Assembly (NCBI RefSeq): GCF_008831285.2
Contig: NC_045144.1
Location: 5,788,575 to 5,852,574, forward strand
Source of the DNA: Nymphaea colorata
Lineage: Eukaryota; Streptophyta; Magnoliopsida; Nymphaeales; Nymphaeaceae
Reading direction: 5' to 3'
Length of the DNA stretch: 64,000 nucleotides
Part shown: piece after piece, positions 1-64,000 of the stretch
How positions within the stretch are numbered: position 1 is the stretch's first letter
Layout: each line of letters starts with the position of its first letter
Notes under the pieces: generated by a model
Databases searched by the model: none
Told to the model about the DNA's origin: nothing
What the model saw: only the letters and a program-made list of their open reading frames with translations
Translations under genes and position numbers: made by a program

Positions 1-136
1 GGCTGGGACGAGGCCGGCGGATGCCTAGGCTTACTCTGCATCTGATTTGTAGACCACTTCAAACAAATGCACAACAAACTCTTAAGACTTACCTCAATCC
101 TAATTGCATTGGGTTAGTAGGCTCATCTATATATGT

Positions 137-329
137 AGGAGCATAGCCAAGGGGCGCCCGCATGGGCCCTGGCCCCACCTCAAAATATTTTTTCTTAATT
201 TACATGTAAATTTTAGAAAATTTCACTTGTTCTATATATAAAAGTTTTGAAAAATGATATTTTTGCCTCAGTCAAAATTTAAAAAACTTTAATTTGGCTC
301 CCCTTATAAAAAAAATTTCTGGCTCCCTG
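137..329. mobile_element. Short non-autonomous element with 9-bp target duplication
   Basis: The segment begins near AGGAGCATAGCCAAGG and ends CTGGCTCCCTG. It is flanked by TATATATGT at 128-136 and again at 330-338, a possible 9-bp target-site duplication, although that sequence is of low complexity. The interior (gccccacctcaaaat, then an AT-rich core, then a region complementary to 'gccagaaattt') recurs at about 29.8, 30.2, 54.75, 55.12, 55.6 and 62.5 kb. Confidence 0.5.
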
Positions 330-1835
330 TATATATGTTATTTTGACTAAAATAAATCTGATGCGACGCAATGTACTAGCCAAATCTTTGAGGGCCATAA
401 ATGAATTGTGAATGGTAGAATATAGTTTCTTAATTCTACCAATCTCACTCTCCCTTGATTCAATTAGGAGAAGGTAGAATTGAATATCAGTGCTTTCGGT
501 CAACATATTGTCAAGATTAGAAGAATCTTTCAATTCAACTTTGATTCATTTACATCTTAGTCTATACAATAATCAGGGCTTAAGCTAATCACTTTTTCAG
601 AATAATCTCCACTAATATATCATTATATATGAAAACTTATAATTGTATAGAAATTCATAAAAGGGCACTGACAAAAAGACCCCAAAAAAAATTCTAATAT
701 CTATGGATAGGTTAGATTCCTCCTGATCTAAATTGGATTCATTTATGAAATGTTTTGCTATCCAAATGACTAGATGAAGATCATGATCATTGTTTACAAA
801 TAATATATCATACTGTTGTGTGCTCTTTTCTCTTACCAACATCAAAATTCAATCTCATTGAACAATCAAACCTATTATTTCTCATCAGTCCCACTCATGG
901 ATTCACCTTGTGTTGAACTTTTCCACATCTGCTGGTTACAACTTCAATGTTTTGTCAAATTGTATTATAGAACAATACTATGTTGTTGTATTTGAGAACT
1001 TGTTGATTGTGTAGACTTTTTTTTTCCCCAAAAAATTATTGTATTCAGTGCAAAATCCATAAGAAATTTGACAGTCTATAGAGTCCCAACCCAAAAATTA
1101 TGTAGACACTACAAATTCCCATAGAAGTTGCACAGTTATTAGGGTCCCAACCTTAAAAAAAAAGCACATCAACAATGCAAACTGCAAAAAAAAAAAAAAA
1201 AAAACATATTTATTTCAAAATTAGGTTAAGGGCCTTTTGATGTTTTAGTGAATAGGTGAAAGGTGTTTTTGCACATTTCTGGTAAACTATAAGTAACGTT
1301 TTCCTCGAAAACCATCATAGAGGTGGTCATTTGAGAATTAGCATGAAAAGTGGAAAGCCTCTCTGTTCAAATCCAACTAAAACTTTAGAATCAATTCGTT
1401 AATAGTGGAAAAATTGAAACACCAATTTGTAATTTTTTCTAAATATCAATCATCTAAGCCATTCTGTGTGATGAAATATAACCTATGCATATTTTACGAA
1501 CATTATGTGTGATTTTGAGTGAAAATAATATTCAAGAATACATGCTTATCTGTATTTTTATTTGAAAATCTACAATTTGAATTAAAAAAAAAAAATTGAA
1601 GGCCATGAAATGAAAAACAAATAGTGCAATTTGGCTCCAACATATGAATTCTAGTATCAACATATAGAGCAAGCACCACTTGATAAATATGAAGTTTTTG
1701 TCGAGGTCAAAAATATCCACGCCCCACATTATTTGTTTCTGATTCATATGTCCTCGTTTCCTCTGCTTCTTCCTCATGTATCCACTTCTTCTCCTTGAAC
1801 AAAGTTCACCATTTTCCCTCTGGTTTCATCTTAGT

Positions 1836-2263
1836 AGGGATGTCAATATATTCGATTTAAATCGGATATCCGATTGATTCGATCTGAAAAAATCGGATAT
1901 GAAAAAAAAATTAATATCCAATTAAGAAATCAGATCGAATTCAAATTTAATAAATAGCATCCAATCAGATTTAGATTCGCATGTACATAAATATCTTATC
2001 GGATTCAGATACGGATTCGGATCAGATTCATTTTTAGACAAATATCTTGTATCTAATGCTATTAAATTTTAAAAATTGGCAAAATCCAATTCAAAATTCG
2101 GATTCAGATTCAGATTGTAAAATTGGATTTTGGATTTGGATTTGAATATGACTTTTCTTTATTCGAATCTGAATCTGAATCCAAATCCGAATATATGAAT
2201 ATCCGAACAAGTGGATATAATTAAAGATATATCAAATCCGAATCCGATCCGCTGACATCCTTA
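1836..2263. mobile_element. Mutator-like MITE rich in GGATTCGGATT, 9-bp TSD
   Basis: The element starts AGGGATGTCAATA and ends TGACATCCTTA, giving short terminal inverted repeats around GGATGTCA. CATCTTAGT lies directly before it (1827-1835) and directly after it (2264-2272), an exact 9-bp target duplication. A TSD of 9 bp is the usual Mutator-superfamily length. The inside is built from degenerate GGATTYGGATTYRGATT units on both strands and has no coding capacity. Diverged relatives occur elsewhere in the window. Confidence 0.7.
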
Positions 2264-2652
2264 CATCTTAGTCAGTTTGTCCTTCTTGGATCTGCATTGC
2301 TCCTCAGAACTTTTTACCGATGCATGGGAAAACAGCCGTCGATGAAAGACCATTTTTATTGGCGTTTGAGGCCAAACGTCTGTGAAAATTAACTTTCACC
2401 AACACAGCCTCCAGGCCTCTCCCTGCAGTGAGGCAAGGCAGCAAGGTGGTCTATAAACTGTTCCTCAAGTTTTCTTTATTTTCAACTAATATTTTTAAAT
2501 ATTTGATTTGTTGTGTATATGGGTGCTCCTTCAGACATAAAAATCTATAAAGGTGCCCCCTCCAAAAAAGTTTTCTCCCTCAGCCACTGCTGCCGCCTTG
2601 ATTGAGAACTTTCTATTACAAAACCAGCTTCTGCATGGCACCATAGAAGTTC

Positions 2653-2667
2653 TCTCTCTCTCTCTCT

Positions 2668-2755
<88 letters not shown>
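2653..2755. repeat. Compound (CT)n...(TA)n(GA)n microsatellite
   Basis: A CT run is followed by a short T-rich spacer, about 25 TA units and about 12 GA units. The CT and GA arms are complementary around a self-complementary TA core, so the tract can fold into one hairpin. Confidence 0.9.
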
Positions 2756-2756
<1 letters not shown>

Positions 2757-3167
2757 TACACAAGAACAAAGTAACTAACAAAGAACCTACCAAAGAGAAG
2801 TTGAATTATTTTTTTGAGTGAGAACTCAAAAGAGGTAAGGAGTAAGGACCTTGGGCTGTGACCAACCCATTATTTATATATGAAAATGGACACAGAAAAG
2901 GGGTAGCAGTGCAATACGCAAGCCCAAAAAACATAACAAGAAAGTAGAAACGGAACAAAAAAAAAAAACAAATGAGGAGGGGAAAATAAAAAAATATTTA
3001 TTTAATCAAGAGCTATGACCTTTCCACAGAAAAAGTATTTTTTTCTCTTACCTGAATCTAATTGACAAAAATAAAAAACAACAAATAAAAATGAAAAAAA
3101 ACTCAAAACACAAAAGCTTCCTCTCTCTCACTGGCACACACATGGCAGGAGGCATTTGAGCTAGCTT

Positions 3168-3169
<2 letters not shown>

Positions 3170-3213
<44 letters not shown>

Positions 3214-3220
3214 TCTCTCT

Positions 3221-3260
<40 letters not shown>
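3170..3260. repeat. (CT)n tract
   Basis: Almost pure CT dinucleotide repeat interrupted by CAGTTTT and CCCTCTCC. It lies at the left edge of the duplicated block that contains the methyltransferase 5' end. Confidence 0.9.
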
Positions 3261-3263
<3 letters not shown>

Positions 3264-3304
3264 AATCTCCTTAGAGGAAAGCAAGTTTCTATTTTTACCA
3301 ACTT

Positions 3305-4058
3305 AAGTTTGGATTAACATGATAAGAAGACAAAAAGTTAGCGCCCTTAAACCAAATTGTAAGTCCATTAGTTTGTTAATACCTGGCAGTTTACATCCAA
3401 ATAGCCTAGTTTTCTACCGATATTTAAAATATACATCAAACAAGTTTTGTCAGTTGGAAGTTTCTTCAAGAAATCATTGTAACAGGAAAGACATCATTTT
3501 TCGTGTTCATTTTCAGAGGGCAAAATAAATTTATTTTTCTGACTTGATAATTTAAATTTTCAAGAACAATCTTACGAATCTTGTATTGATTATTCATAAA
3601 AAAAAATCGGTATATATGTGTAACTGACTCCATGAAAAGTGCCATCCAAACACTATCTGAGTTAACTGTTGCTTTTTTAAATCATGTTTTATATATTAAT
3701 CTGAAAAATAGGGTTTTCTGAACAAGCTATAAAAACCACTTTGTTAAACGAGGCATTTGTATAAATTGAGTTTTTGACATGGATTTGCAAAACATCATCC
3801 AAAACGCTAGACTAAGTTTTGTATTATTATTATTATTATTGCCAATCTTTTTTGGTGTTTTTGGGAATTGCCTCTGTCAGCACCACTCGGACTTGTCCAA
3901 GGATAAAATGGTTTAGGCACTTCCACTGCCAAATTGCTACCCATCAAAATAATCGCTCTGATTCTGGGAGGGGGAGAAAGAGGGAGGGAGGCAATGGCGT
4001 CCGTTGCAGGCATGTCCATTTTGAACTCAGCACCACCAACAAGGTCAGCAGATTCCAG

Positions 4059-4109
<51 letters not shown>

Positions 4110-5937
4110 ACGCACGCAGACGCACGCGCACTCTCTCTCTCTGTCTCTTTTGTTTAGCATTTGTAAAAGAGGACGACTAGCAGCCGGAACTGCATAAATC
4201 CTCATATGTGGCTACACATGCTTGACTTTAGCGGGTTTGGCCTTTGAGCATCAAAACAGCGTTGGGCAGAAACTGCTCAATCGGATGCTTGCCTACGACT
4301 GACTGTCGATGCTTGAGCTTCATCATGATTACTGCAAAATAGTAAACATTTGCTAAAATATTAAAAGATATCTTGAGTTCAACGTGGTACCTTTTGGATA
4401 TGATACTTCCCCAAAAGAGTAGCTGTGGTTATCCGTTGAACTCGTCCATTGTTTTTCTATGTAGTAGTTTCTTGTCATGTTGGGCAGTCTCGTTATACAT
4501 GTACTTACATATGTTCTACTATAACAACTGTTCTTGGGAAATTTGCAACAGATAACTCTTTCTTGACCTAGGAAGGAGATCCAAGTATGGCGTTGTAGAA
4601 AACTGGAACATAATGGGCCTCGCGGGTTGGGGATAGTGGGGTGTAAAATGGGTTGAGCGTCGGTTTACAGTTTGGCATTTTTCTTGACTGCTGCCTGCAC
4701 TAGCTCTGGTTTCTGCACATGTACCGGCTTTCTATCATATCAATAACGGTGCTCCGATACAGAGTGCTATTTACAGCACTGTTGGAGCTACCTGATTCTA
4801 GTACCAGAGAACAGAAATGTACCTGTTAATTATTTCTTCTAAGTAAGGAAGGCCTCTTTGTTTAGCAAGAATATTTACTTGAATTTAACTTCAACTTCTA
4901 ATATTTTAATTATATCTACTTGGGCACTCCGTGTAGTGGCTTGTGTGATGATCATCTTAATGGAATCGTGTAAAAGCATCTGGGGCGGTAGTTAAAATAT
5001 TGACAATCTCTTTCCTTCCTCATGGTGCCTTTTCTAAATTTACATGATCACATTAGTAGAAATGGCTTAGTGAATTTGTTTTTGGCAGTTGGCACCCTCA
5101 GAATAGAACAGCTTAAAACGGTAGCTTCCTTCACTGGTCTTGGAAATTGGAATTAAGGCCTTGAAGTTCAAAGCGAATCTGATAGGCAGGGTACCTAGTC
5201 TAATCTCTATCTCTTCACATAATCTGACAGAGCATGTTAGCCTAACCCCAGCTTTCCAACTGAAAAAAGAAATAATAGCATCTACCCAATTTGATGGCCT
5301 TTCTTTCTCGACATATAATTTTCCGTCTCAGCAAACAGAATCTATATACAGATTCTTTAGCCTCCATTTATTATGAAATAATGTCTAAGTTTTGGCATTG
5401 TTACATGTCAGTTCTGTAAACCTGGCTACAAAGAAAATTGGAGTTGAGACCTTCATATTGAATGAATGAACTACGTCGAAACTTTTAATACCAAGGAGGC
5501 AAGGATGCTTCTTTTGTACAAATTGCATACCAAAATAAAAAGCTTTGGTGGCTCATAATGCATTTGAAACTGTAGAATATAAAGCAATATAGTCTTGTGA
5601 TTTTTATTTTAGTGATATAAAAGTATATATTAGATGAATGACAAAAGACTTAGCTCAGAGTTTGACTAAAGCATGTTGTTTGTGATTGCAGAACAAGAGC
5701 CATTTTACCTTTGTTGGTTGCTGATGTTGTAACTCTTATGCATCCATGCTTTAATTCACTACACGGATGCACTAACAAAGTAAATATCCCATTCACACAT
5801 ATGGAGGCGATCAGTATGAGCTTGCCGTCAAGAGCATTCAAGGATTTTTCAAGGTTAAAGAATAAGGTTGCTGCAACAAAGGGAGTCTTTGCTGTATGTG
5901 AACCCCTTCCTCCAGATAGGCCACTATGGTTCCCCAG
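3305..5937 (+). repeat. Segmental duplication, copy A (LHCA6 5' region fused to methyltransferase)
   Basis: This block matches 12255-14786 in order and orientation. Shared landmarks include AACAATCTTAC at about 3565 and 12551, the exon beginning ATGGC at 3994 and 12848, TTTACAGCACTG at about 4770 and 13620, GATTCTAGTACCAG at about 4794 and 13645, and the exon-2 region ending TATGGTTCCC at 5934 and 14786. Intron lengths are nearly equal, about 1.72 kb in each. The last 89 matching bases differ at six positions by eye, so the coding end is far better conserved than the intron. Confidence 0.9.
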
Positions 5938-7588
5938 ATCATTTAAATATAGTCGATGTGCATTCCAATACCCAGATAAGAGTTTTCTGTCGAAATCTAG
6001 CTTGAAAAATGGAAGGTGGTATTTGGAGAAAGGTAGGGGAAGTGAATATGGAGGTTCAGAGATGAAGAAGAGGAAGGAGACCAGTGGGAAGAAGTACAAG
6101 AAGTATGAGAAGAGTCCCATCGGTGGACGTAATGGTCCTTCTTGGGAACTTGCCGCCAATAACTACTTTTCAAAAGGTAGAGATGATGCTATGAATGAGA
6201 ATGTGGAGGTTCTAGTTGGAGACAGTGAGATTGAGAAGAAGGCCACCATGAAAACAAGCTACAATAAGTTGGAAGACAATGCCAGAGCCTATCTTTCAGT
6301 GGATAATAGAGGTGGAGTGGATGATAGCATGAGAAAGAAAGTTGGATCAGGAGGTGATAGAGGAGGTCTCAAAGGCAGGTGGAAGAGAAACCAATCTTTT
6401 GGTGGTGAGGAGGATGGGGCGAATGACCACCATTTTCTGCAAGGTTGGAGTAAGACAGCAATGAAGGGAAAAGATTGGATGCCCCAGGAAGCAGAAGATG
6501 ATGAAGATTCTGATGAGGAAAATGAAGCGGAAGAGGGGAAAAAGAAGCTTACCAGCAATTCAAGATGGAGTGGAATTAGGGACAGATACAGTAGAGTCCT
6601 GGATGCAAGAGATGAATTTGATAAGCCAGATGTTGTTCAATGGAACAGGCAAGAGAACTGGGGTCAGAAGGTGTGGAAGGAAGCTCATGAATCCACTCTG
6701 CCAAAGATAGTCGGTGAGGTGGTTTATGGTGTTGGCCCTGTTCTAGCTGCATTAACCACTGGGAGGAGAGAATTTTATGTTCTGTATGTTCAAGAAGGTT
6801 TGGAGTTGGGTGGCAGCAACAGGAAGAAGGACAAGAAAAGTGTAAAAATGGTGATGAGGATTGCGGAGAGGATAGGACTGAGCATGAAAGAAGCATCAAA
6901 GCATGATCTCAACATGCTTGCAGATAATAAGCCTCACCAGGGATTCATTCTTGATGCATCTCCATTGGATATGGTGAGCATTAGGCAGTTGGATGCTAGT
7001 TCATGCAAGGAAGAACAAGGACCCCTTTGGGTTGCTCTGGATGAGGTCACCGATCCCCATAACTTTGGCGCTGTAATTCGGTCTGCTTATTTCTTTGGTG
7101 CAGCAGGAGTGGTAGTCTGTGCCAAGAACTCTGCTCCTTTGAGTGGGGTTGTTAGTAAGGCCAGTGCTGGTGCGCTTGAATGCATGGAGCTGAGGTCTTG
7201 CAGGAATATGATGCAGTTTCTGTCAATGTCTGCTGAAAATGGGTGGCGGGTTCTTGGAGGTTCAGTCTCTTCAAGGGCTTTGCCACTAAACGAGGTCCCT
7301 TCTGCTGGTGGGCCTACCATTCTAGTGTTGGGTAGTGAAGGAAAAGGGTTGAGACCTCTGGTCGAGCAGTCATGTACGCAGTTGGTAAGGATCTCTGCAA
7401 ATTTTTCTGTTGGTAATGGTGAGGATGAATACCAAGATGAAAGCGAGAGATCCTCAGGTGTAGAGTTTCAGTCCTTTCTTGCTGTTGAGAGCTTGAATGT
7501 CAGTGTTGCTGCAGGCATTCTTCTCCATCATTTATCTGGAAATGCTAAACCCAGGTCGATCCTAGAGAGTGTCCAGGCCATTGAGTGA
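3994..7588 (+). CDS. SpoU-family rRNA 2'-O-methyltransferase with LHCA6-derived N-terminus
   Basis: Predicted exons are 3994-4043 and 5692-7588 (648 residues). The C-terminal third is a SpoU (TrmH/RlmB/MRM1-type) enzyme, which transfers methyl from S-adenosylmethionine to a ribose 2'-OH, normally a guanosine of large-subunit rRNA. A substrate-binding segment (YGVGPVLAAL) lies near residue 360. The knot-forming motifs follow: DPHNFGAVIRSA near 470, LGSEGKGLRPL near 563 and LNVSVAAGILLHHL near 618, with the expected Asn, Arg, Glu and Asn residues. Residues 100-350 are charged, acidic and lysine-rich, and look disordered. Residues 1-98 come from the LHCA6 locus: a start exon ([15 protein letters not shown]), about 24 codons of former intron, then [13 protein letters not shown] and [14 protein letters not shown]. 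This should target the enzyme to plastids. The exon-1 join keeps frame (AG+A). An alternative start is ATG 5801, which LHCA6 lacks. Methyltransferase identity is firm; the 5' model is inferred. Confidence 0.9.
4063..4145. repeat. (CT)n(CA)n microsatellite in intron 1
   Basis: CT units run into CA units and back to CT, 20 bases after the predicted donor at 4044. LHCA6 has a shorter CT tract at the same place (about 12908-12928), so the tract predates the duplication and expanded in this copy. Confidence 0.85.
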
Positions 7589-10500
7589 ATTCTCAAAGTT
7601 GAAATTTATCATAGATGCTGTTGTTTGCGTCCTTTTTCTTCTTCTCTCTCTTTCTGCTCCTTGTTCCGGAATATATATTTGTTTTGGAATGTACACAATT
7701 CCATGGGAAGAGAAAAAAGATCATGACCTATATGGTCTGCCAAACTGAAACTGACATCGGGTGGGTTCAAAAATTTCTCTTTGATCCATCCTCCTCTACA
7801 TTCTGCTGCATAAGAGAAATGGTGTGATAGTTGGAGAATGATGGTGTCTCCCAGGTTTTTATGTTCATCTGCTGGTAATTTTTGGGTGATGTATTTCAAG
7901 AAAGGGGGATTGCCAGTTCCACAGAATGACTTTCGGATTCCTTGATTTAAAAGGGACAGATGTTTCCACCTTTGGCGAATGTTCTATCACAATTTCAAGT
8001 CCAAATCCCCTCGATCTCGATAACTGGAAAATAGAGATATGCGTGAAGTTGTTGTGGGAAGGCATTTTCAAGCTATATGTTGTATTATGAGTGTAGAGCA
8101 AACTAGTAAGCTTTCAGACGGGAGGATGGCTTCCTATTTTCAATATATAGAGGCAAAAGTTGGGGCATAGAAACAGTTGCAACTGATTAATTTGATTTCA
8201 ACCTTGACTATTGCTAGAACAATTTTTTTTTCTCAGAAATATATGATGGGTCTCCAAGAATGTAAGTCCAAGAACAATGTGGTAGAAGTGTGTAAAGAAG
8301 TAAGAAACATCATATGCTGAAATGGAATATGTGCGTTATAATAAGAATCCCTATTCATTTGAATCTTTGGTTGAAAGTTGTCGATGGACAGAAAGTCTGA
8401 CATCTACAATTATTCTCATGTTGGCTTTGAAAACTCTCTCTCTCTCTCTTTTCCTGAGAAACATCTGGTCTTTGGAAAGGGTTCCATGGTAGGATGAATT
8501 CTTATGTGCACATGACGTGGCTGGCATGGATGTCTGCCATGAGAATCGCAATGAGCCAGTTAATTTGATTGTCAAGTTCACATTAAAAGCACGGAAACTA
8601 TGGAGACCAAGTGGGGTTGTTATTAAAGGTGTTTTGCCAATCAATCATCTTCTATAGTTCCTTAAAATCCTGACAATTTGGCAGCACACCTATTCTACTT
8701 CAAGACATGTTCTTGTCAGAAATATATTGTCGGTTAATTAAAGTGACATTATCGGTGACAATATCTTGCTTCCAATTAAACTCTGATATTTTCAAATCTT
8801 GATTTTTATAAGTGCAGAATAGAGAAGTAGATGGCAGCCAAAAATTTCAATTTACTGATTGTTATTTATTTAAACTACGTTGGAAATTTTTTTAAAAAAA
8901 AAATCAATATTGTGAAATAATAGATCCAAGAGGAACCTTAAATTTTTCCCATTTCTTCAATGAGTTTGCAAAACTATAACTTAAAATCCTTGATCTCTCA
9001 TCTAACAGCCCAAAACTTTAAAAGCATGCCAACGATTATGGCTCCTATTCTTCTCGTAGAAACTAAGTTAAGAATAAAGATTATTGTTCTATGCTGATAT
9101 GACTTTGATAGTTATATGCATTAATTGGGAGGATCAATTGCTATCAACTGTGCGAAGGTAAGGGAGCTGGTTGCTTCGAGTTTGATTTCCCAGGCTTTGT
9201 GCAAGTGAGTCCCAAGCATATCCTTGGAGGCCTGATAGAAACTAACCATGAAAAGGATTGCCCAAAAAACTACCATTTTTCTTGTGGGGTTAAACATGAA
9301 TGGTTGACTTTGGATTTTGCAAAAAGAATGATAATTAGTAAGGAATTCTGGATATGAATGATTTTAGTGAACTTTTGGTTCATATTTAATCTTGCGGACA
9401 TTGTACAGTTGGCTAATTCCATATTATGTGGGTTTAAGGCAAGAAAGGGTTCCTACTTGAGTCATGCATATCCTCCTCCTTGTTCTACCCCTTGATTTGT
9501 AAGTAACTAGCAAGTTGTATCATGATATCGTCGTGCGAGATGGTGTAAGTTTTGATTAAGCCGCTTCGTGGACATGTTTCGATCCCAGTCAAAACCTTAA
9601 TTTGTCGTCTCCCCACTCCATCTCTCTGCCTATTCCTTAGCTTAAGCTTGTGTTAAAGCTAGGTTATACAGACTGGTTGAGGCGTTATGATTGTCCCTGG
9701 TGGCTTCTGAAAGTGATGACAACACCACAATTATATCATGGTACCAGTCACAACAACTACCACCTCCACCCTTGATCTTGGAGATTCTAGACAGCTTTTA
9801 GTTGAGTTTTCTTTTCTGATTGATTACCTTTGATCTTTACCAGCTAGAGATATTTAGCATGTCTGTTGTTCATTGTGTAATGGTTTCATTGCATATAAGT
9901 TTGTCTTATGTTTTCTATAAATTTTAATGTTCCAGATGGTTCAGTGCATATGATCCTTACACAGGTTTAGATGTGGAGCCATGAGTTCTCGACCTAGGTC
10001 AGTAACCAGGCGAGGGAGACTGCTCAAGCAGCTGGTTTTAGCTATATCAATCAGACTTCAAACCTTCTTTCCTGCACAATTTCCTTTAATGTAAAAAAAA
10101 AAATATACATCAGGAAGTATCTAGTTAAGACAAGCTATACCGTGATCATTCTTTGCTATGCGTGTGACTTTTTCTTGCTTCTAAAATAAGCAAAAACATG
10201 AACATCCAGCACCACATGGAGAACCATTCTCCTAATCCTCAACTGTTCCTGTTAAAAAATTTTCATTCTCCTACTAAGGGAGCTTGATTTACACCGAACT
10301 GGCTCAGCTCCATTGAGAATTTAGTCTTTATTTCTTGGAAACATATACAATCGTGTACATATACAGCTTTTTTAATCTTTTTAAGCCCATATGTTCAGGT
10401 TAAAGTAAAAGATGTGGAGGAGGCATTTAGACTGCTAAATACAACAGTCAGCGACGGATCCTGCTTAGTACAAAAAATTTTTGTGCAATTGGGTTTGCAA

Positions 10501-12254
10501 GACATTTGAAATTAATAGGGTGGCATATCAGGAACAGTCGTGATGTTGATAATTATTTGTTAAGACCAGTATAGCTAAGAACAGTATTTGAAGTCTGCTC
10601 CATTGTTGATATATTATTTATCAAGAACATTATAGTGAGCTAAGTCCGGCCGTTCCATCTCTACTTGGGAGACCGAGCTAGTGTCACACCTTGTACCTGT
10701 TTCAGATCCTCATTGTACAACAGTTTCGAATTTGTTATTTTACTTCAAAGTGAGAGAGTTAAATCTGTGTGTTTACCTTACAGATTATGGATTTTCTCAA
10801 GAGCCTGGACAACCGGAGGAAGAGGCCATCTGGGAATGAATTACTGATCATTGAGCTAGTCCAATGTTCTGCTGAACTTCAAGCAGATAATGTTTTTCTT
10901 GTTTGTAGACCATTGTGCCAATAATCATACAGTTTTGTTAAGATTTCCTTTTTCCCTTTCTAAACGCCATTATATCACTGACTAATAAAAGTATTTGTGT
11001 TGATTTGCTCAACTGTTTACATTTTTTTTTACATATGAACACAAAAAAATTTTTACAGCCGTTTCAGTGTACTGTTTATATGTGAGCCATTTTGTTATGT
11101 TTAGTTGAAAAAAAAGAAAAGAAAAGAGACGGTCGTTAGCGGCCGTCTTTCTTGCGTCAAAAATGGTAATGATAGGCTCTCACTACGTCCATCTTCATTT
11201 ACGGGAAATTAGCGTCAATAAAAGGTTGCTGACATGAACACCACGTTGTAATGGCAGTCAATAGTGACAATGTAATTGCCATTGGAGGGATACTTTAAGA
11301 CAGTCTAAATCGTCAGTGTACATACTCTCACCATGTCTATTTTCATCACTGTATATTAACTTCAGCAACATTAAAAGATCGTTCCTAAAACTTATTGCAA
11401 CCGTCCAAGATTTCGTCACTGTAGGGGATGCATTGCCGACTGTGAGATAAAACGTCAGAAAACCCCATTGAGACCATAGCATCTTTGAGCCATCGACCCC
11501 TCTTATCGACACTTTTTTACGTCTGTGATTCATACACTGATGGTAGAAACGCTTTACAGCGTCAAAGAATTCTTGGCTTGAAAAGGCATGGTTCAACAAA
11601 TGATATCAGACATGAACTTTCAAAAGTCGATTTGATTTCATTTGAAACAACCCAAATTTTAATTTCATGCTTCACGTCAGCCATGAATTTATGAAATTCA
11701 ACATTTCAGCATACATACGCTCATTAGTTCTACATGCTAGATTATGTTTTTTCTTGGCATTAGGTCACTCATTTTCTAGTTTCCAGAGGTTTTAAAACGC
11801 TCAAACTGCCTAGATTTCACTGCTTTTACTGCATAATGAGGTTGAATTTACCAGACTACATAAAACATCAAAATTTAGAATTTCTGGAAGGATCGCTATC
11901 TAATGCTCTAGAGTGCTCAATCCATAAGAGCTGTTTGGCATTACAAACACTTGGGATTAATCTACCAGTGAATAAACCATAGAACACTAACAAAATATTC
12001 CATCTGCCAAACGACCCCATAGTAATACATTTTTGTCATCTTCAATGCTTCCATGCATAATGAGGAACATTGTTGGCATATCAGATCCATGACCCACTTG
12101 GACGCAACATATTGTTGTCTTAATTTAAAACCTTGAACGACACCTAAAGAATTGGTGGATAGTAAAAAGAGACAAGCTTTTCTATTGTGAAAAAAATATT
12201 GACTTTTTGCACCATTAATAAAAAAACAGTCATTTTCCATCAACTCTAGGATAT
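7589..12254. other. Intergenic stretch between methyltransferase and LHCA6
   Basis: No gene recognised on either strand. The first few hundred bases are presumably the methyltransferase 3' UTR. The only distinctive structure is the CGTCA-rich segment at 11130-11680. Short open frames around 7615, 8351, 11258 and 11962 match no family I know. Confidence 0.55.
11130..11680. repeat. CGTCA-rich segment, possible transposon subterminal region
   Basis: CGTCA occurs about seven times in 550 bases, all on the plus strand, next to an imperfect palindrome, GACGGTCGTTAGCGGCCGTC, at its left. Clustered short motifs of this kind resemble the subterminal repeats of En/Spm (CACTA) elements. I could not find clean CACTA termini or a target duplication, so the assignment is tentative. 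Confidence 0.3.
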
Positions 12255-14786
12255 TAAAACTTTAGATTGAGTTAATGTGATAAAAAGAAAAAAAAATTAA
12301 AGCCCCTTAGTCGAAATTGTAGCTCCGTTAGTTTGTATTGAGTATTGACTTTCTTAATGAATTCCCATAATAGTAATATCTGGACAGATTATATCCTAAT
12401 AACTTTTTTATTGATATTTAACGTAAACATGCAATAATTTTTTTTGTTGTGTTGTAGAAAGTTCTTCACGAATAGTTGTATCAGTAAAGTAATTGTTGTG
12501 TTAATTTTAGAGGTAAGATAATAACTAGTAACTTGACCATTAGTTTCTCGGGAACAATCTTACAAATCTTGTTAATTATTCATAAAAGGATTTAGGTGTG
12601 TGGATTGAAAATATGAAAAATTAGTTTCTTTCACTATTGCCTATTTTTTAGATCGTTTGAAAATTGCCCGTTTTCCAGCAATTATCATACTTGTCCATGG
12701 ACAAAAGGACATGGACCCACCTATCTGCGACCTCGAGCTTCTGGTCACATGTTTAACTTCTACCCAACGAGATAATCATTCTTCTTCCGAGGGAGGGAGA
12801 GGGGAGACAGAGAGAGGGAGCGAGAGGGAGAGACAGAGAGGGAGGCAATGGCATCAGTTGCAACCATGTCCATTCTGAACTCAGCACCACCAATAAGGTC
12901 AGCACATTCTCTCTCTCTCTCTCTCTCGCACACACGCACTCTTTTGTTTAGCGTTTGTAAAAGAGGACCATTACCACCAGCCGGAGCTGCATAAACTCTT
13001 ACTTGTGGCTACACCTGCTTAACTGTTAGTGAGTTTGGCCTTTGAGCATCAAAATGGCATTGAGCAGAAACTGCTCGATCGTAGACTTGCCTATGACTTC
13101 CCTCCTACCAAACAAGCCCTTACTCTCTGTTCTTGAGGTTGATCGTGATTAGTGAAAAATAGTAGACATTGGTGCCATATTCAAGACATGTTGAGTTTGA
13201 CGCGGAATCTTTTGGATGTGATACTTTTTCCAGAAGAGTAACTGCGGCTATTTTTACGGGTTTGAACTCTTCTGTTGTTTTTCCATCTGTTAGTTTTTGG
13301 CATGTTGGGCAGTATATTATACATGCATTCTTACGTACATTCTACTATAACAACTATTTTTGGGAAATTTTCAACGGAAAACCTTTTCTTGACCTGGAAA
13401 GGAGATAAAGGATAGCCTGATTGAAAACTGGAACACGATAGGTTTCGCGGGTTGGGGTTTGTGGGGTAAAATGGGTTTAGCGTCGTTTTACAGTTTGGCA
13501 TTTTTTCTCGACCGCCGCCTGCATTAACTCTGATTTATGTACATATACCGACCTTGTATCATATCGACAAGGGGCGGTCGTAAAACGTGTCGGCCAATTC
13601 GCTTCGATAGAGAGTGATATTTACAGCACTGCAGGGGATACCTGATTCTAGTACCAGTGAACAGAAATGGTATAACAATTTCATGTAACTGTTAATTCTT
13701 TTTTGCAACTAAGGAAACCTTTTTTGTTTAGCAAGAATATTCACTTAAAATATTGACAATCTCTTTCCTTCCTCTTGGTGGCTTTTCTAAAGTCACATGA
13801 TTAAATTAGTAAAATTTACATGATTAAATTAGTAGAATGGATTTTCTGGATTTAAAATTCATGTCGGCCATTCTTTTATTGAGAAATTTTTTTACACCCT
13901 TAGAAGAACAGCTTACAAACAGTAACTTCATTCACCTGTCTTGGAAATTGGAGTTAAGGCCTTCAAGTTCAAAGCCAATATGGTAAAGCAGGTTAATTAG
14001 TCTATTCTCTGTCTCTTGGCAATATCTGACCAAGCAGATTAGCCCAACCCCAGCTTTCCTATTGACAAAAGAAAGGATAGCGGATAGCCTCATTTATATG
14101 GATTTAATGGCCTTTCTGTCTCAACATATAATTTTCTTCTGAACGATAACAAATCTATCTACGCATTCCTTAGCCTCCATTTAATATGAAAGATATATGT
14201 CTCAAATATGGCATTATTACATGTTACCTCTGTAAACTTGGCTACAAAGACTTCGAGCTCCGACCTTCATATTGAGTGAGCCATATATGTCTCAATATTT
14301 AATACCAAGGATGCTTCTTTTGGCACGAACTGCAGAGAATTTGCCGAAGCCAAGCTCCCACTTCAAAATAAAAAGCTTCAGTGGTTCATAGTGCATTTTT
14401 AAATGTACAATATAAATCAATACAGACTGGCGGTTTTGTTTTAGTGATATGGCAGTTTATACTTTATAGGTTATACTCGTATTAAATGAATGGCAAAAGA
14501 CTATAGTTTAGAGTTTGATTAAACAATGCCGTTTGTGATTACATAAATAGAACCATCTTAACTTCTTTGGTTGCTGATGTTACAAACCTTGTGCATCCAT
14601 CCTTTATTTGCAATGCAGGTACACTAACAAAGTCAATGTCCCATTCGTGCATAGGGAGGTGATCAACATAAGCTCATCATCAAAGACATTCAAGATTTTT
14701 TCAAGATTAAAGAATAAGGTGGCTGCAACGAAGGGGGTCTCTGCCGTATGTGAACCCCTTCCTCCAGATAGGCCACTATGGTTCCC
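12255..14786 (+). repeat. Segmental duplication, copy B (LHCA6 promoter to exon 2)
   Basis: This is the counterpart of 3305-5937. It carries the intact LHCA6 splice acceptor CAATGCAG at 14618 and continues into the rest of LHCA6 exon 2 ([10 protein letters not shown]), which copy A lacks. It is therefore the source arrangement and copy A the derivative. A small insertion unique to copy B sits at about 13570-13605. Confidence 0.9.
12787..12847 (+). promoter_or_regulatory. GA-rich 5' leader of LHCA6
   Basis: A purine run (GAGGGAGGGAGAGGGGAGAC and similar) ends directly at the start codon context GGCAATGG. The methyltransferase copy has the same feature at about 3965-3993. GA/CT-rich leaders are common in plant genes; no TATA box could be assigned with confidence. 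Confidence 0.5.
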
Positions 14787-17700
14787 AGGAAGCTCCCCAC
14801 CTCCATGGCTTGATGGCAGGTAATTTGCCTTCTTTCACATACATGAAAATTAATAATCAGCATCATGTCCTTTCACAAACCATAAGTTGGTAACATTTTA
14901 CTTGCAGAACGATCAAGTCCCATGGTTTGAAATTCAAAATTTTATGGTCACCACTTGATGTGTGTATGCCATCAATCCAGATCATAATTTTTATCTGTTT
15001 TCAGCTTTTTTTATGTGACATTATTTTTTTTGTATTTTGATTGCTCTTATGTAACAGGCATACATGTTATTATTTTCTACAAGGATGCAGTTTGTAGTGT
15101 TGGTTCCATGTTATTATTATGTGTTTTTTATTTCAATAAAGAAAGAAGTATGACTAATGGAGAATAGACATGTTATGATCACATTGCATGTAATTTTCAT
15201 GCTACACATCTATGTCTGATCTATGTCATTGACTATATTGACATATGTGATCATTGATTGGTTTAGCTACATTAACTTTAGTAAAGACTGCTTTAGTTTT
15301 TTGTCAATATGAATGTGCAAAATTGATGGAAATGACATTTTATAAGGTAATCAATTTAAGCTCATAAGATTACCATATAATGTAAGATTGTGTAATGACA
15401 TATTTGGCCGGAGTAGGAGATTGTTGGAATCTGTATGTGGGCATTTATATATTATTAACAATTCGAACATTATATACTATCTAAGGGAGATATTCATAAA
15501 GTGATTAATAAAACCTGATATTTTGTTATTTCATAGGGTATGAGGTGATTTTAATGTGTGGATACCAGTATCATCTCAGATTCTATGATATCCTGAATCT
15601 GAAATTTCATAAAGTATAAATGGTAGTAGTCTCCAAGGTCATATATGGAGAGAATTAGAAATTTCTTCTTTCCTCATATGAAACAAAGAGTATTCACATA
15701 GAGGCCTTAGTAGGTCTTGCTCTGTATCTTCTCACTTGGATTCAAATGCACTTTTGCTATTATGATTAAGATTTTATTCAATGGTTCAACATGAACACAT
15801 ATTCAACTTAGGACATCAAGTTTTTACATTTCAAAGCAAGCAACAAGATGCCTTCAGTTAGATTCAAATGTACCATTCCATCAATTCCCATGCCTGCAGA
15901 ACGTGTGAGGGAATAGAAGCCAGTAAACATGACGTAATAGGATGACACGACCAGCCAGAGATAACTAGCAGGAATGGACAGTTTGAAGCTTGCTTTTCAT
16001 TTTATCAATTAGGGGAGCCCATGTAGAAGAAATAAAACATTGGATTTGTAAAGGATGCCCAAGATAAGCATAATTTAAGTCTCCTGGAGGACAGTTGAAG
16101 ATAATGGACTTTAGAAGCAGATATGTATTCATAACTGATGACTTGGTAACAATGGTATTGTCCTCAACATTATTCTAACAGGACTTGGTTTCCTATATAT
16201 TCTTGGAGGTTACAAAGAGTACCTCCAATGGAGGGCTTTGAGATTGTGCATGAGCGTAGACTGGCCCTTTCTGTTGCAGAAAGAGCTGTTTGTGTGGACA
16301 TTCCGCTACAGGTTGGGCCAACAGTTGAATGACCTACAATGGTATGTTAAAATGTTGAGGAGGAGACAAAATGAATCGTTTTCTCCAATTTAGAAGGTGT
16401 TAAAGCACCTTCCGTGAAATGTATATACACTTTGTGAAACAAACTTGTTTCTTCTCTATAACTACCGTGTGTGATGGGAAGTAGGTAGACATTGAAGTGA
16501 AAGGGAGAAGTCGACTCCTGAGTCTCTTAATCAATGAAGCCAATCATTTGTTTAGATATAAGTCTTTCTCTTTTAAGAATTCGTGGGTTACACTATTCCT
16601 TCCTAGCACACCTGTTCTGCATCATCCTTTTTATTTTTCCAATTGCTAAGGTGTTTCTGCCAAAGTGCACATAAATTAGTTATTTCCTTTTCATTTTTAC
16701 TCTTCAAACTTACCACTAAATACGTAGTAACTCATTTATTGTTACACGCTGCAGCCTCCCTGGTGATTTTGGTTTTGATCCGCTTGGGTTAGGTGAGTAA
16801 TTATTTCCAAGAAATGCTTTGCCTTGCTTTCTTAATGTGATTTTGATAGGCTGATAGCCAATTTCAAGAAATCGCATCTTCCTTGTCAATTGGAGATATT
16901 TGCTTTCTAAGAAAGTAAAACAATTCACAATTAGTAGTAGTAATAATAATAATTAATAAGCAACCACTACCAAAACAACTGTGCATATAATTTCATTAAA
17001 TTATCATTTGTGACAAATCATGTGGTAATTCAAATCTTGTTAGATGTAAAATCAAATTAAGACAAACCACTCTTCTTCATCTCTAGCACCTACCTGGTTG
17101 GCCTAAATTAGTAACATTTAGTAACTAACACAATATCTTTTCACATGACTTGTCAAAGTTTGAGCCAATCAACGTGTCCAAAGAATTACCATATAAGCAG
17201 TAGTAGTACGTATTCATGGGGGGATTGGCAATTTTTCATGTCCACCTTGTTTGAGTGAAATGTGTTGAGATTGCTTTCTTGCAAAAACTGGCTTCCAATG
17301 GGAAACTTGTGTCTTCCTAAACAATGCCTATTTTTCCAGGTTCGGACCCAGAGCTGCTGAAATGGTTCGCCCAGGCTGAGCTTATGCATGGCCGATGGGC
17401 CATGTTGGGTGTCTTTGGAATTCTTGTCCCAGAAGTGCTACAGAACCTCGGCTTCATCGACGAATTCTCATGGTACACTGCAGGAGAGCAAACTTACTTT
17501 GCCGATACGTGGACCCTGTTTATAACCCAAATGGTGCTCATGGGCTGGGTAGAGGGTAGGCGATGGGCTGACATGCTCAACCCTGGCTGCGTCGACATCG
17601 AGCCCAAGTATCCAACCAAGAAAGGCTACAAACCTGATGTGGGTTACCCAGGCGGGCTATGGTTTGACCCATGGATGTGGGGCAGAGGGTCGCCTGAACC

Positions 17701-18771
17701 AGTCATGGTGCTGAGGACCAAGGAGATCAAGCATGGGAGGCTGGCCATGCTAGCCTTTGTTGGCTTCTGGTTCCAGGCAGTCTATACAGGCGGAAGCCCA
17801 TTGGACAACCTGATGGCACACTTAGCTGATCCTGGCCATGCCAACATCTTCTCAGTAAGTACTTGATTGTTTCTTTGATTGCATGCATGCTAGTATGAGC
17901 TGTGACAAAAGTCTGAGCTCAAGGAAGCTTGATCTAATGTTCCATGCTCCCCGTAGCTAATTCTTGCTTGGGAACAACTTAGCTCAGCTTAAGCTTGAGT
18001 CGGGCTGTCTTACTCCAGCTGACTATGTGACCAAACGGTTCAGAGGCCGGCTTTTGGTCATAATCCATGAACATGGAAACCAAAAGGTTTTTTTTTCTCC
18101 AGAAAAAAGATAAAAATACTCTTTCCTAAAACAGACGAGCACAAGGCTTTCCGTTATCCCCTGAACACTCAAGCTGCACTGGTCTTTTGGTTTCATGGAG
18201 GTGTTTGGAAACATAAACACTGAGGTTGAGTTCGAGATTCAAGGCTGCATAAAAGGGTGTGGTTTGAGAGTTTAAACAAACTGAAGATCTCAGTAGTATG
18301 GATCATGCTACATGTTAAAAACCATGGATTTAAAGTCGGATGGGGGGCATTCTAATCTTTAAATCCATGGACATGAGATCCTAGGTCACCATGGATCTTA
18401 GATCCTTTGTGAAACAAACACAACCTAAGTATTTTGTTTATCCAAAAGATTATGGTAGATTCATTGAACACACTTGGTGTTTTGTGAATATGCTGCAAAG
18501 GTTGAGATAGATTTCATAATACACTCACATAATTATGGCCAAATGCCCCTTTAGGTTTTTTTCAAAATAATAGGCACATAATACAGAGACAATTATGTAC
18601 GTGTATATAATGGGCTGAACCACCCATTTTGAAACTGGTTTTTCCAACTTTAATCTCACTTTTCTCACCTATTTTTGTATTGTTTCTTTGTTTTTATATT
18701 TTCTTTTCACAGCTATATTAGTCGTTTCAAAATGGATAGATTCGAGGGAGAGAATGGGACTTAAAAATCTC

Positions 18772-18863
<92 letters not shown>

Positions 18864-19162
18864 TCTATAAGAATCCTAAACTTACTCATGAGGTTCATTT
18901 GATCCATCATAATGGACGGTTGAGAGACAAATGCCAAAAAAAAGTTGTGAACTAATAGATTATAGATGACTAAATTGTCTAGCATTTTTTTATCGTTGTT
19001 TTTCTCTCACCTATCTATTGCTATGCATACGCATCAGCTCTTGTAAGTGAGCTAAGTGACTCTATATAGCTAGATTTATCATTCACTTGATATATATATG
19101 TGTGACCTTTATCGATTTTCTTATGTTGTGTGCGATTTGGCCAGGCTCTGTCATCTCAATGA
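12848..19162 (+). CDS. LHCA6: Photosystem I chlorophyll a/b-binding protein Lhca6
   Basis: Exons: 12848-12897, 14619-14819, 16755-16792 (38 nt), 17340-17854 and 19145-19162 (18 nt), 273 residues. All junctions are GT-AG and phases agree. A serine-rich transit peptide (to about residue 45) leads into [20 protein letters not shown], the form typical of Lhca6 rather than Lhca2. Then come [14 protein letters not shown], helix B ([11 protein letters not shown]), helix C ([14 protein letters not shown]) and helix A ([13 protein letters not shown]), ending GHANIFSALSSQ. Helix B has His where the red-shifted Lhca3 and Lhca4 carry Asn. Helix A has His where Asn is commoner. In other plants Lhca6 bridges photosystem I and chloroplast NDH for cyclic electron flow. 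Without the last intron the frame would end FSVST; the spliced FSALSSQ fits the family better. The 5' leader is GA-rich. Symbol assigned from remembered family sequence. Confidence 0.92.
16100..16335 (+). other. Coding-like fragment inside LHCA6 intron 2
   Basis: A frame from about 16150 to a TGA near 16332 reads through codons for ...[20 protein letters not shown] and later [20 protein letters not shown]. Just upstream, another frame reads [16 protein letters not shown]. Composition is gene-like compared with the AT-rich intron. I do not recognise the family. It may be a captured or decayed gene fragment. Confidence 0.3.
18180..18440. mobile_element. Possible MITE in LHCA6 intron 4
   Basis: The left end GGTGTTTGGAAACATAAACA and the right end TGTGAAACAAACACAACC are roughly inverted, and CCATGGATTTAAAG / CTTTAAATCCATGG inside form a near-perfect inverted pair at about 18322 and 18357. 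This looks like a short non-autonomous DNA element. No clear target duplication was found. Confidence 0.4.
18774..18863. repeat. Palindromic (CT)n(TA)n(GA)n microsatellite
   Basis: About 15 CT units, 18 TA units and 13 GA units form an almost perfect self-complementary tract of 90 bases in LHCA6 intron 4. Transcripts of either strand would fold back along the full length. Confidence 0.95.
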
Positions 19163-19530
19163 TGCTGGTGTAAATGTTGCATTTGGAGATGCATGTTTAT
19201 AAGCATGGTAAGGCGAAATTCAATTGTCCTATCACGATGATCATGATGGCTTCCTTATTCAAAATCAAAATCAATTGGTTCTCTCTGTAGCCCTTTTTCT
19301 TCCTTTTTTCCCCCTTTTTTTGGGGAAATCTTTTACTTATTTTCCTTGTATTGGCAAGGGTGTGGTAACAACAAAAAAAAATACCCTTGACAGGGTTAAC
19401 AAGAGTTGGAAAATAACGTTTGCAGTTGTTGAGTCTAAAAAGAAAGCTATTAGTCAACTCGCTTCTTAGTAATCTAACCAGGAAACAACACTCCAAAATA
19501 ACTAAGAATTTCACAGCTCTTTTTGTTATA

Positions 19531-19767
19531 GTTGGCAAACCCATGGCTCGGACTTGGATCGGCATATGACCTAGTCACTAGGTCAATGAGTTTATTCATC
19601 GACTCGGTCGAGTATTCAAAAAACCATAATGTAAATCACTGCAGCTGAATCAAGGGAGTGAGGGTGGAGTCAGGAGCAAGCCGAGCTAACCTTGACTCAT
19701 GGCCGGATTTCTTGGCGATCCGAGTTGACTGGACCGATTCTTGAGTCGGTCCAGCAAGTTTGCTAAC
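19531..19767. mobile_element. MITE with imperfect ~32-bp terminal inverted repeats
   Basis: The left end GTTGGCAAACCCATGGCTCG pairs with the reverse complement of the right end, GTTAGCAAACTTGCTGGACC, and the similarity continues to ATCGG on both sides. Inside are several copies of 'gactcggtc'-like words. Flanking bases do not give a clean target duplication. Confidence 0.6.
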
Positions 19768-20099
19768 TTTCTTTCTATGTTATGTTGCTAATACAGGAAG
19801 CAATATTTCCACAGTTGAACTAGTGGGACATTTTGGACATTTTGTGGCAGACCTTTTTTCCTATTTCACTTTTGCCCTTATAGGGGCACCTTGCTTTTCA
19901 GTGGTAAGGGCATTTTGGTCATTTCCTGCCCTAAAAAATAAATATGCTACAGTCACATATATCAAAGTGTGGAGAGAATGAAACTATGGGGGTCCGGGAA
20001 ATCCTGTAAATGGAATGCAAGTATTATTGATAGTTAAAAGCAATGTTATGGAAATAATTGTTCGAATCAAATCGGAAAGCTTATGATTTAGTGAATTGG

Positions 20100-20680
20100 A
20101 TAAATCCAATCGGAATTGTGCAATCAAATGCTACCTTAGTTTTTAGGCGTCCGCAGGATATTTAGGCGAGTTTTAAGTCAGGTAGGATAGCCGTTGAGCC
20201 TCTAGGGCTTCTAACTAGTTTGATTTGTCATAGGCTTTTGAATAGGATTGTCAGCCGATCCTTTGCCATATCTGACTTAAAAGATGTTTACGAATTTGGA
20301 TTTAATTTAAAGAAAAAAAATCTAACATCATACCGATTTTTAGATTCACAATCGAAATTTTATATAAACTTGTTTTTTAAATTTACATCTGAATATGATT
20401 TTTAAATACACTGCCAAATCCAGACCAGATTGTGACATGTAGGAACTGACTTTCAAACTGTATAGATTGTTGAATATAGGATATTTAAAATTGAATCTAA
20501 ACCCAAATCTAATTAGATCATAGATGTTTATTCGAAACAGAACATGAATTTTTTTGTCAATTCTTAAATCCAAATTCGTTTTGGTGTCTTAATGGGATGT
20601 TAAATTCCTTGTTTTTGTTTCATATCCATTTTTTGAAAGTAGTTCAGTCAGATATCTGATTCGCTTACATCCCTATTGAA
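20100..20680. repeat. GGATT-type degenerate dispersed repeat
   Basis: AT-rich sequence made of words such as GAATTTGGATTTAA and AATCTAAACCCAAATC on both strands, ending GATTCGCTTACATCCC, like the end of the element at 1836-2263. No target duplication found. Confidence 0.45.
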
Positions 20681-21246
20681 TTCACGGTACCTATATGATA
20701 GTGAGTGAGGGAAACGGGAAATTTTTCTTTTACTTGGTATTATTTTATAAGATCATGGTTCTGAGGAGGTAGTTCCATTGAAGTGGAGGTCTCCGATTTT
20801 GCTTCAATGAATGGCCTACTCCTGGTTTCATTTGCCTTGGACCTTATCAAATGCCTACTGTAGCATCCCTGGTTTCTGAGATCACCATCGGAACCATGAG
20901 TAGGAATGAAAACATTTTTCCCATAACTCGGCCATAAATATCAATATGACTGCTGATTTTCAAATTCACAGAAGAATATATATCCATGTAATACTTGCTC
21001 TCATTCCGCGATTAGCCGAAAACCACATTCTCTCTTCTTAGGTTTTAAACGTAGCCTCTTTTTCCTCTGTACAGCCAAGGGAAAACAACAACAGAAAAAA
21101 ATTGAGAACAAAAGAATCAAATCAGCTGATCGGCTAAAGCAGAGCCACCTTTTCTCTATTCCAAGGCGCTCATCTAGGACCAGAGCTCCACATGTGGGGG
21201 AACATGCCCCATATTGTAACAACAACCTGATCGGAGGGATAACGTA

Positions 21247-24200
21247 TCAGAAGTCATAGTCTATATCCGTTGCATTAGTTGATGCAGAGTGGCTAACCAA
21301 CTGCCCATGTTCATCATATCGGTCAAGGTTCTCACAGGGTGCAGGAAAGATAGTGCCATATACTTGGCCCTGAACATAAGAGCACTGAAAGACATGTTTT
21401 TTCTTGTACTGAAGACCAACAGACATATCTCGGAATACCACACCCTTCACCGGTATCTCCTTGCTGCCTTGAATGCGAACAGGCACACGAACATTCTGAC
21501 CATGAATACTCTCAAAAACTATGTCCTCAAGTATGGGAAGCGCCTTGGGATCATAACCCTCATCAGGATGCTCATTGTAATCGGTTTTGATGACAATCCC
21601 GACTCGAAGGTCATCAAAGGTAACATTATGGTAAGAAATATGTCGCACATAACCACCTCTCCCTGCTGCTGTCTTGATTCTGACCCCACGCCTAGACTTC
21701 CAAATGTGGACATTGTCCAAGCTGACATTAGAAACACCCCCAGACATCTCACTGCCAATGGATACTCCTGCGCTGCATAAAGTTCATGGATCTTGCATTT
21801 AAGTGGAATTTATAATAATATGAGCATCCAAGCAAGCAAAGATGCAAATTGATTCGACACGGTAGACATTTGCAAATGGCATTTTTATGCAAGTTGTTTG
21901 CTAATGAGCGTGAAATAGACCAACATATTTTAAAGGCAGGTTTTATAAAAACTAAAAAGTTCCATACCATGCTTGAGTTGAATTTGGAATAATGCAACAT
22001 CAAACCTAAAAGCATAACTATTAACTACCACCCTATACCCCATTCATGAAATGCAAAGATGCTGGAGTTTATCAAAAAGCAACCATGGATTATGTAGTCA
22101 ATGAAAAAGCACCTTACCTTACCATCGAACGAACAACTAAATTCCGAATATGAATATTGGTAGATGGCCGACCATAATTAATTCCATATTGATCCCACCC
22201 ACTCTTTATTGCAATTCCATCATCACCAACACTTATGTAACAATCCTCAATTACTACATTCTCGCATGAGTCTGCATGTAGGCAAGTAACATGATACTAC
22301 AATTAGTGCTCTAAATTATGAAAAGAGAAACAAGAAACAGAAAAAGGCATTCCAATATGGGCAAGGCTAAAAGGATTAAGGATAACCAAGATACAGTTTT
22401 AATCACAAATAGATAAACAAGGAGATGCAAGTAGGGTAAACAATGTGTGCTGCCTTTCGTTTCTGTATCTAGAGAACTCTCCAAAAATGAGACGGGAAGA
22501 ATAAGCAAAACATGCACCTATGGGCATGTTATTATAGAAAATTTAATCAACCGTCAAATCACATTTTCAAAGGGATATTGCAGGACCATTCAGTTGATCC
22601 TATCCAACCATTGACAATGCAAAAAAGTAGACAATAATGGAAGTACACAATTAAAGATCATAACGGTGACAATTATCATCAAAATAGATGCCAGACAGAG
22701 TTGATGTGTATATCATCTGCTCATCCACAAGGTTTTACCAATAGTACATCCTAGATAGGGAACTCTTCTCATTCAACTTGAAGGTCTTAAAGTCTGGCCA
22801 CCTTGCCAGGAAAACACCATTCTAACCTCATAGTACTAGAGATAAGAGAATGCCCTATCTTACTGTCAAAAGTAACAGGCAACTGGGTTACAGAGTAACC
22901 AGAAAGGTTAAGAAAACAAATCCAAAATATATTGTCAAAAAACATGTAGATGATGATGCCAGTCATATTTAGACTGATCATCTGCAAAAGAAAACAATCA
23001 TATGTTGTTTTTTTGGTGTATCCAGATCCTAAAGTGTGTAAGCACACTACCCTACAATTTGGCAGCTTTGAGTTTTAGTTTCTGTTGAACCTGAGTTAAA
23101 GTGCAATCCGAGACTCTTGAGAATGAAAGCTAGCTCCTAAGTCAAGAAATTATGGAACAAGTTGTATAATATAATATGTCTCTCTTAGGATTTCCACACA
23201 CAGGAAAAATTGCAAGTGAATCAGTTTTGGGACAGAAGCGAGTGTCCAAAGCATGAAGTTCCAATAAATCACACTTGATTTTCCCTAAATAACCAATTAT
23301 TTAAAGACCCAGCAAATTTTATAGCTGGAATAAAGCATATACTTACCTGGATCAATGCCATCTGTGTTTGGAGCATCATGCAACGGAGCTAAAATTGTGA
23401 CCCCAGATATATGTACATTCTTGCAGTCAAAAGGATGAAAATTCCAAAATGGAGAATTGCGTAAAGTGATGTTTGAGACCCGTATGTCAGTTGACCACAT
23501 TATCTGTACAAGAGGACCCCTAGTATGATTAAGAAGCTTTTTCCGGTGCTTCTGCCACCATATCATACCTTGTCCATCTATCGTGCCATTGTGGCCTGAA
23601 TTGCAAAGAATAATATTTCAAATCAGAGAATTCTGTTACCTTAAACAGTAAAAAATAGCTAAAATAAAATTCATGGCATGCAAACATTGACAAGAAGACC
23701 ACATTGGTTGTAGCACTTTTGTGCTTAGTACATCAAATAATCAGTGCTTCAATCGCTTGCTACATAAATAGAAGTGACATTCAAACTGGAAGCAAACGGT
23801 GATATTATCAATTGCACAGGAGCAATCTGATTTTCCTCCAAAGTCTCATGCTTAGGATTCAAAACTGGAAAGGATGTTAGCATTCAGAACAGTATCTTAA
23901 CATTCACTATCAAATATGCAACCTTAGATGGTAGAACTAGCTGTTGATAATGCATGTGCTCGTAATTGGATTGCAATGAATACGAGATAGATAATCTTGG
24001 TCTCTTCTCTATATCTGAACAATATATCCTCTCTTATTGACAATGTTAACTGTTATCCTCTCTTTTGCAACCAAATAACTCTCGCATAGAAGACATTTCA
24101 CTTATACCCATCATTGCATAGAAGTAAACAACATACAAACAGCCCAAGGATGCACGTGAAACCGAAAATATATAAGCTTCAAATGTTTTACTTTTAAAAA

Positions 24201-27200
24201 AGTCAAAATCCACTTTTGATCCTATTCATATGTTCAATAACCAGAAAAACTCTGTCCAACAAATCATGACTAATGAATCTCAATGTCAGGTTACCATTCA
24301 CATCCTAAGAACTGTATCCTGGATCAATATTGTAGCCAGGTATCATGGTGCATCATGTGGCACATATCAGAACAATGTGGAAAACTGATAAATTACACCC
24401 ATAAAACTACTTTCAGGGGTTTAGCAATAACGTATTGTGTACGGCTTATATACAGCCCCATATCTTCTCTTATGACACGATACGAGGTGTATCTTAAACT
24501 ACACCTTCAAAACATAAAAATGGCAAAAACAAAAACAATGTAAGGTTACATAAATTCCTTAAGACTGGACAATAAGTTTGTTATGAAGAGCATTCTTGCA
24601 TATATGAAGTAAAAAATAAAATAAGATATAAGAATGAAATTTTTGCAACAAAATTAGGGTTTTCATGGTTTCTGTATGAGACCATTGCCTATCATCCAAA
24701 AGAAAGTTCAAGTTTTATGACCATTAAGCTGTCTCAAACTGTAAGGAGTAACTCATAAATAATAAAACTGATTTATTTGATAGCCATAAGTATTGAGAGT
24801 GCTTCAAGTGGAAAAGTTTAATTATTTCTAATGACAATATGGCAACATGCATGTTTTAGATAGCATATCATTGTTACTTTGTAATGCTTTAAAATTCATG
24901 TTCTTACAGAGAGCATTTTCTCTATTTTTTCTTTTTTCTTGTTTTTGTATTTTTTCCAATTTCAACTTTTTGTGTTAAGTGACCTGCCTAAATTTGGGCC
25001 CAACAGGTATAGGTTCCATGACATTTTTTTACAACGTGGACTTGTATAACAGGCTGATGGTGCTGGTTCTATATCAAGGCTTGATCTACAAAAACGGAAA
25101 AAAAAAAAGCTTCCTGTTCATATCTCCATCAAATGAGCTTCAAAATTGTATGCACATTCATCTGTGTATGTACACACAATACCACCAACACCAGTTTCTA
25201 GTATGACATAGAGAATCAACACTTTACCTGTTATCTCCACATCTTTGAGCTTCTGACCATGGATCAGACTGCCGTATCGAGGTCCACGATGCTCCCTCCC
25301 ATATCCATAAGATGGCAAAGGGGGCATCAAAGTCCAGTACTTTTCATCCTATCAAAGCAAAAATATATTAGCACCTAAAATCAGCAAGTTATTTATGTCC
25401 AACGTAAAATCAAACAATTAGTAACTTCAAAGTTAAAAACAGAAGAAAAAAACAACCTTGCAAAAGGACATAACTTATGCATAACAAAGATGAAGATATA
25501 ACCCAAAGAACCAAGTATGACCAAAATAGGCAAACAAACAAAAATTGAAACAAATAGTAAATCATGCTCACAAATATCAGCAACATCATGAAACATCACA
25601 GGCTTAATAGCAGAAAAGAAAAAAGACAGATAATTCTTCAGGCAAATATTGAAATATTTCCAAAGCGTCACCCGAAAATAAATATCACATTAATATCTAT
25701 GTTTTCCCTATTTTAGAAGGAAATCCATTGTCTATGTGTACTTAAACTGTATATCTTCCACTTATTGTTTCTATTCAGATTCTAAGAACTACACTGAATT
25801 GCTGTCAACATTTTTGTAGCGAAATTAGTAGGGAACTCATAATGTCATCATTTGTATTTATTCTTAATATGTTCTATTTCTTAACATTCTCATTTTTCCA
25901 AAAGGTTTAAAAACCTTCCACAAAGAATGGCCCCTATAGTGATGTTTGTGCTACGCAGTGGCTGAAGTCTGAAGATGTACATGACAACACCAAGACAGAA
26001 GAACATTTAGACATAGAGTAAAGTTATGAGCTCTTGATGAAAGGAAAGGAAAAATAAATAAATCCTTTAGTAAGTGAGCTTGGACAAAGGTGATCAACAC
26101 AGGAACACATTGGGGGAAACTAGGAACACAAGGGACCACTCGTTTAGCAAGGTGAAAAAAAGGCCTCCTATATATGAGCAGACTTTCATACCAGATGAAC
26201 GAGAATAAGTATTTAGTTTGACGTCAGCGGCCTTTGTTATGTAGTAGACATCGGGGAGTCCAATAAGCATCCAAGCAACAGAAATTGTCCCTAAAGGAGG
26301 TAAACCAAAGGTTCTAAGAAAACGCTAGCAATGGTCACCAACGTGCCAGTCGTTAGACCATGATTCCTTAGGTGTGAAGTGGCTTCCAGTTGCGTGTTTT
26401 CATCAACACTTGCAACAACTTTTTTAGGTGTATAGGCTCAGAATATGAAAATCATCTAGAAGCACTTCAAACAAAACAAAACTTGTGTCATTCTCATGCT
26501 TTAGTTGGAAACAAAATTAAAGAACTCTGTTTCTAACATATTTCCTTTTCAAAATGCTAAAGATTTTCAATAGAAATATAAAGATACTTTCAAACCTTTA
26601 AATAACTTTAATGTCCTTGCCAGTTGCCATACACACACACGCACTCTGAGAGCCTGCTGGCGTTGTCATGCTATTGATGATTGGCCAGTAGGGGTCGATT
26701 TAGTCCGTTCTGATTTAAATGTTTTCGGCATCATATTGGACCGTTCCCTAAGCAAATAAAAACAATAATTCGCCAGTAACAGCAACATGAACAAAAACTA
26801 AAAGAATTTGAAACCAAAGATTGCAGGCAACAGCAGAGAATGGTGAAAATGACGATTCAGACAACGATGTAAACGATAGTCAGGGTCTTGATAATGACGA
26901 AACCAAAGTGTACGTTACCACAAATATGATCGGCGTACATGAAGGATGCATGACGTAAAAATAAGTGAAGAAACTAAACAAACGGACTGATAAATGATAA
27001 TGAAGACTAATAATTAAATGACTGAATCCAGGAGTAACGAGGTAAATATTAAAAACAATAATGAAGATAACGATGTCGATGATGTATCACTACGAACAGC
27101 ATAATTAGATCCACAGATAACAGAGTAGATGAAATCCACGACGAGGATGATGACTCGACGACAATGCGCACCTCAATCCCCAGAATGACTGAATCTTCAG

Positions 27201-27615
27201 CGAGGAACAGAGTCATATGACTTGTCAGATTGAAGGGCGCAGTCAACCAGATCCCAGGAGGAACATTGAGCTGTCCTCCCCCATGCCTCGCAATCTCCGT
27301 GACAGCCTTTTCGAACGCCTCCGTGTTCACCTTCTTCCCGTCGCCGACACCCCCGAAATCCGTCAGATTAAACACCTTATGCCGGAGATTCGGCACCGGC
27401 CGGGCGGGAGCCCGCAATGGCGCCTGCCTGAAGATCCAGAGCCCGTTGAGGGAGCTCTTCTGCCAGAAGAAGACGGTCAAGAAACAGCCGATCCAGAAGA
27501 CAAGTAGCAACACCTGGTAACGGCAGGAGAGCAAGGAAGAAAAAGCAGTCGATATCCCGCGACGTAGATCCGACTTGCTCCGATGGAACCGAGGAAGTCC
27601 GTACACGTCGGCCAT
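21247..27615 (-). CDS. Membrane-anchored polygalacturonase-like protein (GH28)
   Basis: Exons on the minus strand: 27615-27172, 25348-25228, 23595-23347, 22271-22118 and 21772-21247, 497 residues. Junctions are GT-AG with matching phases. One hydrophobic span near residues 35-52 (VLLLVFWIGCFLTVFFW) after a basic N-terminus predicts a type II anchor, with the parallel beta-helix domain in the lumen or wall. GH28 landmarks run in order: DFGGVGDG near 77, GPRYGSLIHG, HNGTIDGQG, NTDGID, VGDDGIAIKSG, SAGVSIGSEMSGG and RRGVRIKT. GH28 enzymes hydrolyse alpha-1,4-galacturonan in pectin. The NTD, DD and RIK motifs are present, but the usual G-H-G motif is replaced by SAGVSIG, so a catalytic-site His is absent. 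Other plant members of this anchored subgroup also appear to lack it. Classical pectinase activity is therefore uncertain. It converges on LHCA6. Confidence 0.92.
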
Positions 27616-29370
27616 CTCTGACGATTACGGGCACCCAGCTAGCGGCGGGAGGAAGAAGAGCCCGTGGAGTTCAAATGAGAGTAGAGACAGCGCTTCCTGG
27701 GATACGAAGATGGACTATCGCATAAACTAGCATAAAGAAACCAGGGACTATCCACCCATTGTCAGGAGAAATCTCTCCCTCTCCTTCTAGGGCTTTACAA
27801 GAGAGAGAGAGAGAGAGAGAGAGAGGATCTAGTTTCTAATTCTACTGATCGAAAGTGAAACCATGGTCTCTCTCTCCTTCCTTTCTCTCTTTCTTGGGAG
27901 CAAACAGAAAGGGGCCGCAGAGTTGAGGCAGACCACAGAGTCAAGATGGCCGCTCTCTCTCTCTCTCTCTCTGTTGCGAGCAAGCGGAGAGGGGCGAGGG
28001 AGACGACACAGAGTCGGCTGTGGACACGCTCGAAGCAGATCAGTTACACCTTCCGCCCTTTGGAAGGCGTTCTAACACCAATACCACCCTCTGTCCTCAA
28101 GGATCCTGAAAACGTGAAAGATTGAGTTCTGCTCGCACACAGGACAAAAGCAACTGAGAAATTAAAAAAATTACCAAAAAAGCGCTTGTATTTCAGGCAA
28201 ATCACGAATTCCTGCATGGCTCTTGAAAGTTAAAGTAGAAATTCTCAAGGTGCTCTTACTATAAGAAAATATTACTTTTTAAAAAATATAAACGATAAAA
28301 CTGTCTTTCATAAAGATATTTTTCTTCTTGAAAATGATGTTTTTGTTATTTGACGTTAAAATTTTTATTATTGGCAATTATTTGAGAATTTCCTTCTTTT
28401 AGAATAGTGCTACTTTGAGAATTTCTATTAAGTACATGCTTATTAACTTTCAATAGTTAAACTGTTTGAGATCTTCTTAGATCATCCTATTTTTTAGAAA
28501 CAGCTTAATCGCCTTCTTGTAGTTTGTTTGACAAACAAAATAGTATGCAACTGTTTTATGAATATGACTTAAACACTGTTTGACAAACATTTTATACATT
28601 TGCAATAGATTCATAAAATAATTACAAACTGTTTTATTTACCAAATCGACTTTATTTAATGCCTCGGGTTGAGTTTAATATCAATCTCTTTACTTTGGTG
28701 ATTTATTGTTTGTCCAAATATGAAGTTTTTTTCTTTTCAATTTTCAAAAAATCCAAAATATGATATCTATTCACAATCTCAACTCTTATGGGCTAACACA
28801 GGAATTCCTCTGTTAACGCCATGATCAATCAAACATGTAAGATTTACAACCTTTATACAACAAACATGGGGAGGTTTCGGTTTTTAGGAGCCAACTCTAG
28901 GGCTCAACATGAACTAGAGTTCATGCCCAGTTAGGTGGGCTCGAACCCTGCTCAAGTCTAAAGGACCTTGGCTCAAGCTCAGCTCCGCTAAATACAACCT
29001 GTTGACTCCGTCAACTTTGCTTTATGGACCTTGAATTCTTTATTAAATAACTTGAGTTGCAGTTGAATTTATGAGCATGAGTTACTTGGCTAGTTGTATA
29101 ACCATAGTCCGGACATTGAAATAGATACAAAAATATGGCAAGTCAGGTAGGGTTCATTTGTACTTCGATTCCTTCCTTTTTGCACGTGAAGTTGAAGACA
29201 AGTAAAACCAAAGACTAAACCCCTTTCTCTTTAAAAAGTTTTTCTCTTTAAAAAGTTTTGCCTTGGAACTACCTAGGAGTGTTGTTCAAAGTAGCAAAAT
29301 ACCCATAATGAGAGCCAGAAAAATTAATTGGAGGGGCATTTGTTTAAACAAACTCAAATTTAATGGAACA

Positions 29371-29430
<60 letters not shown>
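29371..29430. repeat. (TA)n microsatellite
   Basis: Thirty uninterrupted TA/AT units. Confidence 0.95.
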
Positions 29431-29434
<4 letters not shown>

Positions 29435-29821
29435 AGATTTTTATTTTAAAAAAAACTTTTAAGACGCTGGTGTGGGTAACTGCCCACACCAGCCACAATG
29501 TGGCTATGCCGCTACTTAATAGTCAACAGCCACTTTTAATTTGTGTCGTCAGTCCATTTGGTCACTCCAGCTTTTAAGGAATGTAGCATAGCTGACTAAG
29601 CCAATGGGCTAGTGAAACCCGTCATAGTTTAGTTCCCATGAATGTTATATATAACTGGACTGCAAATGGTGGCAGATGTTACTCTTGAGTTGCTAGAAGT
29701 AACTGTAAGTTTATCCATATCCCAAAGCAGTCGTGGATCCTAGAGGTAGAGAGAAGGGAAAAGGGTTCCAACCTCTTTGTGGTAATGCAAAACATAATTA
29801 TTTGAAGTCTGAACCCCAGCA

Positions 29822-29919
29822 GGGGCGAAGGCAGGGGGCCGGCATGGGCCTTTCCCCCTCTTCATATTTTAAAAAATAAAAATAAAAAAAATAAAACCAT
29901 GGCTTCTCTTAAAATTTTG

Positions 29920-29975
<56 letters not shown>

Positions 29976-30440
29976 TTGAAATTTTTTAATTCCATCCTCA
30001 TGTAAAATTTTAAAAATTATTGTTTGGCACTTGTACCAAGCACGAAGCCAAAAATATCATTTTTCAACATTTTTCTATAAAACAAGTGATTTTTTTAATG
30101 TACATATAATTTAAAAAAAAAAATTGAGCAGAACAAAAGCCCAAGCGAGCCCTGCCTTGGCTCCACCATTGCCTGTATGGCTTCAGAGAGGCTCATACAT
30201 GATAATTCTGAAAAACATTATTTGACCATTTTACCCCTCCTCAAATTTTGAAAAAAAAAACACTATATTTAAAAAAAAATTAATTTGGCCTCTATGTGAA
30301 AATTGTTTGGGGGGAGGGGTGGTGGGGTAGCGCGGGCCATGGCCCCTCCTCAAATTTTGAAAAACTAAATATTTTAATTTTTTTAAATTTAACCCCTATA
30401 AAAAAATTTTGAAAAATATTGTTCAGTCTCATGTACCAAG
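29822..30440. mobile_element. Cluster of short 'gccccacctc' elements
   Basis: At least two copies of the family typified by 55119-55289 lie head to tail. One runs from GGGGCGAAGGCAGGGGGCCGG (about 29822) to GCTCCACCATTGCC (about 30173). Another is around 30220-30430. A (TA)n tract at 29921-29974 interrupts the first. Confidence 0.45.
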
Positions 30441-32290
30441 GCTTCATACGGTCATTGTATACTTTGCAATGTGCTTTTTTTAGACGGCATTGTGAATGCT
30501 CCTGCCTAACCATTGAGAAGAATTCCTGAAGTGCTCACATCAGCAAAATATATAATTGCATGTTGAAAGTACCTTGTTTGTTTTTTGTATGTTTCATTTT
30601 TATCATTTCTGCAAATGTTCAACCTCCATTTCCTTAAAGGGCATGAGCTATATAATGTTAGTTGCTAGAAAAGTGAACGAAGGTCCAAAGATGGGAAGGA
30701 AGAATCACATTCCAGATCTTGCGCATCTCATTGGTTGGACACCGCATTTTCTCTAAGAAGAAGATGAATCCACCGGAAAATAAGTAGACATTAATAGCTA
30801 CTTGCTGTTAGACACTCTTGCAACTTGTCGTAAATAAGAATGTCTGCTAAGGTGTACTTGGTAGCAATTTATTTATTTCGCCAAGAACAAGTACTGTATA
30901 ATTTGGTAGTTGTTACATGTCACAGATGATGAATTGAGGGGTAAAAGTTGGGACGTTATGTCAAGTTTAGTTTATCAAGATCAAGAACATGTGTTTGTTC
31001 ATTGCAGGCGCAAACAAAAGATAGAAATAAATAGTTACTTCCATTTATTCTATCTTTGGCTGCGCTTTTAATGAACGAACACATGCTATTAAAATCAAAG
31101 TGGTGCACATAGAGCAGAGAAAAGTATTTCAATAGATGTGTCCATCAATGCATATCATGTTGATGAGTTCCTGTCTTTGGTGTGTATGAGACGAGGGCTT
31201 TGGACCTTTAAAGTGTCGTCCTTTGAAGCTTACATTTTCTTTATTAATGGCCTGCTCTGGTCTAAGAAACACTCAATAATTGTGTTTAAGGGTAGTTTAT
31301 CCTTTATTTTCAAAGGAAATCATGCATTTTGCCATTTCAAATGCACTTTTGCAAAAATGGTGCAAAGAAAATACAGTGAGTTGGAAACAACTTGAGCTAC
31401 TAGAGAATGATAACTTACGTAGCCAATCAATTGATATTACATTGAGATGGTGACCAAGATTGACAACCATTGGGCCGGGTCTTTGGTTCACTTGAATTCA
31501 TCAGACAAAAGGTGGAGGATACTTAGCAGGTTGGGATTCCTAGAAGGTGGTACTTAACATTAATCAATTCTTCGAGGATCGATGGTCGTTTGCAGATCTA
31601 ACCTGGGGGTTGTCTTTGTAGGCCACCACAGTTACAAATTTGGCTAAACAAGCCAGAAAAAGCTACTCATTGTTCTCCAGTGTTGACTACAGCCAGAAAG
31701 AACATTGATTTTTAAAAGATTTATTTCAGGTCAAGAAATGTGCTAGTAATTGTATAGTATTTTATAGACAAGTAAGATTGTCTATATTGTATCCCCGAGG
31801 GGGTTGGTGCAACAGATGAGGTGAGGGTTGGTAGGCAGTTACTCTTTATTTCAAACTCTCAGGCATCAACTTTCTATTATACATAAGAGGAGACGTTGTT
31901 ATGCAAGTTGAAGCATATGGTGGCCTCATCTTGAGGCACCCAAAGTAGACCTAGTACCTCTAGAGAGATGGGGAGATAGATACTTGGGTTCTTCTGTTGG
32001 GGAGTAAGATTGTCCATGCTGTAACATGCTATATTGTTCATCAGGTAATTTTTGACTGGATTACCTGTTGAGACCCTTAGCATCTCAGGATTGGATTTCT
32101 TAGTTCTTTATGCAGCAAGAAGGCCAACTTTCTTTTCCAACCTCAATGCACCAATCCGAATGGTGAACAAGAATACCCTTTGTTATACCTTCTTTTGTCT
32201 TCTCTTGGCTTAGCTAGCATAAGAAAATATTGGTATTCAATAATAGAGCAATAGATAGACTGAACTAATGTGAGTCATTTGCCAATGCCA

Positions 32291-35200
32291 CTATTTATAT
32301 ATCCATTCCTTGGACCGACCACCAGATTCATCCATGTCAATGAAGATGCTGACTGCCTGCAACAAGAAAAAGACACATGGGATTAGATACTTACTATCTG
32401 TATAAGTAGGTGTAGTAATATTTACAAGTTCAGCATATTCCTTTAAAATAATCTTTAAAGTTGTTTAGTTGCTTTTCAAAATTTTCAGGCACAGTAGATA
32501 TGACTGTTAAGTGTTAACTGTGTTCAAGTTGCCCACAAAATTGGCTTTGGAAAAATCAAATGCTATTCTCCAAAAATCCAACTCTCAACAGTGGCATAAC
32601 TTCTACCTAGATAGCAAGCCAGAAACTCATTTACAAGCAGCCATTTGTGACACGTCTAAGAAAAATGGGAAAGCCTTGCATATGGAAAAGGAGCTCGCCT
32701 TAAGACTAAGCATAGGAAAAAAAACTAGCAATCAAATCAGATTGAGACGTGCGACTCGCTTGTAAAAATTTTCAATACCAAATCCCAATGAGATCTACAT
32801 GTAAAGGAATCAAATTCTTACATAGAACTGCATATGAACTGCGTATGAATACAAATCCAGTTGATAACTGGATCCAGACGTGACTCAACAATCTGGTAAG
32901 CCATACTCAATTGACAACCCCGAAAGAAAAAGGCCAAAGTTCGTGTTTAAAAGGTAACTTTTCATCTCAGTTTTTACATTGATAATCGTATCGACTATAA
33001 ATCATCCTTTAAGTTACTAAACTTCGTTCACTTTATTTTTTATGCTTAATGTGTTACCATATTTCTTGAACATAAACATGAATTTTTGCAGCCTTTAGAA
33101 TATATAATATGCTTTTCAAAAATCAATTTTGTGGAAATTTGTAAATATTTAAAACCAATTTGTAAGGGGCAAATATCTTCCAATTGAGTTTAAGGACTAT
33201 CTTGAAACAAATGAAATTATTCATTACAAATTCTGCCTTAAAATTCTTCAAGAAAATAAGTCAGCCAAAAGAAAAGATAGACAAATGGTAGAGAAATACT
33301 AGAACTTATTTCTAAAAATATTTCAAAAAGATTTCCAATCCTTCCATGGCCTCTTCATTCATGATATATCCCATGTATTCGAACTGAACCATCTAGCAGT
33401 CCAAACAGGTCATAACTCCATTCAAAGGAAATGAAAATTACTATTATTCAATTTTTCCAATACCAAGTAGGGCAAAAAGCTTGAAGACAGCATGGGTTGA
33501 CTATTGAAGTCCATAAGGGCCATAGCTCAAGGTTTTGAAAGGACCAGAATTTGAAACAAAGGAAGAGCATAACTAACAGTACTAAAGAAAAGGGTTTCAA
33601 ATCAGGCTTCAAACAGCCTGAAACAGGAGAGAAGAAAATGCCAAAGAGTAATGACAAACACAATGAAGAGAACAGAACCGATCGGCACTCAGAAAAGGGA
33701 TCTGGCGGACTGATTTGATAACTTTCAAGGAAAACACGAATGAGGAAAACCAGAATAGAAGAGCTTGCCCCACCCATGAGTAAATATTTCGTAGTAGCCT
33801 CATTAGACCGTACATCTCTCTTGGTACACAGGAACAACAACAAAATAGTATCCAGACAAACTGATTTTATTTTGTAAATAAAAGCAGAGGTTCACAACAC
33901 AAAAGAAAGAACTAAGAGGAACAATGGGGCAAATATAGTAAGACACCAAATAGGAAAGCAAGCGACATGAATAATGTATGTATGTCAGTAACCCAAAAGG
34001 CAAAAGTCAAGACAAGATAGAAGAAAATATATCATGACATAAGGAGGGAAAATGACACCAACAAGATAAATGAAACAGGAAAACAGCTGTCTCAACGCCC
34101 AAGCAACATCGTCGGCTCTAATAGCACCACAATAAATGCAGAGGTAGACAGACCTGGACCAAATTTCTGTAGAAAATGAGGAACCCAATCTGTGCTCTCT
34201 CTGATCAGGACATGTAGCAGTAGCAGCAACAGCAACAGAAGCCTCAGACTATGAGGCAGGTCATCATATTTATAACACATGTCAGAGCACCAACGACTAA
34301 AACGCCCTGATGTAAGATGTCTAGATATTGAACCCATGGTGGATCCAGAGTCCACACTTGCCTTAACAGTTGGTACAAATGCACTAACCAGCATTATAAG
34401 ATTGTCAATGCCAAATTGCTCAGAGATATTACTTATCTATCTTTGGTTCTTTGTTAAACGAACTATCCATACATATGACAATGGCTTAAAGTCAAATAAT
34501 CTAATAAAAAATCCTTAACTTGAATGGTGCCTATGGCAACTGTTTCAATGATTGGTACCATGTTTATTTATAGAAGCTCATTATACCCTATCTTCATAAT
34601 TTTGGTGGACATGATTATCATGTAAATTTTTTCATTACATACAGTCACATGGCATGAATTAGTATAACAACACTAAATCTGTCGACAAGGGATAGTGCAG
34701 ATCTGGTTAGGCAGACAGGCTTCAAGTATCTAAGTTTCAGGAGGCCTAGATTTCAGTGCCCAGGTTGTGCATCTTTCCACAAAAGAACAAAGCAATGGGG
34801 AGACTTTCTTGATTCGTATGAGGGATACCAAGGGTTTAGACAAATAGAAAAATGTATAAAAAAGGTGCACCTACTGGGTCGGTAGGTCAGACACATACAA
34901 GAAAGGTTTGGTGGTCACCCTCGTCATTGGAAAGAATAGATTGCATCATTGCACTTGCAGCTATCTGTTAGGCATATGATGAGCAAAAACATCTACATAC
35001 AAAAACCGGTTCAACTAGTATGTGTACTGTCAAATTCTAATCTTCTCCTCCATTTATTGGCCTGATATATTTAAGGTGAGATGCATTATGGTAGAAATAT
35101 CACCTTTCCAATTCGAGGTCTTTCTTTCATTCTTGCAAGGCTATTCCGAACATGTGAAACAGCTCCCCAACACTTTAATGTATTTGCAACATCATCGAGC

Positions 35201-38200
35201 CTGAGCAAATACTCTTCCTCTGTCAATGGAAATGACCTCTGGAGGCAAAATCATGCTCTTAATTCTTAAGTGGAATAGTATATTCTCCCATAAACATAAA
35301 AAGAAAATGACCATGAGTGAGGAAATTACTAAGCCGCAAAAACATACATGGTCTACAGTATATCTCAACGGAAATGTCTGCCTAAATTGGCGATGCTTGT
35401 GTTTTATGTGGGAATTTTTTAAATAATATGTAAGCTAAAAGTCAAAAGTTTGATGACACGGAGACTATGAGCAAGTTTCATGGTAGACGACAACACCAAG
35501 AAGAAGGTACATCTCTATGTATGTAAGGATCTGAATTTCCTCAAAAAATATCTGATTTATGAAAGTAAAATCTATGCAAATGAAGGTAATTTTACAAGTA
35601 TATTTTCACTTGCTCAATTCACAATTTGGGTGTTACCAAAGTAAACTACATAAAAAATGATATAAGAAGTACGTGAGAAAAGTCAATTTTAGTGTGCTAC
35701 AGAAACTCAGATATAGTAAGAACAATTTTCTAAACCTAGCCAAAACAAAACAATCATATCAATGTCCTATACCAGCAACTTGAGAATCTTCACATTACTT
35801 AATTATTTCTCCTATTATGTAAATTTTCTCCACTACTTGAACCTAATGCAGATTCACCTATGCCTACAACCTACAATATTCAATATGCCCGACCATTTAC
35901 CAGTTTAACACATCCAGATGTTGAAATTGTGTTGCATTTGATAGTCTGTCAACAGCTTTCAAGTTCATATAAATAAAGCATAGAACCCCAGGAATAGATG
36001 CAAAAAAGAAAACAATGTTGTTGATATCAGAGAGATAAAACCAAGAACACTCAGACAAACAGTTGCCAGAGATCTGCTAATGAATTATTAGAAGGTGCAC
36101 TGCAATAAATGCAATTTTGTTATGTTCAATATTGTGGCTGTTATGACAAGACATTGAGACCATGGCAGCTTCAACAATGATGAGGATTTAGTATTACGCA
36201 TGATCACTTTCTTGTGTGTCGTATGACATGTGGGAGCTGTTAGTCAACTTATACATGCTCTTTGTTATCATCTACTCGCTTAGCTGGCCTAGCTGCTGGT
36301 GTAGTAACTAGTCCCAGGCACTAATCCTGGGATAAGCCATCCAACTAGGGCTACAACTAGTCTGTTTTAGTGTAGTGTGTAGATGAACACACATATATAC
36401 ACACTTATACAGAGGTGCATTTAAAATTGTTGTTCTTGTACATATATATCTTTTGAAAAGGTGTGTGTCATCTCTGAATTCTACTGTCCAAGAATCTTAG
36501 TCACTAGCCACTCACTCATCCACCATGTGATTTTAGAAGACTCACATGATGATGGGACCTCTCTCCCTTACCACAAGAGAGAGAGAGAGAGGAATGTGTG
36601 GTTTAAAAATCCACACAATGGCAAGTTGGAGCTCCAGATGGCCAACATTTCAAGATGGTAAAATCAAAGGAACATATGTGCGTGTGTGTGTGCATGCACA
36701 TAAATGTTTTTTTTAGAGTGTTCTTCATTTCTCTGTACATGCACACACAAGCACACATATATATATATATGGTGGGCAAAACTATGTATTTTAATAGTGA
36801 CATCTTACGTTTTTATTATATTAGTCACTATCAATGTTGTGTATATCTTTTATTGATATTATTTAGTTGATTGAATGGTCCATACTAGTCCTTTTGGGTC
36901 TTGAGTGACAAAAAATGCATTTTTTTCGAAAAAATGCGAAAAAACAAGGTAAATTAAATTATCTTTTAAAAATTAGAAAAAACGTGTTTTTTGGGAAAAA
37001 AGTTGAAAAACACGGTTTTTTGCCTTTTTTTCATTTTTTCCATTTTTTTCATTTTTTAATGCCAAACAGTTTTTTTTTTCATTTTCTATTTTTTATTTGT
37101 TGCAAATCTACTTATCTTTTGATGTTTGTGTTATTAGTTTCTCACTTAATTTATTTTCCCCCCATAGCTTTTTGAAATTTTTAAAAATTTACCATATTTT
37201 TCTCGTTTTTCTCAAACTCGCTGTATTATATTCGAGAAAAACCTCACCGTTTAAAATTCCAAAACGTTATTCGTGACAATGGAGTCTTGACCAATCCGTG
37301 TCCAACTTGGCATCTTAGTAAATACACCATCTCATGTGATTCTGGATAGTAAACCTTCAAAAGAAAGGAACAACGTAAGAGAAGTTCAGCACACCACCGA
37401 TACGTGATTATTCTTCTCTCATGGGAGTATTAGCATATCTACTAGGCCAGTTCTTATGTATCCTAAGCGTGTACCCTTTCCTTTGGCTACAAAATTGTGC
37501 AGTAATAGAAATGCTAGAGTAATATAAGAAAGGTGGATAAGAGGTTCTTTATGATCATAGCCACTCAGCTAATAGCAACTACAAAAAAGTAGAAGAGAAA
37601 CCAGATTTTACCACATAATGTAAGGGAATTTTGTGCTTGATGCTTCTTCATTGTGTGAGCTTTGAACATTCTGACATTGTAATGTCTTATCAACACTGAT
37701 ACTTATTTTCACTATGGAAGATTTACTATCAGAATTGATTCAGAAAACCACTAAAAAGGTTAGTTTTTTTACTACCTATTTCCAAAATGGTTGGATAATT
37801 GGTCTTATAAGTCTTAAGCAGGGACAAACATGCCATCCTAGAATCCCAAATCATATAGAACAAGAAATGGTGCTATGTTAGGTCAAGCCCCCATGAGAAA
37901 AATCCATCTGGAAAGTGCATATCCAACTCATTTTTTACTCTAATTTTGAATCGTTTAGTAACTCTCAGACCTGCTCCATGTACTTCCACATGACGTTCAT
38001 TGCGAGTAGATTTCTACCCATAAACTCCTGCATAATAGAAGAACAAGAGGAAGGAATCAGAATAACCTTAAAAAATCTAATAGTATGAGACCTGTCGTGG
38101 AAATAGGCAGCTAGATATTTTAAATTACAAACAGTTATCACTGAAAGAAAAAGGGGAAAAGAAAGAGCCAGACTGAACTTGGCATAACATTTTATCCAGG

Positions 38201-40215
38201 ATGACATTGGGAACTTTTTGAACCTCCTTTTTGTTGATCAAGCTTAAGAGTGGTTACAAAACTTTGGGTCTCATTCTTGGTTATATATGGTTAAAGTTCT
38301 TTTCCCTCATCAATGCGCTTACTTTTATGCAATTTGGTTTTTTTATTTTATTGTTATGTCATGCTTACAGGCAAGGCTGCATCAGATTTTAAACAAAACA
38401 CACATTCAGGAAAAGGAGCTAAGTCACTTGGCAAAAGAAAAGCAAGAGGTACTCAATGAAAGGGGGCCACTCAGATAGGGTGGGAACTTAATTTAATTAT
38501 ACATATGAAAACAACAAGGTGATGGCAGAAAAAGAACACCAAGATGTCCACTAAATATATTGGCATAATCTTAGAGCTAGTTTATATACACGAAGCTACA
38601 TTTAGGTTCGAAATTGTGGAAATCACATAATAGGTAAGAGATAGTGGGTAAGAACAAAGCAACATGTATGATGATCATAAAACTGAAGAGTACTTAGGCA
38701 TTAATACTCACAATTTTGAAAAACAACTTCTCCATTTCAGAGACTATATTAAAGATTATCTCAGGTACTTCCCTGTTCTGAATTGTTTCCTGGGTTGATT
38801 CGGATGGATATAGCTTTTAAATGGTGTTCTTATACATTTATGCTTTCTTGTGTACTGTTTTTTTTTTTCAGATGCAACATAAAAGTGGTTAAATGACAAT
38901 TTATGATAAATGGGACAACCTGAAGCATAGGTAGCCTTTTATGCTCTATACACACTAGTTGGCTTGTTTTTAGTAAAATCTTAGGCTTTTCACTAGAACT
39001 TAAAAGCTCCTCGAACATCTCAACTTGTCCACATTCTTCTATCATTAGCCTTCATGTTTCAAATTTTCAATTATGCAGAACAGGAGTTGGGAGTCGTTAT
39101 ACAATACTTGAAAACTACGATCATGTCGGATTAGCATTCTCAAGACCAAGAGAACAGAAAACACAGGGCAAACAGAGGACAGGAGAACACGGTGGAGATT
39201 GCCTAAAAGTACAGGTGTTCATGTGCATTCCACGTTAAACCATTGATCACATAGAACAGCAGGGACATGCTGGCCATTCTTTACATATCTCCCTATCAAA
39301 CAATCTTTAATAGTTCCAGGACTGAACGGACTATGGAGTCTCTTACGGTGCAATCATGCATGACAGAGAAGCCACCTCCCATTCTCCCATTATAATGGAT
39401 GGAATTATTCAGAATGCTACAAGTACATCATAGTGCATACCTTCTTGATAAGTTGTACATCATATGATCTCCCGTACTTTTTTCTGATAAGGGTAGCTAG
39501 ATCCATTCCCGTAAAGTTCAGATCATCGTTGCCCAAAATCTTTTCCAAATTCTCACGAACGAAGTTGCTCCTCACCTGTAAGTCCAATAGCAAATATCTA
39601 TCAAAGAGCTCACCTTGATAATAGTAAAGACCAGATTACAGAATAAATCAAACCTGTAGTCCGACAAGGCAAGCAAGAAACTCTAAAGGCATCTTTTAGT
39701 CAGACGAATTAACCTTTTAAGGATTTGTTCCATTGCGGATTTAGAAGAGGTATACGGTGGATTTTCCACCATGAAGATGCATGGACGGAAACAGATTATT
39801 TGGCTAAAATCAAGGAAAAAGATACAGGAAAAGGTGGATGTACGGTCTATTCGTACGAATAACTGCAGAGTTAGAAAGAGAAAAAAGAAGTTCATCGGTT
39901 CATAAAACGTACGTTATCGTTCACCCCATCCTTGGACGACGGCTGGCCATCATCATCGTCATCGCCGCCATCACTGCCTATTAGGCTCCCATCTTGATTC
40001 CCAACGGCACGGCAGATGGCTGGACCAGGACGATGAAGAAGCCTGCTATGAGCGGATTTAAGGCACGGCTCAGGAGAGGATGAAGTGAACGAGATCTCCC
40101 ACGAAGACAAGCATGGCGTCTTTGGCAGCTTCTTAAAGCCGTTGTTCGCCAATGCGGCAGCGCCGCCGTGTACGTGAGCGTGATGAACTGACAAGCTCAT
40201 AGCAACTCTCGACAT
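32291..40215 (-). CDS. DUF3067-type probable plastid protein
   Basis: Exons on the minus strand: 40215-39913, 39575-39441, 38027-37971, 35238-35104 and 32356-32291, giving 231 residues. Every intron is in phase 0. Residues 1-100 are poorly conserved, rich in Ser, His, Ala and Pro, with an acidic run (DGGDDDDDG), like a plastid transit peptide. The rest is a compact conserved block: [86 protein letters not shown] and [16 protein letters not shown] recognise this as the cyanobacterium-plus-plant family DUF3067. Its function is unknown to me. The start was set at ATG 40215, because the open frame farther upstream has no ATG, and GTTTTG-like starts are not used in plants. TTTGCAG just before the ATG could be the acceptor of a 5' UTR intron. 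Homology is from memory; exon phases support the model strongly. Confidence 0.82.
38371..38448 (+). other. Exon-like fragment antisense inside a DUF3067 intron
   Basis: On the strand opposite the host gene, CTTACAG (acceptor-like) precedes an open segment coding for [20 protein letters not shown] and AKEKQE, followed by GAG|GTACTC (donor-like). The peptide is heptad-like and highly charged, as in a coiled coil. No neighbouring exon was found, so it may be a captured or stranded exon. Confidence 0.3.
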
Positions 40216-40849
40216 AACCCTGCAAATTGGTTCGTTTCGAGAAGAAATCAGGAAATACGACAAACCACTTGGCAATAGCTACCAAACATCATGCAAAAAT
40301 AAGTGTAAGTGACAAGGCACTGCTGCCAAGCGGGAAATTGGAAACACCACTCAGGGATTCCTGAATCTTCTACTCCCCAAAAAGCAACAGACTGATTCCT
40401 AGCTACCACTTCATTTGTTCAGCCATTTATATCGCTGTAAAAGGGGAAGTCGGCTTATTGCTTCATAAGTGGCCGCTGCGTGTAGCTTTCCCTTCTGGAA
40501 AAATCAAAAAGTACATATTCTCAATTTCAATTCTCTGATTCTGCCATTGTTGTCTTTCGTTAATGGCGGATATGCAATCAATACGCTGCTGCTCCTCTAA
40601 CAGGCTTGAAAATTGTTGATAGATCTCGATCGGCAGTTGCACAGAGTCAGTTTTTCTCTTTGCACCGGATCGTGAGAATCAGTAAAAGCAACAGCCAGAG
40701 AGAGAGCAAATGCAACAACCTGAGAAGTGGAGAAGGAGAAAGATGGAGATATGGTTTACCTCAGCGCCTCCTTTGAACCCGTATGTGCGAGAGAGGCCTC
40801 TTTGGTGCAACGAATTGACTCCCCAAGAGAAGACAGCAAACATGCAAAT

Positions 40850-41070
40850 GGTTCTGAACTGGACTGCAGCGGCCGTCCTCAGCGCGTTCACAGCCGACTA
40901 CCGTCCGAAGAGGAGAGAGAGCACTTGCCTTCCCCTCCCAGGCCTCAAGCGGCAGGCGCCGCACCTCTTGAGTATCGTCCCTCCCTCCAGTCTCCGTCAC
41001 TGTGGCGTGCGAAGGTGGCGCTGCGGTTGCGGACGCCGGCGTCCACCAGCCCCATTCAGCAGCACATGAT
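40850..41070. promoter_or_regulatory. CpG-rich patch, candidate promoter or first-exon region
   Basis: CpG dinucleotides are dense here (AGCGGCCG, GCGCGTTC, GGCGCCGC, GCGGTTGCGGACGCCGGCG), against a background nearly without CpG. It lies about 640-850 bases upstream of the DUF3067 start codon, with a possible splice acceptor in between, so it could be the promoter and 5' UTR exon of that gene. A separate small gene is also possible. Confidence 0.4.
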
Positions 41071-41264
41071 GCCTTCGCTTCTCACCATCGTCAACCAGTT
41101 TACGACACGTCTCTCCCTCTCCTTCTTTCCTTCCAAGAATTCTTTCCCGTTACAAATGTTTTTTCTTGGCTCTCATTTTCCATTGATACAAAAACCGCCC
41201 AAAATTAAAATAGCTTTTACAAAAGCACGCTTAAACTTAAAATTTTTTCTTTCCCCGCTCGTCA

Positions 41265-41690
41265 ATGGATTCGATTGGATCTGGATATATTTTTAAACAT
41301 ATCTATTTTTTTGATATTCCTATATTTATATTTATTGGATGTCTATGAAGAGACATTTACATATTTATATTTGAATTCAGATTCACATATGAAAAAAAAA
41401 TCATATGTGAATCTGAATTTAAAATCTAATTTCACAATCTGAATCTGATTTAAATATAATTTTCATATCATATTCAAATCTAAATCTAATCTGATCCAAA
41501 TATAATTCTTACCTTGATATTTAAATCAGAATCAAAATTTTGAACTGAATCCATAGGATATAAAATATTTACTTAAAACTAAACGTGATCTAACTACAAA
41601 TCCGAATTCAATCTTATTTTTAAATTGAATATCAAATTTTTTCACATCGAATTTTGTCTGGAACAGTTCAATTTGATACCCAATCCAGAT
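41265..41690. repeat. GGATT-type degenerate repeat with internal perfect hairpin
   Basis: Consists of words like GATTCGATTGGATCTGG and CAAATCTAAATCTAATCTG. Near its middle, AATTCAGATTCACATATGA (41374-41392) pairs exactly with 41401-41419 across an eight-A loop. Confidence 0.6.
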
Positions 41691-42044
41691 CAAATGTATT
41701 GACATTCTTCAAAACCCTCCACAAGAACCCATTCTGTTGACGGCTATTGATCCAAAGATGACAATGAATTATTTCATATAAATATCCAAAAAATTCAGTT
41801 CTGAAATATTTTTTATAAGCGTCTATAGTTAAACAACAAAATCTTTTCTTTTTGTGACAAAGAATACATTTAGTACCAGTCACTGATGAAGAAATCAAAA
41901 CCTAAGGTGCATGAACATATCACCAGATATTAGATAAATGAAATATGAAGGTAAACTAAATAAATATAATCAATTATTACCATCTAGCCTATTTACATGA
42001 ATGTTATCAAAATCGGGTTTCAAATCGGATCAACCGAGCTACCA

Positions 42045-42720
42045 ACTGGCGATTCAGCTGAATCAATTGTGAATCGGCAAAAGAATTTGAAAATTCATTT
42101 TTGAAAAAAATGAACGGAAAATTGTAAAAGTTAATTCAAATAAAAAATTCTTTAAGTAATAAAGAAGTGGCATATAGAACTCTTAAATCGACCACTGAAT
42201 TAAACCCTTTCGCTACAAATTTGATTCAAATGGGTAAGATTCTTAGATGCATTTTATAAGCACGACAAAAAAAATAAATCTCATGTCTGGAAAGTCTATT
42301 TGCTGTTAAGAATTAGATGCCAAAAGCATAGAACTTATGGCCCCTAACACGATCAGACTGTGTTGGATATGATCGGATCGGATTAAAGGAGTGACATCTG
42401 ATTAGTCTTAATTGGTTACGTATTTGGTTTTAAACAATTGTTGGATTGGATTTGGATCCAGATTTGAATTCAATTTTAAATAAATATCCTATATTCAATA
42501 CTCATATATTTTAAAGTTAGTTCCTAACGTATGATAATGTAGTTTGAACTCAGTTGTGTATATTGAAAGGCCATATTCATGATCATTTGAAAATCGAATT
42601 TGGATATGGTATTGAATTTTCTTAGTTCATATTTAATCTGAATTTGAACTCAGATATGTAACCATTTGATAAATCAGATATGATAAACGGACATCTTATT
42701 AGCATCCTTACTTTTGAAAT
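42045..42720 (+). repeat. Dispersed segmental duplication, source part 1
   Basis: Matches 62765-63330. Shared landmarks include CTGAATCAATTGTGAATCGG, GTGGCATATAGAACTCTTAA, CGACCACTGAATTAAACC and ACACGATCAGACT. It includes a GGATT-type repeat at about 42355-42715. Confidence 0.88.
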
Positions 42721-43478
42721 ATTTAAATAAACATGTGTTTCTTGGGGTGAGCAGGAGGTTAACAATCCACTGCCCCAAGAACCCCCCTCCCTTCCACCTT
42801 TACCCTCCCCCCTCTTCCCGAACCCCATGATTTGCTTCTACCTCTGCGCTGCGTCAAAACTTGAATGGGGTACAATACATTTTCCAACTTGAGTGTTGCG
42901 ATCTCACTTTTCCGGTCCTATTAAAGTAGTACCCACAGGAATAAAACAGGCGACGTACCTTCTACATGTCCATTGCCCGCCTACATGAGCAGCTACGCTA
43001 TCCCCATTGAGGCTCAAACAAACATGTGTTAGCAATGCGTCTTCATTGCCATAACTTTCAGAATTTCTTACATGGGTTTATGTTTTCCATTAGTCAAGTA
43101 ATTTACAGTTTGTCAAAATTGGACTATACTGGAGCATATGAAACAATACTAGAACAGGCCGATGCAATAGATATTGATTAAACAATATATGATAAACAAA
43201 AAAGTCAAGTTTGGAGGGTTGAAGTGGTGCCACCACTTCAATACACCAATGTAGCTTTGGATCTTGGAGTACTTCGGCTCTTGCTTGATAGTGGGATTCT
43301 CCTGCAGCTCACCGTGAACTTTTACTCCTTAAAGAAACTTGAAAAAACAAAAAAACTGATCCCACTCACTTGAACTTTTGCCAATTAAAGGACAAAAACT
43401 GATTGATTAACCAACAAAATAAAGTTGAAGTAGGCAGCAATGCACTAATTGACGTGCAGTGTGGTTTTTCCCATTCAA

Positions 43479-43558
43479 GAGGGATCCTCTGGCTCGCATG
43501 AAACTTTTACCCATGAAAGAGGGATCCTCTGGCTCACATGAAACTTTTACCCATGAAA
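43479..43558. repeat. 40-bp tandem duplication
   Basis: GAGGGATCCTCTGGCTCGCA... is repeated immediately, with one base change. The block lies inside a larger, more diverged repeat of the words AACTTTTAC, CATCCCACTC and ACTGATTGATT (about 43310-43440 versus 43540-43660). Confidence 0.85.
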
Positions 43559-43961
43559 GAAAATTAAAGAAATAAAAACTCATCCCACTCCCCCGAACTT
43601 TTGCACTTTGAAGGAAAAAAAACTGACTGATTAGCCAACAAGATAAAAATAAAGTAAGGGGTTGTTTTTGCAATAGTAACTCTCTCCCAGAAGAACATAA
43701 GACAGTAATAATATGTTACTGCTGCCAACAACGTTCTTGAAGTGCAATGTGAGTGCATATGAACCGGTTTTGGACCATGATAGCGACTGTCACTTGCAGA
43801 AAATTAAAGAAAGAAAAAATTATATCTTCATTATGACGTTTCTCAACATGGCGTGGCTTGCTTGAGGGGGGCAGTTACCAAGGACTTGAGAATGTGTTTC
43901 CCACCTGAATTGTTAATATTTGCGCTTTTGCAGTTCTCTCCCACCGCCATTTCTCAATCCT

Positions 43962-43964
<3 letters not shown>

Positions 43965-43993
<29 letters not shown>

Positions 43994-44000
43994 TGTGTGT
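43965..44000 (+). promoter_or_regulatory. CT/GT-repeat leader of the erlin gene
   Basis: A (CT)n run passes into (GT)n and ends 16 bases before the start codon at 44017. Pyrimidine-rich leaders precede several genes in this window. A repeat this close to the ATG will vary in length between individuals. Confidence 0.6.
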
Positions 44001-44016
44001 TTGTGTATATTAGATC

Positions 44017-47000
44017 ATGGATGAGAGCGACATCGCGCGTTTGTTTGCCCCATCCCCACCAACGACACAGGCGGCCCCTCAGGAGCCCCTGGCGAGCACA
44101 CAGACCACTCCTCAGGCCCCCCCGTCGAGGGCGGATACGACTCCTCACAGAGGCGACTCATTTACCTTTTTGGCAATGGTTGCCACTTTCTTGGGCGTCC
44201 TCGTAGCAGTAATCTCTCCCTCTGTCTGTGGTTTTGTTCGACGTTGGGTGTTTGTCGGTCATCAGTTGATTCTAGCCTACTTGTTGATTTGATTTCTCGG
44301 CTTCATTCATTTGCTTCGCTTGTTTGCTGGGTTCTCTTCTTGTATCCCTGAGACAGTTTGACTTCTTGGCAGTATATGGGCATTGCTATATGGGTTTGAC
44401 GCATTGTCGGTTTGTTTCTTTGATATCCTGATTTCTTAACTTGGGGTTTTGCAACGGAGACCATGGGAATCTTGTAGATGTTCATGTACTGGAAGTGAGA
44501 TGCTGGTCTTGGCATTTCTTCTGTGTTGGCCTTTCAGTTTCATGAGCATGCGATGGTTTCTTCTGGCCTTGTGATTTCCCCATTCTCATTGTCGAATTTG
44601 AAAGGTTAGCTGGGGAGATAATCTTTGGAGTTGTCAGTTCCGCTGAATGAGACTGGGAATTTAGGAGGGGGGTCGTCTTTACCTCATGAAAACTGCGTAC
44701 GGAATCCTGTTTTAACTTGTCTTTTTTTGGCGAAGAAAGTTATTAACTAGGTGTATTGTGATTCGTGCATGTGTTTCCGTGTTTCAAATTTTCAATACCT
44801 GTCAGTATAGTAAAGCAGAGAAATTGGGGGTGGAAATTACAATATTAACTTTTGACTGGTTGTTTTTGTGTGACTTATTTCTTTTATATATATAGTTTAA
44901 CTTTTAATATCTATTTTAGATAGTGAGTTATACAATCATATAAATTAAATGATAAAGATTAATTCATACAAGTGCGCATATTCTAAGACCTCAAGTTGAT
45001 AAAAAAAGGGTCAGTTTCTTTTTTATGGTTTTCCTGATGAGCAATAATCTGGTTTAGTGGGGTTGATCATTCAAAACTAAGTAACTGTGCTACGATTGTG
45101 CACAGATACTTATGTTAATATTGACATTTGGTTGATAACCCTGGAGTTTCATGAGTTACATTGCCTGATATTCATCTTTTGCTGTTTGCACATGGGTCCG
45201 CAAGCCTCACACTTGGCAGGTCAAAAAGTTTTTGGTTCTTCACTTGTGCTATCTGTGTATGCTATTCACTTTTTTCATATCTGTCCCATGTGACTCACAT
45301 CTTTCTTAAACTAGCAAGATGGCCTTCTTTCTTGTGGTCTCTGCCTTTCTCCATAATGTCATTGTTCACTTTGCCTCTCATGCAGAAACCTGTTCCTTGT
45401 GTCTAATTGGAAATATTATAGGTATTGCTACTATCCCAATCAGAAGGTGGTGGTTCTATGATTCTACATCAAGTTCCAGAAGGTCATGTTGGTGCATATT
45501 GGAGAGGTGGTGCTCTTCTTAAAACAATTACAGATCCAGGTTGGTCGGTAATTTGAGCTTTGTATGTTATGCACATTCATATTTCATCCCTAAACAAAGA
45601 TTTATTTGTTTTTCAAGGTTTTCATTTGAAGATGCCAGTTGTAACCCATTTTGAGCCCATTCAGGTGACCATTCAGACAGACGAGGTATAAACATCAAGC
45701 ATGCTGATGAAACCATTTTCTTTCACTGTTTTGTGCTAATTGCCAAATCAAGTAATTCACACCTTTGATTATTCAGTCCAATGAAGTTTGGTACTAAATC
45801 TTATCTTGAACCATGCTTGAAGGCGAAGATAACAACTTGAAGGGCGATAACAAAATGAATCTTAGAATTGTGACTATCTGCTAATTTCCTTGCTGATGCC
45901 TTTTCCTCTCTAACAACTTTTTTAAATTGAATACCTCTGTGCCATATTAGTTAAAATTTTTGGCATAGCTGTATTTTTAGCACCTTATCAAGTTTTTTTT
46001 CTTGGGTAGGTAAGGAATATCCCATGTGGTACAAAAGGTGGTGTTATGATCAGCTTCGAGAAGATTGAGGTACTGCTTTCGGTTGTCCTTATTGTTTAAA
46101 TTTTGTGATGCACAGGATTTTATTTGTAGTTCTTATACACTTTATACACTTCATGGTCAAGTTTTGACTTATGTAGGTTGTTAATCGGCTCCGAAAAGAA
46201 TATGTTTACAGCACATTGCTGAACTATGGTGTAAAGTATGACAAGACGTGGATATATGATAAAATTCATCATGAGATCAATCAATTTTGTAGTTCTCATA
46301 CCCTGCAACAAGTTTATATCGAAGTGTTTGACCAGGTGAGTTTATGAACAATCAAAAACTTGGATTTCGTCACATTGATAAATTAAACCATCGGTGTGGA
46401 ATTAATCAGTATTTTCTCAAATGTATTTTTAAAATAACTTTCAGATTGATGATAAGATGAAGGAAGCAATTCAAAGTGACTGCACACGTTATGCTCCAGG
46501 CATTGAAATCATTAGTGTTCGTGTAACTAAGCCAACTATACCAAATAGCATAAAAAGGAACTTTGAGCAGATGGAAGAGGAACGTACTAAGGTGCAAAAG
46601 CCCTCTCTCTTCTTTACTATGACAGATGCTCCCCTGTCTACATTTTCTTTTCTTATCATTTTAGAAAATAGAAATGGGTTCTGAAATCATTTCCTCTTGT
46701 GGTCTTCAAGATAGGCCTTTTAGATTGATGAGTCATTCCATGAAGTTTCTAAAACAAGATGTATGCCTTATGGCCTGAGCTAGTATATGTCAAGGTTTTC
46801 AGTCTGACTGTATGTTTGACAGTTTTTCTCCCACATTCATGTATGAAATTGATGGCATGCTTCCAGGAGCAGTGGCAGAGCCAGATGGTGGCTGGTGTGG
46901 ACGGTTGGCACCAGCCTCACAAAGTTTGTTTATGTTTACATTAATGCTTTGATATATTTGATTGTTTATATATATAGTTGCCCCTAAAAGTATTAAAGTT

Positions 47001-49118
47001 ATTGAATTAGCACCCTTCCAGCCAAAATTTCTGTTTCCGCTAGTGTCCAAGAGCCTCCTGTTTTTAGGTGTTCTGGTATCCTGTTGATCACCATGCATAA
47101 AAATAGAATCTATTTTACTAAATTTATATGCCGTTGAGATAGATAGCTAAGCCATGCATAATTCCTCGAAGTTGATGGGTAAGAAAAAATTGTGTTCTTG
47201 CTTCTCCACAAGAGCATAGTTGCAAACTTCAGACATTCTTTAAATAGAAATTTTCTTTTTCAAATCAAAGTTGTCACATTTGTGAACTAAGGTGAACAGG
47301 AAGGGTGTCAGTTTCTTTGAAGATTTTTCAAGCCATGGGTGCATCAGATGCTGCTTTCATAAAATCCTTTACAGGAAGTCTGTAAAGATGTAGTGATGGA
47401 AAAATTTCTGAAGTATACTTTGCATTCTGGCCTGCAGACGTTAAGAGGTTGTTCTTTGTCTAGCCAATGCATGCATTACACACACACATATATATATATA
47501 TATATCCTACATATATAAAAATTCAATTACTGTCTTTTGTTTTTGCAATTCCCTAGTGGTCCAAGGTGTACCTTTCCTTGAGGGACACAATTCACTTGAA
47601 ACCTGTTTGATTGGTGGAACAGAACACCTGTTCCAGAACAGTGTTCTGTTCCATGGGTAGAGGTAGAACACTTAAAGCATGTTCTCCAAGGACAAAATTG
47701 CAGTATTCCCAATGTCTTCTTGATAGATGATGTGGGGCACAGCATCTGCAATAATGCTGCCATTCTTGTCCCGAATCAGATGAGCTGCCAATCAGATGAG
47801 CTGCTGGGGAATTTAATGAAAACCTGTAACATGGAGCTGCATATGTGCCTGCTTTGCGACACAAGTATTCTCACATTTCTGTTCATCAACTGCACCTCTA
47901 GAATAACGTTGACAACTCTTGGAAGTATCATGTATATGAAAGCAGCTTGATTGGTATCTCTGAAATCTTTGCCTTTTCCTTTTTTTTTTGTCTTGGTTTC
48001 CTTCTGTTTTTTTCTTGTTCTTTTGGGTGTATTGCATTACTAGTTACATTTTCATAGTTCAATACTTGAAAGTGCATACATCAAACATGATATCCACAGA
48101 GTTTATGGTAATAGATATATTTGCTGCCGTATTTTAAGGCCTTTGTGAAGTTGTATGGGTCACAACTCCTTTAAGTTGGGAAGACATGCATCTATATCCT
48201 TGTAAAGGGCATATAAAGATTCCAGCTATCAACTAATTTTGTCAATTATGTTTCTGCTAGAAATTTCTGTTTGTGTAGGAAATTTTCTTTATGTTAATTT
48301 TTGCGTTTTGCTTGGTCAAGGTACTTATTGCTATAGAGAAGCAAAAGGTTGCTGAAAAAGAAGCTGAAACGATGAAGAAGATAGCTTTGACAGAAGCAGA
48401 AAAAGATGCACAAGTTAGCAGGATTCTTATGGAACAGAAGTTGATGGAGAAGGATAGCATCAGGAGACAGGAACAAATTGAGAATGAGATGTATTTGGCT
48501 CGTGAGAAAAGTCTTGCAGATGCTCATTATTATCGGTAGAGTTTTCTTTTCATATGCTCTGGCGTATGTAACAATGGTGCATCCACGTTGCAGGGTGGGA
48601 GCCATATCGGATTATCAAGTCTGGATTTGGAGCCTGTATCCACTTCATTTTTGTTTTCCCTAAAGAAATTCTTTGTGACCCTTCAACCCACACCTTACCT
48701 GTATCTGCAGTGGCACCAATGTGATACAGGTTCCAACACTATTAAATGTGACAGTATATTCTGTTCTGTGGATACTGATTATGGTTAACTTGTACAGAAT
48801 GTTGAGAGAAGCAGAGGCTAATAAGTTGAAACTTACTCCTGAATATCTGGAGCTTCGGTTTATTGAGGCTATTTCAAATAATTCAAAGATATTTTTTGGA
48901 GACAAGGTATCTGCTCTCCCTGACTTCAGCTTTAAGTTGAATTGGTTTTTCTTAATTTTCTTGTACTATTGCTTTCTTCAAACTAGTCAAACCTAAATAG
49001 ATAGTTTGGTGATTCACAGGTACCGAACATGGTCTTTGACCAGAGGTTGATTGGGAGCTTTCTCAGTGATTTGAAAAGAGACAACTGTGAGATATCTTTT
49101 CTTTCCCTCATTTGCTAA
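44017..49118 (+). CDS. Erlin-like SPFH/Band 7 membrane protein
   Basis: Exons: 44017-44223, 45422-45539, 45618-45685, 46010-46069, 46177-46335, 46445-46591, 48321-48535, 48798-48906 and 49020-49118, 393 residues. Phases agree at each junction. A Pro/Thr/Ala-rich N-terminus leads into a membrane span near residues 49-69 ([18 protein letters not shown]). Then comes the SPFH domain: [78 protein letters not shown] and [20 protein letters not shown] charged coiled coil follows ([20 protein letters not shown]) and a conserved tail ([15 protein letters not shown]). Erlins are ER-membrane, raft-associated scaffolds; in animals they act in ER-associated degradation. The plant role is less clear. The exon 1 donor (TCT|GTCTGT) is weak and the least certain junction. 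The last exon may instead splice at AACT|GTGAGA (49087). Intron 1 carries part of a segmental duplication. Confidence 0.9.
44272..44722 (+). repeat. Dispersed segmental duplication, source part 2 (erlin intron 1)
   Basis: Matches 63558-64000 with only scattered mismatches, for example ACTTGGGGTTTTGCAACGGA and CTTCTGGCCTTGTGATTTCC in both. It lies wholly within erlin intron 1, starting about 50 bases after exon 1. The duplicate does not include exon 1. Confidence 0.92.
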
Positions 49119-50757
49119 GTTGCTACCTAAAGTTAGAAGTTGAAACACATATATTCATAGTTCCTGCTGTGTTTTGCAATAATTTTAGGTGCACATTGGC
49201 ATATGATGCTTCTGGTTTCCTCATTTTTAAGTGATATTCTTGTTGTTCCTGTTCCCTTTCTCTGGTGTTTAGCATGTTTTGACTTTCTTTAGCGTGAAAG
49301 CAAGACTACACAGATTCTAGTCCTTTTGCCCCATATATGTTGCGATTTGAGTCTAGAGATCAGATTTGGAGAAAACTCACTGTTGCCTCCACAAACTTAT
49401 GTGACCACTTTTCTCTTTGCTGTATATTCATTTTTTACAGTTTAATCTGTGTATAGTACAGCTGAAGGCACATCAGAATCATGATGGTGAATAAAGGATT
49501 TCTCTACAGCAATGGGACATAAGAATTTCGAAGATTATTGGCACTGAAATATGGCTAGCGCTATTTTGGTTCTGTGAGCAAAAGGTTCAACTTCTTGATG
49601 TTTTAGGGAGAGTTTTTGTGGTTTGCAACCATTTGTGCTACTGCTTGAGATGGTTTTTCTAGTGTCAGTTATAGAAACTGCTGGTCAATGTCCTTGATCG
49701 TACATCTTTTTTTTTTCTTGTTTTTCTTTCTTCCGGGAGTAAGATATTTTACATTTTGAATCATGCTAATCACTTTCTGCAACATGATCAAGTTACCATT
49801 TCTTTCCTGTTGCTGAGAGTTAACATTGTTTTACAGTTTGTCTAGTTTTCTATTACCATGATAAGAACAGTTCCTACCTTGATCATCAGATCAAAATGTG
49901 TGTTCTGTCATTTCTAGCTGAGACCATTGTTACAAATATTGTTCTCGAGGGCCAGGTTTTTTTCGATATTTTTTGGGAAGTTATTCTCAGGAATCCTAAA
50001 CATTGGAGAAAAAATGAAATAAATGAGAAACTTATATCACAAGAGAAAGGTGAAAACATAGGGAAAAACCATGAGATTTTAATTTTTATTAAGATTTTGA
50101 AAATCTATCTACATTTTCCTTTTTTTGTTTTATTTGTTTTTCTCGTAACTATCGTGAGATTTTTTGAAAATCTCATAATATCTATGTCAGTGGTTGAGAT
50201 TGCAAAAACTGTAGTTGGTACGAGTTTCCATTGGATATTGGTTATATTTTTTTTGTTTTACTTGCTTCATGATGTACTGATATTGGGGAATGCAATAAAT
50301 CTTGTTCTTGGAAATATATCAGTGGGCTAAAACCTCGTGATATTCAAAGACTCTTTTACAAGAAAAAGCTTTTGGAGAAAAACAGTAGGATGTATAGATA
50401 AATGTTGACTTCTTTAGGTTCTTACTGTGATAAAAATGCACTATGGCTAAACCAAGTAATTATGTTTTTGAGATATCACACTTGGGTGTCATTTCTAGCT
50501 TTAGGAATACCACAGAAAAGCCATGTGATGGTTGCCCAAGTTGGCTTGTCTTGTCGGGTTAAATTGTAAAGGTTACTCGTCCTCTAACCTTCCAGCTTCA
50601 ACATCCGGGTGAGGCAATCGGAGCGTTGTATCTAGTGAGATATTTAAGAGCGTAACCCTGCGAAGTTTATATCTTTCTTTACCATTTTTCGTCTTCTTTT
50701 TTCTTTTTCTTCACGCATGCAGTGCGTGACCATGAGTTCAGCAGAAGTGAGCCTCGA

Positions 50758-51020
50758 TGTAGGATGTCAACCGATCAGATTCGATTAACATATATTTTTT
50801 TGGATATAAGATATTTATTTAAAATTAAATTGATCTGAATTTGAATCCGATTAAATCTAGATCTGATTCGATTTTTAAGTAGATGAATTCTTTTATTAAT
50901 TCTTTTTCCATCTTCGATTTCTTTTTTTGGAAATAGTTTGAATAAATAGATATATTGACATCACTACTCAATCATTGACATCACAGATCCGATCTGATAT
51001 ATTGACATCACTATTCAGAT
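50758..51020. repeat. GGATT-type element remnant
   Basis: Starts AGGATGTCAACCGATCAGAT and ends CTGATATATTGACATC, the same inverted GGATGTCA ends as the element at 1836-2263. Its right end is partly duplicated (ATTGACATCACT three times). No target duplication is evident. Confidence 0.5.
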
Positions 51021-51599
51021 GGCATCAACTTCTGCTGCTAATCTTGAGAGCACATGTTTGGTGGGACTTTGTACGAGTGAAGAGTTGAAGCGTGTCAGGT
51101 TTTTATTAAATAATCAACTCTGCAAGTTTTTTCAAGGGATTGAGATACAGGTGGCTCTGTGTTGCTTAGCAACATGAACCGCACATTTATTTCTTTCATG
51201 TGGGTGACATTAAAAACAATCCAAATAGAGGGACATAGCGACACCAATGCATTGGATATCTGCTTCAGAAAAGTTAGATATTAAAAAAAATTTGATCCAA
51301 TTAAGAAATCAAATTGGATTCAGGTTTTTGAAGCAACTTCCAATCTAATTCGGATGTGGTTTTAAGTAAGCACCTGATCAGATTAACTATATTATATCCA
51401 ATGTTCTTACATTTTCAAAGTCAGCTCTTCAAATATCATTGCGGTTCCCATTTCTGTTGCATGGCAAAAAGCCCGAGTGGGACTTGGATGCTAATTCACA
51501 AGTCAGATTTGATTTTGGATTGTGAATTTGAAAATTAGATTCAAAGCTGAATATGTGAATGCTTGATAAATTGGATGTGAATTGGTCCAACAATCAAGG

Positions 51600-53225
51600 A
51601 TTACTTCTATGTGGGAAGCATGTCATCTAAATAGATGAGAAGCACAATGCATATAGATGAAAAGAGATGGATTTGGTGTACTACAAAAGAAACCATATTG
51701 TAAAAGAAAGAAGCTTAGCTTATCAAAGCACATACGCGATGCTTGCTGAAGATCATAAAGTGTTTTGCGCAGTTGACATACATTATTAAAAAAACGTTTA
51801 TCTTCAAAACCTGGTGGTTGTTGCGTGAAAACTGTCTCCTTAAGTTGACTTTGAAGAAACACGTTCTTCACATCGAGTTGGTAAATACTCTATTGCTTAA
51901 CTATAACAATAGAAAGAATAATTTTGATGCTACCATGCTTCACCACAGGAGAAAAAGTCTCGACAAAATCTACTCCCTCAAGATGAGAGAATCTCGTGTA
52001 ACCAAACGCGTTCAGTAGCTCAAGAGTTCCATAAGCTTGCAGCTTTGCATTGTGTACCCATTTTGATTCAACAACATTCATGTGATGTGGTTTTCATATA
52101 TGACAAATATTTCTTTTTGCATAGCAGCCTTTTGCCTTTGTGATTCAATGCCTCCTTAGCATTGTGCAAAACCTTAGGTATAGAAGCATATGTTGTAACA
52201 TCATGAAGATCAGCATATTTGGGATTAAGTTTTGATATTCCAGTCATGTTGTGAGTAATGATAGTCCAATGTAATGGAGTTATTGGTTAAGGCGAAGAGA
52301 TAATAGGCTGTGGCAAAATGCTAGGTTTTGTATCATCATTTTCTTCAACTACTTGTGGCAAAGGATTTGACATGTCATAAAGCTCAATCTGAGGAACCTA
52401 CATATTCTGAAATTATTCTTGCGTTAAAGAGGGAGAAGTGAGTTCGCTAGTGCCATTGGGAGAGTCTAAAACTGAAGTATCCATTGGTCGGCTGACATGT
52501 AAATCATGTCTAATCTCGTCATCGATAAGTTAAGTGAAATCTCCCTCAAGCTGTTGTTATCGATGAAGACTGGCGGGTTCTTGAAAGGGAAAAAATTCTT
52601 CATCAAACACAACTTGACATGACATATATTCTGCCAGTTGGAGGATGAAGACATCTATAACCCTTGAACCGTGTGCTATATCCAAGAAAAATGCATGGCT
52701 GGCAAAGATTTTAGATCAAAATTTGATTCTTGATATCCACGTAGATAAAAAAAACATTGACAACCAAAAACTCTTAGAGAAGAATAGTCTCGATGCTTTC
52801 CAAAAACTTGAAAATAAAAAGAGTCCATATTTAAAGTGGATGATGCTAGTCTATTGATCGAGTAGACGGCAATTGAAAAAGCTTTTATCCAAAAATGTTT
52901 TTGGTGTATTGGAATAGAACATCATTATCTATGCTTTCGTTTAGCCATGTCGTTTTGCTCGGGCATTTTGGGACACTACTTTTATCGTTTTATTCCCATT
53001 TCATTAAGGTAATGAATGAATTTTTGACTACTTTACTCTTTACCACCATCGGATTGAAATATTTTTAATTTTTTGTCAAGTTATCGTTCAACATATCTAT
53101 GAAAGTGAACAAAAACTTCAAAGAAATTATATTTAACAAAAACTTCAAAGAAATTATATTTTTTCTTCAATGGATAGAACCAAGTGAATTATGTGCACTC
53201 ATCAACAAATTTTTCTTTTTAACGA
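51600..53225 (-). pseudogene. Decayed Ty1/copia pol (integrase and reverse transcriptase)
   Basis: Read on the minus strand, the order is integrase then reverse transcriptase. An integrase core fragment (VDECT, then FTWFYPLKKKYNFFE) lies near 53220-53150, and a later integrase segment (PEQND, AKRKHR) near 52960-52930. Reverse transcriptase pieces are FSPVVKHGSIKIILS (about 51920) and LQSQLKETVF, QQPPGFED (about 51850). Domain order identifies the copia superfamily, in which integrase precedes RT. Stops and frameshifts break it throughout, and the RNase H end is missing. Not functional. Confidence 0.85.
53105..53160. repeat. 28-bp direct tandem repeat
   Basis: AACAAAAACTTCAAAGAAAT followed by TATATTT occurs twice without a gap inside the integrase remnant. 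It is a small duplication that further breaks the frame. Confidence 0.8.
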
Positions 53226-53506
53226 GATGAGAGCAAGACCCAAAGATAAAAATGAAGTTTCATTAAACGTTCACTACATGACTCTCCACCAAACGTATCA
53301 ACCACGGGATCAGTCTTTAGTTTCTTCCATTTCATGTCTTTCATTCCAAGGAGAAAGACAAAATGTTGGACCACCGGTTCAACCATAACTCACTTTCGGA
53401 ATATCTTGATTTGACCTTACGAGGTGGATGGCTGAATAGAAGATGTAAGGATCGTGTTCATAAAATTCCGGAATTTTGATGGTGTCTTTTCCATTTTAGC
53501 GTTTGT

Positions 53507-53835
53507 AACAACTACGGGTACCGAGCCAGGTACTAGAGACATGGCCCAACTCGGGTTAGAACCCAGCCCAAAAAATGGGTGTCGGTTCGGCCCTGATTAA
53601 CCCAATAACTTATATTTAATATTTTATTATTTTTTTACATTATATATATAGAGTCATTTATCCAGTAAACACATAAAAAACAAGAAAAGATGTACAAGTT
53701 TGGGCACCAAGCCGGATACTCGATACATGGCCCAACTCAGGTTAGAGCCCAGCCCAAAAAATTGGGTGTCGGTTTGGCCCTGACTAACCCAACTCGGTTT
53801 GATAATTTATATTTAATATTTTATTTTATTTTTAC

Positions 53836-53886
<51 letters not shown>

Positions 53887-53900
53887 AATTATGCAGTAAA
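53507..53900 (+). repeat. Two tandem copies of a ~190-bp unit
   Basis: Unit 1 begins near 53517 and unit 2 near 53707. Both contain ACATGGCCCAACTC, AGCCCAGCCCAAAAAA, GGGTGTCGGTT, CGGCCCTGA/TGGCCCTGA, TATTTAATATTTTATT and a TA run before AGTCA. The TA run is short in unit 1 and about 22 repeats in unit 2. The text resembles the 'Gly/Pro-like' GC-patterned part of plant DNA transposons, but I cannot assign a family. Confidence 0.75.
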
Positions 53901-53984
53901 CAGACTAAAAACATGAAAAAATGTGTTTTTTTGTATTCTTTTCATTTTGCATTTCAAGCTGTTTTTCGGCGGACCTGTTTTTAA

Positions 53985-54235
53985 CTATTTTAACACTTTT
54001 GTTTTTAGAAAATGAGTTTTCTGTAGCTTTGGAAGTCATAGTTGATTTTATTTTTCTATTTTCACATTTACTTTTTTGAAAAAAGTATTGAGTGGTCCAA
54101 AAAAAAAAAAAGTGTCCAATGTCATAGATCCACACTGAACAACATCCTAGCTAGTTTCTATATATTTCATTTTGTGACCATTAGTAGCACGATCATAAGT
54201 AGCTTTAAAGTCTGCAAACCATATGATATAAGCAG
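53985..54235 (+). repeat. Direct repeat, left copy, flanking the receptor gene
   Basis: Similar to 60655-60890 in the same orientation. Shared landmarks are TAGTTGATTTT/TGGTTGATTTT, CTGAACAAC followed by TCCTAGCTAGTTTC or TCATAGCTTGTTTC, and ATTTTGTGACCA or ATTTTCTCACCA. Diverged, but in the same order. Confidence 0.65.
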
Positions 54236-54751
54236 TGGCCGAGCTATGTGGTAGCACGGTGTTGGTAATTTCTGTCCACAAAATTTACTTTATTATATAT
54301 ATATATATATATATATTATATTATATATACATATATGTACATAAACTTTATTAATTTTCAGGTTTTTTACATTGAGTGCTTCTTAAAGTTTTCAATTTAA
54401 CCTTAAAATGTTCCTTAGTAAAAAAAAAAATTCTAACTCCACCGCTGCATATGAGCAGTGCCCATTAATGTCTATAAGACATAAAAATTAAAAATTTGTT
54501 TCTAGATATGATATCTTCGGATTGAGTTATATATTGAGAAATAAAAAAAAATGCCATTGCTTTTAAAGTCTTATTAGATTTGATCTACACATAAACAATT
54601 TGTATGTTCTTTTGGATCTCTAAACAATTTTTTTGTCATCTATTGTTGTATCTCTCAAAGTAACAAAATTTGAGCGCATAATAAAAAATGTCAACCACTA
54701 CATACAAAAATTTACATATAAAATTTACATATAAAATTTAGAATTTAATAA

Positions 54752-54895
54752 ATTCTAAAAGGGCGCTAGCCCCACCTCAATTTTTTTTTAAAAATTACAT
54801 ATAAAAATTAGAATTTTTTTTATATAAAATTTAAAATGATATTTTGGTCTACGTTAAATTCAGCCCTCTTCATAAAAAATTCTAGCTCCGCCACT
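54752..54895. mobile_element. Another copy of the 'gccccacctc' element
   Basis: Runs from GGGCGCTAGCCCCACCTCAA to TTCTAGCTCCGCCAC. It is in the opposite orientation to the 55119-55289 copy, 225 bases away. A further partial copy, GGGTGGAGCCAGAAATTTTT, begins near 55574. Confidence 0.55.
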
Positions 54896-55118
54896 AACAA
54901 GACCATGTTGAGGACAGGTTTACATGCAAACGCCATGAATGGCAAGACCATAACTCACGTTTGGAATCATCCCTGATTTAATCTTATGAGAGATGGATGA
55001 CTTTGGGTGTTTTAGGTGAATAAAAAATCTCAGGATCGTGTTCGTGATGTTTCTGAATCTTAATAGAGTCTTCCCGCTTTATTCCTTAGGAGGACATAGT
55101 AATGATGCTTCCTAATTA

Positions 55119-55289
55119 GGGCAGAACTAGAAATTTTTTTTGAGGGGAGCCCAATAAATTTTGATGAGGGCTGAAATATCATTTTTCAAAATTTTCACAA
55201 ATGAAACTTTCTAAAATTTACATGTAATTTTTTTTTAAATTGAGGCGGAGCAAGGGCCCATGCGGGCCCCACCTTGGCTTCGCCCTTGC
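55119..55289. mobile_element. Short non-autonomous element with clean 9-bp TSD
   Basis: TCCTAATTA stands on both sides (55110-55118 and 55290-55298). The element begins GGGCAGAACTAGAAATTTTT and ends CCACCTTGGCTTCGCCCTTGC, so its ends are loosely inverted (GGGC.GAA). This is the best-preserved member of the window-wide family. Confidence 0.7.
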
Positions 55290-55689
55290 TCCTAATTAAA
55301 CCATTTGAGTCAGTCAATTTGGTCAAATTACAAAGACTGGAAATAATTCAAAAGTTTAAAAAGAAAAATGAGAAAGATTATTCGAGATTTCCAATAACTG
55401 ACCTGCAATTAGTACGACATAATAATTTGAGCGTTGCTCCTCAATCTATGGGAAGCAAAGGTCACGTTGTCAAAGCACTTGCAACTTTCAATAGATGGAA
55501 AGTAGGAACGGGCAGGGCTGGCTATGCTATAGTCATGTAGGCACTCACATAGCAGAAGGGATAGTCGCAAGGGTGGAGCCAGAAATTTTTCATTAAGGGG
55601 GCCGAACTATAGTTTTGAAATTTTAACTGCGATAAGAATATAATTTTTGCAAAATTTTTATATAGGGGCTAAATAAAAACCCAGAGGAA

Positions 55690-56160
55690 ACGCCAAATGG
55701 ATTAGATTCAAATTGAATATCCAATCAAGTTCCTTCATGAAAGTCAGATATGAAATTTAACAACTGATTAAGAAATCAGGTCAGTTTCAGATTTAAAAAA
55801 TTACATTTGATTGGATTCTAATTCACATTTGACTTCAAATAAATATCTGATTGTATTCAGATTTGGGTCGAATTTGGATTTAGTTTTAAATAAATATCAT
55901 AGATCCATTATATTTATATATTTTGAAAGTCAGTTATTAGTATATAATAATGTGTTCAGATTCAGATGTACATTTGAACGATGGGTTTGGTTTTGGTTAT
56001 AAATGTACAAGTCGGATTCGGATTGGGTTAATTTGGATATGGTTATTGTATAGACTTTTATTCTATGCATTCAAATCCGAATTCGAATCAGCATAAATAA
56101 AATATAAGATAAATTGGATAAGATAAAAATTACATCCAATTCAGGTAAATGGTGTTTCCT
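55690..56160. repeat. GGATT-type degenerate repeat
   Basis: Dense words such as GGATTAGATTCAAATTGAAT and TTCGGATTGGGTTAATTTGG, similar in content to 41265-41690 and 42355-42715. No clear ends. Confidence 0.5.
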
Positions 56161-56603
56161 AAGCAATTGGGTTTGATGTCCTTCGCATATTGTCATTTGT
56201 TAAATAGGCTATTTATCTCAAATTTATCAAATGATGTTGGCAATTTTATTAGTTAATGATCTGTATGGTTGGTAGGGAACATAAGATTGTATGCATAATT
56301 ATTAGGAGATGCATGAATGTTCAAATGATGCAACAAGAATTTTATGTGCCTATCTATTGACACCCTTAATACCATGCATCCATTCAAATGGGCCTATACA
56401 ATTGGATTAATATATGTATGATCTACAATATTTAGTCGACATCTTACAAGTTCTGAATCATTTGGACGTACAAGAAAAAAATTGTTGGACTAAAATAATC
56501 ATGATTTCATTGAGAAAATTATCAAAAGTACGAATTTTGCTAAAGGAACTATATTGAGTCCATTTATGTAATCAAATTTAGCGGAATAACTGTTCTTTAG
56601 CAT

Positions 56604-56604
<1 letters not shown>

Positions 56605-56653
<49 letters not shown>
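56605..56653. repeat. (TA)n(GA)n microsatellite
   Basis: About 12 TA units followed by 12 GA units, 370 bases upstream of the receptor gene. Confidence 0.9.
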
Positions 56654-56935
56654 TGTTTTGTTTTTGTTGATAATTTTGTTATCATAATGTGATTGGAAAA
56701 AAAAAAGGCAGATTAAAACGGGAAAACGATGCTTGAAATGATCTAAATTCGAAAGGTTAATGCCATCTCCAAGTGAAGTTCATGCACAACGTGGTTGGCA
56801 AGGTAAGTGCCAAATTATTCCATTCACATTGTTGACAAGAGGATGCTGGAACAGATGATCAGATGTTGATCAGCTCCTTGGCATTAATGTTTGGCTGGTT
56901 GGTGATCACTCAATTTCCTTGGCAAATCTAACACA

Positions 56936-56942
56936 ATAAATA
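56936..56942 (+). promoter_or_regulatory. Candidate TATA box of the receptor-like gene
   Basis: ATAAATA lies 83 bases before the start codon and is followed by a short leader (AGAGCGTCGAGCTCTCTAAA). Spacing suits a transcription start near 56970. Based on sequence only. Confidence 0.45.
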
Positions 56943-57024
56943 GGAGAGCCGAGAGCGTCGAGCTCTCTAAACAAGGAACTGGACCAAACTTTCCACTGCG
57001 AATTCGACAGTGTTACGTTGGGCG

Positions 57025-60000
57025 ATGGGATATGATTCGCCCCTTGCTGCCTTGCCATCATTCCTGCCATGCAACTCCTCCTTCTTCTTCTTCTTCCTTT
57101 TCACAAGTCTCCTGATCATCAGTGCCCCGGCTTATGCTTCTAAGGATTCAGCACCTTTGTGCCTCTCTAACCAGAGTGCCGCACTCCTCCAATTCAAGCA
57201 AGGTATTGACCTTCAGCCCAGCAGGCTGAGTTCGTGGAAGAAGGGGACAGACTGTTGCCGCTGGGAAGGCGTTACCTGCGACAAAACTGGCTTCGCTACT
57301 GCACTGCAAATATCCAATGTTTGGTCCGGAGAGGACGGTAGTAGTAAGCTCGACCCTTCTTTATTCGAACTTTCACATCTTCGGGTTCTTGATCTTGGAA
57401 ACAATGGATTTGATGGTGAAATCCCAAAAAGGCTCGGGGAACTCACTCACTTGACTCACCTTGACTTGTCGAACTGTTATTTCGAAGGAGCGGTTCCAAT
57501 GGAGATCTCGCAACTTTCAAGGCTGGTCTATCTTAATCTCTCTGGTAATGTTCACTTACTACTCGAGAACAATAGATTTACCCATCTTGTAAGTGGGTTA
57601 AGCAGTTTGAAGCACCTCGCCCTCGATCAAGTTGTCATCTCCATGAGCAGCAAAAGCGTGAGTGTGATTACGTCGTCGTCCTTGCCAGGTTTGCAAACCC
57701 TCAGCCTAGAGAACTGTAATATCTCTGGCACTTTGGATGAATCCATTCTCCAACTGCTCTCCCTTGCTTACATGAATCTGAATGAAAACGAATTGTTCTA
57801 CATACCAGAGTTCTTTCAGAATTTCACCTCCTTACGGGTTCTCAAGTTGGCATACAGTTCTATCCGTAGCTTTCCTTCGGGCATTCTCCTACTGCCAAAT
57901 TTAAAGACTCTAGATGTCTCAAATAATGATGATTTGGTTGTGTCTCTGCCCTCAAAAGCTATTCCATCAAGTAGCAACATTCAGTATCTGGATCTAAGCC
58001 ATGCGGAGCTGCATGGTGACCTTGCGGTGCTCTCAAATCTCACCAAATTGACGCACTTGTACCTACCTAACTGTGCAAATAATGGAAGCCTTCCATTTTC
58101 TTGGGCCTCAGATAGACTAGTCGAAGTGGATCTCTCATCCAACAATCTGAAAGGTTCTATTCCTGAAGGTTTCTGTTCTTCCAGCCTCACTACCCTACGC
58201 CTTGAGAGCAACTTCTTAAGTGGGACGATTCCATCTTGCCTTTTCAACCTACCCACTCTAGAGTACCTTCACCTCTATGGCAACCAATTGACTGAGGGCA
58301 TCCCTCCCACCATCGTAAATCTCCCTTCATTAATAGAACTGCAGCTTTCCAGCAACAGGCTAACCGGAAGCATCCCCTCTTCTCTTCTCAACCTCCCCTC
58401 CTTAGACACACTGGATCTTGCAAATAACAGATTCAATGGTTCACTTCCCAACTTCTTTAATCAGCTTCCGAACTTGACTTTTTTGCAACTAGAGAACAAT
58501 TGCTTTAGTGGCATCATCCCTTCCTCAATTAGCACCCTTTCTGCTTTGATGGAAGCTGACCTTTCCTCCAACTGTTTTAATGGGACTGTAGATCTCTCCC
58601 CATTCTTGAGCTTGCACAATCTCGAACTATTGAATCTTTCCAACAATAAGGGACTGACAGAACTGGAACCGACAAATTCTAGCTACTCATTTCATGGCTC
58701 TGTGGAACTTTCTATGCTCGATGTGAACTTAAGTTCATGCAACATCGACAGCTTCCCCACGTTCCTTCAGAAATTAGGTCTTCTTCATATCCTGGACCTT
58801 TCTAATAATAGGGTGAGAGGTAAGGTACCATCTTGGTTATGGAGGAGTTTTAGCCTGACAGTTTTACTTCTGAATCATAATAAGATAGATGGATTTGAAG
58901 CAGTCAATGGTAGTAGCTTGCAGGATTCCCGAATTGCATACTTCTCTGCCCTCAACAATCTCATTGTTGGAGAGATCCCGACCTTCATTTGCAATTTGAC
59001 TATGCTCCAGGCACTAGTTATATCAAACAATGATCTCACCAGCACCATACCAGAGTGTCTTGGCAGCCTCGGGCTGAAGGTCTTGGATCTTGCAGAAAAT
59101 CATTTGCAAGGTCAAGTTCCACCCATGAATGCCAGTGTGGAACTGGTCAGCCTCGACAACAACTTATTGAGTGGGAAAATTGGTCACAGAGCTTTCCACA
59201 ATTGCATAAATTTGCGGGTTTTGGATCTGGGCAATAATCAGTTCAATGACTCATTTCCCTCTTGGTTGAGCAGTTTTCCCAATTTGAAAGTGCTAGTTTT
59301 GAGGGCCAACCATCTCCATGGACCCATAACACTTTCTGGTTCGAGAGAAGCCTTTTCCTCTCTGCATATCTTGGACATCTCTAGCAACGATTTATCTGGG
59401 TCGCTTCCACAGGAATTGTTTACAAGTTTAAGAGATATGATGGGGAATGAATCAAACGGCCAGTGGACACATATCAATACATTTGAGAATCGGTATCGGC
59501 CTTCCGCCTTGTTGGAAGTGCCCTCCTATGTTAACCAATTTGTTAGCTACAACATAGACTATTTTATGGTTTCAGTGGTGCAAACCATCAAGAGAATCAC
59601 TTTGTTGATTCCAAAGATTAGGTACACCTTGTTCATCATCGACCTGTCTAGCAATATGTTCACTGACAGAATTCCAGATGAGGTTGGAATGTTGAAGGAA
59701 ATAATCTTACTGAACCTCTCCCACAACAATCTGAGTGGCATGATCCCAAAATCACTTGGAAACGTACAACAGATGGAAGCATTGGATCTTTCTTGTAATC
59801 ACTTATCTGGAGGTGTACCGGTGGAACTCTCTAACATTACATTTCTTGCAGTGTTAAACTTGTCATACAATGATTTGCATGGAAGCATACCACAAGGAAA
59901 GCAGTTCAGCACTTTTGATGAATCTTCTTTTGAAGGAAACCCTGGCCTTTGTGGGTCTCAGGTGCATCGGTCGTGCTCTGGAGGAAGAGATAATGATGGT

Positions 60001-60240
60001 GTTCATCAACAAGCATTTGTTAACTGGGGAGGAAACGAAGATCCGAGAAAAAAGTGGGAGTGCATTGGAGCATTGGGTATTGGATTTGCTGTTGGACTTT
60101 TCATTATAACTCTTCCCACCTTGTTGATCCAAGGATTTAGCAACTGGTATTGGAATTTAATCGACAGAGTGGCCGAATTGCTCATGCAAGGTTTCCTCTA
60201 TAAATCTTTCAAGTTCAAGCCCTCACGTAATGCTAGGTAG
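57025..60240 (+). CDS. LRR receptor-like protein (Cf/Ve/RLP type)
   Basis: An intact intronless gene of 1071 residues. I start it at ATG 57025, because the upstream in-frame codons include no ATG. Order: signal peptide with a Phe-rich core (about residues 19-40), the LRR N-terminal cap (CLSNQSAALLQFKQ to DCCRWEGVTC), then about 30 extracellular leucine-rich repeats of the LxxLxLSxNxLxGxIP form. A non-LRR island near residues 825-875 (FMVSVVQTIKRITLLIPKI) is followed by about four more repeats. Next come the cap GNPGLCGSQVHRSC, an acidic juxtamembrane segment, one transmembrane helix (about 1016-1038, IGALGIGFAVGLFIITLPTL) and a short basic tail without a kinase. Proteins of this design sense microbial or developmental ligands at the plasma membrane and signal through SOBIR1/BAK1-type kinases (family knowledge). 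The exact ligand cannot be read from the sequence. It lies between copia fragments and direct repeats. Confidence 0.93.
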   Translation: MGYDSPLAALPSFLPCNSSFFFFFLFTSLLIISAPAYASKDSAPLCLSNQSAALLQFKQGIDLQPSRLSSWKKGTDCCRWEGVTCDKTGFATALQISNVWSGEDGSSKLDPSLFELSHLRVLDLGNNGFDGEIPKRLGELTHLTHLDLSNCYFEGAVPMEISQLSRLVYLNLSGNVHLLLENNRFTHLVSGLSSLKHLALDQVVISMSSKSVSVITSSSLPGLQTLSLENCNISGTLDESILQLLSLAYMNLNENELFYIPEFFQNFTSLRVLKLAYSSIRSFPSGILLLPNLKTLDVSNNDDLVVSLPSKAIPSSSNIQYLDLSHAELHGDLAVLSNLTKLTHLYLPNCANNGSLPFSWASDRLVEVDLSSNNLKGSIPEGFCSSSLTTLRLESNFLSGTIPSCLFNLPTLEYLHLYGNQLTEGIPPTIVNLPSLIELQLSSNRLTGSIPSSLLNLPSLDTLDLANNRFNGSLPNFFNQLPNLTFLQLENNCFSGIIPSSISTLSALMEADLSSNCFNGTVDLSPFLSLHNLELLNLSNNKGLTELEPTNSSYSFHGSVELSMLDVNLSSCNIDSFPTFLQKLGLLHILDLSNNRVRGKVPSWLWRSFSLTVLLLNHNKIDGFEAVNGSSLQDSRIAYFSALNNLIVGEIPTFICNLTMLQALVISNNDLTSTIPECLGSLGLKVLDLAENHLQGQVPPMNASVELVSLDNNLLSGKIGHRAFHNCINLRVLDLGNNQFNDSFPSWLSSFPNLKVLVLRANHLHGPITLSGSREAFSSLHILDISSNDLSGSLPQELFTSLRDMMGNESNGQWTHINTFENRYRPSALLEVPSYVNQFVSYNIDYFMVSVVQTIKRITLLIPKIRYTLFIIDLSSNMFTDRIPDEVGMLKEIILLNLSHNNLSGMIPKSLGNVQQMEALDLSCNHLSGGVPVELSNITFLAVLNLSYNDLHGSIPQGKQFSTFDESSFEGNPGLCGSQVHRSCSGGRDNDGVHQQAFVNWGGNEDPRKKWECIGALGIGFAVGLFIITLPTLLIQGFSNWYWNLIDRVAELLMQGFLYKSFKFKPSRNAR

Positions 60241-60654
60241 TAGTATGTTGTACTTTTGTTGTTTGTGTTTGTTCCACTCGTTTTCTTTTGTTTTTTGTTT
60301 TCATTTGTATTAATGCATGTATTGTAATCATGCCAACCCTACATATGCATAGCTGCTTTCATTTGATCGTAAGGGATGTTTATATGGTTTACACACTTGT
60401 TCACTCGTCTACAAAGCATTGCTACAAATATTGCTTTTTGGTTTTCAAGGGCGAGGTTTTTTTCAAGTATAAAATAAGAAAATTGTTTTTTTTTTGTCAA
60501 AAATTGGTAAAATTAATCTTTGTGCAATAAAGAGAAAGGTGTAAAAGAAATATGTGGAAATTAAAAATGTAAAAAACATTAAAAAATAAGAAAAACAAAA
60601 AAATGTGTCATTATTATTTTTTGTTTGAAAAAGCAAGTTGTTTTTACTTTGGTT

Positions 60655-60890
60655 TTGTTTCATCTGTCTTTAAAGCATTTTTGCTGAAAAAAAAAAATTC
60701 TGTGTTTATGGTTGATTTTGTGTTTTTAATTTGCCGTTAACTTCTTCTCAAAAAAAAAATACTGAATAGTTAAAAAAAAGGTTCTCAACTTTCATAGACA
60801 TACTGAACAACGTCATAGCTTGTTTCCGTCTATTCCATTTTCTCACCATCTGTAGACGATCAGAAATAAAATATACAAATTCAGCAAACC
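60655..60890 (+). repeat. Direct repeat, right copy, flanking the receptor gene
   Basis: Counterpart of 53985-54235. It sits between the receptor 3' end and the gag fragment, just as the left copy sits on the receptor side of the pol fragment. Confidence 0.65.
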
Positions 60891-61093
60891 ATGAGTGCAT
60901 CTTAAAGCTCGAAATTTAAACTTAGAATTCCCCACAACCAAAATTTCTACCTCCTCCACAGAAAAACATGAGAAATATCATAACATGATTTAGTGGTCTG
61001 GCTTTTTCGGCTACAATAATTACAAGCAACAATATTTGTTTGGTAGCATCTCAAATTCTGGATTTTAGAGGTTGGATTGTTGTTTTGAGGCTG

Positions 61094-61692
61094 CTATCCA
61101 TGTTCACCTCTTCCTCGACCTCCATGGCCTCTAAAAGAGCCACAATCACCACGTTCGTGCCCTCGAAAAGAACTAAAAGCGGTCACCGAATTGAACTTCT
61201 CTGAAGATCCAGAACTTGCGGGCTTCATAAGTTGCAGGTCTTTCTCCTTATTTAAGAGAAAGATCATACAGATCGGCAAATGATGGCAGGATTTTGCACC
61301 AGTAGCAATGGAGGTAACAAAACTTTCATAAGGAAGACGAGATTGAGTTGCGTGTACGGGGTGTGCTCCGCCCAAATATACATTGAAGGAAAAACAAACG
61401 GGATTTGGGGTATTTTTAAATTTTTTTTATAAAAAATGTACATTTTAAACTTTTTAACTTTCTCATAACACTTTTTTGCCCTTCTAATAGACTTTCTTTT
61501 TTTTTCTGCTTTGAGATCTGCTTCATCTATATGACTTCCGGCTGCTTTAAGAGAATTTGACAAAAACTTTACCTTCTCTAAATATGTTGCCATATCAAGT
61601 TGCATAAAAAATTTAGCATGATTTACCTTTAAACATGGTTTACTTTTAAGTTCAGCCCAAACGGTAACATAGCTGGTCGAGTAGGTGCGCAC
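61094..61692 (-). pseudogene. Copia-type gag fragment (UBN2-like)
   Basis: On the minus strand, one frame reads TSYVTVWAELKSKPCLKVNH and MATYLEKVKFLSNSLKAAGS, as in the gag domain of plant copia elements. The downstream frame reads YESFVTSIATGAK and ends in a Gly/Arg-rich stretch (FRGHGGRGRG), typical of the region before the zinc knuckle. About 110 bases between them (61380-61490) are out of frame. The zinc knuckle is not seen. It is a broken relic. Confidence 0.75.
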
Positions 61693-62489
61693 ATATAAGG
61701 TATATCACCCATTCGGTTTTCATGGGTACCACTTTTTAGTTAACAAGTGTACTGTATCCCACTCAAGTATCCCAACAGTTATATGTTGTTCGGCCCCAAA
61801 ATTTTTATATATTTATATGGTGAGTGCCCCTCAGCCAAATATGTCTAGCTCCGCCACGGGTTTTATCTCTCATGAAATAGATCATCAAGCAAAACCTGCA
61901 TACAAAGTTTGGATCTAGTTGGACCCGACTGTGATGGTGATCCTTTCTAGACCGTGAGCATCGTGTCCAGCAAAGGCTCCTCCCCATCTGTCCGGTGACA
62001 AGGACGACCATATTTTTTTTATTCTTTCTAATATTTTTGTGATATATAGATGTTTTGTTTTCATTGCAGAAATTTTAATGTTGCCCTTCTGAATTCATGT
62101 TGTTCCATTAGAAGTGGTAAGTGGTGATCTGAAAAATGAACAAAAGCTTGGGCGCCTATTTGTTAGCTTTGAAAAGTTGGGTTTGTTAATGGTCCAAAAG
62201 CTGTGCATAACTTTTTCATAACAAAATTATTTAGGCTTTTTGTATCTTAAGCAATTGAATCAAGATGATTAAAATAACAATAAAAGAGTATGTTGAAGGT
62301 CTGATTACATAATTTTTAGCAATGTGTGAATATGCTCAAGTGAATCAACCTACCACCTTATTTTCATTTGTTAAATTTACAAAATATTTTAGGTTATCTT
62401 ATCAAACAAAAATAAATTCGTATCGACTTTACTTCATATTGATAGAGGAAACAATAGGATGTATATCAACCAAAATACTTCGATGTCAG

Positions 62490-62637
62490 GGGTAAAGCTA
62501 GAAATTTTTTGTGAAGTCGGCTTAGAATAAGTGATTTCTTTTTTTTTTTAGTTTAATTGTAAATTTCTTTTAAAAAATTTTTGAGGTGGGGCTAGAGTCC
62601 ATGTGGTCTTACCTTAGCAACGCCCCTGTTTGATATA
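62490..62637. mobile_element. Copy of the 'gccccacctc' short element
   Basis: Runs from GGGGTAAAGCTAGAAATTTT to TTAGCAACGCCCCTG with the usual core TTTTTGAGGTGGGGCTAGAG. The flanks are not clearly duplicated. Confidence 0.5.
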
Positions 62638-62764
62638 GAGTAACATGAGGGAATTCAAGATCCGACGGATGCCATATGGTTAAAAAATTTAAAATCTGAT
62701 GCAAAAAAAAAAGTAACTGTGGGGAGCATCAGTGACAATTTATGGTGCAAGAGCCGCTCCTGGT

Positions 62765-63330
62765 GTTCGGCTGAATCAATTGTGAATCGGCAAAAGAATT
62801 TAAAAATTCATCTTTGGAAAAAGATGAATGGAAAATTGTAAAAGTTAATTCCAACGAAAAATTCTTTAAATAAGAAAGAAGTGGCATATAGAACTCTTAA
62901 ATCGACCACTGAATTAAACCGTTCCGCTACAAATTTGATTCAAATGGGTAGATGCATTTTATAAGCATGATAAAAAAAAAAAAAGGCTCATATCTGGAAA
63001 GTTATATGATCCATAAACATGGCCGGCACTATTTGCTGTTAAGAATTAGATTCCAAAAGCATAGAAGTTTATGCGCTATGGCCCCTAACACGATCAGACT
63101 TCATTGGATATGATCGGATCGGATTAAAGGAATGACATCTGGCTAGACTTAATTGCTTACGTATTTGGTTTTAAAAAAATGTTGGATTGGATTTGGATCC
63201 ACATTTGAATTCAATTTTAATAAATAGCCTATATTCAATACCCATATGATATATATTTTAAAGTTAGTTCTTAACGTATCATAATTTGGTTTAAATTCAG
63301 TTGTATATATTCAAAGGATATATTCATGAT
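62765..63330 (+). repeat. Segmental duplication, second copy, part 1
   Basis: Matches 42045-42720. It carries a private insertion (GTTATATGATCCATAAACAT, about 63001) and loses similarity after ATATTCATGATCATTTG (63336), where a TA/GA tract starts. Confidence 0.88.
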
Positions 63331-63336
63331 CATTTG

Positions 63337-63448
<112 letters not shown>

Positions 63449-63557
63449 TCATGCTTCAAACCCGACCGACCGACCTGGGCCGGTCCGGCCCGGCCCGATG
63501 GCCACCCCTAATCCTAATGAAGGGCTGGCCATCTAGTTAAGCAGCGGTACTTCCATG

Positions 63558-64000
63558 TAACCTACTTGTTGATTTGATTTATCGGCTTCATTTGCTTCGC
63601 TTGTTTGGTGGGTTCTCTTCTTGTATCCCTGAGGCAGTTTGAATTCTTGGCAGTATATGGGCATTGCTGTTTGGGGTTTGACGCATTGTCGGCTTGTTTC
63701 TTTGATATCCTGATTTCTTAACTTGGGGTTTTGCAACGGAGACCACGGGAATCTTGTAAGTGTTCATGTACTGGAAATGAGATGCTGGTCTTGGCATTTC
63801 TTCTGTGTTGATCTTTCAGTTTCATGAGCATGCGACGGTTTCTTCTGGCCTTGTGATTTCCCCATTCTCAATGTCGAATTTAAAAGGTTAGCTGGGGAGA
63901 TAATCTTTGGAGTTGTCAGTTTCGATGAATGAGAATGGGAAATTAGGGTGGTGGTAGTCTTTACCTCATGAGAACTTCTAGGGAGTCCTGCTTTAGCTTG
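63558..64000 (+). repeat. Segmental duplication, second copy, part 2 (erlin intron 1 sequence)
   Basis: Matches 44272-44722 almost base for base and is still matching where the window ends. A copy of later erlin exons may therefore lie to the right. Exon 1 is missing from this copy within the window. Confidence 0.92.

Follow-up and report, generated by a model that had tools for sequence, protein, structure and literature searches.

Within a 64,000-nucleotide stretch of the Nymphaea colorata genome (hereafter, the window), we identified a chimeric gene in which a duplicated 5' part of the photosynthesis gene LHCA6 continues, in one reading frame, into the body of an rRNA methyltransferase gene. 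The duplication, the in-frame fusion and its recurrence elsewhere in the genome, the intact enzyme body and the coding constraint are established by the comparisons below, and we consider it probable that the chimera encodes a plastid-targeted 23S rRNA methyltransferase with a duplicated LHCA6 front. In the model that we favour, the part of LHCA6 that extends from its upstream region through exon 1 and intron 1 across most of exon 2 would have been duplicated ~9 kb upstream and joined to the gene body of an RlmB/MRM1-type rRNA 2'-O-methyltransferase, whose original first exon would thereby have been replaced. Translation would begin in LHCA6 exon 1, spliced to an acceptor at 5691/5692, the first ~80 residues of the fusion protein would act as an LHCA6-derived plastid transit peptide, and ~14 residues of mature LHCA6 would be left at the front of the enzyme. 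Its putative target is the guanosine of plastid 23S rRNA that corresponds to G2251 of E. coli.

A duplicated LHCA6 5' end joined in frame to a methyltransferase gene

Using blastn to compare window positions 1-8000 with 8001-64000, we found in 3968-5934 a diverged duplicate of the LHCA6 5' part at 12822-14786, which lies 8.85 kb downstream on the same strand (3968-4883 vs 12822-13749, 71%, E = 5e-158; 4992-5934 vs 13745-14786, 73%, E = 4e-166). Weaker matches lie further upstream (3300-3376 vs 12258-12336; 3377-3601 vs 12374-12587). A preliminary description of this DNA had proposed a segmental duplication of the LHCA6 5' part and an abrupt end of the similarity at 5934-5937. Both proposals are borne out: the duplicated DNA comprises the LHCA6 start exon and intron 1 as well as most of exon 2, the likeness ends at ~5934, and an exact recount of 5846-5934 against LHCA6 returns the six differences previously counted by eye over the last 89 bases. 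The upstream limit of the block had been set too short, since it reaches ~3300. Homology at 3300-3601 scored 196 (maximum of 54 in 100 shuffles), and the proximal part, 3602-3967, scored 58, barely above its shuffle maximum (36 in 100 shuffles). The suggestion of an LHCA6-derived promoter therefore gains from the homology at 3300-3601 but is weakened by the badly diverged proximal part.

The single reading frame of LHCA6 comprises exons 12848-12897, 14619-14819, 16755-16792 and 17340-17866, with an additional short last exon possible beyond 17866. Its best solved relative is 7wfd_A6, 'Photosystem I chlorophyll a/b-binding protein 6' (E = 3.3e-124), which we take to be the Arabidopsis protein, and the second-best match to its main exon in the genome is only 64% identical. 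We regard LHCA6 as the donor because its N-terminal segment (16 residues) is kept in other PDB LHCA6 chains; the donor is also recognisable by DNA homology past the coding part, in exons, intron 1 and upstream DNA. The earlier label of "antenna gene" fits this donor loosely, since LHCA6 is described in PMC8211685 as a linker of photosystem I and NDH rather than a bulk antenna protein.

Read as one, 3994-4043 and 5692-7588 form 648 stop-free codons with the methyltransferase in frame, and this open frame, together with its RlmB-type body, upholds the fusion first proposed (Table 1). Exon 1, for which we infer the start and donor site from LHCA6, has 6 differences and no gaps relative to LHCA6 exon 1 over 50 bases, and 3 synonymous and no replacement differences from the copy on C7 (C7b) over 48 bases. 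Intron 1 has diverged further from that of LHCA6 (K = 0.255, with 24 gaps, over 1410 sites). Since the LHCA6 acceptor AG has been replaced by GG at 5765-5766 in the chimera, exon 1 is predicted to be spliced to the new acceptor at 5691/5692, where LHCA6 has tacat and both other chimera copies have tgcag. Nine in-frame acceptors were counted in the chimera, one of them exactly at the joint. Residues 1-83 contain 14 S/T, 9 K/R and 3 D/E.

Table 1. Features of the chimeric gene and of its donor, in window coordinates.
Feature	Position	Strand	Basis
Chimera upstream region, homologous to LHCA6 upstream 12258-12847	3300..3993	+	Clear at 3300-3601, weak at 3602-3967
Chimera exon 1 (16 residues + 2 bases), copy of LHCA6 exon 1	3994..4043	+	50 bases
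Chimera intron 1, copy of LHCA6 intron 1 with new acceptor tgcag	4044..5691	+	Alignment; splicing predicted
Former LHCA6 intron, coding if acceptor 5691/5692 is used	5692..5766	+	Open in all three chimera copies
First half of LHCA6 exon 2, rapidly changing part of the transit peptide	5767..5845	+	Codon comparison with LHCA6
LHCA6 exon 2, second half, transit-peptide end and start of mature LHCA6 (30 residues)	5846..5934	+	Alignment
Fusion joint	5932..5938	+	Common to copies at C1:23.626 Mb and C7:3.051 Mb
RlmB/MRM1-type methyltransferase body, intronless	5938..7588	+	PF08032, PF00588, TIGR00186
LHCA6, donor gene including upstream region	12258..17866	+	blastn, reading frame, PDB match

Two further copies of the fusion joint are present in the genome, both with a truncated and decayed methyltransferase part and with intron divergence of 14-18%. 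As the joint recurs at these loci, the fusion in the window is no assembly artefact, and it must be older than the two copies; the fusion is thus real and old. Transposon capture of the two dead copies was rejected, as there were no terminal inverted repeats in the listed pairs. Direct matches of 7 bases (close to the ends of C7b) and 5 bases (C1) were taken as chance.

Identity of the enzyme and search for related loci

The SpoU/MRM1-type identity first assigned to the enzyme holds, as the cut-offs of three models were passed: PF00588, the SpoU methylase domain (97.4 bits, cut-off 29.7), PF08032, the RlmB-type substrate-binding domain that precedes it (40.7 bits, cut-off 22.8), and, narrowly, the curated RlmB equivalog model TIGR00186, against which the body scored 166.1 bits (NCBI cut-off 160.15). 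The body fell below the cut-off of the narrower RlmB model NF008386 (103 vs 366 bits), as expected in a plant protein. A PDB search with the frame from 5693 returned both RlmB (1gz0, E = 1.4e-19) and LHCA6 (7wfd, E = 4.6e-5, query residues 58-83). Of the segments that we take to be conserved SPOUT motifs, DPHNFGAVIRSA and LVLGSEGKGLRPL align with 1gz0 inside the significant stretch, and SLNVSVAAGILL aligns with it only in a separate negative-score stretch and lies inside the TIGR00186 match at 342-614. Human MRM1 is a relative of bacterial RlmB with substrate-binding and SpoU domains. The chimera shares these domains with E. coli RlmB (1gz0); unlike RlmB and MRM1, it also has a long plant-type N-terminal extension and the LHCA6-derived front.

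No other locus in the genome exceeded the TIGR00186 cut-off in an exon-by-exon search, which an intron-rich RlmB gene could escape. The runner-up, on C95, was rejected as a second RlmB gene: it scored 159.3 bits, just below the cut-off, is open only if TAA and TAG are read as glutamine, and looks foreign. A match on C107 is likewise open only with both codons read as glutamine. A pair on C3 belongs to another SpoU type, as the exons of one member, joined by eye, scored 93.9 bits and lacked PF08032.

The orthologue of the enzyme in Arabidopsis is presumably the SpoU-family gene At2g19870. In the lists of PMC4212876, At2g19870 is found in the chloroplast nucleic-acid-associated fraction of mustard and is given without a predicted transit peptide, and PMC12386182 counts it as chloroplast-targeted. 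An unnamed plant SpoU protein of the chloroplast appears among the genes of chlamydial origin in PMC2376095.

Coding constraint and the start of translation

Over 5846-5935, the chimera and LHCA6 differ by 6 synonymous changes and 1 replacement (dN = 0.015, dS = 0.339); the values for 5767-5845 are dN = 0.271 and dS = 0.515, and the first half of exon 2 has 9 private changes at 82 sites. Neutral expectation for the chimera branch over 5846-5935 is ~8.7 replacements (P = 0.0017), or 5.8 on a shorter branch (P = 0.02), and the dead copies have accumulated 7 replacements and 3 synonymous changes across the same segment. Judged by their codons, the LHCA6-derived residues ahead of the joint are thus constrained in the window copy, unlike in the dead copies. 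At intron rates, 3-4 gaps would be expected across 5692-5934; there are none (P = 0.02 and 0.04, non-independent). In drift simulations, the 648-codon frame stayed open in 0 of 2000 runs at K = 0.085 or 0.04 and in 1.9% at K = 0.02. The former intron gives a mixed picture (dN/dS 0.038/0.252 vs C1; 0.099/0.118 vs C7b). The evidence for constraint comes from ~90 bases with small numbers of changes, and the tests share branches. Gene conversion was rejected as the source of the high identity of 5846-5934, because synonymous sites there (dS = 0.34) are as diverged as the intron (K = 0.255).

Codon-level constraint on the borrowed segment suggests that the segment is translated. This bears on the idea that the methyltransferase has its own first exon, spliced to ~5938, or a downstream start, so that the LHCA6-like part would be mere neighbouring DNA. 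An in-frame AG at the joint, which would begin an exon at 5938, is present here and in the two other copies, but the constraint over 5846-5935 in the window copy and not in the dead ones, the identical joint in both other copies and the absence of any Met codon from the joint to 6061 (41 codons) make this distinctly unlikely. Owing to that absence, an N-terminal targeting part on the enzyme requires an upstream start. Still more improbable is that the copy in the window is a pseudogene or arises from misassembly, as the decay of both other copies might suggest. An open frame of 648 codons with RlmB domains is unlikely to survive by drift, the joint recurs at two loci with the intron divergence given above, and in the genome search the RlmB cut-off is exceeded by the window copy alone.

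Alternatively, the fusion, real in itself, may be translated from Met 5801 (MEAISMSLPSRAFKDFSRLKNK...), with exon 1 a leader or unused; the targeting part derived from LHCA6 would then be shortened and possibly directed to plastids and mitochondria. All three chimera copies have gained Met codons in frame at 5801 and 5816, both of which are absent from LHCA6. In addition, the modification equivalent to Gm2251 is reported for both plastid and mitochondrial rRNA of Arabidopsis in PMC8053127, and here only one RlmB-type locus exceeds the cut-off. Against this start stand exon 1 comparisons with small numbers: the frame is kept relative to C7b with synonymous differences alone, and the alignment with LHCA6 is free of gaps. 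We consider a start at Met 5801 unlikely. Slightly less doubtful, and held only tentatively, is the view that capture of the sole RlmB-type enzyme by an LHCA6-type 5' end placed it under photosynthesis-gene regulation. As both organellar rRNAs are methylated in Arabidopsis, such a capture would either have forced dual targeting or have left the mitochondrial ribosome without the mark. Under the dual-targeting variant, Met 5801 or 5816 could be a second, mitochondrial start.

Origin of the fusion and known borrowed targeting signals

The idea that the methyltransferase was retroposed into a complete second LHCA6 copy was rejected for lack of a DNA trace. At E up to 0.1, neither 7589-12258 nor 1-3300 matches LHCA6 14787-18200, and comparison of 1-3300 with 7589-12258 gave a single 20-base inverted match only; both the retroposition route and a tandem duplication of the whole interval are therefore without trace.

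Borrowed targeting signals are best known in genes newly moved out of organelles. The gain of a targeting signal by duplicating that of another gene is already described in PMC2631504 and PMC8018952. In the latter, a duplicated Cu-Zn superoxide dismutase gene is the source of the transit peptide of nuclear rpl32 in Malpighiales. Like rpl32, the chimera would owe its plastid transit peptide to exon shuffling, with the duplicated nuclear gene of a plastid protein as the source; unlike rpl32, which had just moved from the plastid genome, the recipient here is the gene of an rRNA-modifying enzyme, presumably long nuclear, and the donor, LHCA6, is still 9 kb away. The presequences of rice rps11-1, Arabidopsis sdh3 and carrot rps10, given in PMC2631504 as copied from atp2, hsp70 and hsp22, are likewise existing targeting signals duplicated onto other genes, but they serve mitochondrial targeting of newly transferred genes. 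In the open-licence literature, we found no report of an LHCA6-SpoU fusion or of a chimeric transit-peptide gene in Nymphaea.

Here, a presumably already nuclear rRNA-modifying enzyme appears to have exchanged its front end, and one genome retains the donor together with the recipient and two dead copies of the joint. The case allows one to ask whether a single-copy RNA-modifying enzyme can switch organelle or regulation in one step, how splice acceptors are rebuilt, and which portions of a borrowed transit peptide persist. The region near the likely cleavage site is nearly frozen, and the rest of the borrowed transit peptide is changing fast.

LHCA6 sequence fused to an RlmB-type methyltransferase

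Matches within the window showed that positions 3968–5934 correspond to 12822–14786 at 71–73% identity, with weaker LHCA6 matches continuing upstream of 3968 as far as 3300. The downstream copy of this segment is LHCA6, a reading frame in four exons that matches Pfam Chloroa_b-bind (173.7 bits) and has 'Photosystem I chlorophyll a/b-binding protein 6' as its closest solved relative. The preliminary description had the similarity stopping abruptly with methyltransferase sequence following in the same frame, and this was borne out: similarity stops at 5934, within LHCA6 exon 2, and the chimera frame runs on as methyltransferase up to 7588. On recount, its figure of six mismatches over the final 89 shared bases was exact.

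The frame from 5693 contains PF08032 and PF00588 and scores 166.1 bits against TIGR00186, the RlmB equivalog, above the cut-off of 160.15; against a narrower RlmB model it scores 103 bits and does not reach the cut-off of 366. When aligned with E. coli RlmB (1gz0), two of three motifs fall within one significant stretch; the third aligned only in a separate negative-score stretch, yet lies inside the TIGR00186 match. In an exon-by-exon profile search of the genome, whose counts are lower bounds, TIGR00186 matched at no fewer than eight places, and only the chimera exceeded the cut-off. The second-best place, on the 42-kb contig C95, scored 159.3 bits, just under it. Since the C95 and C107 matches are open frames only with TAA and TAG read as glutamine, they look as if they entered the plant assembly from a contaminating organism that uses a ciliate-type code. 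The SpoU genes on C3 were rejected as RlmB because they belong to another SpoU type. With these sets aside, the chimera is therefore the only plant RlmB-type gene found by this search.

Copies of the joint and their age

The window spans C7:5788575–5852574 of the 407.8-Mb assembly (783 contigs), which we searched with three queries: the segment duplicated from LHCA6, the protein, and the DNA of the methyltransferase. Both sides of the joint were found at two other places, C1 and C7b. Exon 1 is missing from the C1 copy, whose methyltransferase part contains stops and frame changes.

Coordinates of the chimera, its donor, the other copies of the joint and further SpoU-family loci
Feature	Coordinates	Strand	Equivalent window positions	Remarks
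Chimera, window copy	3994-7588	+		predicted exon 1, 3994-4043
LHCA6, with upstream region	12258-17866	+		donor gene
C1 copy	C1:23625361-23627386		3673-3882, 4817-6632	genome search
C7b copy	C7:3050675-3052332	-	3794-4922, 5523-6056, 6143-6202	genome search
L031, SpoU-family frame	G000:C95:22640-23398			41.9-kb contig; 339 codons with code 6
L034, SpoU-family frame	G000:C107:45426-46127			50.4-kb contig; 735 codons with code 6
L040, SpoU-type gene, non-RlmB	G000:C3:28218501-28226500			intron-bearing; adjoins and nearly identical to L041
L041, SpoU-type gene, non-RlmB	G000:C3:28230001-28237500			intron-bearing; adjoins and nearly identical to L040

Alignment revealed that all chimera copies have the joint in common, along with differences from LHCA6. 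In the intron, the window copy diverges by 0.255 from LHCA6, by 0.179 from C1, and by 0.142 (4160–4922) or 0.076 (5523–5691) from C7b. The common joint and these divergences argue that the fusion predates the split of the window copy from the C1 copy. Using as a clock the water-lily genome duplication (KS peak ~0.9) and the nearby family split at 147–185 Ma, as given in part of PMC7015852, we very roughly estimate that this split dates back 30–50 million years.

Splicing, selection and promoter

An AG precedes the start of LHCA6 exon 2 at 14619; at this place the window chimera has GG (5765–5766), C1 still has AG, and C7b has none. At the position of window 5691, tgcag is present in all three chimera copies and tacat in LHCA6. 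Use of an acceptor at 5691 would connect exon 1 in frame and turn 75 former-intron bases, open in all three copies, into coding sequence; unspliced, the exon 1 frame runs into a stop. Of the AGs in 5640–5939, nine would continue the exon 1 frame; the one at 5659 gives an immediate stop, and another sits right at the joint. The exact junction, 5691/5692, is therefore putative.

The selection tests concern a short stretch with small numbers and have branches in common. Against LHCA6, 5768–5845 diverged freely (dN 0.271, dS 0.515), and 5846–5935 carries six synonymous changes and one replacement (dN 0.015, dS 0.339). For the latter, a neutral chimera branch of half the intron divergence predicts about 8.7 replacements (P 0.0017), and a shorter branch 5.8 (P 0.02); the dead C1 and C7b copies carry seven replacement and three synonymous changes there. 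Private changes of the window copy occupy 0 of 89 sites in 5846–5934, and the former-intron part has 2 in 71 sites. They are most frequent in the first half of exon 2 (5767–5845), with 9 of 82 sites, mostly replacements, versus 7 of 165 in the adjoining intron; this half has therefore evolved faster than intron, possibly through adaptive retuning of the transit peptide. Exon 1 differs from C7b by three synonymous changes and no replacement, and from LHCA6 by three of each. The former-intron part gave mixed dN/dS values (0.038/0.252 versus C1, 0.099/0.118 versus C7b). Positions 5692–5934 contain no gaps, where intron rates predict three to four (P 0.02 and 0.04, which are not independent). Drift would not be expected to preserve the 648-codon frame: it stayed open in 0 of 2000 simulations at K 0.085, 0 of 2000 at 0.04 and 1.9% at 0.02.

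Upstream, 3264–3601 aligned with the LHCA6 upstream region at a score of 196 (shuffle maximum 54, n=100), and 3602–3967 at only 58 (shuffle maximum 36). Among words that we take to be regulatory, one AAMAATCT (3565/12553) and one GATAA (3321/12279) lie at corresponding positions, CACGTG is found in neither upstream region, and TATA-like words occur upstream of the chimera and not of LHCA6. An antenna-type promoter may be common to both genes.

Targeting, precedents and neighboring features

The LHCA6-like PDB chains 7ewk_6 (211 aa) and 9grx_w (215 aa) have their first residue one and five positions ahead of VCEPL. Should both chains be mature proteins, cleavage would fall near KG-VSAV, and the chimera would include the whole LHCA6 transit peptide, the cut site and ~14 mature residues. 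In Arabidopsis, the equivalent of G2251 is methylated in the rRNA of plastids (Gm2269) as well as of mitochondria (Gm2538); the plastid sites are unaffected in fibrillarin mutants, read by the authors as the work of stand-alone enzymes (PMC8053127, in part). As both organelles are methylated there, a single RlmB-type gene with a plastid-type front end poses a clear question about this plant's mitochondria.

Gain of a targeting signal by duplication is already known, from the rpl32 transit peptide, derived from superoxide dismutase (PMC8018952, in part), and the presequences of rps11-1, sdh3 and rps10, duplicated from other genes (PMC2631504, in part). The chimera's putative signal is likewise a duplicate of another gene's; its donor, LHCA6, is unusual, as is its recipient, an apparently single-copy rRNA-modifying enzyme. 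A search of the open-licence literature found no paper with both Lhca6 and SpoU.

Elsewhere in the window, we named by eye a leucine-rich-repeat ORF of 1076 aa (57010–60240, plus strand) and two ORFs resembling polygalacturonase exons (21247–21747 and 27049–27615, both minus strand). Positions 1842–2240 are repeat-like, with 76% identity to DNA directly upstream of the window (L029, 15–405), and 1850–2046 matches ~55701–55898.
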